A DNA stretch of 64,000 bases from Tachypleus tridentatus (taxonomy: Eukaryota > Arthropoda > Merostomata > Xiphosura > Limulidae), in contig NW_027467782.1 of assembly GCF_004210375.1 (NCBI RefSeq), positions 30,359,276-30,423,275 of the forward strand, in the 5' to 3' direction. Below the pieces are notes generated by a model. It did no database searches, was not told where the DNA came from, and saw only the letters and a program-made list of their open reading frames with translations. Both the position numbers and the translations under genes were made by a program. This document shows positions 1-64,000 of this stretch, piece after piece; within the stretch, counting starts at the first letter, position 1, and every line of letters begins with the position of its first letter.

Positions 1-440
1 CACACATTTATCCCAAGGGTGTTTCCACTTGTTGAAACAGTCTTTGTACGCTTCTTTTGTAATGTCCTCCAGCTCCTTCGTCGCATTTGCCTTAATCTCG
101 GGAATCGTCTCAAATCTTCTTCCTTTCAAGGGTCTTTTGAGTTTGGGAACAAGAAAAATCGCAAGGAGCAAGGTCAGGTGAGTAGGGGGGTGAAGTGAGG
201 AAGAACAGTGATCGAGTGTTTGGCCAAAAACTCACGAGTTCTGAGGCACAAATTTTGCAGCAATGCGGTGCATCTTTAATTTTTCGGTCAAAATCTCGTA
301 ACAAGATCCAACTGATATCTCACACTCTTTAGTAAGCTCCCTTACAGTCAGACGTCGATTTGCCCGCACCAGGGTGTTGATTTTGTCGACGTGTGGGTCG
401 TCAGTTGACGTGGAAGGACGTCCATGACGCTCATCATCTT
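1..440 (-). pseudogene. Mariner-family transposase remnant, internally deleted
   Basis: Read on the minus strand, about 300-420 encodes the mariner DNA-binding (helix-turn-helix) region, including VDKINTLVRANRRLTVREL and SCYEILTEKLKMHR. From about 250 down to 1 it jumps directly to the carboxy-terminal catalytic region, with a frame containing PPYSPDLAPCDF, the hallmark around the last aspartate of the mariner D,D34D triad. The central part with the first catalytic aspartates is missing and frameshifts separate the pieces, so this copy cannot make a working transposase. The element runs off the window start and neither terminal inverted repeat could be placed. Family assignment is from recognised motifs; confidence is high for mariner and low for subfamily. 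Confidence 0.85.
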
Positions 441-470
441 CAATGGACTGTCTTGTTCTTTAACAAGCAC

Positions 471-1573
471 AACAAGCTGAGTCCAATGGCAAAGAAACCA
501 AGACGATTAGAACTTGTAGAACTGCTGCAGCCCTTGTCCGTCCTTCCTGCCGTTGAGGAGTCCAGGTTGGGGTCTTGGGGTTGGGTCGTTTTTTGTCAAG
601 AACCTCACCCTCGATCTTGCCATCATTGATGACCCTACCAGAAACGCAAGCCTCCAGAGGACATCGCTCTCAGTATTACTTGCACGTGCATGCCCTCTCA
701 CCACGACAAGGTGACGATCCGACTGGAGAGTTAACAGGAGTAATAGTTTAACGTTTTCCTATTTTCTGTCTTTCAGACCCTGGTAACCCAAACTATCATG
801 TGATTATATTTATTGGAATTTTACTTCCAACACCAAATTATAAGGCAATGTGTTAAGAAATTAATGAGATATAACGTGAAAAACTTTGATTGAATTTAGC
901 ATCAGGAGATGTTATATTAAGTATTTAGCACAGATGATGATGTTTCAAAGAGCTCTGCCGATTTCAGAGGGTTAATGACAAGTATCTGTTAGTCTACATT
1001 CCATGTTGTTACTATAAATAAGCTATTGACCATGTTTTGAGAAGAAACAAAGATACGTAAAGCTCTGCTTTGAATAATATGGTTGTGATCTTATTCATTT
1101 CTTATTTGATGGGATTTGTTAACGTGTATTGATAAAAAGTCTAATCAAAATAATGTGAAAGTGATGTGCGGCGAAAAAGAAGAATTAGATGTGTGACTTA
1201 AAGGAATGAAATAAAATTGCAGACCAAACTGGTAGCTATACCTTTATGTCCTAAACTGAACAAACAACGTAGCCAGGCTAATTGATGAATGAATATTTTC
1301 TTTAGAATTATTTATTGTCAATATTACAAGTGTAGCTAGAAGTTTGACCGCCAATTTTGATTTCTCTCTGTTACGGCTAGAAAAGAAAGGTGTATAAAAA
1401 GTAACTTTCCAGTCTTATATTTGTCATCACTCAATACGTTTTTCGTTGAATACCAGTCTCATGAATTGAGCTATGTGATGAGAGACAAATAATTCTGTGA
1501 AAACCTCTTTACATTTGAAGTGTAATACTTTAAAAGTTACGTGTTAAGTGCTGAAAGGACAAATTAAGTTGAA
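471..1573. repeat. Duplicated block A, copy 1 (1.1 kb)
   Basis: This block matches 12876-13976 almost base for base by eye, in the same orientation. Homology begins at the bases aacaag and ends at aagttgaa. The left 230 bp, read on the minus strand, have an open frame in both copies (507-704 here) containing SMMARSRVRFLTKNDPTPRP, and look like part of a transposon, perhaps a LINE 5' region. The rest is AT-rich with no clear coding content. It ends about 420 bp upstream of the secreted-peptide gene. Confidence 0.85.
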
Positions 1574-1965
1574 AGTAGAAGAAATTACAATTACATTTAT
1601 CACTTTACAATCAACAAATATATTCACATAATATAATCAACGCTTCTTTCACATGAAATGATAAGATTTCAGGGCTAACTGAAATTTCTTCTTAGTGCAA
1701 TTATAAATTTATTAAAAGTTGAAACATCAACTTGATTAGTTGGAATGAAGTCAAATATTTAGTGTACGTCAGTATGAAATAAAATTAACAAATTTTCTCT
1801 AACCTTCTATAGCTTTGATCTATCTTCGTTTGAAATGCATATGAGAAAATCCAAATATTGGCTACGTCTTTTGTTATTAATTAAAACTAATAAGTAGCAG
1901 TTTGTGTATTAGCTATTTGTTAGTTAGTTGTTGAGCCTTCAGTGTGGTTACGTCATATCCCTCCA

Positions 1966-2002
1966 CTATATAAAAACTTGAAGAATTCTTTTTACACAGT
2001 CA
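1966..2002 (+). promoter_or_regulatory. Core promoter: TATA box and likely initiator
   Basis: A TATA box (ctatataaaa, 1966-1975) lies about 30 bp upstream of an initiator-like acagtca at 1996-2002, followed by a short leader and the ATG at 2055. Spacing and order are those of a focused arthropod RNA polymerase II promoter. This is a sequence-based prediction for the adjoining peptide gene. Confidence 0.6.
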
Positions 2003-3172
2003 ACTAACTTACAGCTGATTTTAACGTTTCTTACTCTATCGCAGCCCAACGAACATGAAGACAGTTGTAAGTGTTCTACAGTTTATTCTATAAGTTAATT
2101 ATATGCCAAACTGCAACACAACTCATCAGAGAGAAAAAACTGTATTTGTTGCACGGTATAATTTCAATATCAGAAGTGACAGCCCTCTACGTAGAATAAT
2201 GTGAGATAATTTGACTAAAATTAAATCTTATGATACGAGACCTGATCGGATATTGTTAGTGAAATATACGTTTGATAACAATATTTTTTGAAAGTTATTC
2301 AAATTTAGTATAAAAGAATTCCCAGTAAAACAGCACTGTGATAAATGTTCTCATCATGTAAAACAACAAACAGGAGGAATTATGTTGAATTTCCCACCAA
2401 GCTTCTCGAGTGGTATCTGTCACAACACCAGTATGATAACACCAATGTTGACTAGATTCATCAAGTTAATCAACATTTGTAATTTCAATAACAATTATTA
2501 ATATAAATTAGGCCAAACGATTTCGACGAAAGAAGAATAATGCCATTTATTTTACAATAATCTGTTCTATCTAAGAACATTTCACAATGAAATCATAAAG
2601 CTTTACGGGGAAAATGTTATTCGATAGGCTAATTTATATTGTAATAATTTGTGTGTCTGTTTTTCTTTGTAAAATAACTTTGTTCCACACAATTTCCTCA
2701 AGGACCAAGCGAGTAGGTTGTTTGTTTTTAATGGTAATAGTTTTATAAAAGATATGATTTTGATATTTACTTTTATTACAGATTTTCGTTCTTCTTTTGA
2801 TGACTACAGGAAGTTTCGCTAAAAATGGAAATAGCAAAAACATCCGGAACATTTACGATGGTTTCGGTGATCCAAGAAACACAGCGAGAGGAAGGGGAGT
2901 TATTGACCTACCTGGCTTTGACGTCGATCCAGGTTTTGGAAGACGTAATGGAAATGGAAAAGGCAACAAAAGTTGACAAGAGACGCCATCAGAGACTTAG
3001 GCTTAGAACTTCATTCCAAGTTTGGCTTAAAAAGCGGTGGATAGTGGGTTGAGAAACGGAAGAGGATTGGGTAGAAGTCCAAATAAGAACGACGGTCTAC
3101 ATTTTGGCGGAGGAAATAGTAATGGTAGAGGAAATGGTTATGACAGAGGAAAATTCGTAACAGCTAACCGAG
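1997..3172 (+). CDS. Small secreted Gly/Asn-rich peptide gene (exons 1 and 2)
   Basis: Exon 1 (about 1997-2066) has the ATG at 2055 and four codons (MKTV) before a consensus donor GTAAGT. Intron 1 is 2067-2781, ending TTACAG. Exon 2 begins at 2782 in phase 0 and completes a signal peptide (IFVLLLMTTGSFA, cleavage likely after Ala), followed by a polar stretch rich in Gly, Asn and Arg with the motifs NIYDGFGDP, DVDPGFGRR and NGNGKGNK. The frame stops at TGA 2974-2976, giving 68 codons. After further stops the same frame reopens at about 3043 as more Gly/Asn-rich sequence (HFGGGNSNGRGNG) up to a good donor AG|GTAAGT at 3172/3173. Either the product is the 68-residue peptide, or two compensating frameshifts have broken a longer exon. 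No cysteines are seen. I do not recognise the family; an extracellular role, such as a hemocyte or cuticle peptide, is only a guess. Confidence 0.6.
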
Positions 3173-3328
3173 GTAAGTATTATTGAATATTTCAAACTTT
3201 AAATATGAAAATATTGCAAAGTTCCACTTTTCTTGTAAGAAGTGTAAATAATTTAACCTTCCAGCCATGCTGCTCGACAAGCGATCTGAAGAAACAAACT
3301 TGAACCTGTTTTAACTTATGTTGATGCC

Positions 3329-3745
3329 CCCAGTTGGTACAGTGGCAAGTCTATGGATTTGAAACACTGAAATCAGCGTTTCAATTCCCCTCGGTGGACT
3401 CAGCAGACAGATCGATGTGGCTTTGCTATAAGTTTGTTTGTTTGATTTTGAATTTCGCACAAATCTACTGAGGGCTATCTGTGCTAGTCGTTCCTAATTT
3501 AATAGTGTAAGACAAAGGGAAGGCAGCTAGTCATCACCACCCACCGCCTACTCTTGGGCTACACTACTTTACCAACGAATAGTGGGATTGACCGTCACAT
3601 TATAAAGTCCCCCCGTCTGAAAGGGCGCGCATGTTAGGCGCGACAGGGATGCAAACCCGCGACTTTCAGATTACGAGTCGCACGCCTTAACACGCTTGGC
3701 CATGCCGGGCCGGCTTTGCTATAAGAAAAACACACACACACTAAT
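3329..3745 (+). repeat. Short tRNA-derived SINE (family 3), split by a nested SINE
   Basis: The head is cccccagttggtacagtggc with a B-box-like ttcaattcccc, and the 3' end is an AC-rich tail (aaaaacacacacacac). It is interrupted at 3419-3725 by a family 1 SINE and its target-site duplication. Removing the insert restores a continuous element of about 110 bp like others in the window. Confidence 0.75.
3433..3711 (-). mobile_element. Family 1 tRNA-derived SINE, nested, with target-site duplication
   Basis: This is a full-length copy of the main SINE of the window. In sense orientation it has a tRNA-like head (A box like AAGCGTGTTAAGG, B box region GGTTTGCATCC), a conserved centre around ccaactcttgggctac, and a CAAA-type tail. 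It is flanked by a 14-bp direct repeat, ggctttgctataag, at 3419-3432 and 3712-3725. Insertion was through target-primed reverse transcription, so a LINE supplied the enzyme. Confidence 0.9.
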
Positions 3746-3752
3746 GTTAATT

Positions 3753-4018
3753 GCATGGCATGACCAGCTGGTTAAGATGCTCGACACGTGATATGAAAAT
3801 CACGGGTTCGAATTTCCGTCACGCCAAATTATTCTCGCTTTTTCAACCATGGGGCGTTATAATGTTACTCTCAATCCCACTATTCGTTTGTTCAAAAGTA
3901 GCCTAAGAATTGGCAGTGGGTAGTGGTGACTAGCTTCCATACATTGATAAATTTGGGATGGGTAGCGCAGATAGCTCTCGTGTAGCTTTTTGTGAAATTA
4001 AAAAAAAAAGCAAAGAAA
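3753..4018 (+). mobile_element. Family 1 SINE
   Basis: The copy starts at ggcatgaccagctggttaag, has the B box gggttcgaatttcc, the central domain (cactattcgtttgttcaaaa, gtagtggtgactagc) and ends at gtgaaatta plus an A-rich tail. It is diverged from the consensus, so it is an older copy. Confidence 0.85.
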
Positions 4019-4108
4019 CCAATTCAGTAATACAAAATTAAAAAGAGGTAAAATGATGAGGCAGTTCACAATATTTGAACAGAAACTTATTGACTGACCG
4101 ACATTTAC

Positions 4109-4355
4109 CCCCACGTGGCAGAGAGGTAAGTCAGCGGTTTTACACCAGTGGAAACCGGAATTTGGTACTTGTTGTGCGTATGCGTAATGTATAAGAACTC
4201 AAAATTAATACACATTAAACAATATGTTAAGTATGCAATGAGAATCATAAAGGTGTTAGCACACGTGTTCTTTTTAGTACAAAGCTACACAGTGGTTTAT
4301 TGCAATTCATCCACCGTATATAACCTAATACCGGTTATTAGCGTTTTAAGTCCCT
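4109..4355. repeat. Degenerate family 2 SINE fragments
   Basis: A plus-strand head-like piece (about 4109-4170, cccccacgtggcagagaggt) is followed by a minus-strand decayed copy (about 4264-4355, gtacaaagctacacagtggt). Both resemble the short second SINE family but are strongly diverged. Confidence 0.45.
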
Positions 4356-4650
4356 AAAATCATCGAAAAGTCGTTGAGAGAAGAGAGAGAACTATTGTAT
4401 TTGTGCAGCATAAGTAATTCTCACGTTTAATAAAACGGTAAAAATGAAATATTGTAACCTCTACTTCACAATTAGCTCTAAATAAATAGGAGTATATTAC
4501 TTAAGGGAATTGAGTTTATGATATATGATTAATAAACAAATAATTTTAACTTAAAAACAAATTACTCAAAATACGTTTAATTTATTTTTGTTTTGGCTTG
4601 TTTTCTTAAGTTAAAATTAATTATATAATTAGTCAGTGATTTGGATTTGC

Positions 4651-4905
4651 TGTTTTAACGCAATCCTTTCTTATGATTTTGGGTTCGAATCCCGTCCCAT
4701 CAAACATGTTTCTCCTTTTAACCATTGAAGCGTTATATTGTGAGGGTCATCCCAATAATCGTTGGTAAAAGAGTAGCCCAAGAATTGGCGGTGGGTGGTG
4801 ATGACTAGCTGTCTTCCCTCTAGTCTTACACTCCTAAATTAGGGACTTCTAGCGCAGATAATCCTCGAGTAGTTTTGCGCGAAACTCAAAACTATCCAAA
4901 CCAAA
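4651..4905 (+). mobile_element. Family 1 SINE with decayed head
   Basis: The B box is intact (gggttcgaatcccgtccc) and the central domain is clear (gcggtgggtggtgatgacta). The A-box region upstream is unrecognisable. It ends in ccaaaccaaac. Confidence 0.85.
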
Positions 4906-4992
4906 CCTTCATATTTTAGTTAATTATTTTCACCAATATATATATATATATATATAAGTATAATGAAAACTATTTCACAAATAATTCAATAC

Positions 4993-5100
4993 ACCGGTAT
5001 GTCTGTGGATTCACAGCTCTAGAATCTGGGTTTCGATTGTGGTGGGCTGAGACCAGATGTCCCATTGTAGAGCTTTGTGCTTAGTTAGAAACAAGCAAAC
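4993..5100 (+). mobile_element. Family 2 short tRNA-derived SINE
   Basis: The head is caccggtatgtctgtggatt, the B box region gggtttcgattgtggtggg, and the 3' part gagctttgtgcttagttag with an acaagcaaac tail. It is about 108 bp, an ordinary length for this family in the window. Confidence 0.75.
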
Positions 5101-6325
5101 ATATATGATATAATTCATATTTTTCTTGATACATAAACTTCTCCAATCCCTTAAAATCATTAAAGTTAATTAAATATCTTACTTATTACAACATTGACAC
5201 ATTTTGTGGTTTTAATTCAATTTGTATGAAACTTTAAAAGTACTTTTTATTCTTTATCACTTCTTAGGATCTTGATTCTCACTGAAAGAAAAGATGTTTT
5301 GAAATCTTACCTTCATTTAATTAACAATTCGCAAATTAAGTAGTGTACAAAAAAATATATATTTGAAATTAATTACTATAAAGTGAATTTTGAAATGAAA
5401 AACTTTGTATTGAATAGCAAATAAAGTGTAATTTGTACCTAAAATAAATATTTTTTTCTGTCTGTTCCTCCTCCACCAAAAACACATTTCGATACCGAAT
5501 CAAGTGTTTGCTTCGGTTAGTTTTTGCGATCTTACTTACAAATATTTGAACGTTAATATTATATTATAAAGATATTGAGAAAAAAAAGAAAGTCAAACGT
5601 GTTACCAGTCGAATGGGCTGTAAATACCTATACAGTAAATAGTATAAACCATTAAAATTTGTATTTGTAAGTAATTTAAAATTACACAACTATATTTCTG
5701 TAACTAATATAAACTATACAAGTATGTCTCTTTGAACGGTTAAACTACAAAATTGTGTTTCTTTAAATACTGTAAACTACACAACTGAGTATGTGTGCTG
5801 AATATAAATTATCACAAGATTAGAGTGAATTAATCTATGAGACCTTTTCCCTCATTTATATCTACTATATTTTTGTGCGATAGAAAAGAGCGGGAAATTT
5901 AAACACAAGAAATATATTTATTTTATATTTTCTAACTGCACATTTTATTATTGTATGTTTTGTTTTAGTGGAAATTGTGTTCAAATATAACTATTTGCAG
6001 CAGTTCCTGTAGTAACAGTATAGAAACTAACAATTTATAAAATATGTTTATGGTTTTTGACATCTGGGAAAATTTAATATGGATTTAGTTCACATTTGTG
6101 CTGAAAAGTTAGTATGAGTTCGAATCGGTCAACTACTTAAGGTGAAGTATGTTTACAGAGAGTTTTACACAAACTGATGATATATTTTAGATATATTATA
6201 TACATGTAGATTTTTGGAATAATTTCTACATTATGATGGCAATTTGTTTTAATTGCCAATAAAGAAAACTTATGTTGGTTAATATTAAATATATAAACTG
6301 TGCCGATATATATACTTACAGTTCT
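5101..6325. other. AT-rich noncoding stretch
   Basis: I see no gene here. The sequence is AT-rich intergenic or intronic DNA between the two peptide-gene copies, with short A and T runs and no recognised repeat family. Confidence 0.5.
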
Positions 6326-6539
6326 TTGTATGTTTAATTTTCGCGCAAAGCTACACGAAGGCTATCTGCGCTAGCCGTCCCTAATTTAGCGGTATAAGAC
6401 AAGAAGGAAGGCAGCTAGTCATCACTACCCAATGCCAACTCTTAGGCTACTCTTTTACTAACGAATAGTGGGATTCACCGTCACATATTAACGTACGGCT
6501 AAAAGGGCGAGCATGTTTGGTGCGACCGGAATTCGAACC
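6326..6539 (-). mobile_element. Family 1 SINE, truncated head
   Basis: The tail-proximal part (cgcgcaaagctacacgaagg) and central domain are clear. The copy ends just after the B box (ggaattcgaaccc), so the tRNA head is missing. Confidence 0.85.
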
Positions 6540-7376
6540 CATATATACATTTATAATGAATTATAATAAACTGGATTTAGTGATAACTCCGCATGCAGTT
6601 GTGATTAAGCAAAGAGAAAACTTTACGGATCTATATCTTGAAATACATGACAAACGTATGATGTTGACATAATAAGACCTTTCCACATGGCTGTACAACG
6701 ATTTTTGTGTTTGGAGCTGAACAAACATCGGTTGAAGTCATGCATTGCTTGATGTAGTTCTCTGTTTTGTTTAACGCAATTGATTCAAATCTATTCTTCA
6801 CAAAACGGGATTTGATATATTTATAATTTTGAGTACTTGAGAAAAAAACAACTTGTAACACTGATCTACCTAACTTCTTTGATGCGTTTTCAATCAACCA
6901 GTGTTGTTTGAAATCATTGCTTACCAATTATGTTTAACAGCATTTTTGAAACCATATTTATAACAACGTGTTAAATATTGAACAAAAATATTTCATCAGT
7001 ACACGGGGATAAAATACAAGAAGCCTACATAGTTTTATTATACGAACATTACAGCTCGAGACCCTAAATAAAACCACAATGATTGGTCATCACCTGCTGT
7101 TATTTTAATAACTAACCAAAAATGCTCAGTAATTTGTATTGTAAACTATTTGAATAAAGAACGTTTTGGTATACATACTGAAGATAATAGCATTCTTATA
7201 TCACAGAAATATCTGATTTCAAATGTTTAAAACTGATTACCGAACTAATATATTACGTAAATAACATTTCTGTGTAAGGGAAAAAAAATATTTTATTTTT
7301 TATAAGTCTTGGAATTTTGATGATCAACATAAGTATAGAATAAAGTTAACAAAATTAGAAAATAACCAGGCACACC
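6540..7376. other. AT-rich noncoding stretch
   Basis: No supported gene. The open frame on the minus strand at 6631-6927 lacks any recognisable domain and sits in AT-rich DNA; I regard it as chance. Confidence 0.4.
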
Positions 7377-7512
7377 TGTATATAGTTTTTGTTTTACATT
7401 AAGCACAAAGCTACACAATGTGCTATCTGAGCTCTCCCCAACACAGGTCTCGGAACCCGGTTTTAAGCGTTGTAAGTCGGCAGACATATCGCTAAGCCAC
7501 TGGGGAGCCACA
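7377..7512 (-). mobile_element. Family 2 short SINE
   Basis: In sense orientation it begins ggctccccagtggcttagcg, has a B box region near gggttccgagacc, and ends in gctttgtgcttaatgtaaaa plus an A-rich tail. It is well preserved. Confidence 0.8.
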
Positions 7513-7654
7513 TTTATATATCTTTAATTATTATTTCTCCAGACATTTCTAATATTGTGCAAATGTTTCGCATATCATATTCAATACTTATTTGTTGTTT
7601 ATTTTATGTTTTTTCTCTTTAGCAATAACCAAACAATCTGTTTATTGAAAATCA

Positions 7655-7812
7655 CACGTAAAAATTTATCTACTCACACAATTTGATATGCACACGTAAA
7701 TAATCTGTGTGTTCATACGGATTTATATACATGCGTAAATATTGTATCTAGTCACACTGATTGATTTTCACACGCAAACATCCGTCTATCACACAATTTG
7801 ATATTCACACTC
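7655..7812 (+). repeat. Degenerate tandem repeat, about 55-60 bp period
   Basis: Phrases such as tcacacgtaaa, acacgtaaataatctg, acatgcgtaaatattg and tcacacgcaaacat recur with intervening atttgatat, suggesting about three worn units. It sits just upstream of the second peptide-gene copy. Confidence 0.5.
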
Positions 7813-8044
7813 ATAAGTAGCCATTAACAACTCCGAATGTTAAAATTAATGATAAGTTGTAGAATCTTCATTTAAACGCTAAAACATTCTTTACCGTTAA
7901 AACACGAGTAGATGCCAATGACCACATCAGCGATCGGAACCTGATACTTGTTCTAGACACAAATAAGTACATTTTATGCTAACTGATTTTATAGAAGGCC
8001 ACTTTTTGTTTTTCACTAACTCAGGAATATTTTTGACTAACAAC

Positions 8045-8300
8045 AGTTAACAAATAATAACTTTTGCTTTTGGTTATAGTGGTCTGCACTCTAGAAAGTT
8101 ACGCTAAGAACGGAAATAACGATACACACGGAACATCCACGATGGTTGCAGTGATCTCGGAAACAAAAGGGGGTGTGCGAACGGTAATGACAGATATGGG
8201 AGTAACGGTGATCCAGGTTTTCATAAAAGTAATAGAAATAAAGGAGACAATAAGAAACGGTTAGGAAGAGTCACTGTGATGAGGGAAATAATAAATAAAT
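8045..8300 (+). pseudogene. Second copy of the secreted-peptide exon 2 (frameshifted)
   Basis: This segment aligns with exon 2 of the gene at 1997-3172. It encodes a hydrophobic signal-peptide core (LLLLVIVVCTLESYA) and then KNGN, like the first copy. About 12 bases later it has one base fewer than the first copy, which shifts the frame. Downstream, the original frame still shows related motifs (NGDPGF, then NKGDNKK against DPGFGRR and GKGNK) and would stop at about 8308. AATAAA signals at 8290-8295 and 8294-8299 could end the transcript. No exon 1 was found upstream, so it is probably a broken tandem paralogue. It could instead be a downstream exon of the first gene, but repetition of the signal peptide argues against that. 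Confidence 0.55.
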
Positions 8301-9700
8301 CTAAGTAAGGGTTTCTTTTCTCCCTTAATGCGATGATATTATTGGGCCACGCACTCACGTGACATTAACAGATCAATGTTAATACTTAAACAACCAATCC
8401 TCAAAATACGTTATGGGATATGATGTGTGACTGGCGACTGAAGAAGCTTTCTTTCATAATACTATTTTTACTTTATACTGTGGCATCTAACGACCTATTT
8501 TCATTTTAACAAATGAAAGCAGTGACCGTCTGATTAATTAAAGTTTGCTACTAATCTTTACAACCATCTACAGTCAGAAATCATTATTAGACGTAATTTT
8601 ATAATAATCTTAAATTAAAATCTCCTTAGTCAACAGGCACATACACAAAACAATCTTTTCTTTCGTTTTATACTGTTTCAGTAAAACTAGATGGCGCTAT
8701 ATTCAATAACATTTTTTTTTTATATAGGAAACTTCCATTTATCAAAGGAAATCATGGTTTCAGAACATTAAAAAAAATAAAACTTAAATTTATAGATTTT
8801 TCTATGTTTGGCAATTCGAGTCCCAACATATAGTATTTTTCTTGACCTATTTTAATCGTTTCCTTTTCAATAAGTAACTAAAACAGTATGGAAGAAAAGG
8901 ACATTGGCCATACTTTACCTTAGCACTTCCATATTTTCTGCATGGTTACAGTTTTACTGTGATGCAGTAAGTAAAGTTAGTAACATTTATCAAAACTCTT
9001 AAAAGCACAAACGGTTTTGCTATATTCACAAACTTCTGATCTGATGAACCAAAGATGATCAGAATTAGATAATAAATCTAGGGATTAATACAGAATAAGA
9101 TTTCTACTTATTAACAGGCCAAATATAAACAATATCCCATAAGATCTAGGTTACGTTGAAACAAGATATCAAGCTAATAATGTAGTGTGATTATAAAAAA
9201 AGAGAATAAAATAAAAACTGATAAACATAATAACATAGATTTACACTTCACATGAGACATTAATGTTTGACCTATTACATTGTAAACTGTTACATATTCC
9301 AAATAGTTCTTTAAAGATTTTGAACAAGTAGAAGTGTTCATCATAATATTATTACAACCATACTCTAAGCAAGTTTCTATATATACAGTCTTATATACGG
9401 CAAACATAGTTTGCGGAATGCTATTTAAGTTAGCTATTTAATACAACATACATTATACATATTATAAATTAAATATATTACAGACATTATAATCAATAAA
9501 GTTACTGAAAGTAACCTTAAAAAAAATTGAAACATGTATTAGAAGAACACACCTATGCTCAGTAACATGATAGTAAAGTATATAAAACACTTGAATTGAT
9601 TTGAGATTTATTTATACATTCTTCAAGAGCTGTTAATTGAAAAAATAAAGTGGGTAAAGGAACTTATTTCATGACAACATGAGTTGTTAAGCATACATGA
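8275..9700 (+). repeat. Duplicated block B, copy 1 (3' flank of peptide gene)
   Basis: Starting at gatgagggaaataataaat, this block is homologous to 19495-20775 (+) and in part to 15425-15970 (-). This copy carries about 390 bp (roughly 8610-8985) that copy 2 lacks. It begins at the end of the second peptide exon, so it is the gene's 3' flank that has been copied. Confidence 0.85.
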
Positions 9701-9792
9701 AGTGCCAACTGAGAAAATATTGTTACGATACAAGTATGTGGCTGTAGAAAATAGCGTTCGGTAAGTTTATTTATATTCAGTTGTATGTGAGT

Positions 9793-9842
9793 TTTCACGA
9801 TGGCAAAGTCACATCGAGCTATCTGCTGAGTCCACCGTTTGT
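9793..9842 (-). repeat. Family 3 SINE fragment
   Basis: The words ggcaaagtcacatcgagcta and tgctgagtccaccg match the 3' part of the family 3 SINE. The head is missing. Confidence 0.6.
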
Positions 9843-10616
9843 TCAGTTGTCTTTATTGTGAAACATAGAACATTAAGTAAATACGAAATAATTATTGGAC
9901 GCACCATAGAGTTTGTTTTGTCTGCAAGACTAATAAACGTGTGTCTTAATTCACGTTTCTTATATTGTAGTACAATATCTCTGAACTTTCTGTACTGGGA
10001 TAAAATGTATCTGAATATTCTTCACTGGTACAAAATTCAACTGTTTCTGAACTGCGGTGTACGGTATCTATACGTACTATAACAGCACATAACATGACTG
10101 GACTTCAATTTCCATACTGGGATAAAATCTATCAGAGATTTAATCAATGATACAGTCTCTCTGAACCTTTTTCTAAACTGTAACACAAAACGCTATAATT
10201 CTAAGATAGTTTCTCTTCTTGAAGGGCAAGCAAAGAGCAACAATATTTAATTGAAACATTTATGATATAAAACCGTACTTGTAAAAAACGTAAAAACGTA
10301 AGGTAATTTTCTAAAACACTTGTGATGTAACAAAGCATTTGCAATTAACGTATGGTTATTTACTAAAACACTTTTGAAATAAACGTGTTTTGCTTTTATA
10401 TGTGATGAAACAAAATAACGTTTATCATTGTTATTAAATACTTGCCTTGATTTTTGTGAAATTTCTTCGCAATTATGATTTTCTGTCTTGTTTTTACTAC
10501 ACTTCCTTGTTGGCGTATCGTTTGAATTTCAGGTATTTTGCCAATACCGCATGTAAGTGCTAATTGTTTACTTCGGCTGTATTTTCATAACATATTCCTC
10601 AGTTCAGGTTCAAAGC
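9843..10616. other. Noncoding stretch
   Basis: No gene is supported. The open frame at 9858-10082 has no domain and overlaps a loose repetition of words such as ctgaacttt and tactgggataaaat, which hints at an old local repeat. Confidence 0.4.
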
Positions 10617-10892
10617 AAGTTTGTTTGTTTTTGAATTTCGCGCAAAGCTACATAAGGACTATCTGCGCTAGCCGTCCCTAATTTTGCAGTTTAAGACTGG
10701 AGAGACGGCAGGCAGTCATCACCACCCACCGCCAACTCTTGGGCGATTCTTTTACCAGCGAATAATGGGGTTGACCGAAAATTATAACGCCATCACGGCC
10801 GAAAGTGCGAGCATGTTTGGTGCGACCATAATTCAATCTGCGACCCTTAGATTACGAGTCGAACGCTTCAACCCACCTGACCATGCCTAGCC
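10617..10892 (-). mobile_element. Family 1 SINE, full length
   Basis: It runs from the tail (gtttgtttgtttttgaattt) through the central domain to the tRNA-like head (ccacctgaccatgcctagcc). The B box has decayed (ataattcaatctg). No convincing target-site duplication was seen. Confidence 0.9.
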
Positions 10893-11801
10893 TTCTAAGT
10901 ACGTATATTATCACAAGCCAATTTGTACAGATTTCTGCACAGCGCGTTTTAACAAGTGAATGTGGATAGATTAACAACAAGTTACACACTATGTAGCCCT
11001 GAAATAAAAAAAAAAAAAAAAAGAGGTCAATACGCTTCCAGTCAAAATGTCACAACTGAACCAGAAAACCTGTTCTAAATGTAGATAAACATCTCGAATA
11101 GACCTCACTGCACGTGTATTTTATACAATTTATTGAAGACAGCTAGAGTTGGATGTGTTATTATTGACGTGATTTGATATTCCAGTTGTTTAGAGAAGTA
11201 TTACGAATCTCCAGTTGAAATATACATACAACGTAGTTTATTTGTTCTAATACTATTCTTTAATGTGTACCTTTAACAAAACAACATGAAAAAACAAAGT
11301 GGCAAGTTTATTTTATAATATGTATATGATATGTTTTTCTCAGCTGCAGCACAGCGGCTTATAAAACGGCTCAAAGTTATTATTATTTTATTAATATTTT
11401 AAGTACTAACTTCTAACTCATATCTTCATCACCTCTTGATCGATTTGAGAGCTAATATCGATTGATTTTTCGATCGTACCAAAAGTATCATAGATTAATT
11501 CAGTGTAATCCTGCCTAGAATAATTTTAATTGAAGGTAGGTTGATAGGAATCCTGAATAATAATAAAATTGAATAAAATATACCCACCCCTACCGCTGGT
11601 ATTAGTAGTGTAAGTAAATATAGGTTGAAAAAGGACACAAAAATTGTCTCGTAGATTAATTTACTCAAATTCTGCTTAACAGATTTTGAAGTGCTCTTGG
11701 TTATTTAGGTTTCTGTCTTGTTTTATCAAATAATGCTTTTGATAGCAAAAGATGTGTTTTTAGTTATGTCTTACTGGAACTATCAGAGTTAACATCTCAA
11801 C
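10893..11801. other. Noncoding stretch with a poly-A run
   Basis: AT-rich DNA with an A run of about 17 near 11006-11022 and no recognised gene or repeat. Confidence 0.45.
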
Positions 11802-12063
11802 TGCTTGTTTTTGAATTTCGCGCATAGCCAATCGAGGGCTATCTGCGCCTACCCGTTCCTAATTTAGCAGTGTAAGACAAGAGGGAAGGCAGCTAGTCAT
11901 CACCACGCTCCGCCAACTCTTTGGTTACTCTTTTACCAACGAATAGTGGATTGACTGTGGGATTGACCGTTAAATTATAACGCTCCAACGACCGAAAGGG
12001 CGAGTATGTTTGGTACGACCAGGATTCGAACTCGCGGCACAAAGTTTACGAGTCGAACGCCGG
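11802..12063 (-). mobile_element. Family 1 SINE with a small internal duplication
   Basis: The tail, central domain and B box (ggattcgaactcg) are present. The phrase attgactg/attgaccg occurs twice (about 11951-11971), a short tandem duplication in the central domain. The head ends abruptly at 12063. Confidence 0.88.
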
Positions 12064-12239
12064 GGACTTTTGGCGAGTGTGAGCTGAGATATAGGAGAGT
12101 TTTCTGCAAACTTTTGAGTTTATATGAATAGTGTAGGAAAAACTTATAACCCTTTCCCAGTGACAACCACCTTCACTTATCTGAACAAAGATAAATTACT
12201 ATACTCACTTGGATAAAAATAATTACCCATACTGTAAGA

Positions 12240-12690
12240 AACAGCACCAGTTGAATGAGAAGAAAAAGAGTTACGTACTTCAAGTGAAAATTCTGAAGAT
12301 GAAGGTGAAGAAACTTCTCATACAGAGGTGGAGATAGTTCCTTCCTACACTAAAAATAATACGGATTATGTTACTAACTTAAACAAAGCCTTGGATGTCG
12401 ATAACGCAAAAACTAATGAAGAAGAAAAAATCTAGAACAAACAAATGAAAACCAAGAGTTTACTCTGGTAGTGTCGAAAAGAAAAAGTAGAAATTCATTA
12501 CAAAATGAAACTACACAACCAAAAAATACACCACTTAAAACAAAACACCCAACTTTATCATTATTATTGAAGGCGTGCCTGGCACATATAATCAACAGCA
12601 ACTTGCAGCGGAAATTAGCAGATGTGAACCAACTGTTGAAACCGCTAGCGTCAAGCGTTTTACCTTCAGGCGGTGTCCTTGTCCGAGGTC
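12240..12690 (+). pseudogene. Jockey-like LINE, ORF1 (gag-like) fragment
   Basis: A Lys/Asn/Glu-rich frame (EEKSRTNK, then FTLVVSKRKSRNS) followed by a PGTYNQQQLAAEISRCEP-like stretch resembles the linker and nucleic-acid-binding part of Jockey-clade ORF1. Frameshifts break it. It is cut at about 12690 by a family 1 SINE and the duplicated block A; the matching ORF2 resumes at about 13990. Jockey ORF1 binds its own RNA during retrotransposition. The assignment rests on the ORF2 companion rather than on a diagnostic ORF1 motif. Confidence 0.5.
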
Positions 12691-12693
12691 AAG

Positions 12694-12875
12694 GATTTGT
12701 TTGGTTTATTTGGCATTTCGCACAAAGCTACTCGAGGGCTATTTGTGCTAGCCGTCCCTAATTTAGCAGTGTAAGACTAGAGGGAAGGCAGCTAGTCATC
12801 ACCACCCACCGCCAACTCTTGGGCGACTCTTTCACCAACAAAAAGTGGGATTGACCGTCACCTTATAACGCCCCC
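12694..12875 (-). mobile_element. Family 1 SINE, truncated at the block A breakpoint
   Basis: The tail and central domain are close to consensus, then the copy stops at cgcccccaa exactly where duplicated block A starts (12876). The missing head suggests that the block A junction cut through this SINE. Confidence 0.88.
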
Positions 12876-13976
12876 AACAAGTCGAGTCCAATGGCAAGGA
12901 TACCAAGACGATTAGAACTTGTAGAACTGCTGCAGCCCTTGTCCGTCCTTCCTGCCGTTGAAGAGTCCAGGTTGAGGTCTTGGGGTTGGGTCGTTTTTTG
13001 TCAAGAACCTCACCCTCGATCTTGCCATCATGGATGACCCTACCAGAAACGCAAGCCTCCCGACGACATCGCTCTCAGGATTACTTGCACGCGCATGCTC
13101 TCTCACCACGACAAGGTGACGATCCGACTGGAGAGTTAACAGAAGTAATAGTTTAACGTTTTTCTATTTTCTGTCTTTCAGACCCTGGTAACCCAAACTA
13201 TCATGTGATTATATTTATTGGAATTTTACTTCAACACCAAATTATAAGGCAATGTGTTAAGAAATTAATGAGATATAACGTGAAAAACTTTGATTAAATT
13301 TTGCATCAGGAGATGTTATATTAAGTATTTAGCACAGATGATGATGTTTCAAAGAGCTCTGCCGATTTCAGAGGGTTAATGACAAGTATCTGTTAGTCTA
13401 TATTCCATGTTGTTACTATAAATAAGCTATTGACCATGTTTTGAGAAGAAACAAATATACGTAAAGTTCTGTTTTGAATAATATGGTTGTGATCTTATTC
13501 ATTTCTCATTGGATGGGATTTGTTAACGTGTATTGATAAAAAGTATAATCAAATTAAATGTGAATGTGATGTGCGGCGAAAAGAAGAATTAAATGTGTGA
13601 CTTAAAGGAATGAAATAAAATTGCAGACCAAACTGGTAGCTATACCTTTATGTCCTAAACTGAACAAACAACGTAGCCAGACTAATTGATGAATGAATAT
13701 TTTCTTTAGAATTATTTATTGTCAATGTTACAAGTGTAGCTAGAAGTTTGACCGCCAATTTTGATTTCATTCTATTACGGCTAGAAAAGAAAGGTGTATA
13801 AAAATAACTTTCCAGTCTTATATTTGTCATCACCCAATACGTTTTTCGTTGAATACCAGTCTCATGAATTGAGCTATGTGATGAGAAACAAATGATTCTG
13901 TGAAAACCTCTTCACATTTGAAGTGTAATACTTTAAAAGTTACGTGTTAAGTGCTGAAAGGACAAATTAAGTTGAA
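12876..13976. repeat. Duplicated block A, copy 2
   Basis: This is a near-identical direct copy of 471-1573, displaced by about 12.4 kb. The left edge abuts a truncated SINE and the right edge abuts LINE ORF2 sequence. Differences are scattered single bases and 1-2 bp indels, implying a recent duplication. Confidence 0.85.
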
Positions 13977-14215
13977 CGTCGAGAAAGAAATTATATTATA
14001 TTAGAAATAGCCGAAGCTTTCAAAGATCAACTAACCTCCAAAATGTTTTTCAAAGATCAACTCCAAAACCACACTGATCCAGATATGAATACATATTTCT
14101 ACAATAAAGTCACCAATTACATATTAAACAATAAACATCAATTTGTACTAATTTTTCCAATAAACATAACTGATACAAATATAAGTTCCGACACAGATTA
14201 TGCAAGCATGCTACT

Positions 14216-14484
14216 TGTTTGTTTGTTTGTTTTTGGAATTTCGCACAAAGCTATTCGAGGGCTATCTGTGCTAGCCGTCCCTAATTTAGCAGTGTAAGAC
14301 CAGAGGGAAGGCAGCTAGTCATCACCACCCACCGCCAACTCTTGGGCTACTCTTTTACCAACGAATAGTGGGATTGACCGTAACATTATAACGCCCCCAC
14401 GGCTGGGAGGGCGAGCATGTTTGGCGCGACTCGGGCGCGAACCCGCGACCCTCAGATTACGAAGTGCACGCCTTAACGCGCTAG
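14216..14484 (-). mobile_element. Family 1 SINE inside the LINE, with target-site duplication
   Basis: Nearly consensus copy. The flanks gcaagcatgctact (14202-14215) and gcaagcacgttact (14485-14498) are a 14-bp target-site duplication with two differences. Confidence 0.93.
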
Positions 14485-14690
14485 GCAAGCACGTTACTAA
14501 TAAATGAAATATCCCTTCAAGAATTACTTGAAGCAATAAAAAACACAAAAAAACAAAGCACCAGATGAAGATTAAATGCAAGCTGTCCTTCTAAAAGGGC
14601 ACTCTGAAATTGTTTGACCACCTAAATTCACTTTTTTAACTTATCTCTATCCTCAGGATACATCCCAGTTTCTTGGAAGCTTGCAAATGT

Positions 14691-14966
14691 TTTGTTTGTT
14701 TTTGGAATTTCGCACAAAGCTACTCGAGGGCTATCTGTGCTAGCCGTCCCTAATTTAGCAGTGTAAGACTAGAGGGAAGGCAGCTAGTCATCACCACCCA
14801 CCGCCAACTCTTGGGCTACTCTTTTACCAACAAATAGTGGGATTGACTGTAACATTATACACCCCCAGGGCTGGGAGGGCGAGCATGTTTAGCGCGACGC
14901 GGGCGCGAACCCGCGACCCTCGGATTACGAGTCGCACGCCTTACGCGCTTGGCCATGCCAGGCCTA
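14691..14966 (-). mobile_element. Second family 1 SINE inside the LINE, with target-site duplication
   Basis: Nearly consensus copy with head cttggccatgccaggcc. The flanks aagcttgcaaatgt (14677-14690) and aaacttgcaaatat (14967-14980) match at 12 of 14 positions. Confidence 0.93.
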
Positions 14967-15424
14967 AAACTTGCAAATATATTAATGTTCCATAAGGAAG
15001 AAAAGCCAGCGAATAAACCTGATAGCTACCGACCAATCAGCCTGACCAGCTGTGTAGGCTGGTCATTCTTGAAAGAATAATCAGTAATAGACTCTCCACA
15101 TTCTTGGAGATAACATCAAAATTACCAAAAGAACAAAATGGATTCAGGAAATTTAAACAAACGACAGACCACCTTATCCGATTAACCGAAACAATAATAG
15201 ATAGCTTCAATAAAAAAGAATGTACAGTCGCTTGCTTCCTTGATATCGAGGAAGCATTCGACACTGTTTGGCACGATGGTCTAAGGTTCCGAATGAATGA
15301 AATGGAACTACCGCGAGGAATTATTCGCTGGTTATCTAACTTTTTGAAAAATAGAAAATGTAGAGTAAATGTTAAAGGAACTTTTTCTGAATACTTTACT
15401 CCACAAGCTGGTGTCCCTCAGGGA

Positions 15425-15970
15425 GATTAATAGCGACTTTTCATTAATCATACGGCCACTGATTTGATTTGTTAAAATAAAAATAGTAAGGTGGATGTCT
15501 TCGTGTCTAATAAAAACTGTAATGTGAAATAAAGATTCGACTGTAGCCAACCATACTTCATGATCCATAAATTTACTTTGAAAATTGGCTAATTAATTAT
15601 TAAAATTGATCTGTTGATATCACGTGAGTGTGTGGCTCAATAATATCACTACATATGGAGTTTTTAATACTGTTCCAAAGAGTTTATGCAACATAACATA
15701 ACCTGATAATTTAAATTAGATACAAGTTATTTTGATTTTTAATAATTCAGTTACGCAGACTTTAAAATAAATATTCATTTCTTTCTATGACGTCGATATT
15801 GTCTGAAAAAAAGGAAAAAACAAACTCTTACTTAGATCCAATTATTATTGCGTTTATAACTTTTTATTATTATGTTTTTCAAGAGAAATATAAATAAATT
15901 GAATTAAAGATAAAAACATTGAGAAACAAATATGAATACTCATTCATCTTGATTTGTGAAATACTCGTAT
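15425..15970 (-). repeat. Duplicated block B, copy 3 (inverted)
   Basis: On the minus strand this reads like 19420-19950 and 8330-8560: taagagtttgtttt, aataacttgtatctaattta, ggaacagtattaaaaactcc, cacactcacgtgatatcaac and ttaacaaatcaaatcagtgg all find counterparts in the same order. It is more diverged than copies 1 and 2. Its right-hand end in that orientation is cut exactly where the LINE reverse transcriptase begins. Confidence 0.75.
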
Positions 15971-16509
15971 TTTATAATTAAAACTACGTATTCTGGTCTA
16001 TCTTTTATTTATCAACCAGGACAATGCATGTCCATTGTTTCTTTTTCAATGTTGAAGACTATGTTCCTGTCCCATTCAACAAAAAAACATGAATTCAGAT
16101 TAGTTTGGATTAACGTTATGTTAGCTTAAACTTTCCTGAAAGCTTTCATAAAATATAAAACTCTGTATAACTTGATTGCCAACCTTACAAAATAGAAAGA
16201 ACTTTTAAGTATCCACAAAATAGTCAGTGATGGTATGTGTAGTTGACCTTATTAAGAAGAATTTCAAGATTTTCGTATGAGCCAAATGAGCAATAGGAAC
16301 AGATACATATAAGTTACTATTGTGTAGAACACCTTTCAGACTTCTTTTGGAGCAATCAGTAAACAATCACAATTCACTCTGCTCATATACTGCAGCTTCT
16401 AGTGTTGGTATTAATTTTGCAATATTAGTGCAATAAACCAGGGAACCTTCATGCGAAAACAGTATAACTGTTTCTCATTATTTCTGTACCAGTAATGTGA
16501 TGTCCCTAC
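15971..16509. other. Noncoding stretch
   Basis: No gene or recognised repeat is seen. Confidence 0.4.
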
Positions 16510-16915
16510 AGAAATTAAGCTCTAAGCCAGAACCCTATAACCCATAATTCCTGGAGAATCTTTTAAAAGGCTCAAATCTATCACGAAATTAATAAGTTCA
16601 TCTTGTATGAAAAGCTGTGGTTCATCAGATGCTTCAAGTTGAAAACACTCATTATTATTATTTCTATTGACATCAGATTCAGAATCAGATAACACTGTAT
16701 CAAGAGTCTCTGGTGAAGTAGATACAGCTACATCAGATCTTATTACAAAATGAAGATTGGATAAGAAATTTCTTTTTTTATTCCGAGTATTGCAGCCTTG
16801 CATGTTTTTGAGAAATCTTGTGATATTTTGTCATTGATTCCTCACAACAAACTTACGACAAATGTAACAGAATATATTTGGATCATTTACATGACCTTTG
16901 CTGCAATAACGACCA
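16510..16915 (-). pseudogene. Repeat-borne zinc-binding protein fragment
   Basis: Minus-strand translation gives KGHVNDPNIFCYICRKFVV, a CxxC-type zinc-binding start, and then after a stop GCNTRNKKRNFLSNL, an acidic SDSESDV tract, EPQLFIQDELINFVIDLSL and LLKDSPGIMGYR. These blocks match a protein family that I recall as very common in arthropod and cnidarian genomes and associated with transposable elements; its biochemical role is unknown to me. Compared with that family, a segment of roughly 60 residues between the zinc block and GCN(T/A)xNKK is missing, and at least one stop interrupts the frame. This is therefore a deleted copy. Confidence 0.55.
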
Positions 16916-16982
16916 ACAAATAATACTAAAAGAAAAAAAGTATCAAAGTGCACGCACAATCAGATACTATCCAGAAAGAGCC

Positions 16983-17256
16983 CAGCATGGCCAGGTGGGT
17001 TAAGAGTTCGACTCGTAACGTAAGGGTCGATGGTTCTAATCCCTGTCGCACTAAAGATGCTCTCTTTTTTGGCTGTGGGAGCGTTATAATGTGACCGTCA
17101 ATCTCACTAGTCATTGATGAAAGAGTAGTCCAAGACTTGGCGGTGGGTGATGATGACTAGTAGCCTTCCCTTTAGTCCTACACTGTTAAATTAGGGACGA
17201 ATAGCGCAGATAGCTTTCGAGAAGCTTTACGCGAAATTCAAAACAAACAAACCTGT
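16983..17256 (+). mobile_element. Family 1 SINE, full length
   Basis: It has the head agcatggccaggtgggttaa, the B box-like gatggttctaatccc, the central domain and an aaacaaacaaac tail. The head is well preserved and could still resemble a pol III promoter. Confidence 0.92.
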
Positions 17257-17299
17257 TTCCTTGTTTCTCTCTAAGTTCAGCAGATTTTGTTAAATGTTT

Positions 17300-18900
17300 A
17301 ACAGTTAACTGAAAAGCGAACTGCATTCTCTGTTAAAACTCAGTCTTGTAATCACTGCATAATAAATACTTTAGAGGTCATTATCTCTTTCTTAGGCAGC
17401 AGTACATCTCTACCATGTAGTTGAAAGAACGGACTTTCGAAAGTAGACTCATTTTCAACACATACGTAATAAATGAAAAAGCTCTGTCCAAGTATTCTGA
17501 TCTTTCTCACAGTATTGAGACATCATATCCAACAAAGTTCTGCTGAATCTTTCTACTAATACGGTTGGAGCTAAATGAAAAGCAGTTGTTTCAGTTCTTT
17601 TTTTTTGTGTTTTTGGCAATTAACAAATGAGAAATATCTTTTATTAACTTGGAAACAAAGTTACTTTCTATATCCGACATTAAATACTGGAGTACAACGT
17701 GTCCAGCTACAATGTTATTTTAAAATACTTTAACAATCGTATTCGCTTTTTTATCAGACACACAAGTTATTTATTTACTCATCTTTATTTTGTTCACTAA
17801 TCACATGATTTTAATTACTTCTAATTCATCCTCATTTTCGGTTCTAATTTTGTTAATAGACTATTCTCATCAGTTTCAGCGACTCTACACTTATGTTACA
17901 TGGAGCATTCACATTAGAATGTTCTCTGCCTGTTATATGAATTATTTCAAAATCATAATCTTGGATTACTAATGATCAACATGGCTAACATAGAGGAAAA
18001 GTTCATTAATGTTATTAGTCATCTTAATGGTACATGACATGTGATGATAGTAAATTTCCTACCATACAGATAACAACAAAAGGTTTTCATTCAATATACT
18101 ACGGCTAAACATTCTTGTTCTGAGACCGAGTAATTTACTTCAGCTTTTCGTAAATGTCTACTGTAATAAGCTAAAGGATGTTCTTTTTTGTTTTCATTTA
18201 ATTATGGCAACACTGCATTTATAGCATAACCTGAAATATATATGTTTAAAATAATTTATTTACTAACGCCTCAGTAACTAAAAATGAATAACTTAAAATG
18301 AGTGATTTTAATGCAGCGTGTCCTAATTTCACGAAAGCTTTTTGTCTTTTATCTGCCCAAATAACTTCTCTTTCTTTCTTAGTTAGCTCAGTTAGAGGTT
18401 TGCCAACAATTCAAAATGTGGTGTAAACCTACTACAAAATTCTGTATATCCTAGAAAAGCAGGAATATCTAACTTTTTAGTTCAGGTTCAATACTGTTTT
18501 CATTGTCATATGTCTTAGATATTCTATTTCTTTTATCAATAACTGACATTTCTTTAGTTTCCTGTATATTACGTAACAGATAAATGTCTTCAACTGTTAC
18601 AACAATCAATCACTTTTTAAATTCTTCCCCAAACTTTAATTTTCCGTTCTTCTGAGGACCTTATGCAACCGGGGATACATAATGACTGATACTGCCCTCT
18701 GTTACCGCTTGTTCAAACATATGTTTCACACTCGTCTATCTCTGGCATTTTATGAGGTTTTCTGCTATAGGTTTATTTTCATTTAACACTATTATGTGAC
18801 AAACTTGATTTTCACGACCAGGGTCACATCTCCTACAAATATTCTTCTGGTTACGTTATTACGCTTTCTTTATGTTTTCTTTCACATTTCCTAAGAAATA
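17300..18900 (-). pseudogene. Gypsy-like LTR retrotransposon pol fragment (RT and RNase H)
   Basis: Read on the minus strand from about 18860 downward, the order is that of Gypsy pol. A start of reverse transcriptase (NKPIAEKPHKMPEIDE, then ISHYVSP) is followed by the RT-RNase H junction (FLGYTEFCSRFTPHFE, LTKKEREVIWADK, QKAF). RNase H comes next (HPLAYYSRHLRKAEVNYSVS, EQECLAVVY, then CYLYGRKFTIIT). Stops and frameshifts occur throughout, and the RT active-site YxDD block between the two RT pieces is lost. No long terminal repeats were found. It is a dead genomic remnant. Confidence 0.8.
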
Positions 18901-19494
18901 AATCATAATTTATTTTACTCTGTCGTGTCTGGTGTTTACTATTTCTCACATGATGCTGTGCTACTGCATCTAATGTTTGTAGCCTTGTCTACTACTGCGT
19001 GGTGAGGAAATATTACTTTACCTTTCACATTTTTTTTTTATGAAACATTCATTAGTTATTACAACAATATTGCTATATTAATTAATACCAATGCTTGTAG
19101 CTACAATCTGTGAACAGTATGAGTGTAATTATTCCAAAAAAAGTTTGAAAGATGTTCTGCACGCTTATAACATATGTATCTTATACCACTGGTTTTTCGG
19201 TACTTTCGAAATTCTCGTACAGTTGACATTCAAGTTATACAAAGTTTTCGTGTGAACAGGCTGGAAAAGCTTGTAATGAGCATTGGATAAAGAAACAAGG
19301 GCTACAAACAGTTAGCCTGATACCAAGTTCACACACAAAAGTCCAACTCCAACATGTGTTTTGAAAATAAAAGTAGAGTTTTTCCCCGAAAAATCTAGAT
19401 GAGTGATGATATATATTCACTTGTTATCAATGTTCGTCTCTTTTTTTCAATTTGTTTATATTTTTCTTTAGGAACATAATAATAAAAAATGTCA
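18901..19494. other. Noncoding stretch, partly homologous to block B copy 3
   Basis: From about 19400 on, sequence such as ttcaatttgtttatattttt and aacataataataaaaa recurs in inverted block B copy 3. No gene is seen. Confidence 0.45.
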
Positions 19495-20775
19495 TTATGA
19501 TGAGGGAAATAATAAATAAATCTAACTAAGAGTTTGTTTTCTACAAAATTTGTAAACAATTTCTACACGATAGAATAAAAAAAGAATATCAATTTCGATA
19601 TCTACGTGTGTGAATTATAGAAAATTTGTTTTTAAAATTCAAATAACTTGTATGTAATTTAAATTATGAGATCTATGTGCCATTGGAAAACATATTAGGA
19701 ACAGTATTCAAAACCCCATATGCAGTGATGTTAATGGGACACACACACTTACGTGACATTAACAGATCAGTTTTAAAACTTAGTTTGCCAATCCTCAAAA
19801 TACGTTTATGGGATATGATGTGTGACTGGCGACTGAAGAAGCTTTCTTTCATGATATAATTTTTTACGAGATACTGTGACATCTAACGACCTATTTTCAT
19901 TTCAACAAATGAAAGCAGTGACCGTCTGATAATTAAAAGTTCGGTATTGAATCTTTACCACCATCTATAGTCAGAAATCATTATTAGATGTGATTTTATA
20001 TGAATTACAGAATATTTGTTTTTGAAACTAAACTGATCCATCAAAATTGTTAAAAGACAAACAGTTTATTATATTCATTAACTTCTGATCTAATAAACCA
20101 ATGGTGATCAGAATTAGATAATAAATCTCGGGATTAGTACAGCTAATTCAGAATAGGATTTTTACTTATTAACAGCCCTAATGTCGACAATATGCCATAA
20201 GATCTAGGTTATTTCTAAACAAGATATCAAGCTAATAATGAAGTGTAATCATAAAAAGTGAATAAAATGAAACCCGACAAACCTTAGAACATAACATACA
20301 TTTACACTTAACATGAGACATTAGTGTTAGACCTATTACATTGTTAACCGTTACATTTTCTGTATAGTTCCACAGAGATTCTCAACAAGTGTTTATCATA
20401 ATACAACCACACTATATGCATGTAATGTCTATTGCTGAATGCGTGTTACTTTTCAGACCGGCTTATATACGGCAAATATAGTTTGCGGAATACTATTTAA
20501 GTTAACAATTTTATACAACATATCTTATATACATTATAAATTAAATATATTACAGACATATAATAAAAAAGTTAGTAAAACTAAACTGAAAAAAAGAATG
20601 GAACATACTATACGAAGCACATACCAATGACTTGGAAACATGATTGTAAAGTATATTAAATATTTTTATTGGTTTCAAATCTGTTTAGACATTCTTAAAC
20701 AGCAGTTAAGTAAAACTGTAATATGGATAAAGAAAGTTATTAAACGAAAACATGAGTTGTTAGTCATACATTCAT
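19495..20775 (+). repeat. Duplicated block B, copy 2
   Basis: This is a direct copy of 8275-9700, starting atgatgagggaaataataaa and still alignable at cgaaaacatgagttgttagtc. It shares with copy 3 sequences near its start (19500-19700) that copy 1 lacks, and lacks about 390 bp of copy 1. Its end coincides with the start of truncated dynein exon sequence at 20776. Confidence 0.85.
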
Positions 20776-20908
20776 TCATGGTGATAAATACCGAACATGT
20801 TGGATTTAATTTAATTTCTGTTCCTCGTTGGACAGTTAAGATCTGCTGAGCTACTACAGATAGAACTTTTAAATCAAAACAGGACCAGGCACCACAGGAA
20901 GCAAGACC
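20776..20908 (-). pseudogene. Dynein exon: AAA1 after Walker A, Walker B core deleted
   Basis: It encodes [12 protein letters not shown], then jumps to [17 protein letters not shown], then to [16 protein letters not shown]. In dynein heavy chains CFD continues EFNRI(D/E), the Walker B motif needed for ATP hydrolysis; here about six codons are missing. About a dozen codons are also missing after QRG. The acceptor before GLAS joins in phase to FFK of the previous exon. It ends at FITMN where duplicated block B begins. Confidence 0.88.
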
Positions 20909-20926
20909 CTTAGAATAAAACATTAA

Positions 20927-21592
<666 letters not shown>

Positions 21593-23118
21593 TATCACAG
21601 AAGTTATCATTTTTTCATCCTAAAATTAAAAGGTGGCATAATTGCTGTCTTACTTCTCAAAGTGACAGAATGTTTTCCTTATTTTAAGACCAACTTAAAC
21701 TGTCATTTATAATATACATGTTAGTGTGCATGTCTATATATATATATATTTTTTCACAGTTTGACTTAGAATATGTTCCAATATCATTTTTTTACAGATG
21801 GTAATATTAAAGAAATATAGTAGTATTTAAACCACTTAATAAATGAGCTATCAAGAAATGTGCTTTACCTAACTTCTGCGTGTCATGTTCGTATATGCAT
21901 ATACACCTCGACATTTTACTCTATAACTAAACATTTTAAACTGAGAAAACCATTTTCAAATTTGTCCTTCAAGAATAAGAGGGATGAAGGTTACTTTACA
22001 TAAGACAGTTAGAAAACATGACTGAAAACTGATATAATGGTTGCTAACTTATGGCAACACATTATTTCTTTTATTAAACCTTATTAACCTCACTCATATA
22101 TAGTTGTAGATAATACGATATGACTCAATGTGTGGTAGATTCAAAAGATTCAATACAAAGGAGCTGTAGGCTCAGTGACATTTTGCTTTCATCTCATGGT
22201 TGTCAAGTCCTTGAGAAAGACACATTATTTTGATTGTTTCAGTCTATCAAGCATATCAAGCTGCACAATGGGTACAAATTATAAGCTAAAAGGTTAAACT
22301 GTGCCAAACTGGCATCCTTTTCAGGTGGAATGTATCACTACTTTTATTTGCTTGTGCAAGTAAAACTGGAGTTTATTGCTGGTTTCCAAGAGCTGTCTCA
22401 GCACAGGATTGATTTGATTTCAATACTGCACTACTTTTTGAGTCAAATACATACCAATAGTAATCGCTGTCAGATGAAGATATACATAATGAAAGACGGG
22501 CATCACAGGAACATCAGTAATGGTTTATACAAAATTGTTATTTTTCTAACTGAAATTCTATCAACAAAGCTAACTGTATAACAATACCACATTGAAGAGG
22601 CTTCTAAAGTTGTTTAATTAGTATACTCCTATCTCACAATACAGCTGAAATGGAAACTTCCGTGGCAACAATTTGAAAATGACATATCATACATTAGACA
22701 AAAAAATATTTCCTCAAAATTAATATCTCAGAAGTGAGTAGATGAGAATAATTTTTAAGTAAAAAAGTCAGAGATAATCCAGTTATTCATGCTAAAACAT
22801 CCCCTCTGGACAATTACTGACACTAAATAATATATTTATAACAGCAGCACTTTAGAGAAAGAACCTTTAGTTTTAATGCCAACATAGCATTTAATAGGAA
22901 TAAAATCCTTTGAATCTATACTAGGTGAAGTAACAATCACATAAACTTGCAAACTCATAATAAGTAAAGGAAAAATTATCAAAAGCCCTCCACAAACTAA
23001 GTAAAGTTAACAGAAAATGTTATGATAAAAAGTGAAGTATGAATCACAGGAAGAAGCAAAAACTTTATACATGTGCATAAGTGAGTGCTGAATCATGTAA
23101 ATTTCAGTAAAGAGAAAG
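21593..23118. other. Intronic stretch of the dynein pseudogene
   Basis: AT-rich DNA containing a short TA microsatellite near 21736-21750. The exon that should follow YYWQ was not found here. The open frame at 22330-22581 has no recognised domain. Confidence 0.4.
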
Positions 23119-23290
23119 TCAGCTACACTAGAAGGGTGTGTCACACTCCTATTGGTGAAGAGTTGTCACGTGCTCATTTGCATGCTACAACACAGTAATA
23201 CCCTTGGGAAACAAGTGAATTTGGACCCTCAATACTAGTGGTGAGTGAAACATTTGCATATATAAAGCAGCACAAATAGAGGAAAGCTAT
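23119..23290. repeat. Dispersed repeat related to 53380-53530
   Basis: The sequence around gagttgtcacgtgctcattt and catgctacaacacag resembles 53380-53530 (catgctacaacgcag) and, more weakly, the DIRS terminal repeat at 40776. It may be a solo terminal repeat. Confidence 0.45.
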
Positions 23291-23636
23291 TATGTAAGAA
23301 GAAGTAAGATTGTATCAGAAGTATGCCTTATCATGTATGGCTTATGAACTTTTTATAACTGGCTCCAGTATTTCCTTTTATTTTAGTTGTTAATTTGAAT
23401 ACATTGTTTTTATAATAACAGATGTTCTATGTAGCACCAGCCTACAACTGAGTATCTGAAGTGTTCTTTACCTGTTGACAGTATTAAGATCACATACCTG
23501 AAGCATTCTTTTCCTGTCGAGGTGAATATTTCGAGTGATTTTTTACCTGTTAGCAATAATAAAATTAAGTATCTCAACTGTTCTATGGTTAGCATTAATA
23601 TCAAATTTCAGCATACATTTACATAAGAAATGTTAG

Positions 23637-23742
23637 CCCCCAGTGATATAATGGTATGTCTCTGGACTTATGCTGGTAAAAATCAGGTTTTGACACCCAT
23701 GGTGTAGCTTTTTACAAAATAACTAAACAAACAAACAAGAAA
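23637..23742 (+). mobile_element. Short tRNA-derived SINE (family 2/3)
   Basis: It runs from cccccagtgatataatggta, through aaaaatcaggttttgacacc, to gtagctttttacaaaataac with an aaacaaacaaacaag tail. Confidence 0.75.
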
Positions 23743-23858
23743 TATTAATTGATATTATGAAATTGGGCAACACCTCTTCATCTTAAGCTATAATTTGTTC
23801 ATTTATATTTTTCTAGCATTATTAGTTACTGATGTTCACATCTAACCTGTGCTCTAAC

Positions 23859-24071
23859 CTGCCAATAATATCTAAGTTGACTTAACCATATAAAATCATT
23901 TTCAGATGACACTTTGTTTTCTATTAAAGTAGCCAACACATCTCGAGCATGCACATCCAGTACAACCAGACACCCAAGGGTTGTCCTTGTCTGTTGGGGA
24001 AAATTTCCTTTCACTAATGTCACAACTTTTTCTATCTGCCTATTGTTTTGTTCCAAGTATTTATCCAAAGC
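23859..24071 (-). pseudogene. Dynein exon before AAA1, open throughout
   Basis: This 213-bp exon is intact: 71 codons reading [34 protein letters not shown], then [16 protein letters not shown], flanked by a TTTCAG acceptor and a GTTAGA donor. It is the best preserved dynein piece and fixes the family without doubt. Confidence 0.93.
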
Positions 24072-24285
24072 CTGAAATTGTAGTCAATGTAAAAAAAAAA
24101 GTAAATTACTGTAATGCAATGCTAAAATATTTGATTTTGTTGTTCCAGTGTATTTATCTCAAAACCTTATTAAAAGTATTCAAACTGCAAACTACATGTT
24201 TTGAAGAATAACAAAATATTTCAACAGATGTTACATTTACAAACATCATTTTAGTGAAACTTTTAATGTAAAATCAACAACATAC

Positions 24286-24406
24286 TTCTAGTCCATTCTT
24301 TATAGCTTGATGAATGTCTGCTGTCCAGTATGTCTGAGAAACACAGAGAATAGCTTATCCTGGCCATTTCATTACCCACGACTCACGATGAGATTCACAA
24401 TGTGAT
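24286..24406 (-). pseudogene. Dynein exon with nonsense codon
   Basis: The frame reads ESHRESWVMKWPG, then TAA, then AILCVSQTYWTADIHQAIK. Dyneins have Gln after WPG, so a CAA-to-TAA change explains the stop. The next exon (ALDKYLEQ) follows in the normal order. Confidence 0.88.
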
Positions 24407-25735
24407 CTAATAGATATAGATATCACCTATCAAACCATAAAGAGCAAATAATTTATTTTTAATGAATGTACAAGGCATGCTCATTAAGAATATGTAAATT
24501 CCAGTTCCTATGTTATCCTATCAGATTTTGTTAAATATAGTCAAAATATTAATACATGAAACAAAAATATTCAGTAAACATTGCAAAATTAGTAAAATGA
24601 GCCCTGATTTACACATTCTTGTTACTTACAAATGCCTGAAATCCACTATAACTTACATACAATTTTCCTACTTATAAAAGTGAAAAACTTCTGACCTGTG
24701 ATTTAAATAATATTCTCTCACACACATAATAAAATAAATACAAACACAATCTCTTCATATTTTTACCTATCTAGCAAAATACATGATCTATTTACTTTCC
24801 ACACATGGTACCTATAAAAACAAAAAAACATGACTTATTCATAAAGATAACACATCTTAATGTAATACATGACTAGTACATTCTTCTCACATACAAATAT
24901 AATACAAAACAATGATTCCTAATACATATTTTGCCAAAAAATATTGATATAATATTTCTACTCCTACAAAAACTTCGAGTTAGGTACCCTTACAAGGTAT
25001 AAACAGAATAATGAGATACAACATGACAAGTACACTTTTCTTACTCTCTCAAGTACAAAATACATCACATATATTTTGACACACAGGATACAGTAATCCT
25101 TAATTACTTACATATTCTTCTTTCTCAATCTTACAAAACACACACATACACAAATAGCAAGGCTTATAAATTTCTCATGCTTCAAAATGATATAAAAAAT
25201 GTCAGTTTACACACTGATTGTATTGTGCTGAAACATATTCTTTTCAAATAAAATTATAATATAAAAAGAGAATAATTTTTATGTTATTTTTAATTATAAA
25301 TGATAAAAAGATGCATCATTATATATATATATAGAAAAAAATAATTTCCTATTTGCATAATAATATGTATAAATAGCATTATATAAGAGCAATTGTTAAC
25401 TACAAAAGTAATCCAAAACATGTTATTAAATACATTTTTCCTTACTGGTAAAAAAAAAACAAACCATATCTTATGCATTTTTCAAATTGATAATATTTAC
25501 ATACATAATGCATAAACAATATAACTTCTATAATATTCTTACTCACATACATATTTCCAAGATAATCATGACTTAAAATTCTGTTTCTTTGAATAGGTAA
25601 CACTGATAATTGCATGAGTTTGGAAATTCTTCCAGAACTGTGCAAAGATATTAGCACAAAGTCATAAATTCAATTTCAGGTTACTTTCAAATGGAAGGTA
25701 AATGTGAAATTTCAGAATTTTATTAATTTTCATAT
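24407..25735. other. Intronic AT-rich stretch
   Basis: It is unusually rich in short words like acatac, tacttac and cacac, with a (TA)n run near 25320-25333. No exon or transposon was recognised. Confidence 0.4.
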
Positions 25736-26730
25736 TGAGTGCAACAGAAAGCCTGTGGTAGTGTTTGAGTTCAACACACACTTAATATTGTGTATGTCCC
25801 CCTTTTGCTTTAATAACTGCAGACAGTCTTTGACATATTTTTGCAGTATATTTAACAAAAGTATCCTTTAGGATTTTACTCCAAATGTCTCTAATACATT
25901 CCCATAAAGTTTCTTTGGTAGTAGCATTTGATTCATCAAGTTTCTGATTTATCAAATTCCAGATTTATCAAGTTGGTCAAGATTAAGGCTCTGTGGGGAC
26001 CATTGCATCATTTGAGTTACTCCAGCAGCTTCTTCCTTACCTAAACAATTTCTGCATGGGTTGGATAACTATTCAAGGTCATTAGCTTCTTGGTAGTAGA
26101 ATCTTTTAATATGCTAATCACTGATGGTCCATGAGCTGGTCCATTATTTCATCCATTTTGCAAAGGTTTCTTGTTGCATTAGTAGAAAAGCATTCCAAAA
26201 CCATCACACGGTCTCCTCCCATGCTTGATGGTAGGTGTTATGAATTGAGGTAAGTAACTTTCACTTTTCTTCCTTCAGTTATACAATCAATGCTTTGAAC
26301 TAAATATTTCAAACTTGTACTTACCTGTCCATAACACCATTTTCCGATCATCAATAATTCAGTTTTTGTACTTTTTAGCAAATCTCAGTCTCTTGAAAAT
26401 ACTTGGAGATCAAAGTTAATTTTTTTTAACAGCTATACAATTGAATGTACTTTTCTATCATTTAGCACATGGTCTTTATCTCATGCATGAGGTCAATAGC
26501 AGTCTTTTTTCTGTTGCAAATGCTGCATAAACAAAACACACAAGTGTCATTGTGTTAAGGTATTCTGCCTCTTCCTTTTCTATTTTCAAATTTATTTATC
26601 TCAGTTTCATGATCTGGGGTGTACTTGACAGTGTTTGGGAACATTTGAAGCCTGCAGCCAATTATCAGGGTAATCCAACCAGCATTATGTAAAGCTTTTA
26701 TTAAAATCTCTACTCTACTGACAATTATTT
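25736..26730 (-). pseudogene. Tc1-like transposase remnant
   Basis: The clearest minus-strand part (about 25980-25770) reads NQ(K)L then NATTKETLWECIRDIWSK, ILKDTFVKYTAKICQRLSAV and IKAKGGHTQY, the standard end of Tc1/mariner-superfamily transposases of the Tc1 branch. Just upstream, GKKEAAGV with MMQW and PQSLDLDQL corresponds to the region of the final catalytic Glu (PDLNPIE). Earlier sequence to about 26300 has GGDRVMVLECFSTNATR-like traces. Many stops and shifts are present. The upstream limit is uncertain and no terminal inverted repeats were identified. Confidence 0.75.
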
Positions 26731-27499
26731 ATACTTGTTGGGCCATGGCATGACAACAAAATTTAATATATAGTATTAAACACTGTTTTTATCAAGGTTT
26801 AGTTGTGGAGTGCTATTCAATTAACTTATTTTAGCATATCCCAAATTTGATCAGTATGTTCATTCAAGCAGAAACATTATTACATGCCCTTGGTACAAGT
26901 ATATTGAAATTCTAAAGAATGATAAGTATTCTCAACAAGGCTCATTCAATTTTGAACAGAGACCAGTGAAGCATTGCCATAGCATTGAAATTCATATTTT
27001 GTTATGGCATAAAAGAATTAGTCCTATAAAACAGTAAGAATAAGAAAATATTTTCTTGTTCTAACACATGTACATGTTATTGTATGTAAGTACAGAACCT
27101 AAAGAAACTTACTTTGTGAATGCTATCTTTCATAATCCCTTCTAACTGTAAAAGCCATTTCTCTACCTGTCCTCAAGCACAAGAGGTAGATATTGTTTCT
27201 GTCAACTCTTCTCACCCTCACTGCTCTCCATATGAGTTATGTCCAGATAATCTGTAAAGTTTATTCTTTTTATAATCTGAGACTGGGCCTTAAAAGATTA
27301 TACATAGAGTTTGCTGTTTGTTACATCTTTGCACTTGTGTAGAAAAATGTTTACATTTATCAGGCAGGCAGTAGTATGGCCTATGTAGGAATGGCTAGAA
27401 TTGTTCATAAATATGGAATTTTAAATATCTTTACAATAGGTCATAGAACTTTACAATAGCAATAGTGTTACCTTTAATAACAAACATAAGTAATGATCA
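26731..27499. other. Intronic stretch
   Basis: No supported feature. Confidence 0.35.
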
Positions 27500-30470
27500 A
27501 GTCATAAGTTCTGGAAGTGTCTGTAAATATTACAATAAAAAGTCAGTCAAAGAGGTGCCACAAGGGCCCATAATAAAAATCATGGAGGTGTGGCAAAAGC
27601 ACAGATGCATAGACTCCCCAGGAGAGAGCTCGCTCATCTGAAAACCCAAAGTCAATAAACTATTCCATGGGGCAGAACAAAGTCTGGTCAAGATATATGG
27701 CCTGCATTGAGGTTTACAACATATAGTACATGACAGACAATAAGGCAAGTGTATTGAGAAGTGACACAAGAAAAAGAAGGTATAGGGTTTGAAAACAAAG
27801 AGTCCTGGATCTGATACTTTTCTGACACTTGATATAAGATACGACTGTGAAGTTTAAAGAGGGAACCGTAACTAAATGATCCAACAGGAGGGATAGAAAA
27901 TGGGAACTTGCCCAAAGTACTGCCAAAAGTTTGAGTACATTAAGCTGAAGTCAAGATACATCCTTGATCAGAGTGTTCAACATAAGGTTGTCATTCAGAG
28001 ATGCCTCTCTTCCTAGTAAGAATATATTGGTGAAAAAGGCATAAGAAAAATTTGGGTGGAAGTAGGTGCACATTTATAGTGGTATCGAAGTGGTAGACAG
28101 CCACTCAAAAATGTCTGTGAGAAGAGAAACAGTAGGTTCAAAGGTTCCTGTGATTCATTACACTGGTTGCACAAGGGCATTCAGAGATGGTTGATATGAG
28201 CATGGCCCAGTAGAATAAACAGTTTCAGGAAAGCTATAGTTACTAAAGACAATAGAGTCTCTCAGGCAACACGAGTAGGACAGACTCACATCCCAGTGAG
28301 AGAATGTTCCATCATTTGCAGATAGACAGGGTAAGATTCAGCCCAGCTGAGAAAGAAGTTGAAAAAATACTCCCAGAAAAACAAGGTATTTGATGGGATA
28401 AGAAAGAACTTAGAAGTCTTGGCAAGCCATCCTACAAAGACAGTTTCCTACAGAAGGAAAGTATGAAGGTAAGACTTCTCCTGTTAATGGGACAGAAGAA
28501 GCCAATCATTCATGCAATAATGAAAATCATAGAGCAAGTTCTTTCAGATGGTACACAAAAACCTTGACTGTTCTGTTAAAGACATAGGAGGTCAATGCAA
28601 TGCTAAAAAGAAAAAAGGATCGCTGAACTGGAAGGAATGATTTCAAGAAACAAATTTGAAATATTTTTAAGACTCAGAATTGGGAATATGAAGAAACATA
28701 TCTGAGATGCCACTCTTGCTCATCCAAAGTCCAAGGAAAAAGAACCAACAAAGAGTAAAGAAATTTTCCATGCAAAGTGGAAAGGTAGATTACCAGCCTC
28801 CAGTCCCCAGTTTTATTGGGGACCACAAACAGGTGAAAGTAAGACCCTCTCTATGACTTGTTTGTGCAATAGATCTGGCACAGTGACTTCCAGATATTGA
28901 AGATAGATGTAATTTGAGAGAGAAGTGAAGGGACAGTCCATGAAAGCTAACAAGTATGACCCATCTAACTGCAGATAGTTGTTAACAAAGATGTGCATAT
29001 CACAAAGACCAGCCCCATGACAACTGAATCTGCTCCATTGTCATTGATGAATCCAGAAAGTCTGACACTAGGCTGAAGAGTATTGAGCAAAAGGATAAGA
29101 TAGGAAAAGGGGTAAAAATATAGGAAGTGGGAGGAGTATAATGATCCAAGTAAACAGGGAAAGAGTAGTAGTACAGACTATGGCAGAAAGGAGAAGAGAA
29201 CAGGAATTGCCTGAAAATTCAAGTAGGGCTCGATGAATTGTCTCTTACATGAAGTGAAGAGAGGAAAGGTAATAAAACACAGAAAGTAGTATTAAGCAAA
29301 GACAAGAGAACTAAGCACTGGAGAGTGAAATCGACCTTAGTGGCCTTGCTCCCAAACAGGCAAAAGAGATTTCAAGGTCTATGACTCTAGAAGGAGGAAG
29401 TTCAGTTAACTGTAGGCCATGATAAAGGAATTAGAAAGCAAGAAGGACAAGGAATAAGATCACTGGCATGAATTGTCTCTTACATGAAGTGAAGAGAGGA
29501 AAGGTAATAAAACACAGAAAGTAGTATTAAGCAAATACAAGAGAACTAAGCACTGGAGAGTGAAATCGACTTCAGTGGGCTTGCTCCCAAACAGGCAAAA
29601 GAGATTTCAAGGTCTATGACTCTAGAAGGAGGAAGTTCAGTTAACTGTAGGCCATGATAAAGGAATTAGAAAGCAAGAAGGACAAGAAATAAGATCACTG
29701 GCATAGGGTAGATCTATAAAGGAAGCAATATTAACATCATTATCAGAAGATGGGAAAAGAATCAAAATTATTTAAGTTGGGAGTTGTGACGTAGAGAATG
29801 GGAAATATAGTAAGACAATGGAATGAGAGATAGAGTGATAAGGTCCAAATAGCATGAGGATGTCTGAAAATTCTCCTCAACAACAAGAGAGGTTCTCAAA
29901 GCATAACCAGAAGGGGGAGACAAACAGTAAAAGTTGTCTTTCTCATCATATTCCTTCTCAGAATGAGGGAAATAATTCTTGGCTGCATAATAAAACCTAC
30001 TACCCTATGCACAATGGCTATCATGCCATTTATGTTTAACATGTCTTCAGTAGCCAAATTAGGAAATTGACTATTGCAAGGTTATTCCTCATCTCAGCAG
30101 ATGCCAAAGTTGCATGAACTTGAAAGTTCATAGTTTGATAAACTAAAGAAAACAAAGTTCCTTTATTAGATTGCAAACCTCTGTAAGTTATGAATACAAC
30201 AAAATACATCAAATACACACAGTGCTAAGGAAGATTAATGAAGAATCTCAGTGGAAAATCTCAGTGCACAGGAAGGTTATGTCATGCTCATATTAGTGGA
30301 GGGCTTTTATTACATAATAACATCATTATGTAATGGTGAAAATCATGAGAAATCTAGTGAGTGTTGGTTGAAGTTGTCTAAAGAATTGTGGAATGCAAAT
30401 CTCTCAGGCAGATGCACAATAAAGATTGCTTTCTGTGTGAAGAGGTAGGTATGGTCTCAGAAGTAAGACA
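27500..30470 (-). pseudogene. DIRS-like retrotransposon remnant 1
   Basis: Read from high to low coordinates, the order fits a DIRS element. A gag-like zone lies at about 30020-29200 (SPPSGYALRTSLVVEENF, LPPSRVIDLEISFACLGAR). A reverse transcriptase trace at about 29000-28700 has KTGDWRLVIYLSTLH. An RNase H trace at about 27926-27700 has NFTVVSYIKCQ and RSRTLCFQT, the region that reads (S/T)DNxTVVxYIN in DIRS RNase H. The 30236-30470 stretch is related to 51000-51240 and may be terminal. Stops and shifts abound. DIRS elements integrate with a tyrosine recombinase; I did not find that domain in this copy. Confidence 0.65.
29229..29698. repeat. Tandem duplication of 235 bp inside DIRS remnant 1
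   Basis: Two nearly identical units (29229-29463 and 29464-29698) each begin near gaattgtctcttacatgaag and contain gcactggagagtgaaatcga. Only a few base changes separate them (for example caaagac/caaatac), so the duplication is much younger than the element that carries it. Confidence 0.93.
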
Positions 30471-30479
30471 TTTTTATAT

Positions 30480-31229
30480 TAATGAATGTATTATTGTGAA
30501 AAGTGTGAACTATCTAAAATATTTATCAGTGTTAATATAATACAATTCAGAAAATGATGGTTTAATTAAACACAAGTGCAATAATAATGTGAATTTACTG
30601 AGCTTATTTGGAAATATGCAATCCACTTTGTTGATTTTAAAAGTAAAATATACACAAAACTTTACTTAAAACACATTGATAATAGCAAAACAATTGTGTC
30701 ATTAACTGAAATGTTGTGGAAAGCAAAATATAATTTAAAACTAAGCAATTACACAAGAAAAAGTGGAGTGGTCCACAAATGGCATCTAGCACATGAGTGG
30801 CATGTGCATTTATGTTAGCAATTTGCTTACAGATGTGAAATGTGAAAGTTGGAGTAAAAGTTAGCAATGAAGTGGATGTAAGGAGGGGTGTTCAGTAACA
30901 GTTGGCCAGACTTCTATAAAAATTATATATCAGTGGTGAAGTGAAGGTGACAACAGCTGAGTGCTTAGCAGGACATATTAACGTTATAAAATATAAACAA
31001 ATAAAAAAAACAATTAACTATTTTGTTTATTTGATTTATATGTGTATATATCTTTATTTAAGTTAGGTAGTGAAAATTTATTACCATTTTGTTTTCTTGA
31101 ATATTTTTATAGATACTTTTTTAAATTTATGATGGGGAACGTCCCAGAGGTGAAAACTGCCATTGAGTATACTAAAGTTATCTTCTGAATGAGATTAAAC
31201 AGTTTCAACAAAAAGGACTGCAATTTTAC
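30480..31229. other. Intronic AT-rich stretch
   Basis: No gene seen. A short segment at 30880-30965 (cagtggtgaagtgaaggtg) may be another worn terminal-repeat fragment. Confidence 0.35.
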
Positions 31230-31357
31230 CTTTTGAATCAGTTCCACCAACTCACTGGATTTCTTTAGTTTCTCTAAATTTTTTCAACAAAGAGAACTGC
31301 CAGTACATGTCTGTCTAAAACAGCAGCTTTCATGGTGTCTCTCCAGTTGTGAATCAT
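31230..31357 (-). pseudogene. Dynein exon: linker region with frameshift
   Basis: The frame begins IHNWRDTMKAAVLDRHVLAV. After a one-base loss next to an A/T run it resumes as LEKLKKSSELVELIQK up to the donor GTAAAA. The family usually reads (K/R)xLEKLxKxxELLELIQK here. The acceptor is ATACAG. Confidence 0.87.
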
Positions 31358-31816
31358 CTGTATTGTATGATAAGAGTATTAAGATGATGTAATTATTCAA
31401 ACAATTATATAAAAAAACATCTAAGATGTTGGAACACATTTAAAGTTTAAATGTACCACAAAATTATTTAAAAGGTGGTGCTACCGTAACAATAGATTTA
31501 AACAAATAAAAATATGTTTTCTATTTGTATTTCTTTCCTGTATGGAACGTTTTTAATAACTGCATTTTATTTTTATCACAACTACATTTTTCTATTTCAA
31601 CTAATAAGTATAAGAAGATAATTGAATTACACAAAGCACTAATAATTATATTTGATGTTTAAAATACTAAGCTATATACATAAATATGTATATAAAGAGA
31701 ATAAAAAAGTCAGAAATAAAACAATAATATATAAATTGTCTTCACACAAGCAATAAAATACTACTTATACAAATTCTAAAACACTGAGGAAATATTAAAA
31801 TAGTTGTAGTGCATAC
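31358..31816. other. Intron between dynein exons
   Basis: AT-rich with no features. The flanking exons encode nearly adjacent parts of the dynein linker. Confidence 0.4.
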
Positions 31817-31947
31817 CTTCCCTCCTCTGGCATTTGAGCCATAATATCAGGGAACTAAAGATTGGCTCTAAATATAGCCATGTAGCTTGAACTTTTAACC
31901 ACTCATCAATTATCTCTCCTAACATCAACAACTTGTGTTCCCACTCT
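31817..31947 (-). pseudogene. Dynein exon: linker region with frameshift
   Basis: It encodes [20 protein letters not shown] and [12 protein letters not shown], where dyneins continue [11 protein letters not shown]. One base is missing at TCCCTGAT, so the later codons ([11 protein letters not shown]) lie in another frame. Acceptor TTACAG and donor GTATGC are present. Confidence 0.9.
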
Positions 31948-32832
31948 CTGTAAAAATGAAAAATAAAAAAGTGAAAATACTTCACAATTTGAAATATATA
32001 GTATATGAAATATAAAGGTATATATAGTGTTTATCATAAAATAAAAGTAATATTTAACAAAGAAAAAATTATTAGAATATAATTAATTTGATAAAAATAT
32101 TTTATCAAACCTTTTTTTATATTTATGAAACATTACCTTTAAGTTTTTCTAAAAACACAGTAAACATTACTCCTTAGTATAACACGTTTCTTTTACACTA
32201 TCATTTCAAACATAGTCCTTTTGGATTTTTTTCATGTATATATCTATCTTTATGTGTATTTGTCTTTAAGAAAACAATACACACACATACACATGTATAT
32301 GATTATATCTGTACTTAAAAAAAATTGAGAATGACCATCAACTATGTTACAAAAAAAAATTAATTTTTTGCAGCTTACTTTAACCACAAATAGAGTTAGC
32401 TAGCATTCCTGTCAAATGAAATGCATGTGTATCAACATAAAACTAATTTATTCGTTGTGGGCCTGGACTATTAATGAAATATCCAGTTCCAGACAAGAAA
32501 GAAGACTGAATATTGTTTGTGAGTTTGTAAAATTTTAGTATATAAATAATTATTTCTCATAATTATTTTTAATAACTGTTATTATAAATTGTATTGTTTT
32601 TTTGTATATCAAAATTGGTTTGTGTTAAGAAACTTGTGTGTATTAATCCTGTTGGCAAATATTGTAAATTTAATACATTGTGACATTTAATTATCTTCTA
32701 AATTAAAATTAAAATGTCTAGTTATTTGAAATCGTAATATGTAATGTATGTGACGTAATTAGTTGTAGACTAATAGATAAATTATAATATGTAACATACG
32801 TAATAAATGTCAATATTATTTTCATTTTTTAC
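31948..32832. other. Intron lacking expected dynein exons
   Basis: In dyneins about 100 or more residues separate the exons on either side of this 885-bp gap. No coding trace of them was seen in either strand by eye, so those exons appear lost or unrecognisable. Confidence 0.45.
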
Positions 32833-32911
32833 CTTAGAGTTCATCAACTCCTGAGTGCTTTTTGGAATGGTTAAAGCTTTATCTACAATGTGTTTGTACT
32901 CATCACAAATC
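32833..32911 (-). pseudogene. Dynein exon: tail, ICDEY motif
   Basis: This 79-bp exon encodes (R)ICDEYKHIVDKALTIPKS and TQELMNSK, a conserved tail block (typically ICxEYxxIxxKAL..P..T.ELM.L). It is open, joins in phase to the exon at 34854-35065 and has normal splice sites. Confidence 0.9.
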
Positions 32912-33249
32912 CTACAAGATAAAAACTTATACATGTAATGCCATGTTAGTTAAAATTAAATAAAAGTAGGCATTTATGAAGAAAACTCAAAAACTGCATG
33001 TTAAATATATAGAGCAATCAAACAATTTCTCTTAAGTGTTTAGTTTTTCACATCTGTATAATTAAAGTGTGTTTTCTTTAACAATAAATCATTACTTCTT
33101 GGTGTTCTTGTGTGTCAATCATATGTGCAAACACAGGTATCTTAACCTTTAGTGAATACAGTGTACACAGTGTAACATGTGGTTTCATACATTTACTGCT
33201 ACAGTAATTATATCTCATACACTAAGCCAATAATGTACAGTGACTTCTA

Positions 33250-33700
33250 TTGCTTACTTGTGTCAAAGAGGCATTAAAAACAGGAAGTTCAATTCCAATA
33301 GCTGTTCAGCAAACTTATTCCTTTCAGCAACCATCCTATTCAAAAAATCCTCCACAATAAGCAGTTTGAATATTCCAACTGGAACAGCCTCTTGTAGCAA
33401 ACCTGTAACCAGTTGAGGCTATGCAATAAAATAAATATTAGTTGGACTGATACATTTAGCTTGAACAATCAGCCACCTGTCAGTTTATACCAGTATTCCA
33501 GTGCACTGTCAGTGTCTGGGTTATTGTATCTGCCATGGATGAAGCAGTTTGAAAAAAAAACCTAGTATTTACACTCCAGTCCTCTTGAATCATCAGGCTC
33601 ACAAGGTTCATAATTACTACCTACTTCATCCTCTTCAAATGACTGTGCATTGGAATTTTGTAAATTACTTGCAGTTTCATTCAGAGTAAAACTCTAAACA
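33250..33700 (-). pseudogene. Possible piggyBac-like transposase amino-terminal fragment
   Basis: An acidic stretch (NSNAQSFEEDEVGSNYEPCE, about 33690-33570) is followed by VPVGIFKLLIVEDFLNRMVA and ERNKFAEQ (about 33390-33290). This recalls the acidic start and the (F/L)F.DE.L..IV.ETN.YA block of piggyBac transposases. Stops occur between the parts. It lies in a dynein intron and is not needed to join the dynein exons on either side. The call is tentative because catalytic Asp residues are not visible. Confidence 0.4.
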
Positions 33701-34853
33701 ACTTTGCTATCTTGTTGCCATAATAGTAATCAAAACAAGGCACTGCAGAAATCTCAGGTCATGTGAACTGAAATTTTAGTAAAAAAATACTTTCTACTAA
33801 TTGAAAGAGGGAAACACACATGCATGATCATTGTACAATACTAAAGGACTGTTTATCTGTTTGCTTACACACAGTTATAGCATCTTTGCTGATTGATGTG
33901 TTAACACATCATTAGTGCCTGATTAATAGAAATGACTCATTAGTACTTCATTGGTGATGAACATGTTAATCCAACAATAATAGTAAGGCTTTTCTCAATT
34001 GTACAGAATTTCCAGTCATCGTGTAAGTCTAATATTTTGTTTATTAGGGTGAAAACCTGAAGGTGAAGAATAGAAGTGATATAAATAAACAAACGAAAAT
34101 GGTTATAGTTATTACCATGAAATAAGACTTTATTAGTTAAAAGAAGTTTCAGTTCTATATCAACAAAAATCATAAATAGCAAGAGTACTACAAATGACTC
34201 AATACAATCTAATGATTTTAGGATTTCATTTTCTAGTTCATTGATTTACAACAGTAAGTATATTTTACAATTTTTTTATACTGGTTGACTTTCATTAAGG
34301 CATTTTATTTTAATTATGATCTGTAATAACTGATGTAGTTCTAAACTAGTTGGCTTTTGACTATAACATACATAATTTTTGTAAGGGTCAGATATGTTTT
34401 AAAATTGTCTTTCACAAATTATCAGTGTTACCTTTTAGCTCTTCTGAATATTTGTAGAGAATAATAACCCAATAAACAATAGATTCTTACTTCCTTCTAT
34501 ATATACTTCCTTCTGTTTAATAGATTTTACAAAAATACAACTTAACAACTTATGAATCATTTTTTTATTTGTTATCTTTTTTATGTCAGGATAGGTTATC
34601 AACTTTAAAATATTTTAATAAATTTATAAAATGACTATTGTCAAGTAGATAAGATAATATATTAGATGACATAACTGTGAAGGTACTTATTAGTGTAAAT
34701 TAATATTTACTGTGCAATAAAAAATGCTACACACTTTTTAAATTAACAGTATGTATCTAATACCCTCTCATTTTATGCTTTTTGTTGATAAACTGATTAG
34801 ATTAGAATTTATAACATTAAAAAAGTCTGTGCTTAAATTTTTTATGGTGTTAC
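33701..34853. other. Intronic AT-rich stretch
   Basis: No supported gene or repeat. Confidence 0.35.
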
Positions 34854-35065
34854 CTTTTACTTTCTTCCTGGTGCTCATTTGAGATGTTATTCAATAACTT
34901 TTCCAAAAGGATCTCTGTTTGGCTAGCTAAAGACTCATAAAGTTCCCGAAAATCCAACTGGAACATTCCGAGATCAACAATTTTGTCTGCAGTGTACATA
35001 AATTTGTTGATCCAGGATTTATACTCATAAACCTGTTTTCTCCATACTTCAAAGCTGCTCTCACT
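34854..35065 (-). pseudogene. Dynein exon: tail, open throughout
   Basis: This 212-bp exon encodes SSFEVWRKQVYEYKSWINKF, VDLGMFQLDFRELYESLASQ and TEILLEKLLNNISNEHQEES, typical dynein tail sequence. Splice sites are good (TTAG acceptor, GTAACA donor), and phase 2 joins it to the ICDEY exon. Confidence 0.9.
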
Positions 35066-35720
35066 CTAACATATTAAACAGTGATTTTTTCAGTCTAATG
35101 AAGATGCATTATTGGGAAATAAAAAAATAATAAACTAAAAAATACATAAAAAATGTTATCATAAAACTGTATTTGAACAAAATTTACAGGTTTAAAACAT
35201 ATTTTAGGATAGCAAAAACTATTTTAAAATTAGGACCTCCTTCTTTTCTTTACTAACATCTCTAACTGAACACTTCAATGAATGAAGTTCTTAAAAATAA
35301 GTTCAAACAGTGTTAGGTAGTGCAAATCAAAGACCTGCATATCACATAACAAGGTTCTTGAAATTTCAGTGGAAAAAAACTAGAAGGTTTCGATGGAAAA
35401 ATTTAATATCTAATAAACTTAATAAAATATCAAATTAAAAGTATTCATATATGTCTAATAATGTAAATGAAGAGAATTTATCTTTACAGGAAAACTTTGC
35501 AAAAAAAGCAAAAAAAAAGCATGTATATGACTTATTGCATAAGTTTTACTATATCAAAGAAAGAAAAATAGTTTTTTGAATCAATAATAAAAGTGAGTTT
35601 GGTAAACCTTAGACACAGAATTATAAATTCAAAATGCAAAAAAATTATTTTTTTAAAGTTCAGAAGTTGACATTTTTCATACACTGAAAATGTATTATAA
35701 ATAGGTACTTACTTCGTCTT
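35066..35720. other. Intronic AT-rich stretch
   Basis: No supported feature. Confidence 0.35.
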
Positions 35721-35741
35721 ACATAAAGCTATCTCAACCTT

Positions 35742-35870
35742 TTTCTGCCCTCTAAGCATTGTAAAACATTTTCATGATCAGCCTGCCAGTTAATATACTT
35801 CACCAATTTCACATGATACCTCAACATGTACATATCATGTGAATACTCTCCACTAATTTTTTGCATCACC
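35742..35870 (-). repeat. DIRS terminal inverted repeat, left
   Basis: On the minus strand it contains attcacatgatatgtacatg and caatgcttagagggcagaaa, matching the right end at 40776-40905. Confidence 0.7.
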
Positions 35871-38800
35871 TACATTTGTGCAGCTACCTCCCTCTGCTAT
35901 TGTTATTCAATCCTCACTTTCATGGCAGGTTATAAAAGAAGAACACCAGCCAAGGGTAGAGGAAGTAAGCAGCTATCAGAAATGCATTTTCAGTGCATGA
36001 AATATGTTAACTTCCAATATGGTCTTACCTCCTTTCATATAAAACTTGAATTCAACACTGCAAAGTTTAAGCATACAATGTGGGAACCAAGTGGAAAGTG
36101 ACTCCCCCTGAATGAATGTATGTGCTTTGAGATGAAAATGAAACACACTTATGAGGTACCATACTGACTTCTGGAACAGGTATGCTCTTTGCTCATGATG
36201 TAGGAAATGAATCTGACATAGGTGTAATCCACAGTAAAATATAAACAGAATTAGCTACATACACGTGCAATCTCAACCAGACAAATGAGATTTCATGACT
36301 TGTCCTTGGCATTAGAAGGTTGATGATGAAAAAAAGATAAATTATGACATAAACATAAACGTGGCTAAGCCACGTGGACTGTGTTATCTATATATATACA
36401 TAACAAGCCTAATCATAAGTATACAGGAATTAAGAAGTGGAAGTTAGCTTCTGGCTGAAACTGGACAAACTTCCAAAACCACATTAGGAACAAGAAGTAT
36501 AATACATCAAAACTAGCATTACCGGGTTGCCTCAAATCAACCTCATGAACAAAGCAATATCTGTAACCAGTGTCACAAACAGAAATCGTTCATTACCCAG
36601 TCATAAATACAGAAAAGTGATATCCAGCATCTGGAATTATTAGGAAGATTTGTAACACTTACTCAACCATAGGAACAGTGCACTTATGTCCTGTATCTGT
36701 CACTGAGAAGCAGGTGAAGTCCCCCAAACTCAATTGTAGGAGCTGGAAAAGAACCTCCTGCAACCAGAATTAATGAGAATAGGAGTCTCTACCATAAACA
36801 GCTATAAGAATAGGAGAGTGTCATCCTGCACCTAGTTTTAAGAGGAGGATTCTGTATAGGCTTGGCCTGCTATAACCTATTTGTTACTTTATTTTGACAG
36901 GAGTCCACCTGATAAAAAGCATCCAGAGGAAATGGAAGAAGGCAGATCAGCCTTGCCCTCTTCTAACTGGTAAAGTAAATTTCTAGTCTCACTCATGATC
37001 AATCTTTTCAGAAACTAAGAAATGGGTAAGAACTCCCATGTTACACTGAAAGAAAAAAGGGGGAATTAAATGTGGTGGGGAGTCCAGAAGACCATCACAC
37101 TAGAGAAAGTACAATGGGTATCTTTAATTCCTACTTTTAAAAGCATATCACTCCCAATTAATGCAATCAAAAGGTCAGCAAGCATGGGTGATAATCCCTT
37201 CTGCTATACTCAGGAAGTCCATGAGTGATGGTCTCCAAATGATATATACATATACATACCACAGGGTATGCTACAAGTGGTCTTGTTGAAACATCCCATT
37301 CCTACAGTGAGTGTTATAATGTAATCATGACGTCAATAGTGCATATCTGACCAGGCAAAAAGATATGACAAAATGATGAATAAGGTGAGAAAACACATTG
37401 TGGAGGTGGGGGCCTTCCATGGAGGAGTTAGAATACACCAGCCTAATGAGTTATTATGAAAAATGAAAGGTTTCCAGGGTATAAAAGTTGGGAAATTGAA
37501 CCTCAAAAGTAGTCAGGAAATACCACATAAAATCATAAGGAGAGAACTAGACAAAAGTTGATCAGCATCAGCACCAGTGAAAGATGAAAGTGATAGTCAA
37601 ACAGCATCCATGAGCAGCACAAATCTTAGGGATGAAAGACCAGTTAAGCAGTATGACATAAGAGAAATGGTAGAAGAAGCAGGTAACATTGAAAACAGAA
37701 ATATCTAATTTGTGATTTCTATAAGCAATGAGGAGAAGAAAATAAAATCTTGAGGGGGGAAGAGGATGATGGAACATGAAAATGAAAGTTCAAAGTAAGA
37801 ATGGTAAAGATGTAAAGAATCACACTAAGATCCCAATCATCCATATTATAGGAACATAGAGGATGCATGACTTGAAATAATAAAAATGTAGAGAAATGAA
37901 AGGGAATGACAAAACCTGCAGAAAAGAAATGTGTTTGACAAGTCTATCAGATATCTAGAAATGACCAACGTGGAGAACCCTTTGTCAAACAACCAGGTGA
38001 AGAACAAGGAAAGAGAATGAACAGAAGGGTAGAAAGGAAAAAACTCACAACAAATAGATCAAAGTCTTAAGGTATACTCTCACCTATGTGGTAAATAGAC
38101 ATGAAAGAAGGACTAAGGGTACAAGAAAAAAAAAGATGTAACACATGGGGTCAATCCCTGGGCTGAAACAATGCACCTGACAAAAGCCATGTGTGAAGGC
38201 AGAGTGTGGTGACATCTGGACGAACAATATATAACTGAAATCAACAGAATACAGATTTAAGGGTAGACAAAGGTCACACAACTAAAGGCTGGAGCAGTGA
38301 GAATGATGGTTATATTGGCCAAGACAGAACCACTAGTAAAACAAGACATAGTGTAGTTTGGAATAAAAATAGAACTCTTGAAAGAATATCAAATAAGATA
38401 TTAAGCATAATTGTGAAGAATTCTCCAAACTTGACTGAACACGACTACCCCCCAAAGTTAGTGGATAATAAACAGAAGAAGAAAGAAAAGGAAATTTGGT
38501 GATCCAGTGGAGAAAGGCATAAATGAGATATCTCCAACTGAAAACATATCCACCTACAGGCCTGTAGATTAAGAGACTATTCCACATGTAGAATCTTGTT
38601 GGGAGGAGATAAAAATCCATTACCAGATTTAGGAGAAAAGGCAAGTGAAGACCACAAAGTGGTAATTGTGGGCCCAGAAAAGAGATTTAGGATCTGAAAA
38701 CACAGAGACCTTGAACTGTTACTTCCTGGCTCTGTGATACGAGTTACTACAGTGAAGATGTCAGAATGTAACATTACCACCCACTCCATGATAGAGAAAG

Positions 38801-38989
38801 GAAGAAAGTAGGATAAAGCTTGATGAACTGCCAAAAACTTGAGAATGGTGATATGGAAAGAAGAACTCCAAGCTGTAGATTACAAAGATAAAATGACATT
38901 ACTAGTGTCATGAACATAAGAAAAAAAACCAAAGCAAAGCTCAGCTCTGTAACCAGGAAAGAATAAAACATGTCAGTGATGGAACAAAA

Positions 38990-40080
38990 CAAACATTTAA
39001 GTTCTAAGTTTACAAAATTAGTATGATAAGGCACATAGTGAAGAATTACAAAAAAAGAACAGCATTTATTCAAATAGAACAATCAAGTACATATTACTGG
39101 TATGTAATCTAGAAATTATCTAAATCTACCTAATTAGCAAAGTACTAATAAGTATCAAATAGACAACCATCTAAGTGTATCTAGCCCACAAAATATGTAA
39201 TAATAATAACTGTGCAAAATGATTAAGATTACCTAGAAAACACATTAATAATCCACATCTAACTTACAATTCATCTGAAGTAATCTAGATGACAAAGGAC
39301 ACATAATTACATCCAACACTGAAGAAAATTATGAGAATAAAGCATGGAGATAAAAACAATGAAAAATATCATTCTTATAGATTAGTGAATTACATGTTAC
39401 TAGTAAAGATATGTGACATACAAGCTATTTAAACATATATAGCTTAAAAAGTACTGATAAATATCAGACAAACCATCTAAATCGGCATAGTCCACAAAAT
39501 AATAAAAAAAATGTGCAAACCAATAAAAATTACCTAGAAAACACATTAAGAATCAATATTAATTCACAAATCCTCTAAATTAACCTAAAGAAAAAAGGAC
39601 ACATTTAAGTCCTACACTAACAAAAATTAAGATGATAAAGCACACAGTTAAGATTCATGAAGAAAATTATTAAAAGATAATAAGAATTGTTTGTCTGAAG
39701 TTAAGCACAAAGTTTCACAATGGGTTATCTATGCTCTGTCCACCATGGGTGTTGAAACCCAGTTTCTGATATTGTAAATCCACAGACATACTGTTGCACC
39801 ATTTGAGAGCTGGAATAACAAATAAGATGTTACAAGTAGTAATCATGTGTAACTTGCAATCAATTTAAACATATTTAGTTAAAGAACTTAGTAAAAATAA
39901 CCTAACAAGCCCTTGAAATTTGTTAAGTCTACACAGTATTTAATATTAATGAATATGCAAAGAAAAACAACAAAGTAATAATCAATATCTCATTTGCAAT
40001 GCCTCTAAAGACACTTAGATGACAAATGACACATAAATTTCTAACATAGCAAAGTCCAAACAGAGATGACACAAAATACT
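38990..40080. repeat. Satellite-like tandem repeat, about 310 bp x 3.4
   Basis: The phrases gacacat..aagtc..(c)aacac, ataaagcaca, tttaaacatat, cctagaaaacacattaa and agtactaataagtatcaaat recur at about 310-bp intervals (38990, 39300, 39598 and about 40025). The last interval is lengthened by a 126-bp SINE. Units are considerably diverged. Confidence 0.75.
39690..39815 (-). mobile_element. Family 2 SINE inside the 310-bp repeat
   Basis: The copy has gttaagcacaaagtttcaca at its tail side, a B box region gttgaaacccagttt and a diverged head (accatttgagagctgg). Subtracting it restores the satellite period. Confidence 0.75.
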
Positions 40081-40775
40081 TAATTCTTCCATTTTTTTAG
40101 ATAAGGACAAAGCCACACAAAAAGTATTGGAGCCAAGCTACAAGTGTATTAACCAAGTGTGAAGCATTCATGTTGAAATACTTATCATGGATTCCCTGAT
40201 AGAGCTGGAAGCAACAGGATAAAGGACAGGAAGAACAATTCACCACCAAAGTGAATGACATTGCAGTACAGGAATGGGTGGAAGGTGAAAACTCTTTAAG
40301 AAGTGTACAGTGTAATAGATTAAAATAAGCTACTGGAGAAAAAGAGTCCAAATTATTTTCTCATTAATTGTATTTTTTCTCAGAAACAATGCCACATGAA
40401 AAATAAGAAGAAATAACTGTTGAACATACAAACGTAGCTTCCTGCAAATTAAGACATAAACTTTCTTTGCAGATGAAGTCTAACCTGATTCCTGAGAAGC
40501 TGTTTAACAGTAACATTTTCGACTGTAACAGGAAATGCATAGTTGACACAATGTTTGCAATTCATGAGATCTCTTATATTTCAGTAGCATGCAAAAAAAC
40601 ATAACTAAACAATGCTGTACCAATAGAGAAGGTGTGAAATGATGTAAGACCATATCAGAAGTTAACATTTTTCTTGTGTATTTCTTTCAGAATCTGCCAA
40701 TTCTTAAAAGTGAAAATTGAGCGAGAATGGCAAAAAGAGCTAAGCTGCTTCAATATAGGTAGCACAATACTGTTG

Positions 40776-40905
40776 GTGGAAAGTAGTCACATGATATGTA
40801 CATGTTCAGAAATGGTGCAAAATTGATAGGGATATATAGACTGGTGCACTGATTGAGAAAAGTTTTTTAACAATGCTCAAAGAGCAGAAGAAATGTGATA
40901 TAGCT
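40776..40905 (+). repeat. DIRS terminal inverted repeat, right
   Basis: It contains agtcacatgatatgtacatg and aatgctcaaagagcagaaga, the counterpart of the left terminal repeat. Confidence 0.7.
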
Positions 40906-41585
40906 GTGTTTGAGATCATACTGGAATAATTATTATTAAAACAATGCAACACATATAATACAATATGTTAATAATATAATAACACTTATTTATTGCTAAA
41001 GTACAGTTTATTAATACAATCACACTGTCTGCTTTAAACTCAATTATCAAATAATACAAATATTACTATGTAACCAAGAGTTTACCAACACAGTTACATA
41101 ATAAACTCTCTAAAGACACAGAGCATTGTTTACTAACACAATCACATTGTAGTGTTAATGAACAAAATGACATTATGATTTTTTTGGTTTTAAAACACTT
41201 AAGTAACACAGACACAAATATCAGACACTAAATATTCCACTTAATAAATCAAGTAACAAAAGTATTTAACATTTTTACTGTCAGAATATAGTCTTCTAAC
41301 ATAGTCCAATGCAGAACTTCATATTGTTTTACATTAACCTGCTATATTGCTGTCATTTACACAATATTTAATTATTCTTGTTAATTTGTCTTGTGAGGTT
41401 CATTAACATATATTTCTTTACATCTAGCAAATGTTTAGTATTATTTAATTGGTCCTGAAGTCTCCACAATGTTCTATTTACAAAAGCCTTCAGTAAATTC
41501 TTAAACTAGAAAAACACATTATAGGAAAAAAATATCTAATAATAATGGCCTCTGAAGAGAATACATAAAAAAAGTTTGTGTGTGT
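40906..41585. other. Intronic AT-rich stretch
   Basis: No gene is seen. Loose repeats of words such as tttactaacacaatcac and ttattaatacaatcac hint at an old tandem repeat around 41000-41160. Confidence 0.4.
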
Positions 41586-41699
41586 GTTTTCATACAGCAA
41601 AGCCACATTGGGCTATCTGATGAGCCCACTGAGGGGAATTGAACCCCTGATTTTAGCATTGTAAATCTGGAGACATACCGCTGTACTAGCAGGGGGAGA
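41586..41699 (-). mobile_element. Family 3 SINE
   Basis: The AC/GT-rich tail (gtgtgtgtgttttcatacag), gcaaagccacattgggctat, the B box region gaattgaacccctgatttta and the head gtactagcagggggag are all present. Confidence 0.85.
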
Positions 41700-41740
41700 A
41701 AAGCTTTAATGAAGAAATGTAGTAAAAAATTTATTGTTGT

Positions 41741-41852
41741 TTTAGTAAAATCCTACACATTGGACTGTGTTTTCTGTCCACTGTAGTGAATTGAACTCAT
41801 GAATTTAGAGATTTAAATCCATAAAGTTACTGCTGACCCACTGGGTTTGGGG
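41741..41852 (-). repeat. Degenerate SINE (family 2/3)
   Basis: Weak similarity runs from taaaatcctacacattgg through gaattgaactcatgaattta to gctgacccactgggt. Confidence 0.55.
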
Positions 41853-42686
41853 ACTGCTAAAAAGTTAGAATTCAGTCAGTTTTGCTGAGGTTTGTTTTTG
41901 TAATTATAAATATATTTAGAATAACTTATCCATTTTACAAATGCTCTTAAATGTTTACTACATCTATCATACATATATATATCAAGCAGAAATGCTGTTT
42001 GTGCATATACACTTCTCACCTACACTTGGCATGCACCTTCAGGGCCTCTACAGAAAGTCTTGATGGATCAGCACATAAACCTAGTTCTCTATGTTATCCC
42101 TCTTGGCCACTATGTATTTTACCTACTATTTTACTGATATCTATATAACTCTGAAAGTACTCTTAGCACCCTCCTAGGAGTGATATTGGTGGGCTTGCAT
42201 TTGGATCTAATCGCTGTATGTTACTTTCTAAGGACTACTATGTCTTCTCCCCGTGTGCTGAGTAGATATATCAGATATTTGAAAATCATAAGCATGGGAT
42301 GGCTTTGGCATGACTGTAACCATTCTGCACATTACTCAAGCCTACTCAGTTAGAGACTGCATGATTATTCCCATGTCTAAATAAGTTATATGTGGAGTTT
42401 TTGTTTTTAATCTGTAATTTGTCTCAAAAGGACAGTGTACATCCTGTGCACAATATTGCTGTGGGTCCATACTAAATTTTGCACTTCGCTGCTCCACTAG
42501 AAGTAACATGTTAGGCAGCACAAACATAAGCAGTTTTTCTATTATCCCATAGTTAGCCATCATAATCAAATATAAAATGATTAAATATAATGGAAAAAAA
42601 CTGTTAATTCTTTATATTTTAACATGATCACTGATCAAATGATGCAAATAAATTTCCTACTTTAATAACATGAAAACATACCTCAC
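41853..42686. other. Noncoding stretch
   Basis: The open frame at 41951-42148 and its surroundings look transposon-like but carry no motif that I can name. Confidence 0.35.
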
Positions 42687-42959
42687 CATCTAAAATGTAA
42701 AGATACTTATTAAAGTTGTTCATGTATTTCTGAAGATGCTGGAATTGTTCTTTGAGAACAGTTAATATCTGTGTCTTGATAATACTTGAGAGCCAAAACA
42801 TACTGTATTCAGATGATTTTCAAATCGAGGAATTATTCTGACAGAATGAAGCAAAGAATCCAAGATATCCAACAAAACTGTTTCAAGATTATGGTGAGTT
42901 GGTTCAAGTTTGATCTGCTGTCCAACTGCAACCAATTTTATAATAAACATGTGATTTTC
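42687..42959 (-). pseudogene. Dynein exon: tail, most upstream recognised
   Basis: Acceptor TTTCAG precedes ENHMFIIKLVAVGQQIKLEP, THHNLETVLLDILDSLLHS and IIPRFENHLNTV. After a T run the frame shifts to FWLSSIIKTQILTVLKEQFQ and HLQKYMNNFNKYLYILDG before donor GTGAGG. The last part fits the dynein tail block ending (F/Y).KY.YL.DG. No exons upstream of this were recognised. Confidence 0.82.
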
Positions 42960-44635
42960 CTGAAACAAAAAAGACATGCATACAAATTTTACTCTATAGA
43001 CAAATAGATATTTTTGTGCAACATACTGGATGGCTGCATCTTATCTACTCTACAAAGCCTAAAAAAATTTGTAAAAGTTTAGAAAATATTTTAATGTTTT
43101 CTAACTAATCTGTAACATTTTTTTTCTTTTTGTGACAAGCAAGTAAACAACTGCATGAAGGTTGTATAGGTATGCAAACATGTATTTTAAAATGCAGTCC
43201 TCTGTTATACAGAACTTATCAACTAAAACTAACTGCTCACCATACTTAACTCTCAATTTGTATAAAATATATTTTTGTACAGCCAAGGATTTGAACTGTA
43301 CAAGTAAATGGCTGGGTTCATTTTCTACTTATGTATGTGTGGTGATGAAAAGCATTATTTTTACAGTTAATAGGTTTTAATTTTTATCTTATGTGGAGTA
43401 ATAATCAAAGTTTAAATTTTTATCTTATCTGAAGTAATAATCAAAGTCTTAATAAAAAAGGTAAACAAAGTTCTGATACTGTAATGAACATCACATATGA
43501 ACACAAACAGTACAAAATGATTTACAGTAATTTAAGGTGTATGTCTAAAACTCATGAACATTATACTCAGATTAGTTGACTAACTTTTATCCACAAAGAA
43601 GAAAGAAAAGTATATTTAGCCCATATTTGGAAGTAAATTTTCTACAATGCTAAATAAACAACAAAACCAATGTTTAAAGTAATTTTTAAGAAATTTTCCA
43701 TTGGTTTTTTTGTAAACAATGAAAATATCTTTTCTGTGGTAAACTTTAGAAAATAACATGGGGATGTATTAAAGGTACAAGTTCTTTTACAAGGCAATCA
43801 AGCTTGGTCATTGAAATTACATAATATACATAGAATTATGCTATTTTAGGTAAAGTAATAAAAAAAAAAAAAGAATGAATCCTACTAATTATAAGCTAAT
43901 CAAGCACAAAATTTAAATGTGAATTAAAACACACAAGAGAAACAATCATAATACATGTATACACAAAAATGTTTTGGGAGAGTAACCAAAACTTTTTTCC
44001 TTCTTCTCTGAAAGCTGTTAGTTTGTATCACTGTAGTTTAACTTTTTTTTAATGTTGAAGAATATATACTCAGCAGTGTGTTGTGGTTCTTGCACTTGTA
44101 TACTTCTTTGTAAACCTTTTTTTGAAAATGCAGAAAAAATGTTTTAGGACTGTTTCTCTTTGTGTGTAAATTAAAGTTTTTCTACTTTTATTCTTAATGC
44201 AAATCTTATGTGAGTTGTATGATAGTGTCAGTTAACATTAACTTTGATATTCAAAGATGACTACAACGATAACTTGAATTTTATAATTCAGATGTTTTAC
44301 CTCAAAACATTGTAAATGGGTTGGTAAATGTTGTGTAGCAACTTTCCACTGGCTAAGGCTAACCACTTCAAAAAAGAATTTCAAAAGATTAAAAAAAATA
44401 GAAAGACACAAGAGGCTTATGCCTATCACTATTATAAATAAAGAGATGTGTAAACTGTGGGAGATGGCAGCAAGGGCTTAAGCTTTTATAAGAAAGGGTA
44501 CATCAACTAACAATGATTTTCAGAAAGTTAGGAAGAGTATTATACAGTGGAGGTAACTGTAACGAGCCTGTTCTATTGAACAAAATATTTTATTCATTGA
44601 ATTGTATATACAAGGAACTACTAGAGAGAAAGTCA
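42960..44635. other. Noncoding stretch upstream of the dynein exons
   Basis: It is AT-rich, with a short direct duplication near 43376-43445 (tttttatcttat..gaagtaataatcaaagt). The minus-strand stretch at about 44310-44380 ends in a donor-like site and encodes SQWKVATQHLPTHLQCFE; I could not assign it. Confidence 0.4.
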
Positions 44636-44639
44636 ACAA

Positions 44640-45640
44640 AAGAAACAGAGAAGGATGTGGATGATAACCTAAGAAGATTGTAGTTATGGGTGATTCCTTG
44701 ACAAAGTATGTGAATAGGATTGTCTGTGGGGTAAATACAGAGAAAATAATTAAACAAACATATTCCTTTAGAAAGAAAAGGGTAGCTCCAAATAAAAAAT
44801 CAGGTTGGTTCACAAAGGGTATAAGAGATAAAATTAAAGAAAACCATTGTATATTCAAGAAATATAACAAAGTCTTCAGATAAGGTAAAACCCTTTAGGA
44901 CTGATAGAGATCGGCCTATATTTAATGATTATGAGAAGGCTGGGTTATTAAATTTGTTTTTCTTCAGTTTTAATTAATGAATATTTAAAAGGTATTCCTA
45001 ATCTTGAACAGGTTGAAAAAGATGATTTCATTAATTCTGAGCTTGTTTAGAAAACATTGAGCAGTTTAAAGAACGATAAGGCTACTGGGCTAGATATTTA
45101 CCAAGAAATTTGAAGGAGGTTAAGGATTAGATATATAAGCTGCTTGCTACTATTTTTGTTAGTTCTTGAATAGTGGGCAGGTGCCAAAGGATTCTAAGTT
45201 AGCTAATATTTCACTCCTCTTTTCATGAGAGATAATAATTCTCCCAGTGATTACAAGTGTATTAATCTTACATCAGTTGTGAAAAAAATTTAAGAAAGTC
45301 TGATAATAGAGGCTTTACAAAGTCATTTCAAAGGGTTACTGATTATGTAGATGAGGATAACAGTGTAGATTTGGTATATTGACCTTCAGAAAGCATTTGA
45401 CAAGGTGCTAAATAAAACATTTAAAAGGAATTATCTCTGTAGGTATTAGAAAACAATTACCTAACTGGATAGAAGAGCAGCTGAATGGAAGATTGTTACT
45501 GTAAATACAATTCAGTCACACTATTAATATCACAAGTGAGAGTCAGGTTTAGAACCTTTGCTCATTTTTTGATTTACATCAATGACATAATAAAGGAACA
45601 ATTAGTTCTAATAATAAAATAATTGTATAGGTGAGAAAAT
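44640..45640 (+). pseudogene. CR1/L2-like LINE remnant
   Basis: VVMGDSLTKYVNRIVC (about 44682-44730) resembles the esterase-like domain of CR1-type ORF1. RKKRVAPNKKSGWFTKGIRD and KIKENHCIFKKYNK match the endonuclease-RT linker. Further on NDKATGLDI, NSGQVPKDSKLANIS and DLQKAFDK (about 45380-45410) are reverse transcriptase blocks, with motif A decayed. Frame changes and stops are frequent and the catalytic YADD block is not seen; a trace of LIYINDI lies near 45570-45590. Confidence 0.72.
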
Positions 45641-45842
45641 AACAAATGCAAAATAGATTATAAAGTAATGTTGAAAGAGTCAACAATTTAAAATAACTTT
45701 ATTGATAAAACATGAATACCATGTTTTGGGCAACAGCACTTCATCAGCTCTGGAGTATTTATGTACACATTATATTGTAAACATCACAATCTGAGTTGAT
45801 GCTTTTCAGTTTACCTATTGTTATTATACTAACAAGCAAAAA

Positions 45843-46140
45843 AGGATTTACAAATCTGTATTTTATAAACAGAATTTTAAGAAATGTTCTGATCTTCCCA
45901 CATTTTCTATAACTGAGGATATAAAAACTTGCTTTCTTAAAGAACTCATTATATTATATTCTACATAATATTATATTTCTCAGTTTTCCTATTGTTATTA
46001 TAATAACAAGAAAAAAAGGATTTACAAATCTATATTTTATAAACAGAATTTTAAGAAATGTCCTAGTCTTCCCACATTTTCTGAAACTAAGGATATAAAA
46101 ACTTGCTTTCTTAAAGAACTCATTATCTTATATTTTACAT
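45843..46140. repeat. Tandem duplication, about 172 bp unit
   Basis: The segment from ggatttacaaatctgtattt to aaagaactcattat at 45845-45965 recurs at 46017-46137 with a few changes. The shared flank cctattgttattataataac precedes both. Confidence 0.85.
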
Positions 46141-47189
46141 GTGAATAATTAAGTATACAAATACTACATATCTTTCTTTCCCGTAGTATTTATTATTTAC
46201 AACAATCTTTAATTTTTTTAAATTCTGATTAAACCTGGTAGCTGTCACATGAAACATCAAACCTGAGGTGTTACTTCTTTGTGACTCAATATTTCAAGAA
46301 GACAACGTACTATTTGTGGGATAGTTTAATTGCATTCTACTTGACCTTGTGTTTGTGAGGATACTTTGAAGTTGTCACAAGAAACAAAGACATTTCTATG
46401 TCCTGGTACCCTTTTCTCCATTTTCTTGTGATAAGCAAATTTTATGGTTATGATGAAGCCTTCAATTGAATCTGAGGAGAGCAGTCTGTCTTTTAAGAAA
46501 GCCAAAACTTGGTTCTTGAAGTCTTATCAATGTTTATACTTACTGAAAATTTGAAAATGTGTACTACAGTTTAACTTTTTCATTTAGAATATCCTTTAGT
46601 TTCCCTTGATACAATAAATAGTGTTGAATTTGTTGTCTTTTTTTATTCCATTTGTTACAAATCACTGCAATTTTCTTCTCTAAATTAGATTCATGAATCT
46701 CTCATTTTTGTGGAGATCAAGAGATGCATAATGATACAGAAAGTTCACTGTTACATTATTGATTCGTTGTTGCTTGATGAAGTGTTTTATGGCACAAAGC
46801 AGCTAGGCTATCTGCACCAAACATCTGGTAAAAAGTTAAAAGTAAATTTAGTAAAATTCATAAAAGGAAATTAAGGTAAAACAAAACAAAGTTAAAAAAA
46901 ACAACATAAATAGCATAAAACCAATGTTTACATCTAGTCTACAAAGTCAAGAAAAAATTACAGAAATTTAAGTTGTAAAGGACTTTCTGTAGTGTAACTG
47001 TAATAATGATAACTCACCAGGAAGACTAACAGGTAAGTACAAAAACCACCATCAGTCACCTGATATAATAATACCTTGCCAGGATGACTAATGGGTAGTT
47101 CGAACAGCAGCGTTAGTCACCTGAAGTTGGCCTTTCCAGTCCTAGCATCGAGTTATTTCATGTTAGGCCAGTTTCTAATTTTAAATTGA
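46141..47189. other. Noncoding stretch
   Basis: No gene recognised. A SINE-like tail fragment (ggcacaaagcagctaggcta) is at about 46790-46815. Confidence 0.35.
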
Positions 47190-48785
47190 ACTAGATGATT
47201 TTAAAAGGGAACCACATTAAAAGGTGTAATGTAGAAATTAAAAAGATTAATGACCTTTAGAAAACTAAAAACATTACCAAGGTGGACAGTGTCACCATCA
47301 CTGTCTAACATTATGGACAAACCTTGGGACAGAACATGTTTAAAATGGTGCCGTTGTTGAGAGTCATAACAATGACAAGAAAGTAAAATGTGGCTTATTG
47401 TAATTTGAGTGTTACACAAACTACACACTGGTGCATCAGTCCCAGATAAAAGCAAATGATGAGTTAAAAAACTGTGACCAATGCGTAGTCTAGTTAGAAC
47501 AACTTACTCTCTTCAACCCTGACGCAAGCAAGACGACTAAAGTCCAATATAATGTTTTATTTGGAAAAGCTTGTTTTCGTGTTGCTAACTCCAAGTCAAC
47601 TGCCAGCTGGCACAGAGATGAGTCTTGAATACAGGACCATAGTCTATGTATGGGACAGGTACAGTGGTGATAGAGCCAGAGCAGATAGACTTAGCTGCAG
47701 TGTCAGCAAGCTCATTCCCATGAATACCAAAGTGGCCTGGTATCCAGAAAAACTGGATAGAAGTAGATGTTAAAGAGAAATGGGCCAGTGGTTTTGAATA
47801 TCAGCAAGAACAGGGTGTAAATTAACTTGAAGCAATTCCAGGTCCAGTAGAGAACTATGCGAGTCAGTATAAATAGTGCAGTTTGACTACTGCTTAACTT
47901 CTATGTGATCCAGGGCAAGGGAAATAGCATACAGTTCAGCAGTAAACACAGAAGCTGTAGTGGGGATTCTGTGTGCAACCACCGAACCACAACAATCCAT
48001 GGCAGAGCCAACACAGTCACCTGATTTTGAACCATCTATATAAATAGGAATGCAAGGATGGTTCAAAAGATGTTCAGCAAATTGCAGATAATATTTCCAA
48101 TCAGGAGTGTCAACTTTTCTCAGATGATTTAAAGATAAGTCACAATTAAGAAATGTAAGAAGCCATGGTAGGATCGGCTAACCAGTGGATACAGCAATGT
48201 TTATTGAGAACAGACCCAATTCATCTAACTGTACCTGATATGAATGCCAAAAGGAGCAATGGCAAACCATCTGGTCTGAAAAAGCATGGCCCAACAAGGA
48301 AGGAAAACAAAACCCCAGATGAGATGCTTTGGTAAGGAACAAAGTATCAAAGCATATTGTAAAGACAGTTGCAAACAATGGAGGTGCAAAAAGGTTCATG
48401 AGACTCTATGTATAAGCTCTGAACTGGGAAAGTGCTGAAAGCCCCAGTGCAGAGCCAAAGACCTCAATGATGAATAGGATCTAGCATCTTTAAGGCCAAA
48501 GGTCAGCCAGAGTTATAGTTCAATAATCCACAGTCAAGTTGCGACTAATAAGAGCACTACATATCTTTAGCAGAGAACGTCGATCTGCTGCCCAAGTGGT
48601 GGAAGAGAGGACACAGAGGATGTTCCGTGCTCTTATACATTTGACCCATGTGTGGTGTAAAGGTCAGCATACAGGCAAAGATAAGTTCCAAGAACCTTGT
48701 CTCAGGGACCACAGACAGCACAACTTCACTGATATGGAGTTCAGGATCAGGTTGAATACACTTCTGACAATTTTGTTTAAGATCC
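47190..48785 (-). pseudogene. LINE with RNase H domain: RT end, RNase H and C-terminal zinc region
   Basis: Minus-strand reading from 48785 down gives the end of reverse transcriptase (LHISEVVLSVVPETRF, RSLLKICSALI). RNase H follows at about 48050-47760: IPIYIDGSKSGDCVGSA, then RIPTTASVFTAELYAISLAL, with IYTDS and the later NELADTA-like region in other frames. The terminal HLLLSGTDAPVCSLCNTQ, a CxxC...H...C zinc block, precedes SHILLSCHCYDSQQRHHF and DGDTVHLGNVFSFL. An RNase H domain after RT is seen in I/Jockey-group LINEs. Many stops and shifts show it is dead, but DNA similarity to the family is good. Its upstream end is cut by a 34-bp minisatellite. Confidence 0.88.
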
Positions 48786-49070
48786 AGTACTTACACTGTT
48801 GACAAGTTTGATCAGATTCAGTACTTACACTGATGACAAGATTGATCATATTCAGTACTTACACTGATGACAAGTTGGATCAGATTCAGTACTTACACTG
48901 ATGACAAGTTTGATCAGTACTTACACTGATGACAAGTATCTTACACTTAATGACAAGTTGGATCAGATTCAGTACTTACACTGATGACAAGTTGGATCAG
49001 ATCCAGTACTTACACTGTACTTGGATCACACTGATGACAAGTTTGATCAGATCCAGTACTTACACTGCTG
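48786..49070 (+). repeat. 34-bp minisatellite, about 8 copies
   Basis: The core cagtacttacactgatgac with gttggatcagat recurs about every 34 bp. Some units are shortened or rearranged (about 48905-48950 and 49010-49030). There are no unique spacers, so this is not a CRISPR-type array. It begins within the LINE sequence. Confidence 0.9.
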
Positions 49071-49548
49071 ATCTCGGTAACACAGTGATCTAACGAAATA
49101 GAAATAACTTTGTTTATATCATTATGTAGAATGATATGGCTTTACCATCTTTACCAAATAATCCAAAACACACATCTGACAATATAAAATATCACAAGTA
49201 TTTTGTTCAAATGTTGCTTATTTCATTACCAACAGGTAATTTTAACATGGTAACAAAACTAACATGCCAGCCAGCCATGGTAACAAAACTAATGTTTTAA
49301 TGAACGTTTATTGTTATCCAAATCAGATATGTGATGATTGGACTTATGATCTGAAATTGATTATCCAAGCTCACACTATATCCACTAGATTTGCATAAGC
49401 TTCTCTCACTTGCCTCTTTTAAAGTCAATCACAGCATTTAAAGTATTTCAAGTTGTTTGTGAACAATGTCCAGACCTCAGTAAAGAAATATCGATGCTTT
49501 ACCACTTGAAAAACCATCAGAAGCTTTTAGTTGAATTTTATTCAGTTT
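49071..49548. other. Noncoding stretch
   Basis: It contains a short direct repeat (ccatggtaacaaaactaa, about 49240-49293). No gene is seen. Confidence 0.4.
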
Positions 49549-49655
49549 GTTTAAAGTTAGGCACAAAACTAAACAATGAGATATGTTTGCTCTTCCTTCC
49601 ATGGGTATTCAAACCGGTTTCTAGCAATGTAAGTCCGAACACATAGTGCTGTGAA
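49549..49655 (-). mobile_element. Family 2 SINE
   Basis: Similarity runs from gtttaaagttaggcacaaaa through gtattcaaaccggtttctag to gtccgaacacatagtgct. Confidence 0.7.
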
Positions 49656-50500
49656 TTTTATTCAGTGATTTGGAAAGTTACAATATGTCAGCATTCTAAT
49701 AACATTCAATTATTAATACTTTAAACAACAGGCATAATTCATGTTGTGGTTCCACAAGGTAAACAATCTTTTAAAAACCTGAGAAATAAAAAATAAACAC
49801 ATATGTACACAGAAAGTGAAGCCATTTTTATATCAATAAAAACCAAAACTAAAATTACTGTAAGAAGAGTACTAGAGAATAGTGAGTGTTTAATTTCAAA
49901 GAGTGAAAATTTACTTATCTATAAATTCAAATATTGAATTACACCATTAAAAGGACAGAAAACGAACCAGATTCATATGAAACAGTTGTCATAAACAAAC
50001 ACTGTCTTTTCACTTTACCAATACTGAAGTAAAAAATGGTTAACACTTAACAATATAATCATGAAGAACTTAACAATCATTAAATATTAAGTCATGAAAT
50101 AATACAAATAATACCACCAACACTAAGCAGTCTTGTTTATCCAGAAATAAGCCCTTCTTCAATGAAAATATTATCAACAATCTTTAACACTATATACAAA
50201 CACTGTTCTTAGTTCATATCCTAAGTCTTTCTTCTCTCATAGGGTCTCATGTAGAGGTTTACAGAAAAGTCAAAAAATTTCCAGTTAACTTAATAACTGA
50301 CTGATTTATATTATAAGCTCACTGTACACAAGGACGACATTAACCAGTTTCACGTGTAAAAGTTACTTACATTTTACATGCAGACGTAAACTATTTACTT
50401 TAGTTTTTTGTGCTGTCGGGTTATCGATGGATCAATTTTAAGTTTATGGACTTATAACACTAAAATCCATGGTTCTATTCCCTATGTTGATCAATATTTG
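49656..50500. other. AT-rich noncoding stretch
   Basis: No gene is seen. A degraded SINE head may lie at about 50420-50495 (ccatggttctattccc). Confidence 0.35.
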
Positions 50501-50539
50501 AGGCTTCAGCTGCTTATGAAGTAGTTTTAATGTCATAAA

Positions 50540-51870
50540 TCACAATCGATTCAAACCAGACCTACACCTCTTCACAGATGCTTATCTTTCTGGTTGTGGT
50601 ACATCTCTGAATAGCTATCTCACCTCAGACATTTGGACCAGCATAAGCAATTCCTCCACATCAGTGTGCTCGACCTTTATTCTATCAAATGGAGATGTTT
50701 GCATTTCTTACCAATGCTAGTAGATGGTTTGATTATTATCCATTCTGACAATTTCATGGTGGTTTTATATATCAATAATAGAGTAAGTACCAGATCTTTA
50801 ACTCTTTATTTTTAAACACTCGACCTCATAAACATCTGTCCAGTGAATTTGCTTTATATATTATAATGTATTAAGAGTGATGTACCTCATAGTAAACCAT
50901 CTGTACCCTCTTCCACCTATTAAACAGCCACTTCACTCACAAGTTTCCTGATGTGTATGCTTTGTTTTGGATACTTACGACTTCTTTTCTCATCAGTCAT
51001 GAAGATTCATGAGTACAAATGGAGCTAGCAAACATGGAATTAACATCACTCTCCTATTGGTAGAGAGAGGGCCTTTACTGCACAGTAACATCATTATCCA
51101 ATAATATAATTCATGAGAACTTACGAAAGTTTAGGTAGGAGTTGCCTGAAAGCTAGTGTCATGCAAATACTTAAGGAAGATGCTAACAGAAGATAGAATC
51201 TTTCTCTGAAATGCTAGGTATCTAATTGAAAAAAATTTTTATGTAAGAAAATGTTAACTTTCCAAAATCAGATCTGTGGTGACTAACCAGCAGGAGATAA
51301 TACAAGGGGGGGATCCCATCTTCTCCTTTACATTTGATGATGTGTTAAAATCTTCCTTTTTGTTCTTTTATGTTTTGCATGTTGTTTGTTAGTGTTTCCT
51401 TTATTATATAGTTGTTAATTAACTAAAGTTTCAAAATTCACTCCAGATGAAAATGAATCTTGAATTTCATATGAATTTTAATACCCTTTTCACTGAGGAG
51501 AATTTTCAAAACATTTCTCAACGAAGCTGAATTTTCTTCCTTTTATTTTAGGTTGATCCACTTCTGATCTGTCTTATAGTGAAGTTATTTCTATTTTGAA
51601 AGTCATGTCTATGACGGAAGTCCCTATACCTTTGACTCAAACTTACTTTCATACATGTTACTGAGTATGATTGAATTAATGGAAGATTTCTGTAGGTTCA
51701 CTGAAATTCTCTATCAATCCCTATCTATTCTACAAGATTCTTTGTATCAGTTGAATACTCAACGTCTGTATACATTTACCATTTATCTAAGAACGAAAAG
51801 CCTCTCTTTTTGGGTCTTTGTACCACATCCTTCAGCTCAGATGGTAAATTAATTTATTCAGGATTATACC
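50540..51870 (+). pseudogene. DIRS-like retrotransposon remnant 3
   Basis: FTDAYLSGCG (about 50570) and then HFLPMLVDGLIIIHSDNFMV and VLYINNRVSTRSLTL (about 50690-50815) match the DIRS RNase H block (FTDAS..GWG and SDNxTVVxYIN). A segment at 51000-51240 is related to 30236-30470 of DIRS remnant 1. It is followed by a gag-like SDLSYSEVISILKVMSM and TEVPIP (about 51560-51640). RNase H lying before gag-like sequence suggests two adjacent, truncated copies or a rearrangement. Confidence 0.6.
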
Positions 51871-52129
51871 AAGTTATCCACATACCTGCCTATTTCCACA
51901 CATTAAAATTATATAGATATGATGAAAAATCATACCTACAGCTACAGAACAACTTATTAGACATTGATTTTCTCAGACAATTATCATAAACTCTTGCATT
52001 TCAAAGTTTCCAACATCAGTTTAGGGTTTAATAAACAATACCATAATAAACAGAAAAAAATTTAAACAAAAAATTACTGGTGATGAAAAATGAATTAAGA
52101 AGTGTCATGAGATAAAAGTAAAGATAAAG

Positions 52130-52268
52130 AATGGAACATAGCTGTGAAATGATGTCCACATTATGAGAGAAGATACAGAATGGAACATAGCTGAGAAATG
52201 ATGACCACATTATGAGAGAAGGTACAGAATGGAGCATAGCTGTGAAATGATGTACACATAATGAGAGG
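52130..52268. repeat. 49-bp tandem repeat, 3 copies
   Basis: The unit starts atggaacatagctgtgaaat and contains cacattatgagaga. Three units lie head to tail with few changes. Confidence 0.9.
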
Positions 52269-53379
52269 ATGGCTGAATACTGTCAAGAGGAAACAAAGTT
52301 GACAAAGCCTTATGTAGTAGATGGAAATAAATAAACAAGTTAAATTTCTCATTGAAAACGGGAGATGAAAGAGATTAAAACCATAGGAAATAAAGTTGTA
52401 GGCTGCATAATGAAAATCACTAATATATGAAAATAGGCTGTTACGTCATCAACATGTAACTACTTTACCTAGTCACTGTTGAGATTTGACTTATGTGAGG
52501 TAGTTCTTCCATCACAATAGAGACAGAAATAGTAATACCAGCTTGTAAGTTCATAAGCTTTAAAATATAAGTCAAAAAACCAAAGTAAGTCTCTATCATT
52601 TAAAAATGCATCTTTCGAATGCAGAACTATATAGGGAGCTAACAATTCGGGAGGTGGTGTCCACTCTAACTGTTAGAAAGCAAATGTATCATCCCACTTT
52701 TGCTACTCTCTTGCTTTACATGTGACTTTTGAACTAGCTGCACATGTACTTTCCATTCCTATATCCTTTTTCCTTTGTTCCATATCAGAGAAAATTATAA
52801 CTGGCTGAGTATTCCATAATCTACAAAATCCTACTGATTATTTTGTGAAAGAATTGGTTTTAAAAGGAATTTGACCAACCAAATAATAATAGTTGACTAA
52901 AGAACCCTCATCATACTTTCTCCAGCTGGTTTATTCCTGGGAGATCTGGTACGGAAAAAGAGATGGACCAGTCTAGGTGTATTGGTAAATAAGATAAACC
53001 AGACAGCATATCTACAGTTAAGAATGTCATACTCATTTTTACATACAATTTAGTGACCTAGACTTTCAAGATGGAAGAATAATATACCTGGTTAGTGTGT
53101 TTTCTCACAAGTTTATTCCTCTTTCAAAAACAACATTCCAACCAAATTCTTTAGACACTTTCCGAGGACTGCTTGTCTGGGTTCCTGAACCAAATCAATG
53201 TGAGATCCCCAGTGACATTCCTGTTGTTACGTTAGTTTCAGTAAGATATCGAATCAATGTTAATATTTTCTTACAGTGAAAACATAATTCTGACAGATAC
53301 TATACTCTCCTCACACTTCTGGTGCTTCTTTTCTGACTAATACAGAACTGAAGAATGTGAACTACAGTAAATAGGAAGT
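52269..53379. other. Noncoding, probably transposon-derived
   Basis: No motif is strong enough to name. The frame at 53097-53279 has no recognised domain. Confidence 0.35.
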
Positions 53380-53530
53380 TAGCTGTGATAGTGGTGTGTG
53401 TTTTAGTGATGAGTTGTTCTTGGACATTTACATGCTACAACGCAGCTGAATCACATTGAAACGTAAAGTAGGTGGGAGTTTCAAGACTAGAAGACAGTAT
53501 AAACATTTTCACTCTTTGAAGGTTGCAATG
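53380..53530. repeat. Dispersed repeat related to 23119-23290
   Basis: It shares tacatgctacaacgcag and neighbouring words with the copy at 23119-23290, and may be a solo terminal repeat. Confidence 0.45.
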
Positions 53531-53814
53531 AACAATACAAATTCTTGTTGAAAATAGTATGAAAACTGATATTTTAGGGTATGTACAGTGATATGATATA
53601 ACTTCCTATGTATACATACACATAAACCATCAGTTATAAATATAACTAGAAAAATAAAACTGAATATAACACATGGCAACTGATAGTGTACTTAATATTT
53701 AAAATTAATTTATAAATAAAATCAGGTATAATAACTTTATATCAAACACAAAATATCTAAATAAAAATGTTGTTGAATAACTTGTTGAAAAAATATGTCA
53801 AGGAATAAATATTT

Positions 53815-54075
53815 TTGCAAGTATAACATTATACAACATGAAATTATATTGTGTGTGTGTTATTATAACATTAAACAACATGAAATTATATTGTGTGTGT
53901 GTTATTATAACATTATATAACATTAAATTATATTGTGTGTGTTATTATAACATTATATAACATTAAATTATATTGTGTGTGTGTTATTATAACATTAAAC
54001 AACATGAAATTATATTGTGTGTGTGTTTTATTATATTACATTATATAACATTAAATTATATTGTGTGTGTGTGTT
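53815..54075. repeat. About 42-46-bp tandem repeat ending in GT runs, 5-6 copies
   Basis: Each unit has ttattataacatta, aacat(g/t)aaattatatt and a GT run (gtgtgtgtg). Two unit types alternate (acaacatg and tataacatt). The last GT run leads straight into a family 3 SINE at 54080. Confidence 0.88.
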
Positions 54076-54079
54076 ATTT

Positions 54080-54182
54080 GTAATAAAGCCATATCGAGCT
54101 ATCTAACATATTCACTGAGGACAATGAAAACCCTGATTTTATCGTTGTAATTCTGTAGTAAAGTGCTGTACCACCCTGAGTT
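54080..54182 (-). mobile_element. Family 3 SINE
   Basis: The tail side is gtgtgtgtgttatttgtaat, then aaagccatatcgagctatct, the B box region caatgaaaaccctgatttta and the head gctgtaccaccctgag. Confidence 0.75.
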
Positions 54183-55149
54183 TCCAAGAATTTCCAAGTA
54201 TGTCAGAGTTTTAAGTATTTTAATCTAACCTAGACTGTGCTAACGTATCTACTTAAATAGATGTTACAAACTTGGGACTTCCTAATAGAGCCACAAGTCT
54301 TTTCATGTGTTATTACTGATATAGTCACTAATATGGTTGCCTTTAAACTTTACTCATCTTGGCTCATTTATTGTAGACGATATTTAAGTCATGGTGTGAG
54401 GATGCTTTCTCGGTAAACACAGATGAATTCCTTTTAGATGGACCAAAATTATCAAGAGGTTTTTCAGAGATGTCACAGAAAATTAAAGTATATCTAAGGG
54501 TAAAAATGTAGTACTACTTAGTTACACAGTTTATCACATCACTCTAAATAAAAAAACATCACTGGAGAACACAAGTTCCACAAAATATACTTTGAACTTT
54601 AAATATGAACAATTAATGTGGACTTAAATCGAGAGGTAAAAAATGTAAAAACATGTACAAATTACACGGTTAGCAATTAAGTAATAAAGATATCTCATGA
54701 AGAAAACATCAGTACTTATTAAAAACTAGATTTATTTTAATATGTTAAATATCATGAGATCAGTTAAAATAAACTATGAAGTTTAAAACATATTATATTC
54801 AATTTTTACAGACTTATCACTGAGAAAGAGAATATGTTTTGGAATAAATTATCTATCACACGTGTCCATCATGTCTTAGTTGTGTACAGTTTCAAAAATT
54901 AATGTTTTCATTCTTTATCGTACAATAAATTACTTGATTAAATATCTCTATAAATGATTCCTTTTTAGTGAATATTTGTTAGCGCTCGTAAAAAGTTTAT
55001 CATACCATATTTTACTTCGTCTTTCATTATATTTTAATTTTTTACATAATTTTCTTTTATTCTTACCTATCAATTTAATTGTAATGAGACGTATCTAATA
55101 TTCATACAATAAACAATATTTAACAGTTTTACAGACATTTCAGTTTGAA
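54183..55149. other. AT-rich noncoding stretch
   Basis: No supported gene. Confidence 0.35.
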
Positions 55150-56790
55150 TAGTTTGATCTAAAACAGCTTCGTTTTTTTTTAAATAATTTCCAACCTATA
55201 AATGAGACATCAAGACTGACATTAGATCTAATAAACATTTGGCCTCGTTTTTTGAATAAATTTGGTATTAACTGAAATGTCATATTTTGTTACTAGTTTC
55301 TGCCAAATGTTTGTTATATTTCTGCTAATATCGGGAATATATGATATGCAACAGTATATGGTTTCATGATTTTTTGATTTGTGAGGTACATTTACTTTTG
55401 TTGGTTGATTTTGCTTTATGTTTAGGTGTGTGTGTATAATATTTAACTACGGTTTGTGGAGGAAACTTGTTGATGAAGTATTGTTTTATTTTGTCTAATT
55501 CATTATTAATTTTATCTGGTGAGCATATTTTGTTTCTTAGTGTGTTGAGTTTTGTTTTGTTTCATGTGCTGAGTTCAAGAATGTATAGTCCAGTATGGGT
55601 GATTTTTCAGTGGATTTCTGTTTTAAATTGCGTGTCAGTTCTTGTAATTTTGAGGTTAAATATGATATTTGATTGCTTTCTTTCTATTCACATGTGAAGT
55701 TAATGTTGGGATATATAGAGTTAATGTGATTGAAAAAAATTAAGTGTGTGTTGTGTGGATGTGAATCTCACAATTGTGTCATCAACATATCTGTACCAGT
55801 TTAGTGGCGGATGTAATGCTGTGTTCATTGTTTGTGTTTCAACTTGCGTCACACAAATATTGGCTAGAACTGGTGATACTGAGTTGCCCATGCTTAGGCG
55901 ATTTGTTTGTATATAGTTGTGGTTGTTGAACATGAAGTTTGTCTTCATTGTGGTGAATTCTATGAGGGTTGTTGGGAATGTCTATTGATGAGTTAGGGTC
56001 TCAAATACAGAGTTCTAAGACTATCATACAGGCTTCAGCAGTTGGGACTTCTGTAAAGAGGGAAATAACATTGAAACTGGCCATTAAGGCTTTATGATTA
56101 AGTTAAGATTAGACTTGAAATTAAAAGTCTTTGATGAATGAGTTGGCTGATGTTACATATTTGGAGAATGCCCATGCTTTGTATTTACCAAGATTTTAAT
56201 TAAACAATTCATATGTGGATGTTATTGGTCATAATGGATGATCTGGTTTAAGAGGTTTGGGGATGCCAAATATTTGTGGTGTGCATGAGTCGGTCTTGCA
56301 TAGGTAGGAATAAAGTTTTTGAAACTGTGTTGGCTTTTTCATTTTTAGTAGTATTTTGTTCAGTTGCATTTCATGTGTCTTTGTTGGATTTGTGTGTATT
56401 GGTTTTAATTTGTTTGTGTCTGATAGGTTGTTCTTTATTTTTTGAATGTATTTATTCATGTTCATTATGACTATAACATTTCCTTTCTCTGCTTTTAAAA
56501 TTTTTATGTTTTTGTCGTGTTTTAGGTTTTTAATGGAATTAATGTCTCTTTTTGTAAGATTGTTTTTAGCTTTCTGTTGTGAAATTATGTTGATGATTTT
56601 GCGAGAAAATTATTTGAAAAAATCTTTTAAAATGTTGTTTTTAGGTGTTTCTGGAAAATATAAATTTTTAATTTTTTGGGGAAGTTTGGCTGTTGAAAGT
56701 CAATAAAATTGTCAGAGTTGTCTTTCTGTTGGTTGTTTTCTGTGGAAAGTATCACAAGTTTTCTGGCTAGGTCTTCTAAACATGTTTTAA
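55150..56790 (-). pseudogene. Penelope-like element reverse transcriptase remnant
   Basis: Minus-strand frames give TPQIFGIPKPLKPDHPL (about 56300-56230; Penelope RT has (L/I)xGxPKxHKxxxPxRPI), then YIQTNRLSMGNSVSPVLANI (about 55880) and NWYRYVDDTIVRF (about 55780), the catalytic YVDD motif preserved. Further down, NIWQKLVTKYDISVNTKFIQ (about 55290-55235) corresponds to the linker to the endonuclease. Penelope-like elements pair this RT with a GIY-YIG endonuclease. Frames are broken, and the endonuclease part on this strand is lost below about 55150. Confidence 0.82.
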
Positions 56791-56799
56791 TTTCTAATG

Positions 56800-57190
56800 T
56801 TGGACCTTAGAACCAACCTAGAAAATAGTTTTTTGGTAAAAACTAGTCGCAAAATATGACATTCCAGTTAATACCAAATTTATTCAAAAACCAAGCACAA
56901 ATCTAAGTTCTATATTATGTAAAAACTACAATGACAAACACCACACCAATATTATTTATAAAATACAATGTGATAACTGCCACAACTTCTATATTGGAGA
57001 AACAAGTAGAAAAATGGAAACCACATTCAAAGAACACAAATAGTCACCTTCACACGTTTTCGAACACTGTAATTCAATCTTTGGCTTTCCTTCCATCCAA
57101 CAGTTCCTCAACTGCAGAAGTAAAACCCTGGAATTTATTGTTCAACAGAACAGAATTATTATTATCAATTTCCTAAGTTTTAAGTCAAAT
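56800..57190 (+). pseudogene. Penelope GIY-YIG endonuclease fragment, inverted relative to the RT
   Basis: The plus-strand frame reads YDIPVNTKFIQKPSTNLSSI, NIIYKIQCDNCHNFYIGETS and RKMETTFKEHK, the GIY-YIG nuclease start (YxIxCxxCxxFYIGETxR) of Penelope-like elements. Its leading part repeats, in opposite orientation, the linker at 55310-55227 of the neighbouring RT. This is therefore the tail of another copy placed head to head. Confidence 0.8.
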
Positions 57191-57261
57191 AGTGTTCTTT
57201 CTGCCATCCTGAATGTCAATGTTAACTGATATATCTTTTCCATGTAAATGTTTAAGCTCCT

Positions 57262-57530
57262 CCTAAAATCTTACTGTCATTCTACACAGTCCACACTTTA
57301 CCTGCCTCTTCTTTAATGAGGATACTCTCCAATTACAAATTCTACACACAAATTGCACATCTTCATTACTAGCTTCCTTCAAAATACCTGCCAGTCCAAA
57401 GCTCCCAAATGAAATCCCGTCATTGTGCTCGTCACATCTGACAAACTTTGAACGCTTGTCTCCAAGTCTTAACCGTTGTATTGATACTTGCAGCCTTACA
57501 GTTATCAATACTAATTACCATAATCTTTTG
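57262..57530 (-). pseudogene. LINE ORF1-like zinc finger fragment
   Basis: The minus-strand frame contains RSKFVRCDEHNDGISFGSFG, GILKEASNEDVQFVCRICNW and RQVKCGLCRM. The C-x2-C ... C-x2-C spacing suggests a small zinc-binding domain like those in CR1-type ORF1 proteins. No full ORF or neighbouring ORF2 is present. Confidence 0.5.
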
Positions 57531-57540
57531 CTAACAGCTA

Positions 57541-57888
57541 CTATTGAGCTTAACATTTAAGAATCAATTACATTATTTTTTTTATCATTACTCCTTCTTC
57601 ACAATAACGTAATGAAGTTTAGCTATATAGAACTTTATAAATTAGTATAACTGACAACATACGTGAGGTTAATAACAACATATTTTTAGTCTGATTTATA
57701 ATCTACTTATTTTTATAAGCTGGATCAAAACTAGCGATCTCACTTGAAGTAATAAAGTTAATTCTTAAAACACCAAAAGATATTAAAACTTTTAGAATAG
57801 GCTCGTTACAGTTAATCGAGTTCACTAATTTTTGCTGTAATAATAAAACACGAAGAGAAAAACAGTTTTAGTAAACTATATTTTAGAT
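57541..57888. other. AT-rich stretch left of the inverted arm
   Basis: No gene is seen. It may continue the inverted arm, but its partner would lie beyond 64000. Confidence 0.4.
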
Positions 57889-58552
57889 TATATTTACTTA
57901 ATAAAAAAAATATATTTATCCTGTTCTACGATTTATCACAAGCTTATCTTTAACGAAGCCGAAAGTACCGTTACAATGTTAAGCCTATTTAAAAATTAAA
58001 CCTTGTTGTAAAATCTACACATTTTAAATTTTAAGTTTAAATTGTGATCATCTTTCTTTCATTTACAAATCAGACTACATCTAGTTGTTATTTAACCCAA
58101 ATGACTTCGAATTTTAATATCAAGATTAAATAACTCACAAATTTATAAGAGCGACCACTCTTACCCTGCATCTCAAAACTTAGATTTGATAATCAGCGTT
58201 AACATATAAAATATACATATATATTTGCTAGCATTTAAACGACAAAAAGCAACCTGAGCATTGAGAGAATTTTTGTTCAATCGGAAATTGGGAATGAACA
58301 GATTTAAATAATAACAAATGCAATGAAATGTACAAAATAACATTTGATATACACGTGTTAGAAAACTACTGTGAAGAAAGGCTCAAATTTAACAATAAAC
58401 CATTAATATAATGATAAATATGAAATATTATTACTTCATCAGCTTTTATGTCCTTTCCAACAATATAGTAAGCTACTTTAGAAATACTCAACAATATACA
58501 CCGTCTCTTAGGAATCAAACTATCACTGCACAAGTTTCGAACTCTGTGAAAA

Positions 58553-58792
58553 GTAATCCGACGCGAGTTCGCGCCCCCACGCGCTAAACATGCTCGCCCT
58601 CCCAGCCGTGGGGGTGTATAATGTGACGGTCAATCCCACTATTCGTTGGTAAAAAAAAGAGTAGCCCAAGAGTTGGCGGTGGGTGGTGATGACTAGCTGC
58701 CTTCCCTCTAGTCTTACACTGCTAAATTAGGGACGGCTAGCACAGATAGCCCTCTAGCTTTGTGCGAAATTCCAAAAACAAACAAACAAACA
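58553..58792 (+). mobile_element. Family 1 SINE, 5'-truncated, present in one arm only
   Basis: The copy starts inside the tRNA-like head (gcgagttcgcgcccccacgc) and ends in aaaacaaacaaacaaac. The flanks repeat aactctgtgaaaa (58540-58552 and 58793-58805). The other arm (about 63351-63361) has a single, uninterrupted version: the empty site. Confidence 0.95.
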
Positions 58793-58890
58793 AACTCTGT
58801 GAAAAAAACAACTGCGGCGTATATTTCAAAATATTAATTTTACTAAAAGTAATTACAAAGGCTATTTGGAAGATCTGAGTTGACATAATA

Positions 58891-59515
58891 ATGATGTCTA
58901 TTCTGGAGTGTTTAACTCATGTATTTCTGTTGCTTCTAATATGCTGTTGGAGGAATATCTTAATCCTGGCTCTCTTTAGGTTTTTGATGGTAGCATCAAT
59001 AATGGCTTCTATATGCTACTTAATTAAAGTAATGACGGCTTCCTGTAAATGTAAAACCACGGAAGATATGAAAGACGCTTTAAAGTATATGTCTAAAGAA
59101 ATCTGTACGGATATCTTGATATATCTTATTATAGTTGTGGTAACTGTCCTATGGCGATTACATTACGTATCCATGATGAATATCGCAAGAAACCTGATTG
59201 ACGTAGTTGTGGTGGTTCTCCTCATCTGTTTAATTATTTTAGCCATGACAAATGTACTAAAACATTCAAATAATGTCTTTTGGTTGGTTATCCTAAGTTG
59301 TTTCGTAAATATCATCCTGATGGTTCTCGGCAGATGTTTGACAAACATTATCATGATAGCAGTATTAATATGTTTAACTTCACTAATCATATTAATTGTT
59401 TTGATGCGTGAGACTAAAATGATAATGATAGATATCGAGAGATACTTAACTGTAAAGGTGATGATCAGTATCTTAGAGAAACTGATTAAAGTAATAATAA
59501 TGATCTACACTCCAA
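58891..59515 (+). other. Long hydrophobic open frame with 36-bp periodicity (left copy)
   Basis: The frame opens MMSILECLTHVFLLLLICCW and runs into the N gap. Written in rows of 12 residues it lines up in register: VLLICLIILAMT, VILSCFVNIILM, VLGRCLTNIIMI, AVLICLTSLIIL, SILEKLIKVIIM. The DNA shows the same 36-bp period (for example gatatcgagagatac and agtatcttagagaaac 36 bp apart). Every repeat is a multiple of three, so the frame stays open without selection, and part of the opposite strand is open too. I therefore do not call a protein with confidence. If translated, it would be a many-pass, Ile/Val/Leu-rich membrane polypeptide. Confidence 0.6.
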
Positions 59516-60015
59516 NNNNNNNNNNNNNNNNNNNNNNNNNNNNNNNNNNNNNNNNNNNNNNNNNNNNNNNNNNNNNNNNNNNNNNNNNNNNNNNNNNNNN
59601 NNNNNNNNNNNNNNNNNNNNNNNNNNNNNNNNNNNNNNNNNNNNNNNNNNNNNNNNNNNNNNNNNNNNNNNNNNNNNNNNNNNNNNNNNNNNNNNNNNNN
59701 NNNNNNNNNNNNNNNNNNNNNNNNNNNNNNNNNNNNNNNNNNNNNNNNNNNNNNNNNNNNNNNNNNNNNNNNNNNNNNNNNNNNNNNNNNNNNNNNNNNN
59801 NNNNNNNNNNNNNNNNNNNNNNNNNNNNNNNNNNNNNNNNNNNNNNNNNNNNNNNNNNNNNNNNNNNNNNNNNNNNNNNNNNNNNNNNNNNNNNNNNNNN
59901 NNNNNNNNNNNNNNNNNNNNNNNNNNNNNNNNNNNNNNNNNNNNNNNNNNNNNNNNNNNNNNNNNNNNNNNNNNNNNNNNNNNNNNNNNNNNNNNNNNNN
60001 NNNNNNNNNNNNNNN
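59516..60015. other. Assembly gap (500 N)
   Basis: Exactly 500 N, a conventional scaffold-join placeholder, so the real distance and content are unknown. Open frames spanning it are artefacts. Confidence 0.97.
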
Positions 60016-61692
60016 GTGACTAAAGTATAAACATTCTGTTGTTTCCATGTGATACTGAATGGACTAGGTATAAACATTTTTCTTGTTACTGTTTAGTGAT
60101 ACTGAGAAGGACTAGGAAAATATAATACATATATGTTCTTGTTACTGTAGTAATACTGTGAAGGACTAGGTATAAACATTCTGTTGTTACTGTAGGTAAT
60201 ACCGAAGTTGATCAGGTATAAAAACATTCTGTTGTTACTGTAGTAATACTGAAGGACTAGGTATATATGTTATGTTGTTATTGTAGTATCACTGGAGGAC
60301 TAGGTATAAACATTCTGTTGTTACTGTAGTAACACTGAAGGATTAGGTATAACACATTCTGTTGTTACTGTAGTAATACTGAAGGACTAGGTATAAACAT
60401 TCTGTTGTTATTGTAGTAACACTGAAGGACTAGGTATAAACATTCTGTTGTTACTGTAGTAATAATTGACTGACTAGGATAAAACATTCTTGTTACCGTA
60501 GTAATAATACTGAAGGACTAGGTATGTTCTGTTATTGTAGCATCACTGGAGGACTAGGTATAAACATTCTGTTGTTACTGTAGTAATACTGAAGGACCAT
60601 TCAACATATATATGTTATGTTGTTATTGTAGCATCACTGGAGGACCAGGTATAAACATTCTGTTGTTACTGTAGTAATACTGGGAGGTATAAACATTCTG
60701 TTGTTACTGTAGTAATACTGAAGGACTAGGTATAAACATTCTGTTGTTACTGTATTGGAGGACTGTTACTGTAGTAATACTGGGACTAGGTAGGACTAGG
60801 TATAAACATTCTGTTGTTACTGTAGTAATACTGAAGGACTAGGTAGGTTACTGTATAAACATTCTGTTGTTACTGTAGTAATACTGGAGGACTAGGTATA
60901 AACATTCTGTTGTTACTGTAGTAATACTGAAGGACTAGGTATAAACATTCTGTTGTTACTGTAGCAATACTGAAGGACGAGGTATAAACATAGGTATAGG
61001 TATAAACATTCTGTTGTTACTGTAGCATCACTGGAGGACCAGGTATAAACATTCTGTTGTTACTGTAGCATCACTGGAGGACTAGGTATAAACATTCTGT
61101 TGTTACTGTAGTAATACTGAAGGACTAGGTATAAACATTCTGTTGTTACTGTAGTAATACTGAAGGACTAGGTATAAACATTCTGTTGTTACTGTAGTAA
61201 TACTGAAGGACTAGGTATAAACATTCTGTTGTTACTGTAGTAATACTGAAGGACTAGGTATAAACATTCTGTTGTTACTGTAGTAATACTGAAGGACTAG
61301 GTATAAACATTCTGTTGTTACTGTAGTAATACTGAAGGACTAGGTATAAACATTCTGTTGTTACTGTAGCATCACTGGAGGACCAGGTATAAACATTCTG
61401 TTGTTACTGTAGTAATACTGGAGGACTAGGTATAAACATTCTGTTGTTACTGTAGTAATACTGAAGGACTAGGTATAAACATTCTGTTGTTACTGTAGTA
61501 ATACTGAACGACTAGGTATAAACATTCTGTTGTTACTGTAGTAATACTGAAGGACTAGGTATAAACATTCTGTTGTTACTGTAGTAATACTGAAGGACTA
61601 GGTATAAACATTCTGTTGTTACTGTAGTAATACTGGAGGACTAGGTATAAACATTCTGTTGTTACTGTAGTAATACTGAAGGACAAGGTATA
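60016..61692. repeat. 43-bp minisatellite array, about 38 copies
   Basis: The unit contains ggactaggtataaacattct, gttgttactgta and gtaatactgaa. A second unit type has gtagcatcactggagg instead and appears at intervals (about 60285, 60540, 60630, 61020, 61060, 61365). Units are ragged near the gap and very uniform from 61080 to 61680. The array runs into the gap, so its true length is probably larger. Confidence 0.95.
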
Positions 61693-62213
61693 TGGTTTTA
61701 CTCATCATAATACTCTAAACTGAACAGAAACTGGTTAACCAGTGAATGGATATTTGCTGTAAAATTCTTATCAACGCTTGCCCTCGTACTCACTCACTTC
61801 TTTTTCTTTATCAGTAATCAACATGAACAAATATTTTTGTACAACTATCAATCAGGTAATTAGATAATTAGCTAAAATAATGCTGTCACACCTAATCGTC
61901 TAATAAATACTGACTGAATTAATTTATCTCGGTGTTTCTTAAGTTTATAAAACGTTTAACCTCATTCAGATAAGACATGAATAAATTGTTTATTTGGAAG
62001 ATTTTACACTTACTTCAATAGCTCTTTGGATTTCTTTTCCATGTTGTTCTTTACCGTGTGTGATATCTTTTATGTTTACTAAACGCTAAAGTTTTCTTCA
62101 TATGTCACTCCCATATACTAGTTACTTGACTTATTACATTACAACAATTTTGATAATTATCAAACAATTTATCTTTTCTATATACGATTTTTTTTTTCTC
62201 GTAACAATCATCA
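61693..62213. other. Noncoding spacer
   Basis: AT-rich with no gene seen, between the minisatellite and the foldback repeat. Confidence 0.4.
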
Positions 62214-62511
62214 AAACTATATATGCAAAAATGGATCGTTTGGGTTGAGAAAATATTTTACATGAAAGAGCGAACTACGTCAGGTTCACAAAGAAAGAGG
62301 TAACTGACCGGTAATTTATTTATACAAATAAAATTATATATTCAAACATCTAACACCGTCCTCTATATTCCGACACTCAGTTACACAATCCCTTCCAAAC
62401 ATGTGGTCAGCTTCCGGTAAGTTACCTCTTTCTTTGTGAACGTGACGTTGTTCGCTCTTTCATGTAAAATATTTTCTCAACCCAAAAGAAACGTTTTTGC
62501 ATATATAGTTC
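62214..62511. repeat. Foldback (MITE-like) inverted repeat
   Basis: About 100 bp at 62214-62316 (aactatatatgcaaaaa ... gaaagaggtaactgaccgg) is repeated in reverse complement at 62410-62511 around a spacer of about 93 bp. No clear target-site duplication was found. It could be a nonautonomous foldback transposon or a hairpin-forming relic. Confidence 0.85.
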
Positions 62512-62556
62512 TCTACACGTGGGTTTTTATCGACATCACTAATCACCATAACTGTA

Positions 62557-63261
62557 TTAAATAAAAAAAGTTATTACCTTAATTAATACGTAAAGTAAGA
62601 TATATTGGACAGCTATCATGTTTTCTTTGATTATAAATTGGAGTGTAGTCATTATTATTACTTTAATCAGTTTCTCTAAGATACTGATCATCACCTTTTC
62701 AGTTAAGTATCTTTCGATATCTATCATTATCATTTTAGTCTCACGCATCAAAACAATTAATATGATTAGTGAAGTGAAACATATTAATACGGCTATCATG
62801 ACAATGTTAGTCAAACATCTGCCGAGAACCATCAGGATGATATTTACGAAACAACTTAGGATAACCACCCAAAAGACATTATTTGAATGTTTTAGTACAT
62901 TTGTCATGGCTAAGATAATCAAACAGATTAGGAGAACCACCACAACTACGATAATCAGGAATATTGCGATATTCATCATGGATACGTAATGTGATCGCCA
63001 TAGGACAGTTACCACAACTATAATAAGATATATCAAGATGTCCGTACAGATTTCTTTAGACATATACTTTAAAGCGTCTTTCATATCTTCCGTGGTTTTA
63101 CATTTACAGGAAGCCGTCATTACTTTAATTAAGTAGCATATAGAAGCCATTATTGATGCTACGATCAAAAACCTAAAGAGAGCCTGGATTAAGATATCCC
63201 TCCAACAGCATATTAGAAGCAACAGAAATACATGAGTTAAACACTCCAGAATAGACATCAT
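62557..63261 (-). other. Long hydrophobic open frame with 36-bp periodicity (right copy, 234 codons)
   Basis: This is the complete version of the frame at 58891, ending in TTLQFIIKENMI, AVQYILLYVLIK, VITFFI and a stop. The 12-residue register continues almost to the end. By eye it differs from the left copy by about 12 residues in 209 (for example RNILIL/RDILIQ, ARNLID/AIFLII). In the stretch compared base by base there were about 4 silent and 9 or more replacement changes, the ratio expected without constraint. No signal peptide, domain or promoter is evident. It could be a rapidly evolving repeat-containing membrane protein, but an in-phase degenerate minisatellite is the simpler reading. 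Confidence 0.6.
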
Positions 63262-64000
63262 TATTATGTTAACTCAGATCTTCCAAAGAGCCTTTGTAAT
63301 TACTTTTAGTAAAATTAATATTTTGAAATATATGCCGCAGTTGTTTTTTTCACAGAGACTTCGAAACTTGTGTAGTGATAGTTTGGTTCCTAAGAGACGG
63401 TGTGTATTGTTGAGTATTTCTAAAGTAGCTTAGTATATTGTTGGAAAGGACATAAAAGCTGATGAAGTAATAATATTTCATATTTATCATTATATTAATG
63501 GTTTATTCTTATATTTGAGCCTTTCTTCACAGTAGTTTTTCTAACACGTGTGTATCAAATGTTATCTTGTACATTTATTTGCATTTGTTATTATTTAAAT
63601 CTGTTCATTCTAAATTTCCGATTGAACAAAAATTCTCTGCTTTTTGTCGTTTAAATGCCATCAAATATATACGTATATTTTTGATGTTAACGCTGATCAT
63701 CAAATCTGGGTTTTGAGATGCAGGTGGAGAGTGGTCGCTCTTATAAATTTGTGAGTTATTTAATCTTGATATTAAAATTCGAAGTCATTTGGGTTAAATA
63801 ACAACTAGATATAGTCTGATTTGTAAATAAAAAAAGGATGGTCACAATTTAAACTGAAAATTTAAAATGTGTAGATTTTACAACAAGGTTTAATTTTTAA
63901 ATAGGCTTAACATTGTAACGGTACTTTCGGCTTCGTTAAAGATAAGCTTGTGATAAATCGTAGAACAGGATAAATATATTTTTTTTATTAAGTAAATATA
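62617..64000 (-). repeat. Inverted repeat, right arm
   Basis: This is the reverse-complement partner of 57889-59515, without the SINE. It is still homologous at the last base of the window. Confidence 0.93.

Follow-up and report, generated by a model that had tools for sequence, protein, structure and literature searches.

The end of this stretch of DNA raises the question of whether an inverted repeat centered on an assembly gap is a true palindrome, a pair of alleles that were joined by mistake, or neither. The window, which is the whole stretch of 64,000 nucleotides analyzed here, corresponds to C19:30359276-30423275, C19 being a 69.8-Mb scaffold in an assembly of 2,167,478,450 bases and 205 contigs. 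The single run of Ns in the window, 500 Ns at 59516-60015, joins two contigs. On its two sides, 57889-58552 matches 64000-63347 in inverted orientation at 93.3% identity, and 58795-59515 matches 63357-62638 at 96.7%. Both pieces together contain 53 substitutions (3.9%) in 1362 aligned columns, 27 of them transitions and 26 transversions, and a chance match between the arms is therefore out of the question. The large, near-identical inverted repeat claimed in the preliminary description is thus present in the assembly, and its homology reaches the final left-arm base before the Ns. The arms had been given a length of at least 1.4 kb. This is correct as a minimum but not as a length, since the homology continues past the window to a total of ~30 kb, with 27541-59515 aligning to 62638-93029 in BLAST pieces of 95.6 to 98.5% identity. 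Right-arm coordinates above 64000 are in window-equivalent numbering and lie outside the window, so that the in-window portion of this arm, on the minus strand, is 62638-64000; the left arm is on the plus strand. When the stretch between 36.8 and 54 kb was compared in 750-bp steps, 15 of the 23 showed at least 98.9% identity between the arms. The homology breaks off sharply at 27541 and 93029, within both contigs, and the flanks beyond these two points are unrelated.

The arms are very likely paralogous copies of a many-copy repeat. All copy counts are minimum values, in which the copy in the window itself is counted. The inner part of the left arm (58795-59515, 721 bp) gave at least 42 listed matches. 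At least 16 of these were full length or nearly so at 94 to 100% identity, with 14 of the 16 on C19, one on C3, and one on C11; 12 further matches at 91% were located on C6, C7, C9, and C14 among the matches listed. Segment 38000-39500 occurs in at least 23 full-length copies of 97 to 100% identity on seven scaffolds, and segment 44200-45700 in at least 18 of 98 to 100% on four scaffolds. Near identity was accompanied by a constant order of landmarks, which was scored for long, high-identity rows only. Relative to the 23 copies of 38000-39500, segment 44200-45700 followed at 6170 to 6653 bp in 16, and the junction at 27541 lay upstream at 10.2 to 11.8 kb in 18. A reading frame that is carried by both arms was found downstream in 13 of the 23, at 18.6 to 22.5 kb in 12 of them and at 40 kb in one. 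Both arms therefore belong to a large multicopy repeat.

Beside the gap, the closest relative of each arm was not the other arm but a copy megabases away. In a tree of ~2.5 kb of sequence next to the gap with 19 rows, the left arm paired with C19:26438861 (at C19:26.44 Mb; distance of 0.11%, identity of 99.9%) and the right arm with C19:27196185 (at C19:27.20 Mb; distance of 0.16%, identity of 99.8%), each with a support of 1.000. The distance between the arms was 3.42% (identity of 96.6%), and each is thus 21 to 31 times closer to the distant copy than to its counterpart across the gap. The tree includes locus L014, whose distance of 28% is due to an inverted segment. L017 was excluded because it and the pre-window copy are one locus, and L028 (77%) was excluded from the tree, the reading-frame comparison, and the SINE-site check.

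Relationships also change along the left arm. Diagnostic sites, defined as those that tell C19:26.44 Mb from C19:27.20 Mb, were summed over bins. Between 45 and 54 kb, the left arm agreed with C19:27.20 Mb at 195 of 218 sites. Between 55 and 59.5 kb, it agreed with C19:26.44 Mb at 99 of 100 sites, and the right arm agreed with C19:27.20 Mb at 100 of the same 100. The scan places a crossover zone at 54000-55000, in which the left arm shifts from likeness to the right arm and C19:27.20 Mb to likeness to C19:26.44 Mb. This mosaic can result from gene conversion or unequal exchange among copies or from a chimeric contig end. At 36.8 to 54 kb, C19:27.20 Mb and other copies were about as close to the left arm as the right arm is.

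Three smaller elements near the gap were found at the positions originally given for them. The SINE (58555-58794, plus strand), flanked by a direct repeat of ~11 bp as read by eye, splits the two matched pieces of the left arm, and the corresponding site of the right arm is empty. Its presence on one arm only had been considered an allelic difference. Of 20 rows checked, however, two of which represent one locus, just the left arm and the distant C19:26438861 carry the insertion. Words of the SINE sequence had no match in the literature, in viral contigs, or in prokaryote genomes; the element itself would tentatively suggest a chelicerate, perhaps a horseshoe crab. A 43-bp minisatellite detected by TRF occupies the end of the right contig (60025-61692). 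Its position stands, but its reported restriction to one side can be mere truncation, as C19:26438861 contains the array downstream of the frame. TRF detected it in C19:26359699 as well, and BLAST in loci L013, L015, and L022 to L024; no matching array was found in the 10-kb loci of the three 91% copies, L025 to L027. The foldback element (62215-62510) is an in-window inverted match of 97-bp arms, 62215-62311 and 62414-62510, at 92.8% identity. Both of its arms are present in the right arm of the repeat and in two type-B copies near C19:30.337 and 30.358 Mb, whereas an exact-match search recovered just one foldback arm core in C19:26438861. Downstream of the reading frame, copies follow one of two arrangements, either with the minisatellite or continuing as the window's own left end does, and features of both are combined in the right arm. 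Scans of the window against Rfam at gathering thresholds and for tRNAs returned nothing.

The sequence on the far side of each arm is repetitive, too. The block upstream of the left arm (1-27540, plus strand) is absent beside the right arm and is multicopy, as judged by copies of two segments, 6600-8300 and 22500-24000, each of which has at least 10 full-length copies at 92% identity or more, own copy included. Similarly, a 2-kb segment located ~35 to 37 kb upstream of the right arm's frame was full length at 99 to 100% identity in 11 places on C19, C11, C6, and C3. Both flank types recur in other copies of the repeat. Among the 23 copies of 38000-39500, six had the left-arm flank, nine the right-arm flank, none both, and eight neither, meaning that neither was present within the distances asked. 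Among the rows listed, only the window and the neighboring contig to its left run straight through 27541, and in seven other copies the halves on either side of this junction are separated by 5.36 to 5.43 kb. Collinear homology continuing into a common flank was not found for the two arms.

A similar join exists at the other end of the left contig. A second N run of exactly 500 (C19:30343843-30344342) lies ~15 kb before the window, and the contig that holds window positions 1-59515 is therefore C19:30344343-30418790, with 74,448 bases and homologous neighbors facing both of its ends. Across the second join, 30332800-30343842 matches 30362934-30351867 in inverted orientation at 98.2% identity, up to the final base before the N run; over 11116 alignment columns there are 77 substitutions, and gaps are opened 103 times. 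According to coordinate arithmetic, seven landmarks follow one another in the left neighbor in the same order as a mirror image, from the frame at 30337417 to the frame at 30274094. Substitutions between the window contig and this neighbor (C19 30.27 to 30.34 Mb, ~70 kb) amounted to 0.5 to 0.7% in the part that was read base by base. At 29934-33432, 18 of 3483 sites separated the contig from the left neighbor and 51 separated it from the right arm, so the copy at C19:30.30 Mb is closer to the left arm than the right arm is in this interval also. Among the matches listed, the left neighbor was the best other match for 6600-8300, 22500-24000, and 26800-28300. It ranked in the 7th row at 38000-39500 (own copy included) and the 10th at 44200-45700, and at the end facing the gap, too, other copies were closer. 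For comparison, a heterozygosity of 0.65% is given in a passage of PMC6390705 and 0.8% in one of PMC7210998, figures that serve for orientation only. A redundant haplotype would fit the left neighbor better than it fits the right arm, though not over 38 to 59.5 kb, and in large part the left contig may be a redundant, inverted version of the left neighbor's end. The ranks of the left neighbor at 38000-39500, at 44200-45700, and at the gap end are not predicted by a simple haplotig model.

The preliminary description offered two readings, a palindrome or misjoined alleles. If the left contig and the reversed right contig were two haplotypes of one locus that had both been retained and placed one after the other in the scaffold, the inverted homology would be expected to run right to the gap, as it does, and the steps of at least 98.9% identity would be in place. 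It is also a known kind of artifact: for the assembly of the mangrove horseshoe crab, PMC7210998 reports contigs that are duplicates or redundant and contigs that overlap at their ends, and PMC6421076 reports undercollapsed heterozygosity in Aedes. We nevertheless consider it very unlikely that the arms are alleles of each other, given that both have far closer relatives elsewhere beside the gap, that the SINE is common to the left arm and a distant copy, that homology stops at 27541 and 93029 in front of different multicopy flanks, and that the left neighbor is nearer to the left arm at 29.9 to 33.4 kb. A true palindrome, or a real tail-to-tail pair separated by the minisatellite, its unassembled middle concealed by the 500 Ns, is unlikely as well. 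Inverted copies of ~30 kb on one scaffold would be consistent with it, a minisatellite at the contig end would account for the break, and since C19:26438861 has the same minisatellite downstream, the end that the left contig lacks could connect to that of the right contig. Near the center, however, the arms are not sister copies, contrary to what a single inverted duplication or arms kept alike by conversion would lead one to expect, and the end-to-end pattern recurs at the next join, which scaffolding would produce. With this, the apparent palindrome drops out as a candidate site of instability or gene conversion. Ampliconic palindromes of sex chromosomes have long inverted arms with a repeated reading frame in each. 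The present locus is similar in both respects but differs in that its arms are not mutually closest near the center and its center is a join of Ns; nothing points to C19 as a sex chromosome.

The choice between palindrome and alleles overlooked a third case, which is the best supported. The earlier suspicion of a wrong join is favored by the bare 500-N join, at which homologous contig ends face outward, and by the pattern at the next gap; the readings as alleles and as a palindrome are not. The back-to-back adjacency of the arms is probably a product of scaffolding. The arms would be two separate, oppositely oriented copies of a large dispersed repeat that share ~30 kb. The contigs may have broken within this repeat on account of its many near-identical copies, and the scaffolder would then have set two contig ends with the same outward-facing repeat side by side, with a 500-N placeholder between them. 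Joining two homologous outward-facing ends always yields an apparent inverted repeat. In assemblies described in PMC10320752 and PMC10421919, for which 3D-DNA was the scaffolder, contigs are separated by 500 Ns. We infer that the join itself is spurious from what was observed around it, namely a multicopy family, closer relatives elsewhere beside the gap, a sharp end of homology, and a similar second join next door. Redundant or repeat-ended contigs that are inverted in Hi-C scaffolds resemble this locus in their 500-N joins, adjoining homologous ends, and partly redundant neighbors; here, by contrast, the pair across the gap looks paralogous, and it is the contig beyond the opposite end that shows allele-like overlap. 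For a gap-centered inverted repeat in a scaffolded genome, a comparison with every other copy that the genome contains should come first.

Two further observations weigh against this explanation. A repeat-rich region can hold truly inverted neighbors: the copy at C19:26.09 Mb has an inverted segment of ~3 kb inside a locus without Ns. The high identity of the arms between 36.8 and 54 kb is at a level that alleles might show, but other copies are about equally close.

The reading frame carried by both arms lies near one end of the repeat and encodes a hydrophobic protein. The left copy (58891-59515, plus strand) is cut by the gap, and the right copy (62557-63261, minus strand) has 234 amino acids and a stop. 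The first 200 codons were free of stops in 16 of 20 rows, and the frame was broken before codon 200 in the other 4 (L017 and the pre-window copy, both counted, are one locus). A frame length of 238 codons was equaled in none of 1000 Markov sequences. Between the arms, dN was 0.028 and dS 0.056 (NG86). Relative to a 91% copy on C9, the values were 0.098 and 0.097 by NG86 and 0.114 and 0.059 by YN00; with dN about equal to or above dS, there is no sign of purifying selection in this comparison. By these substitution rates, the frame would appear to be under no clear selection, and its status as a selected gene is unproven. The shared frame had no match in Pfam, PHROGs, or PDB sequences at the thresholds used, nor in IMG/VR contigs by tblastn following a pattern search. 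The AlphaFold2 prediction from the single sequence was largely helical, and its confidence was low (mean pLDDT of 61.6). Comparison of 16 frames of the window with Pfam gave a single match above its cutoff, which was a fragment of a reverse transcriptase (15026-15427); three others were weak and fell below the cutoff.

Unlike the palindrome, the repeat family itself is real. It resembles young segmental duplications or large dispersed repeats in its length of tens of kilobases, an identity of mostly 97 to 100%, a fixed order of landmarks, copies within and beyond one scaffold, and mosaic relationships, and it is set apart by a strong concentration on one 69.8-Mb scaffold. As such, it would be an addition to a known kind, and a young family concentrated in this way may merit a study of its own. 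It may alternatively be a mobile element, for instance a giant transposon or an integrated virus-like element. One could also envisage a DNA unit of 40 to 100 kb that encodes little, has very low CpG along much of its extent, and is still multiplying within C19 and onto other chromosomes, the inverted pairs at the window's gap and near C19:30.34 Mb being real products of its spread or recombination; we regard this as rather improbable. The observed-to-expected ratio of CpG was 0.08 to 0.16 at 22 to 46 kb and 0.06 to 0.20 in the matching part of the right arm. Junctions internal to the repeat are present, too, and were seen in copies read short of their outer ends.

At position 27541, where the left arm of the inverted repeat begins, seven other copies carry approximately 5.4 kb of extra sequence. 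Matches of the query to the copies with this extra sequence fall into two halves, which share 3 bp at the junction. Such an overlap resembles that left either by a target duplication of 3 bp or by short repeats between which sequence was deleted.

The CpG observed/expected ratio was 0.06 to 0.2 at 22001-46000 and, beyond the window in the right arm, at 74001-94000 in extended window numbering (stretches L029 and L033). TpG and CpA were elevated where CpG was low in the window part (22001-46000). Adjoining stretches at 1 to 16 kb and 62 to 64 kb gave ratios of 0.7 to 1.0. One possible reason for this pattern is that part of the large repeat is methylated in the germline.

We also noted that at another copy locus, L014 (C19:26084800-26094799), which contains no N, the segment of about 3 kb bearing the reading frame is inverted relative to its own flanks. 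Two further copies approximately 24 Mb apart, at C19:29617965 and C19:5895620, are nearly identical over the compared sequence and share a frame break. A second 500-N join lies at C19:30343843-30344342 (-15432 to -14933 in extended window numbering), and on its left the inverted homology continues right up to the first N.

Frames at 56229-57043, for which Pfam scans returned no match, resemble pieces of a Penelope-type reverse transcriptase and of GIY-YIG in opposite orientation. Those at 38333-38879 (minus strand) look similar to a decayed DIRS-type RNase H, and this region has relatives at about 68 to 74% on many scaffolds. A 1.1-kb direct repeat (95.9%) at 470-1597 and 12875-14002 is perhaps a small transposon. 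Relatives of 6600-8300, at 79 to 91%, are clustered at C6:154.7-165.9 Mb.
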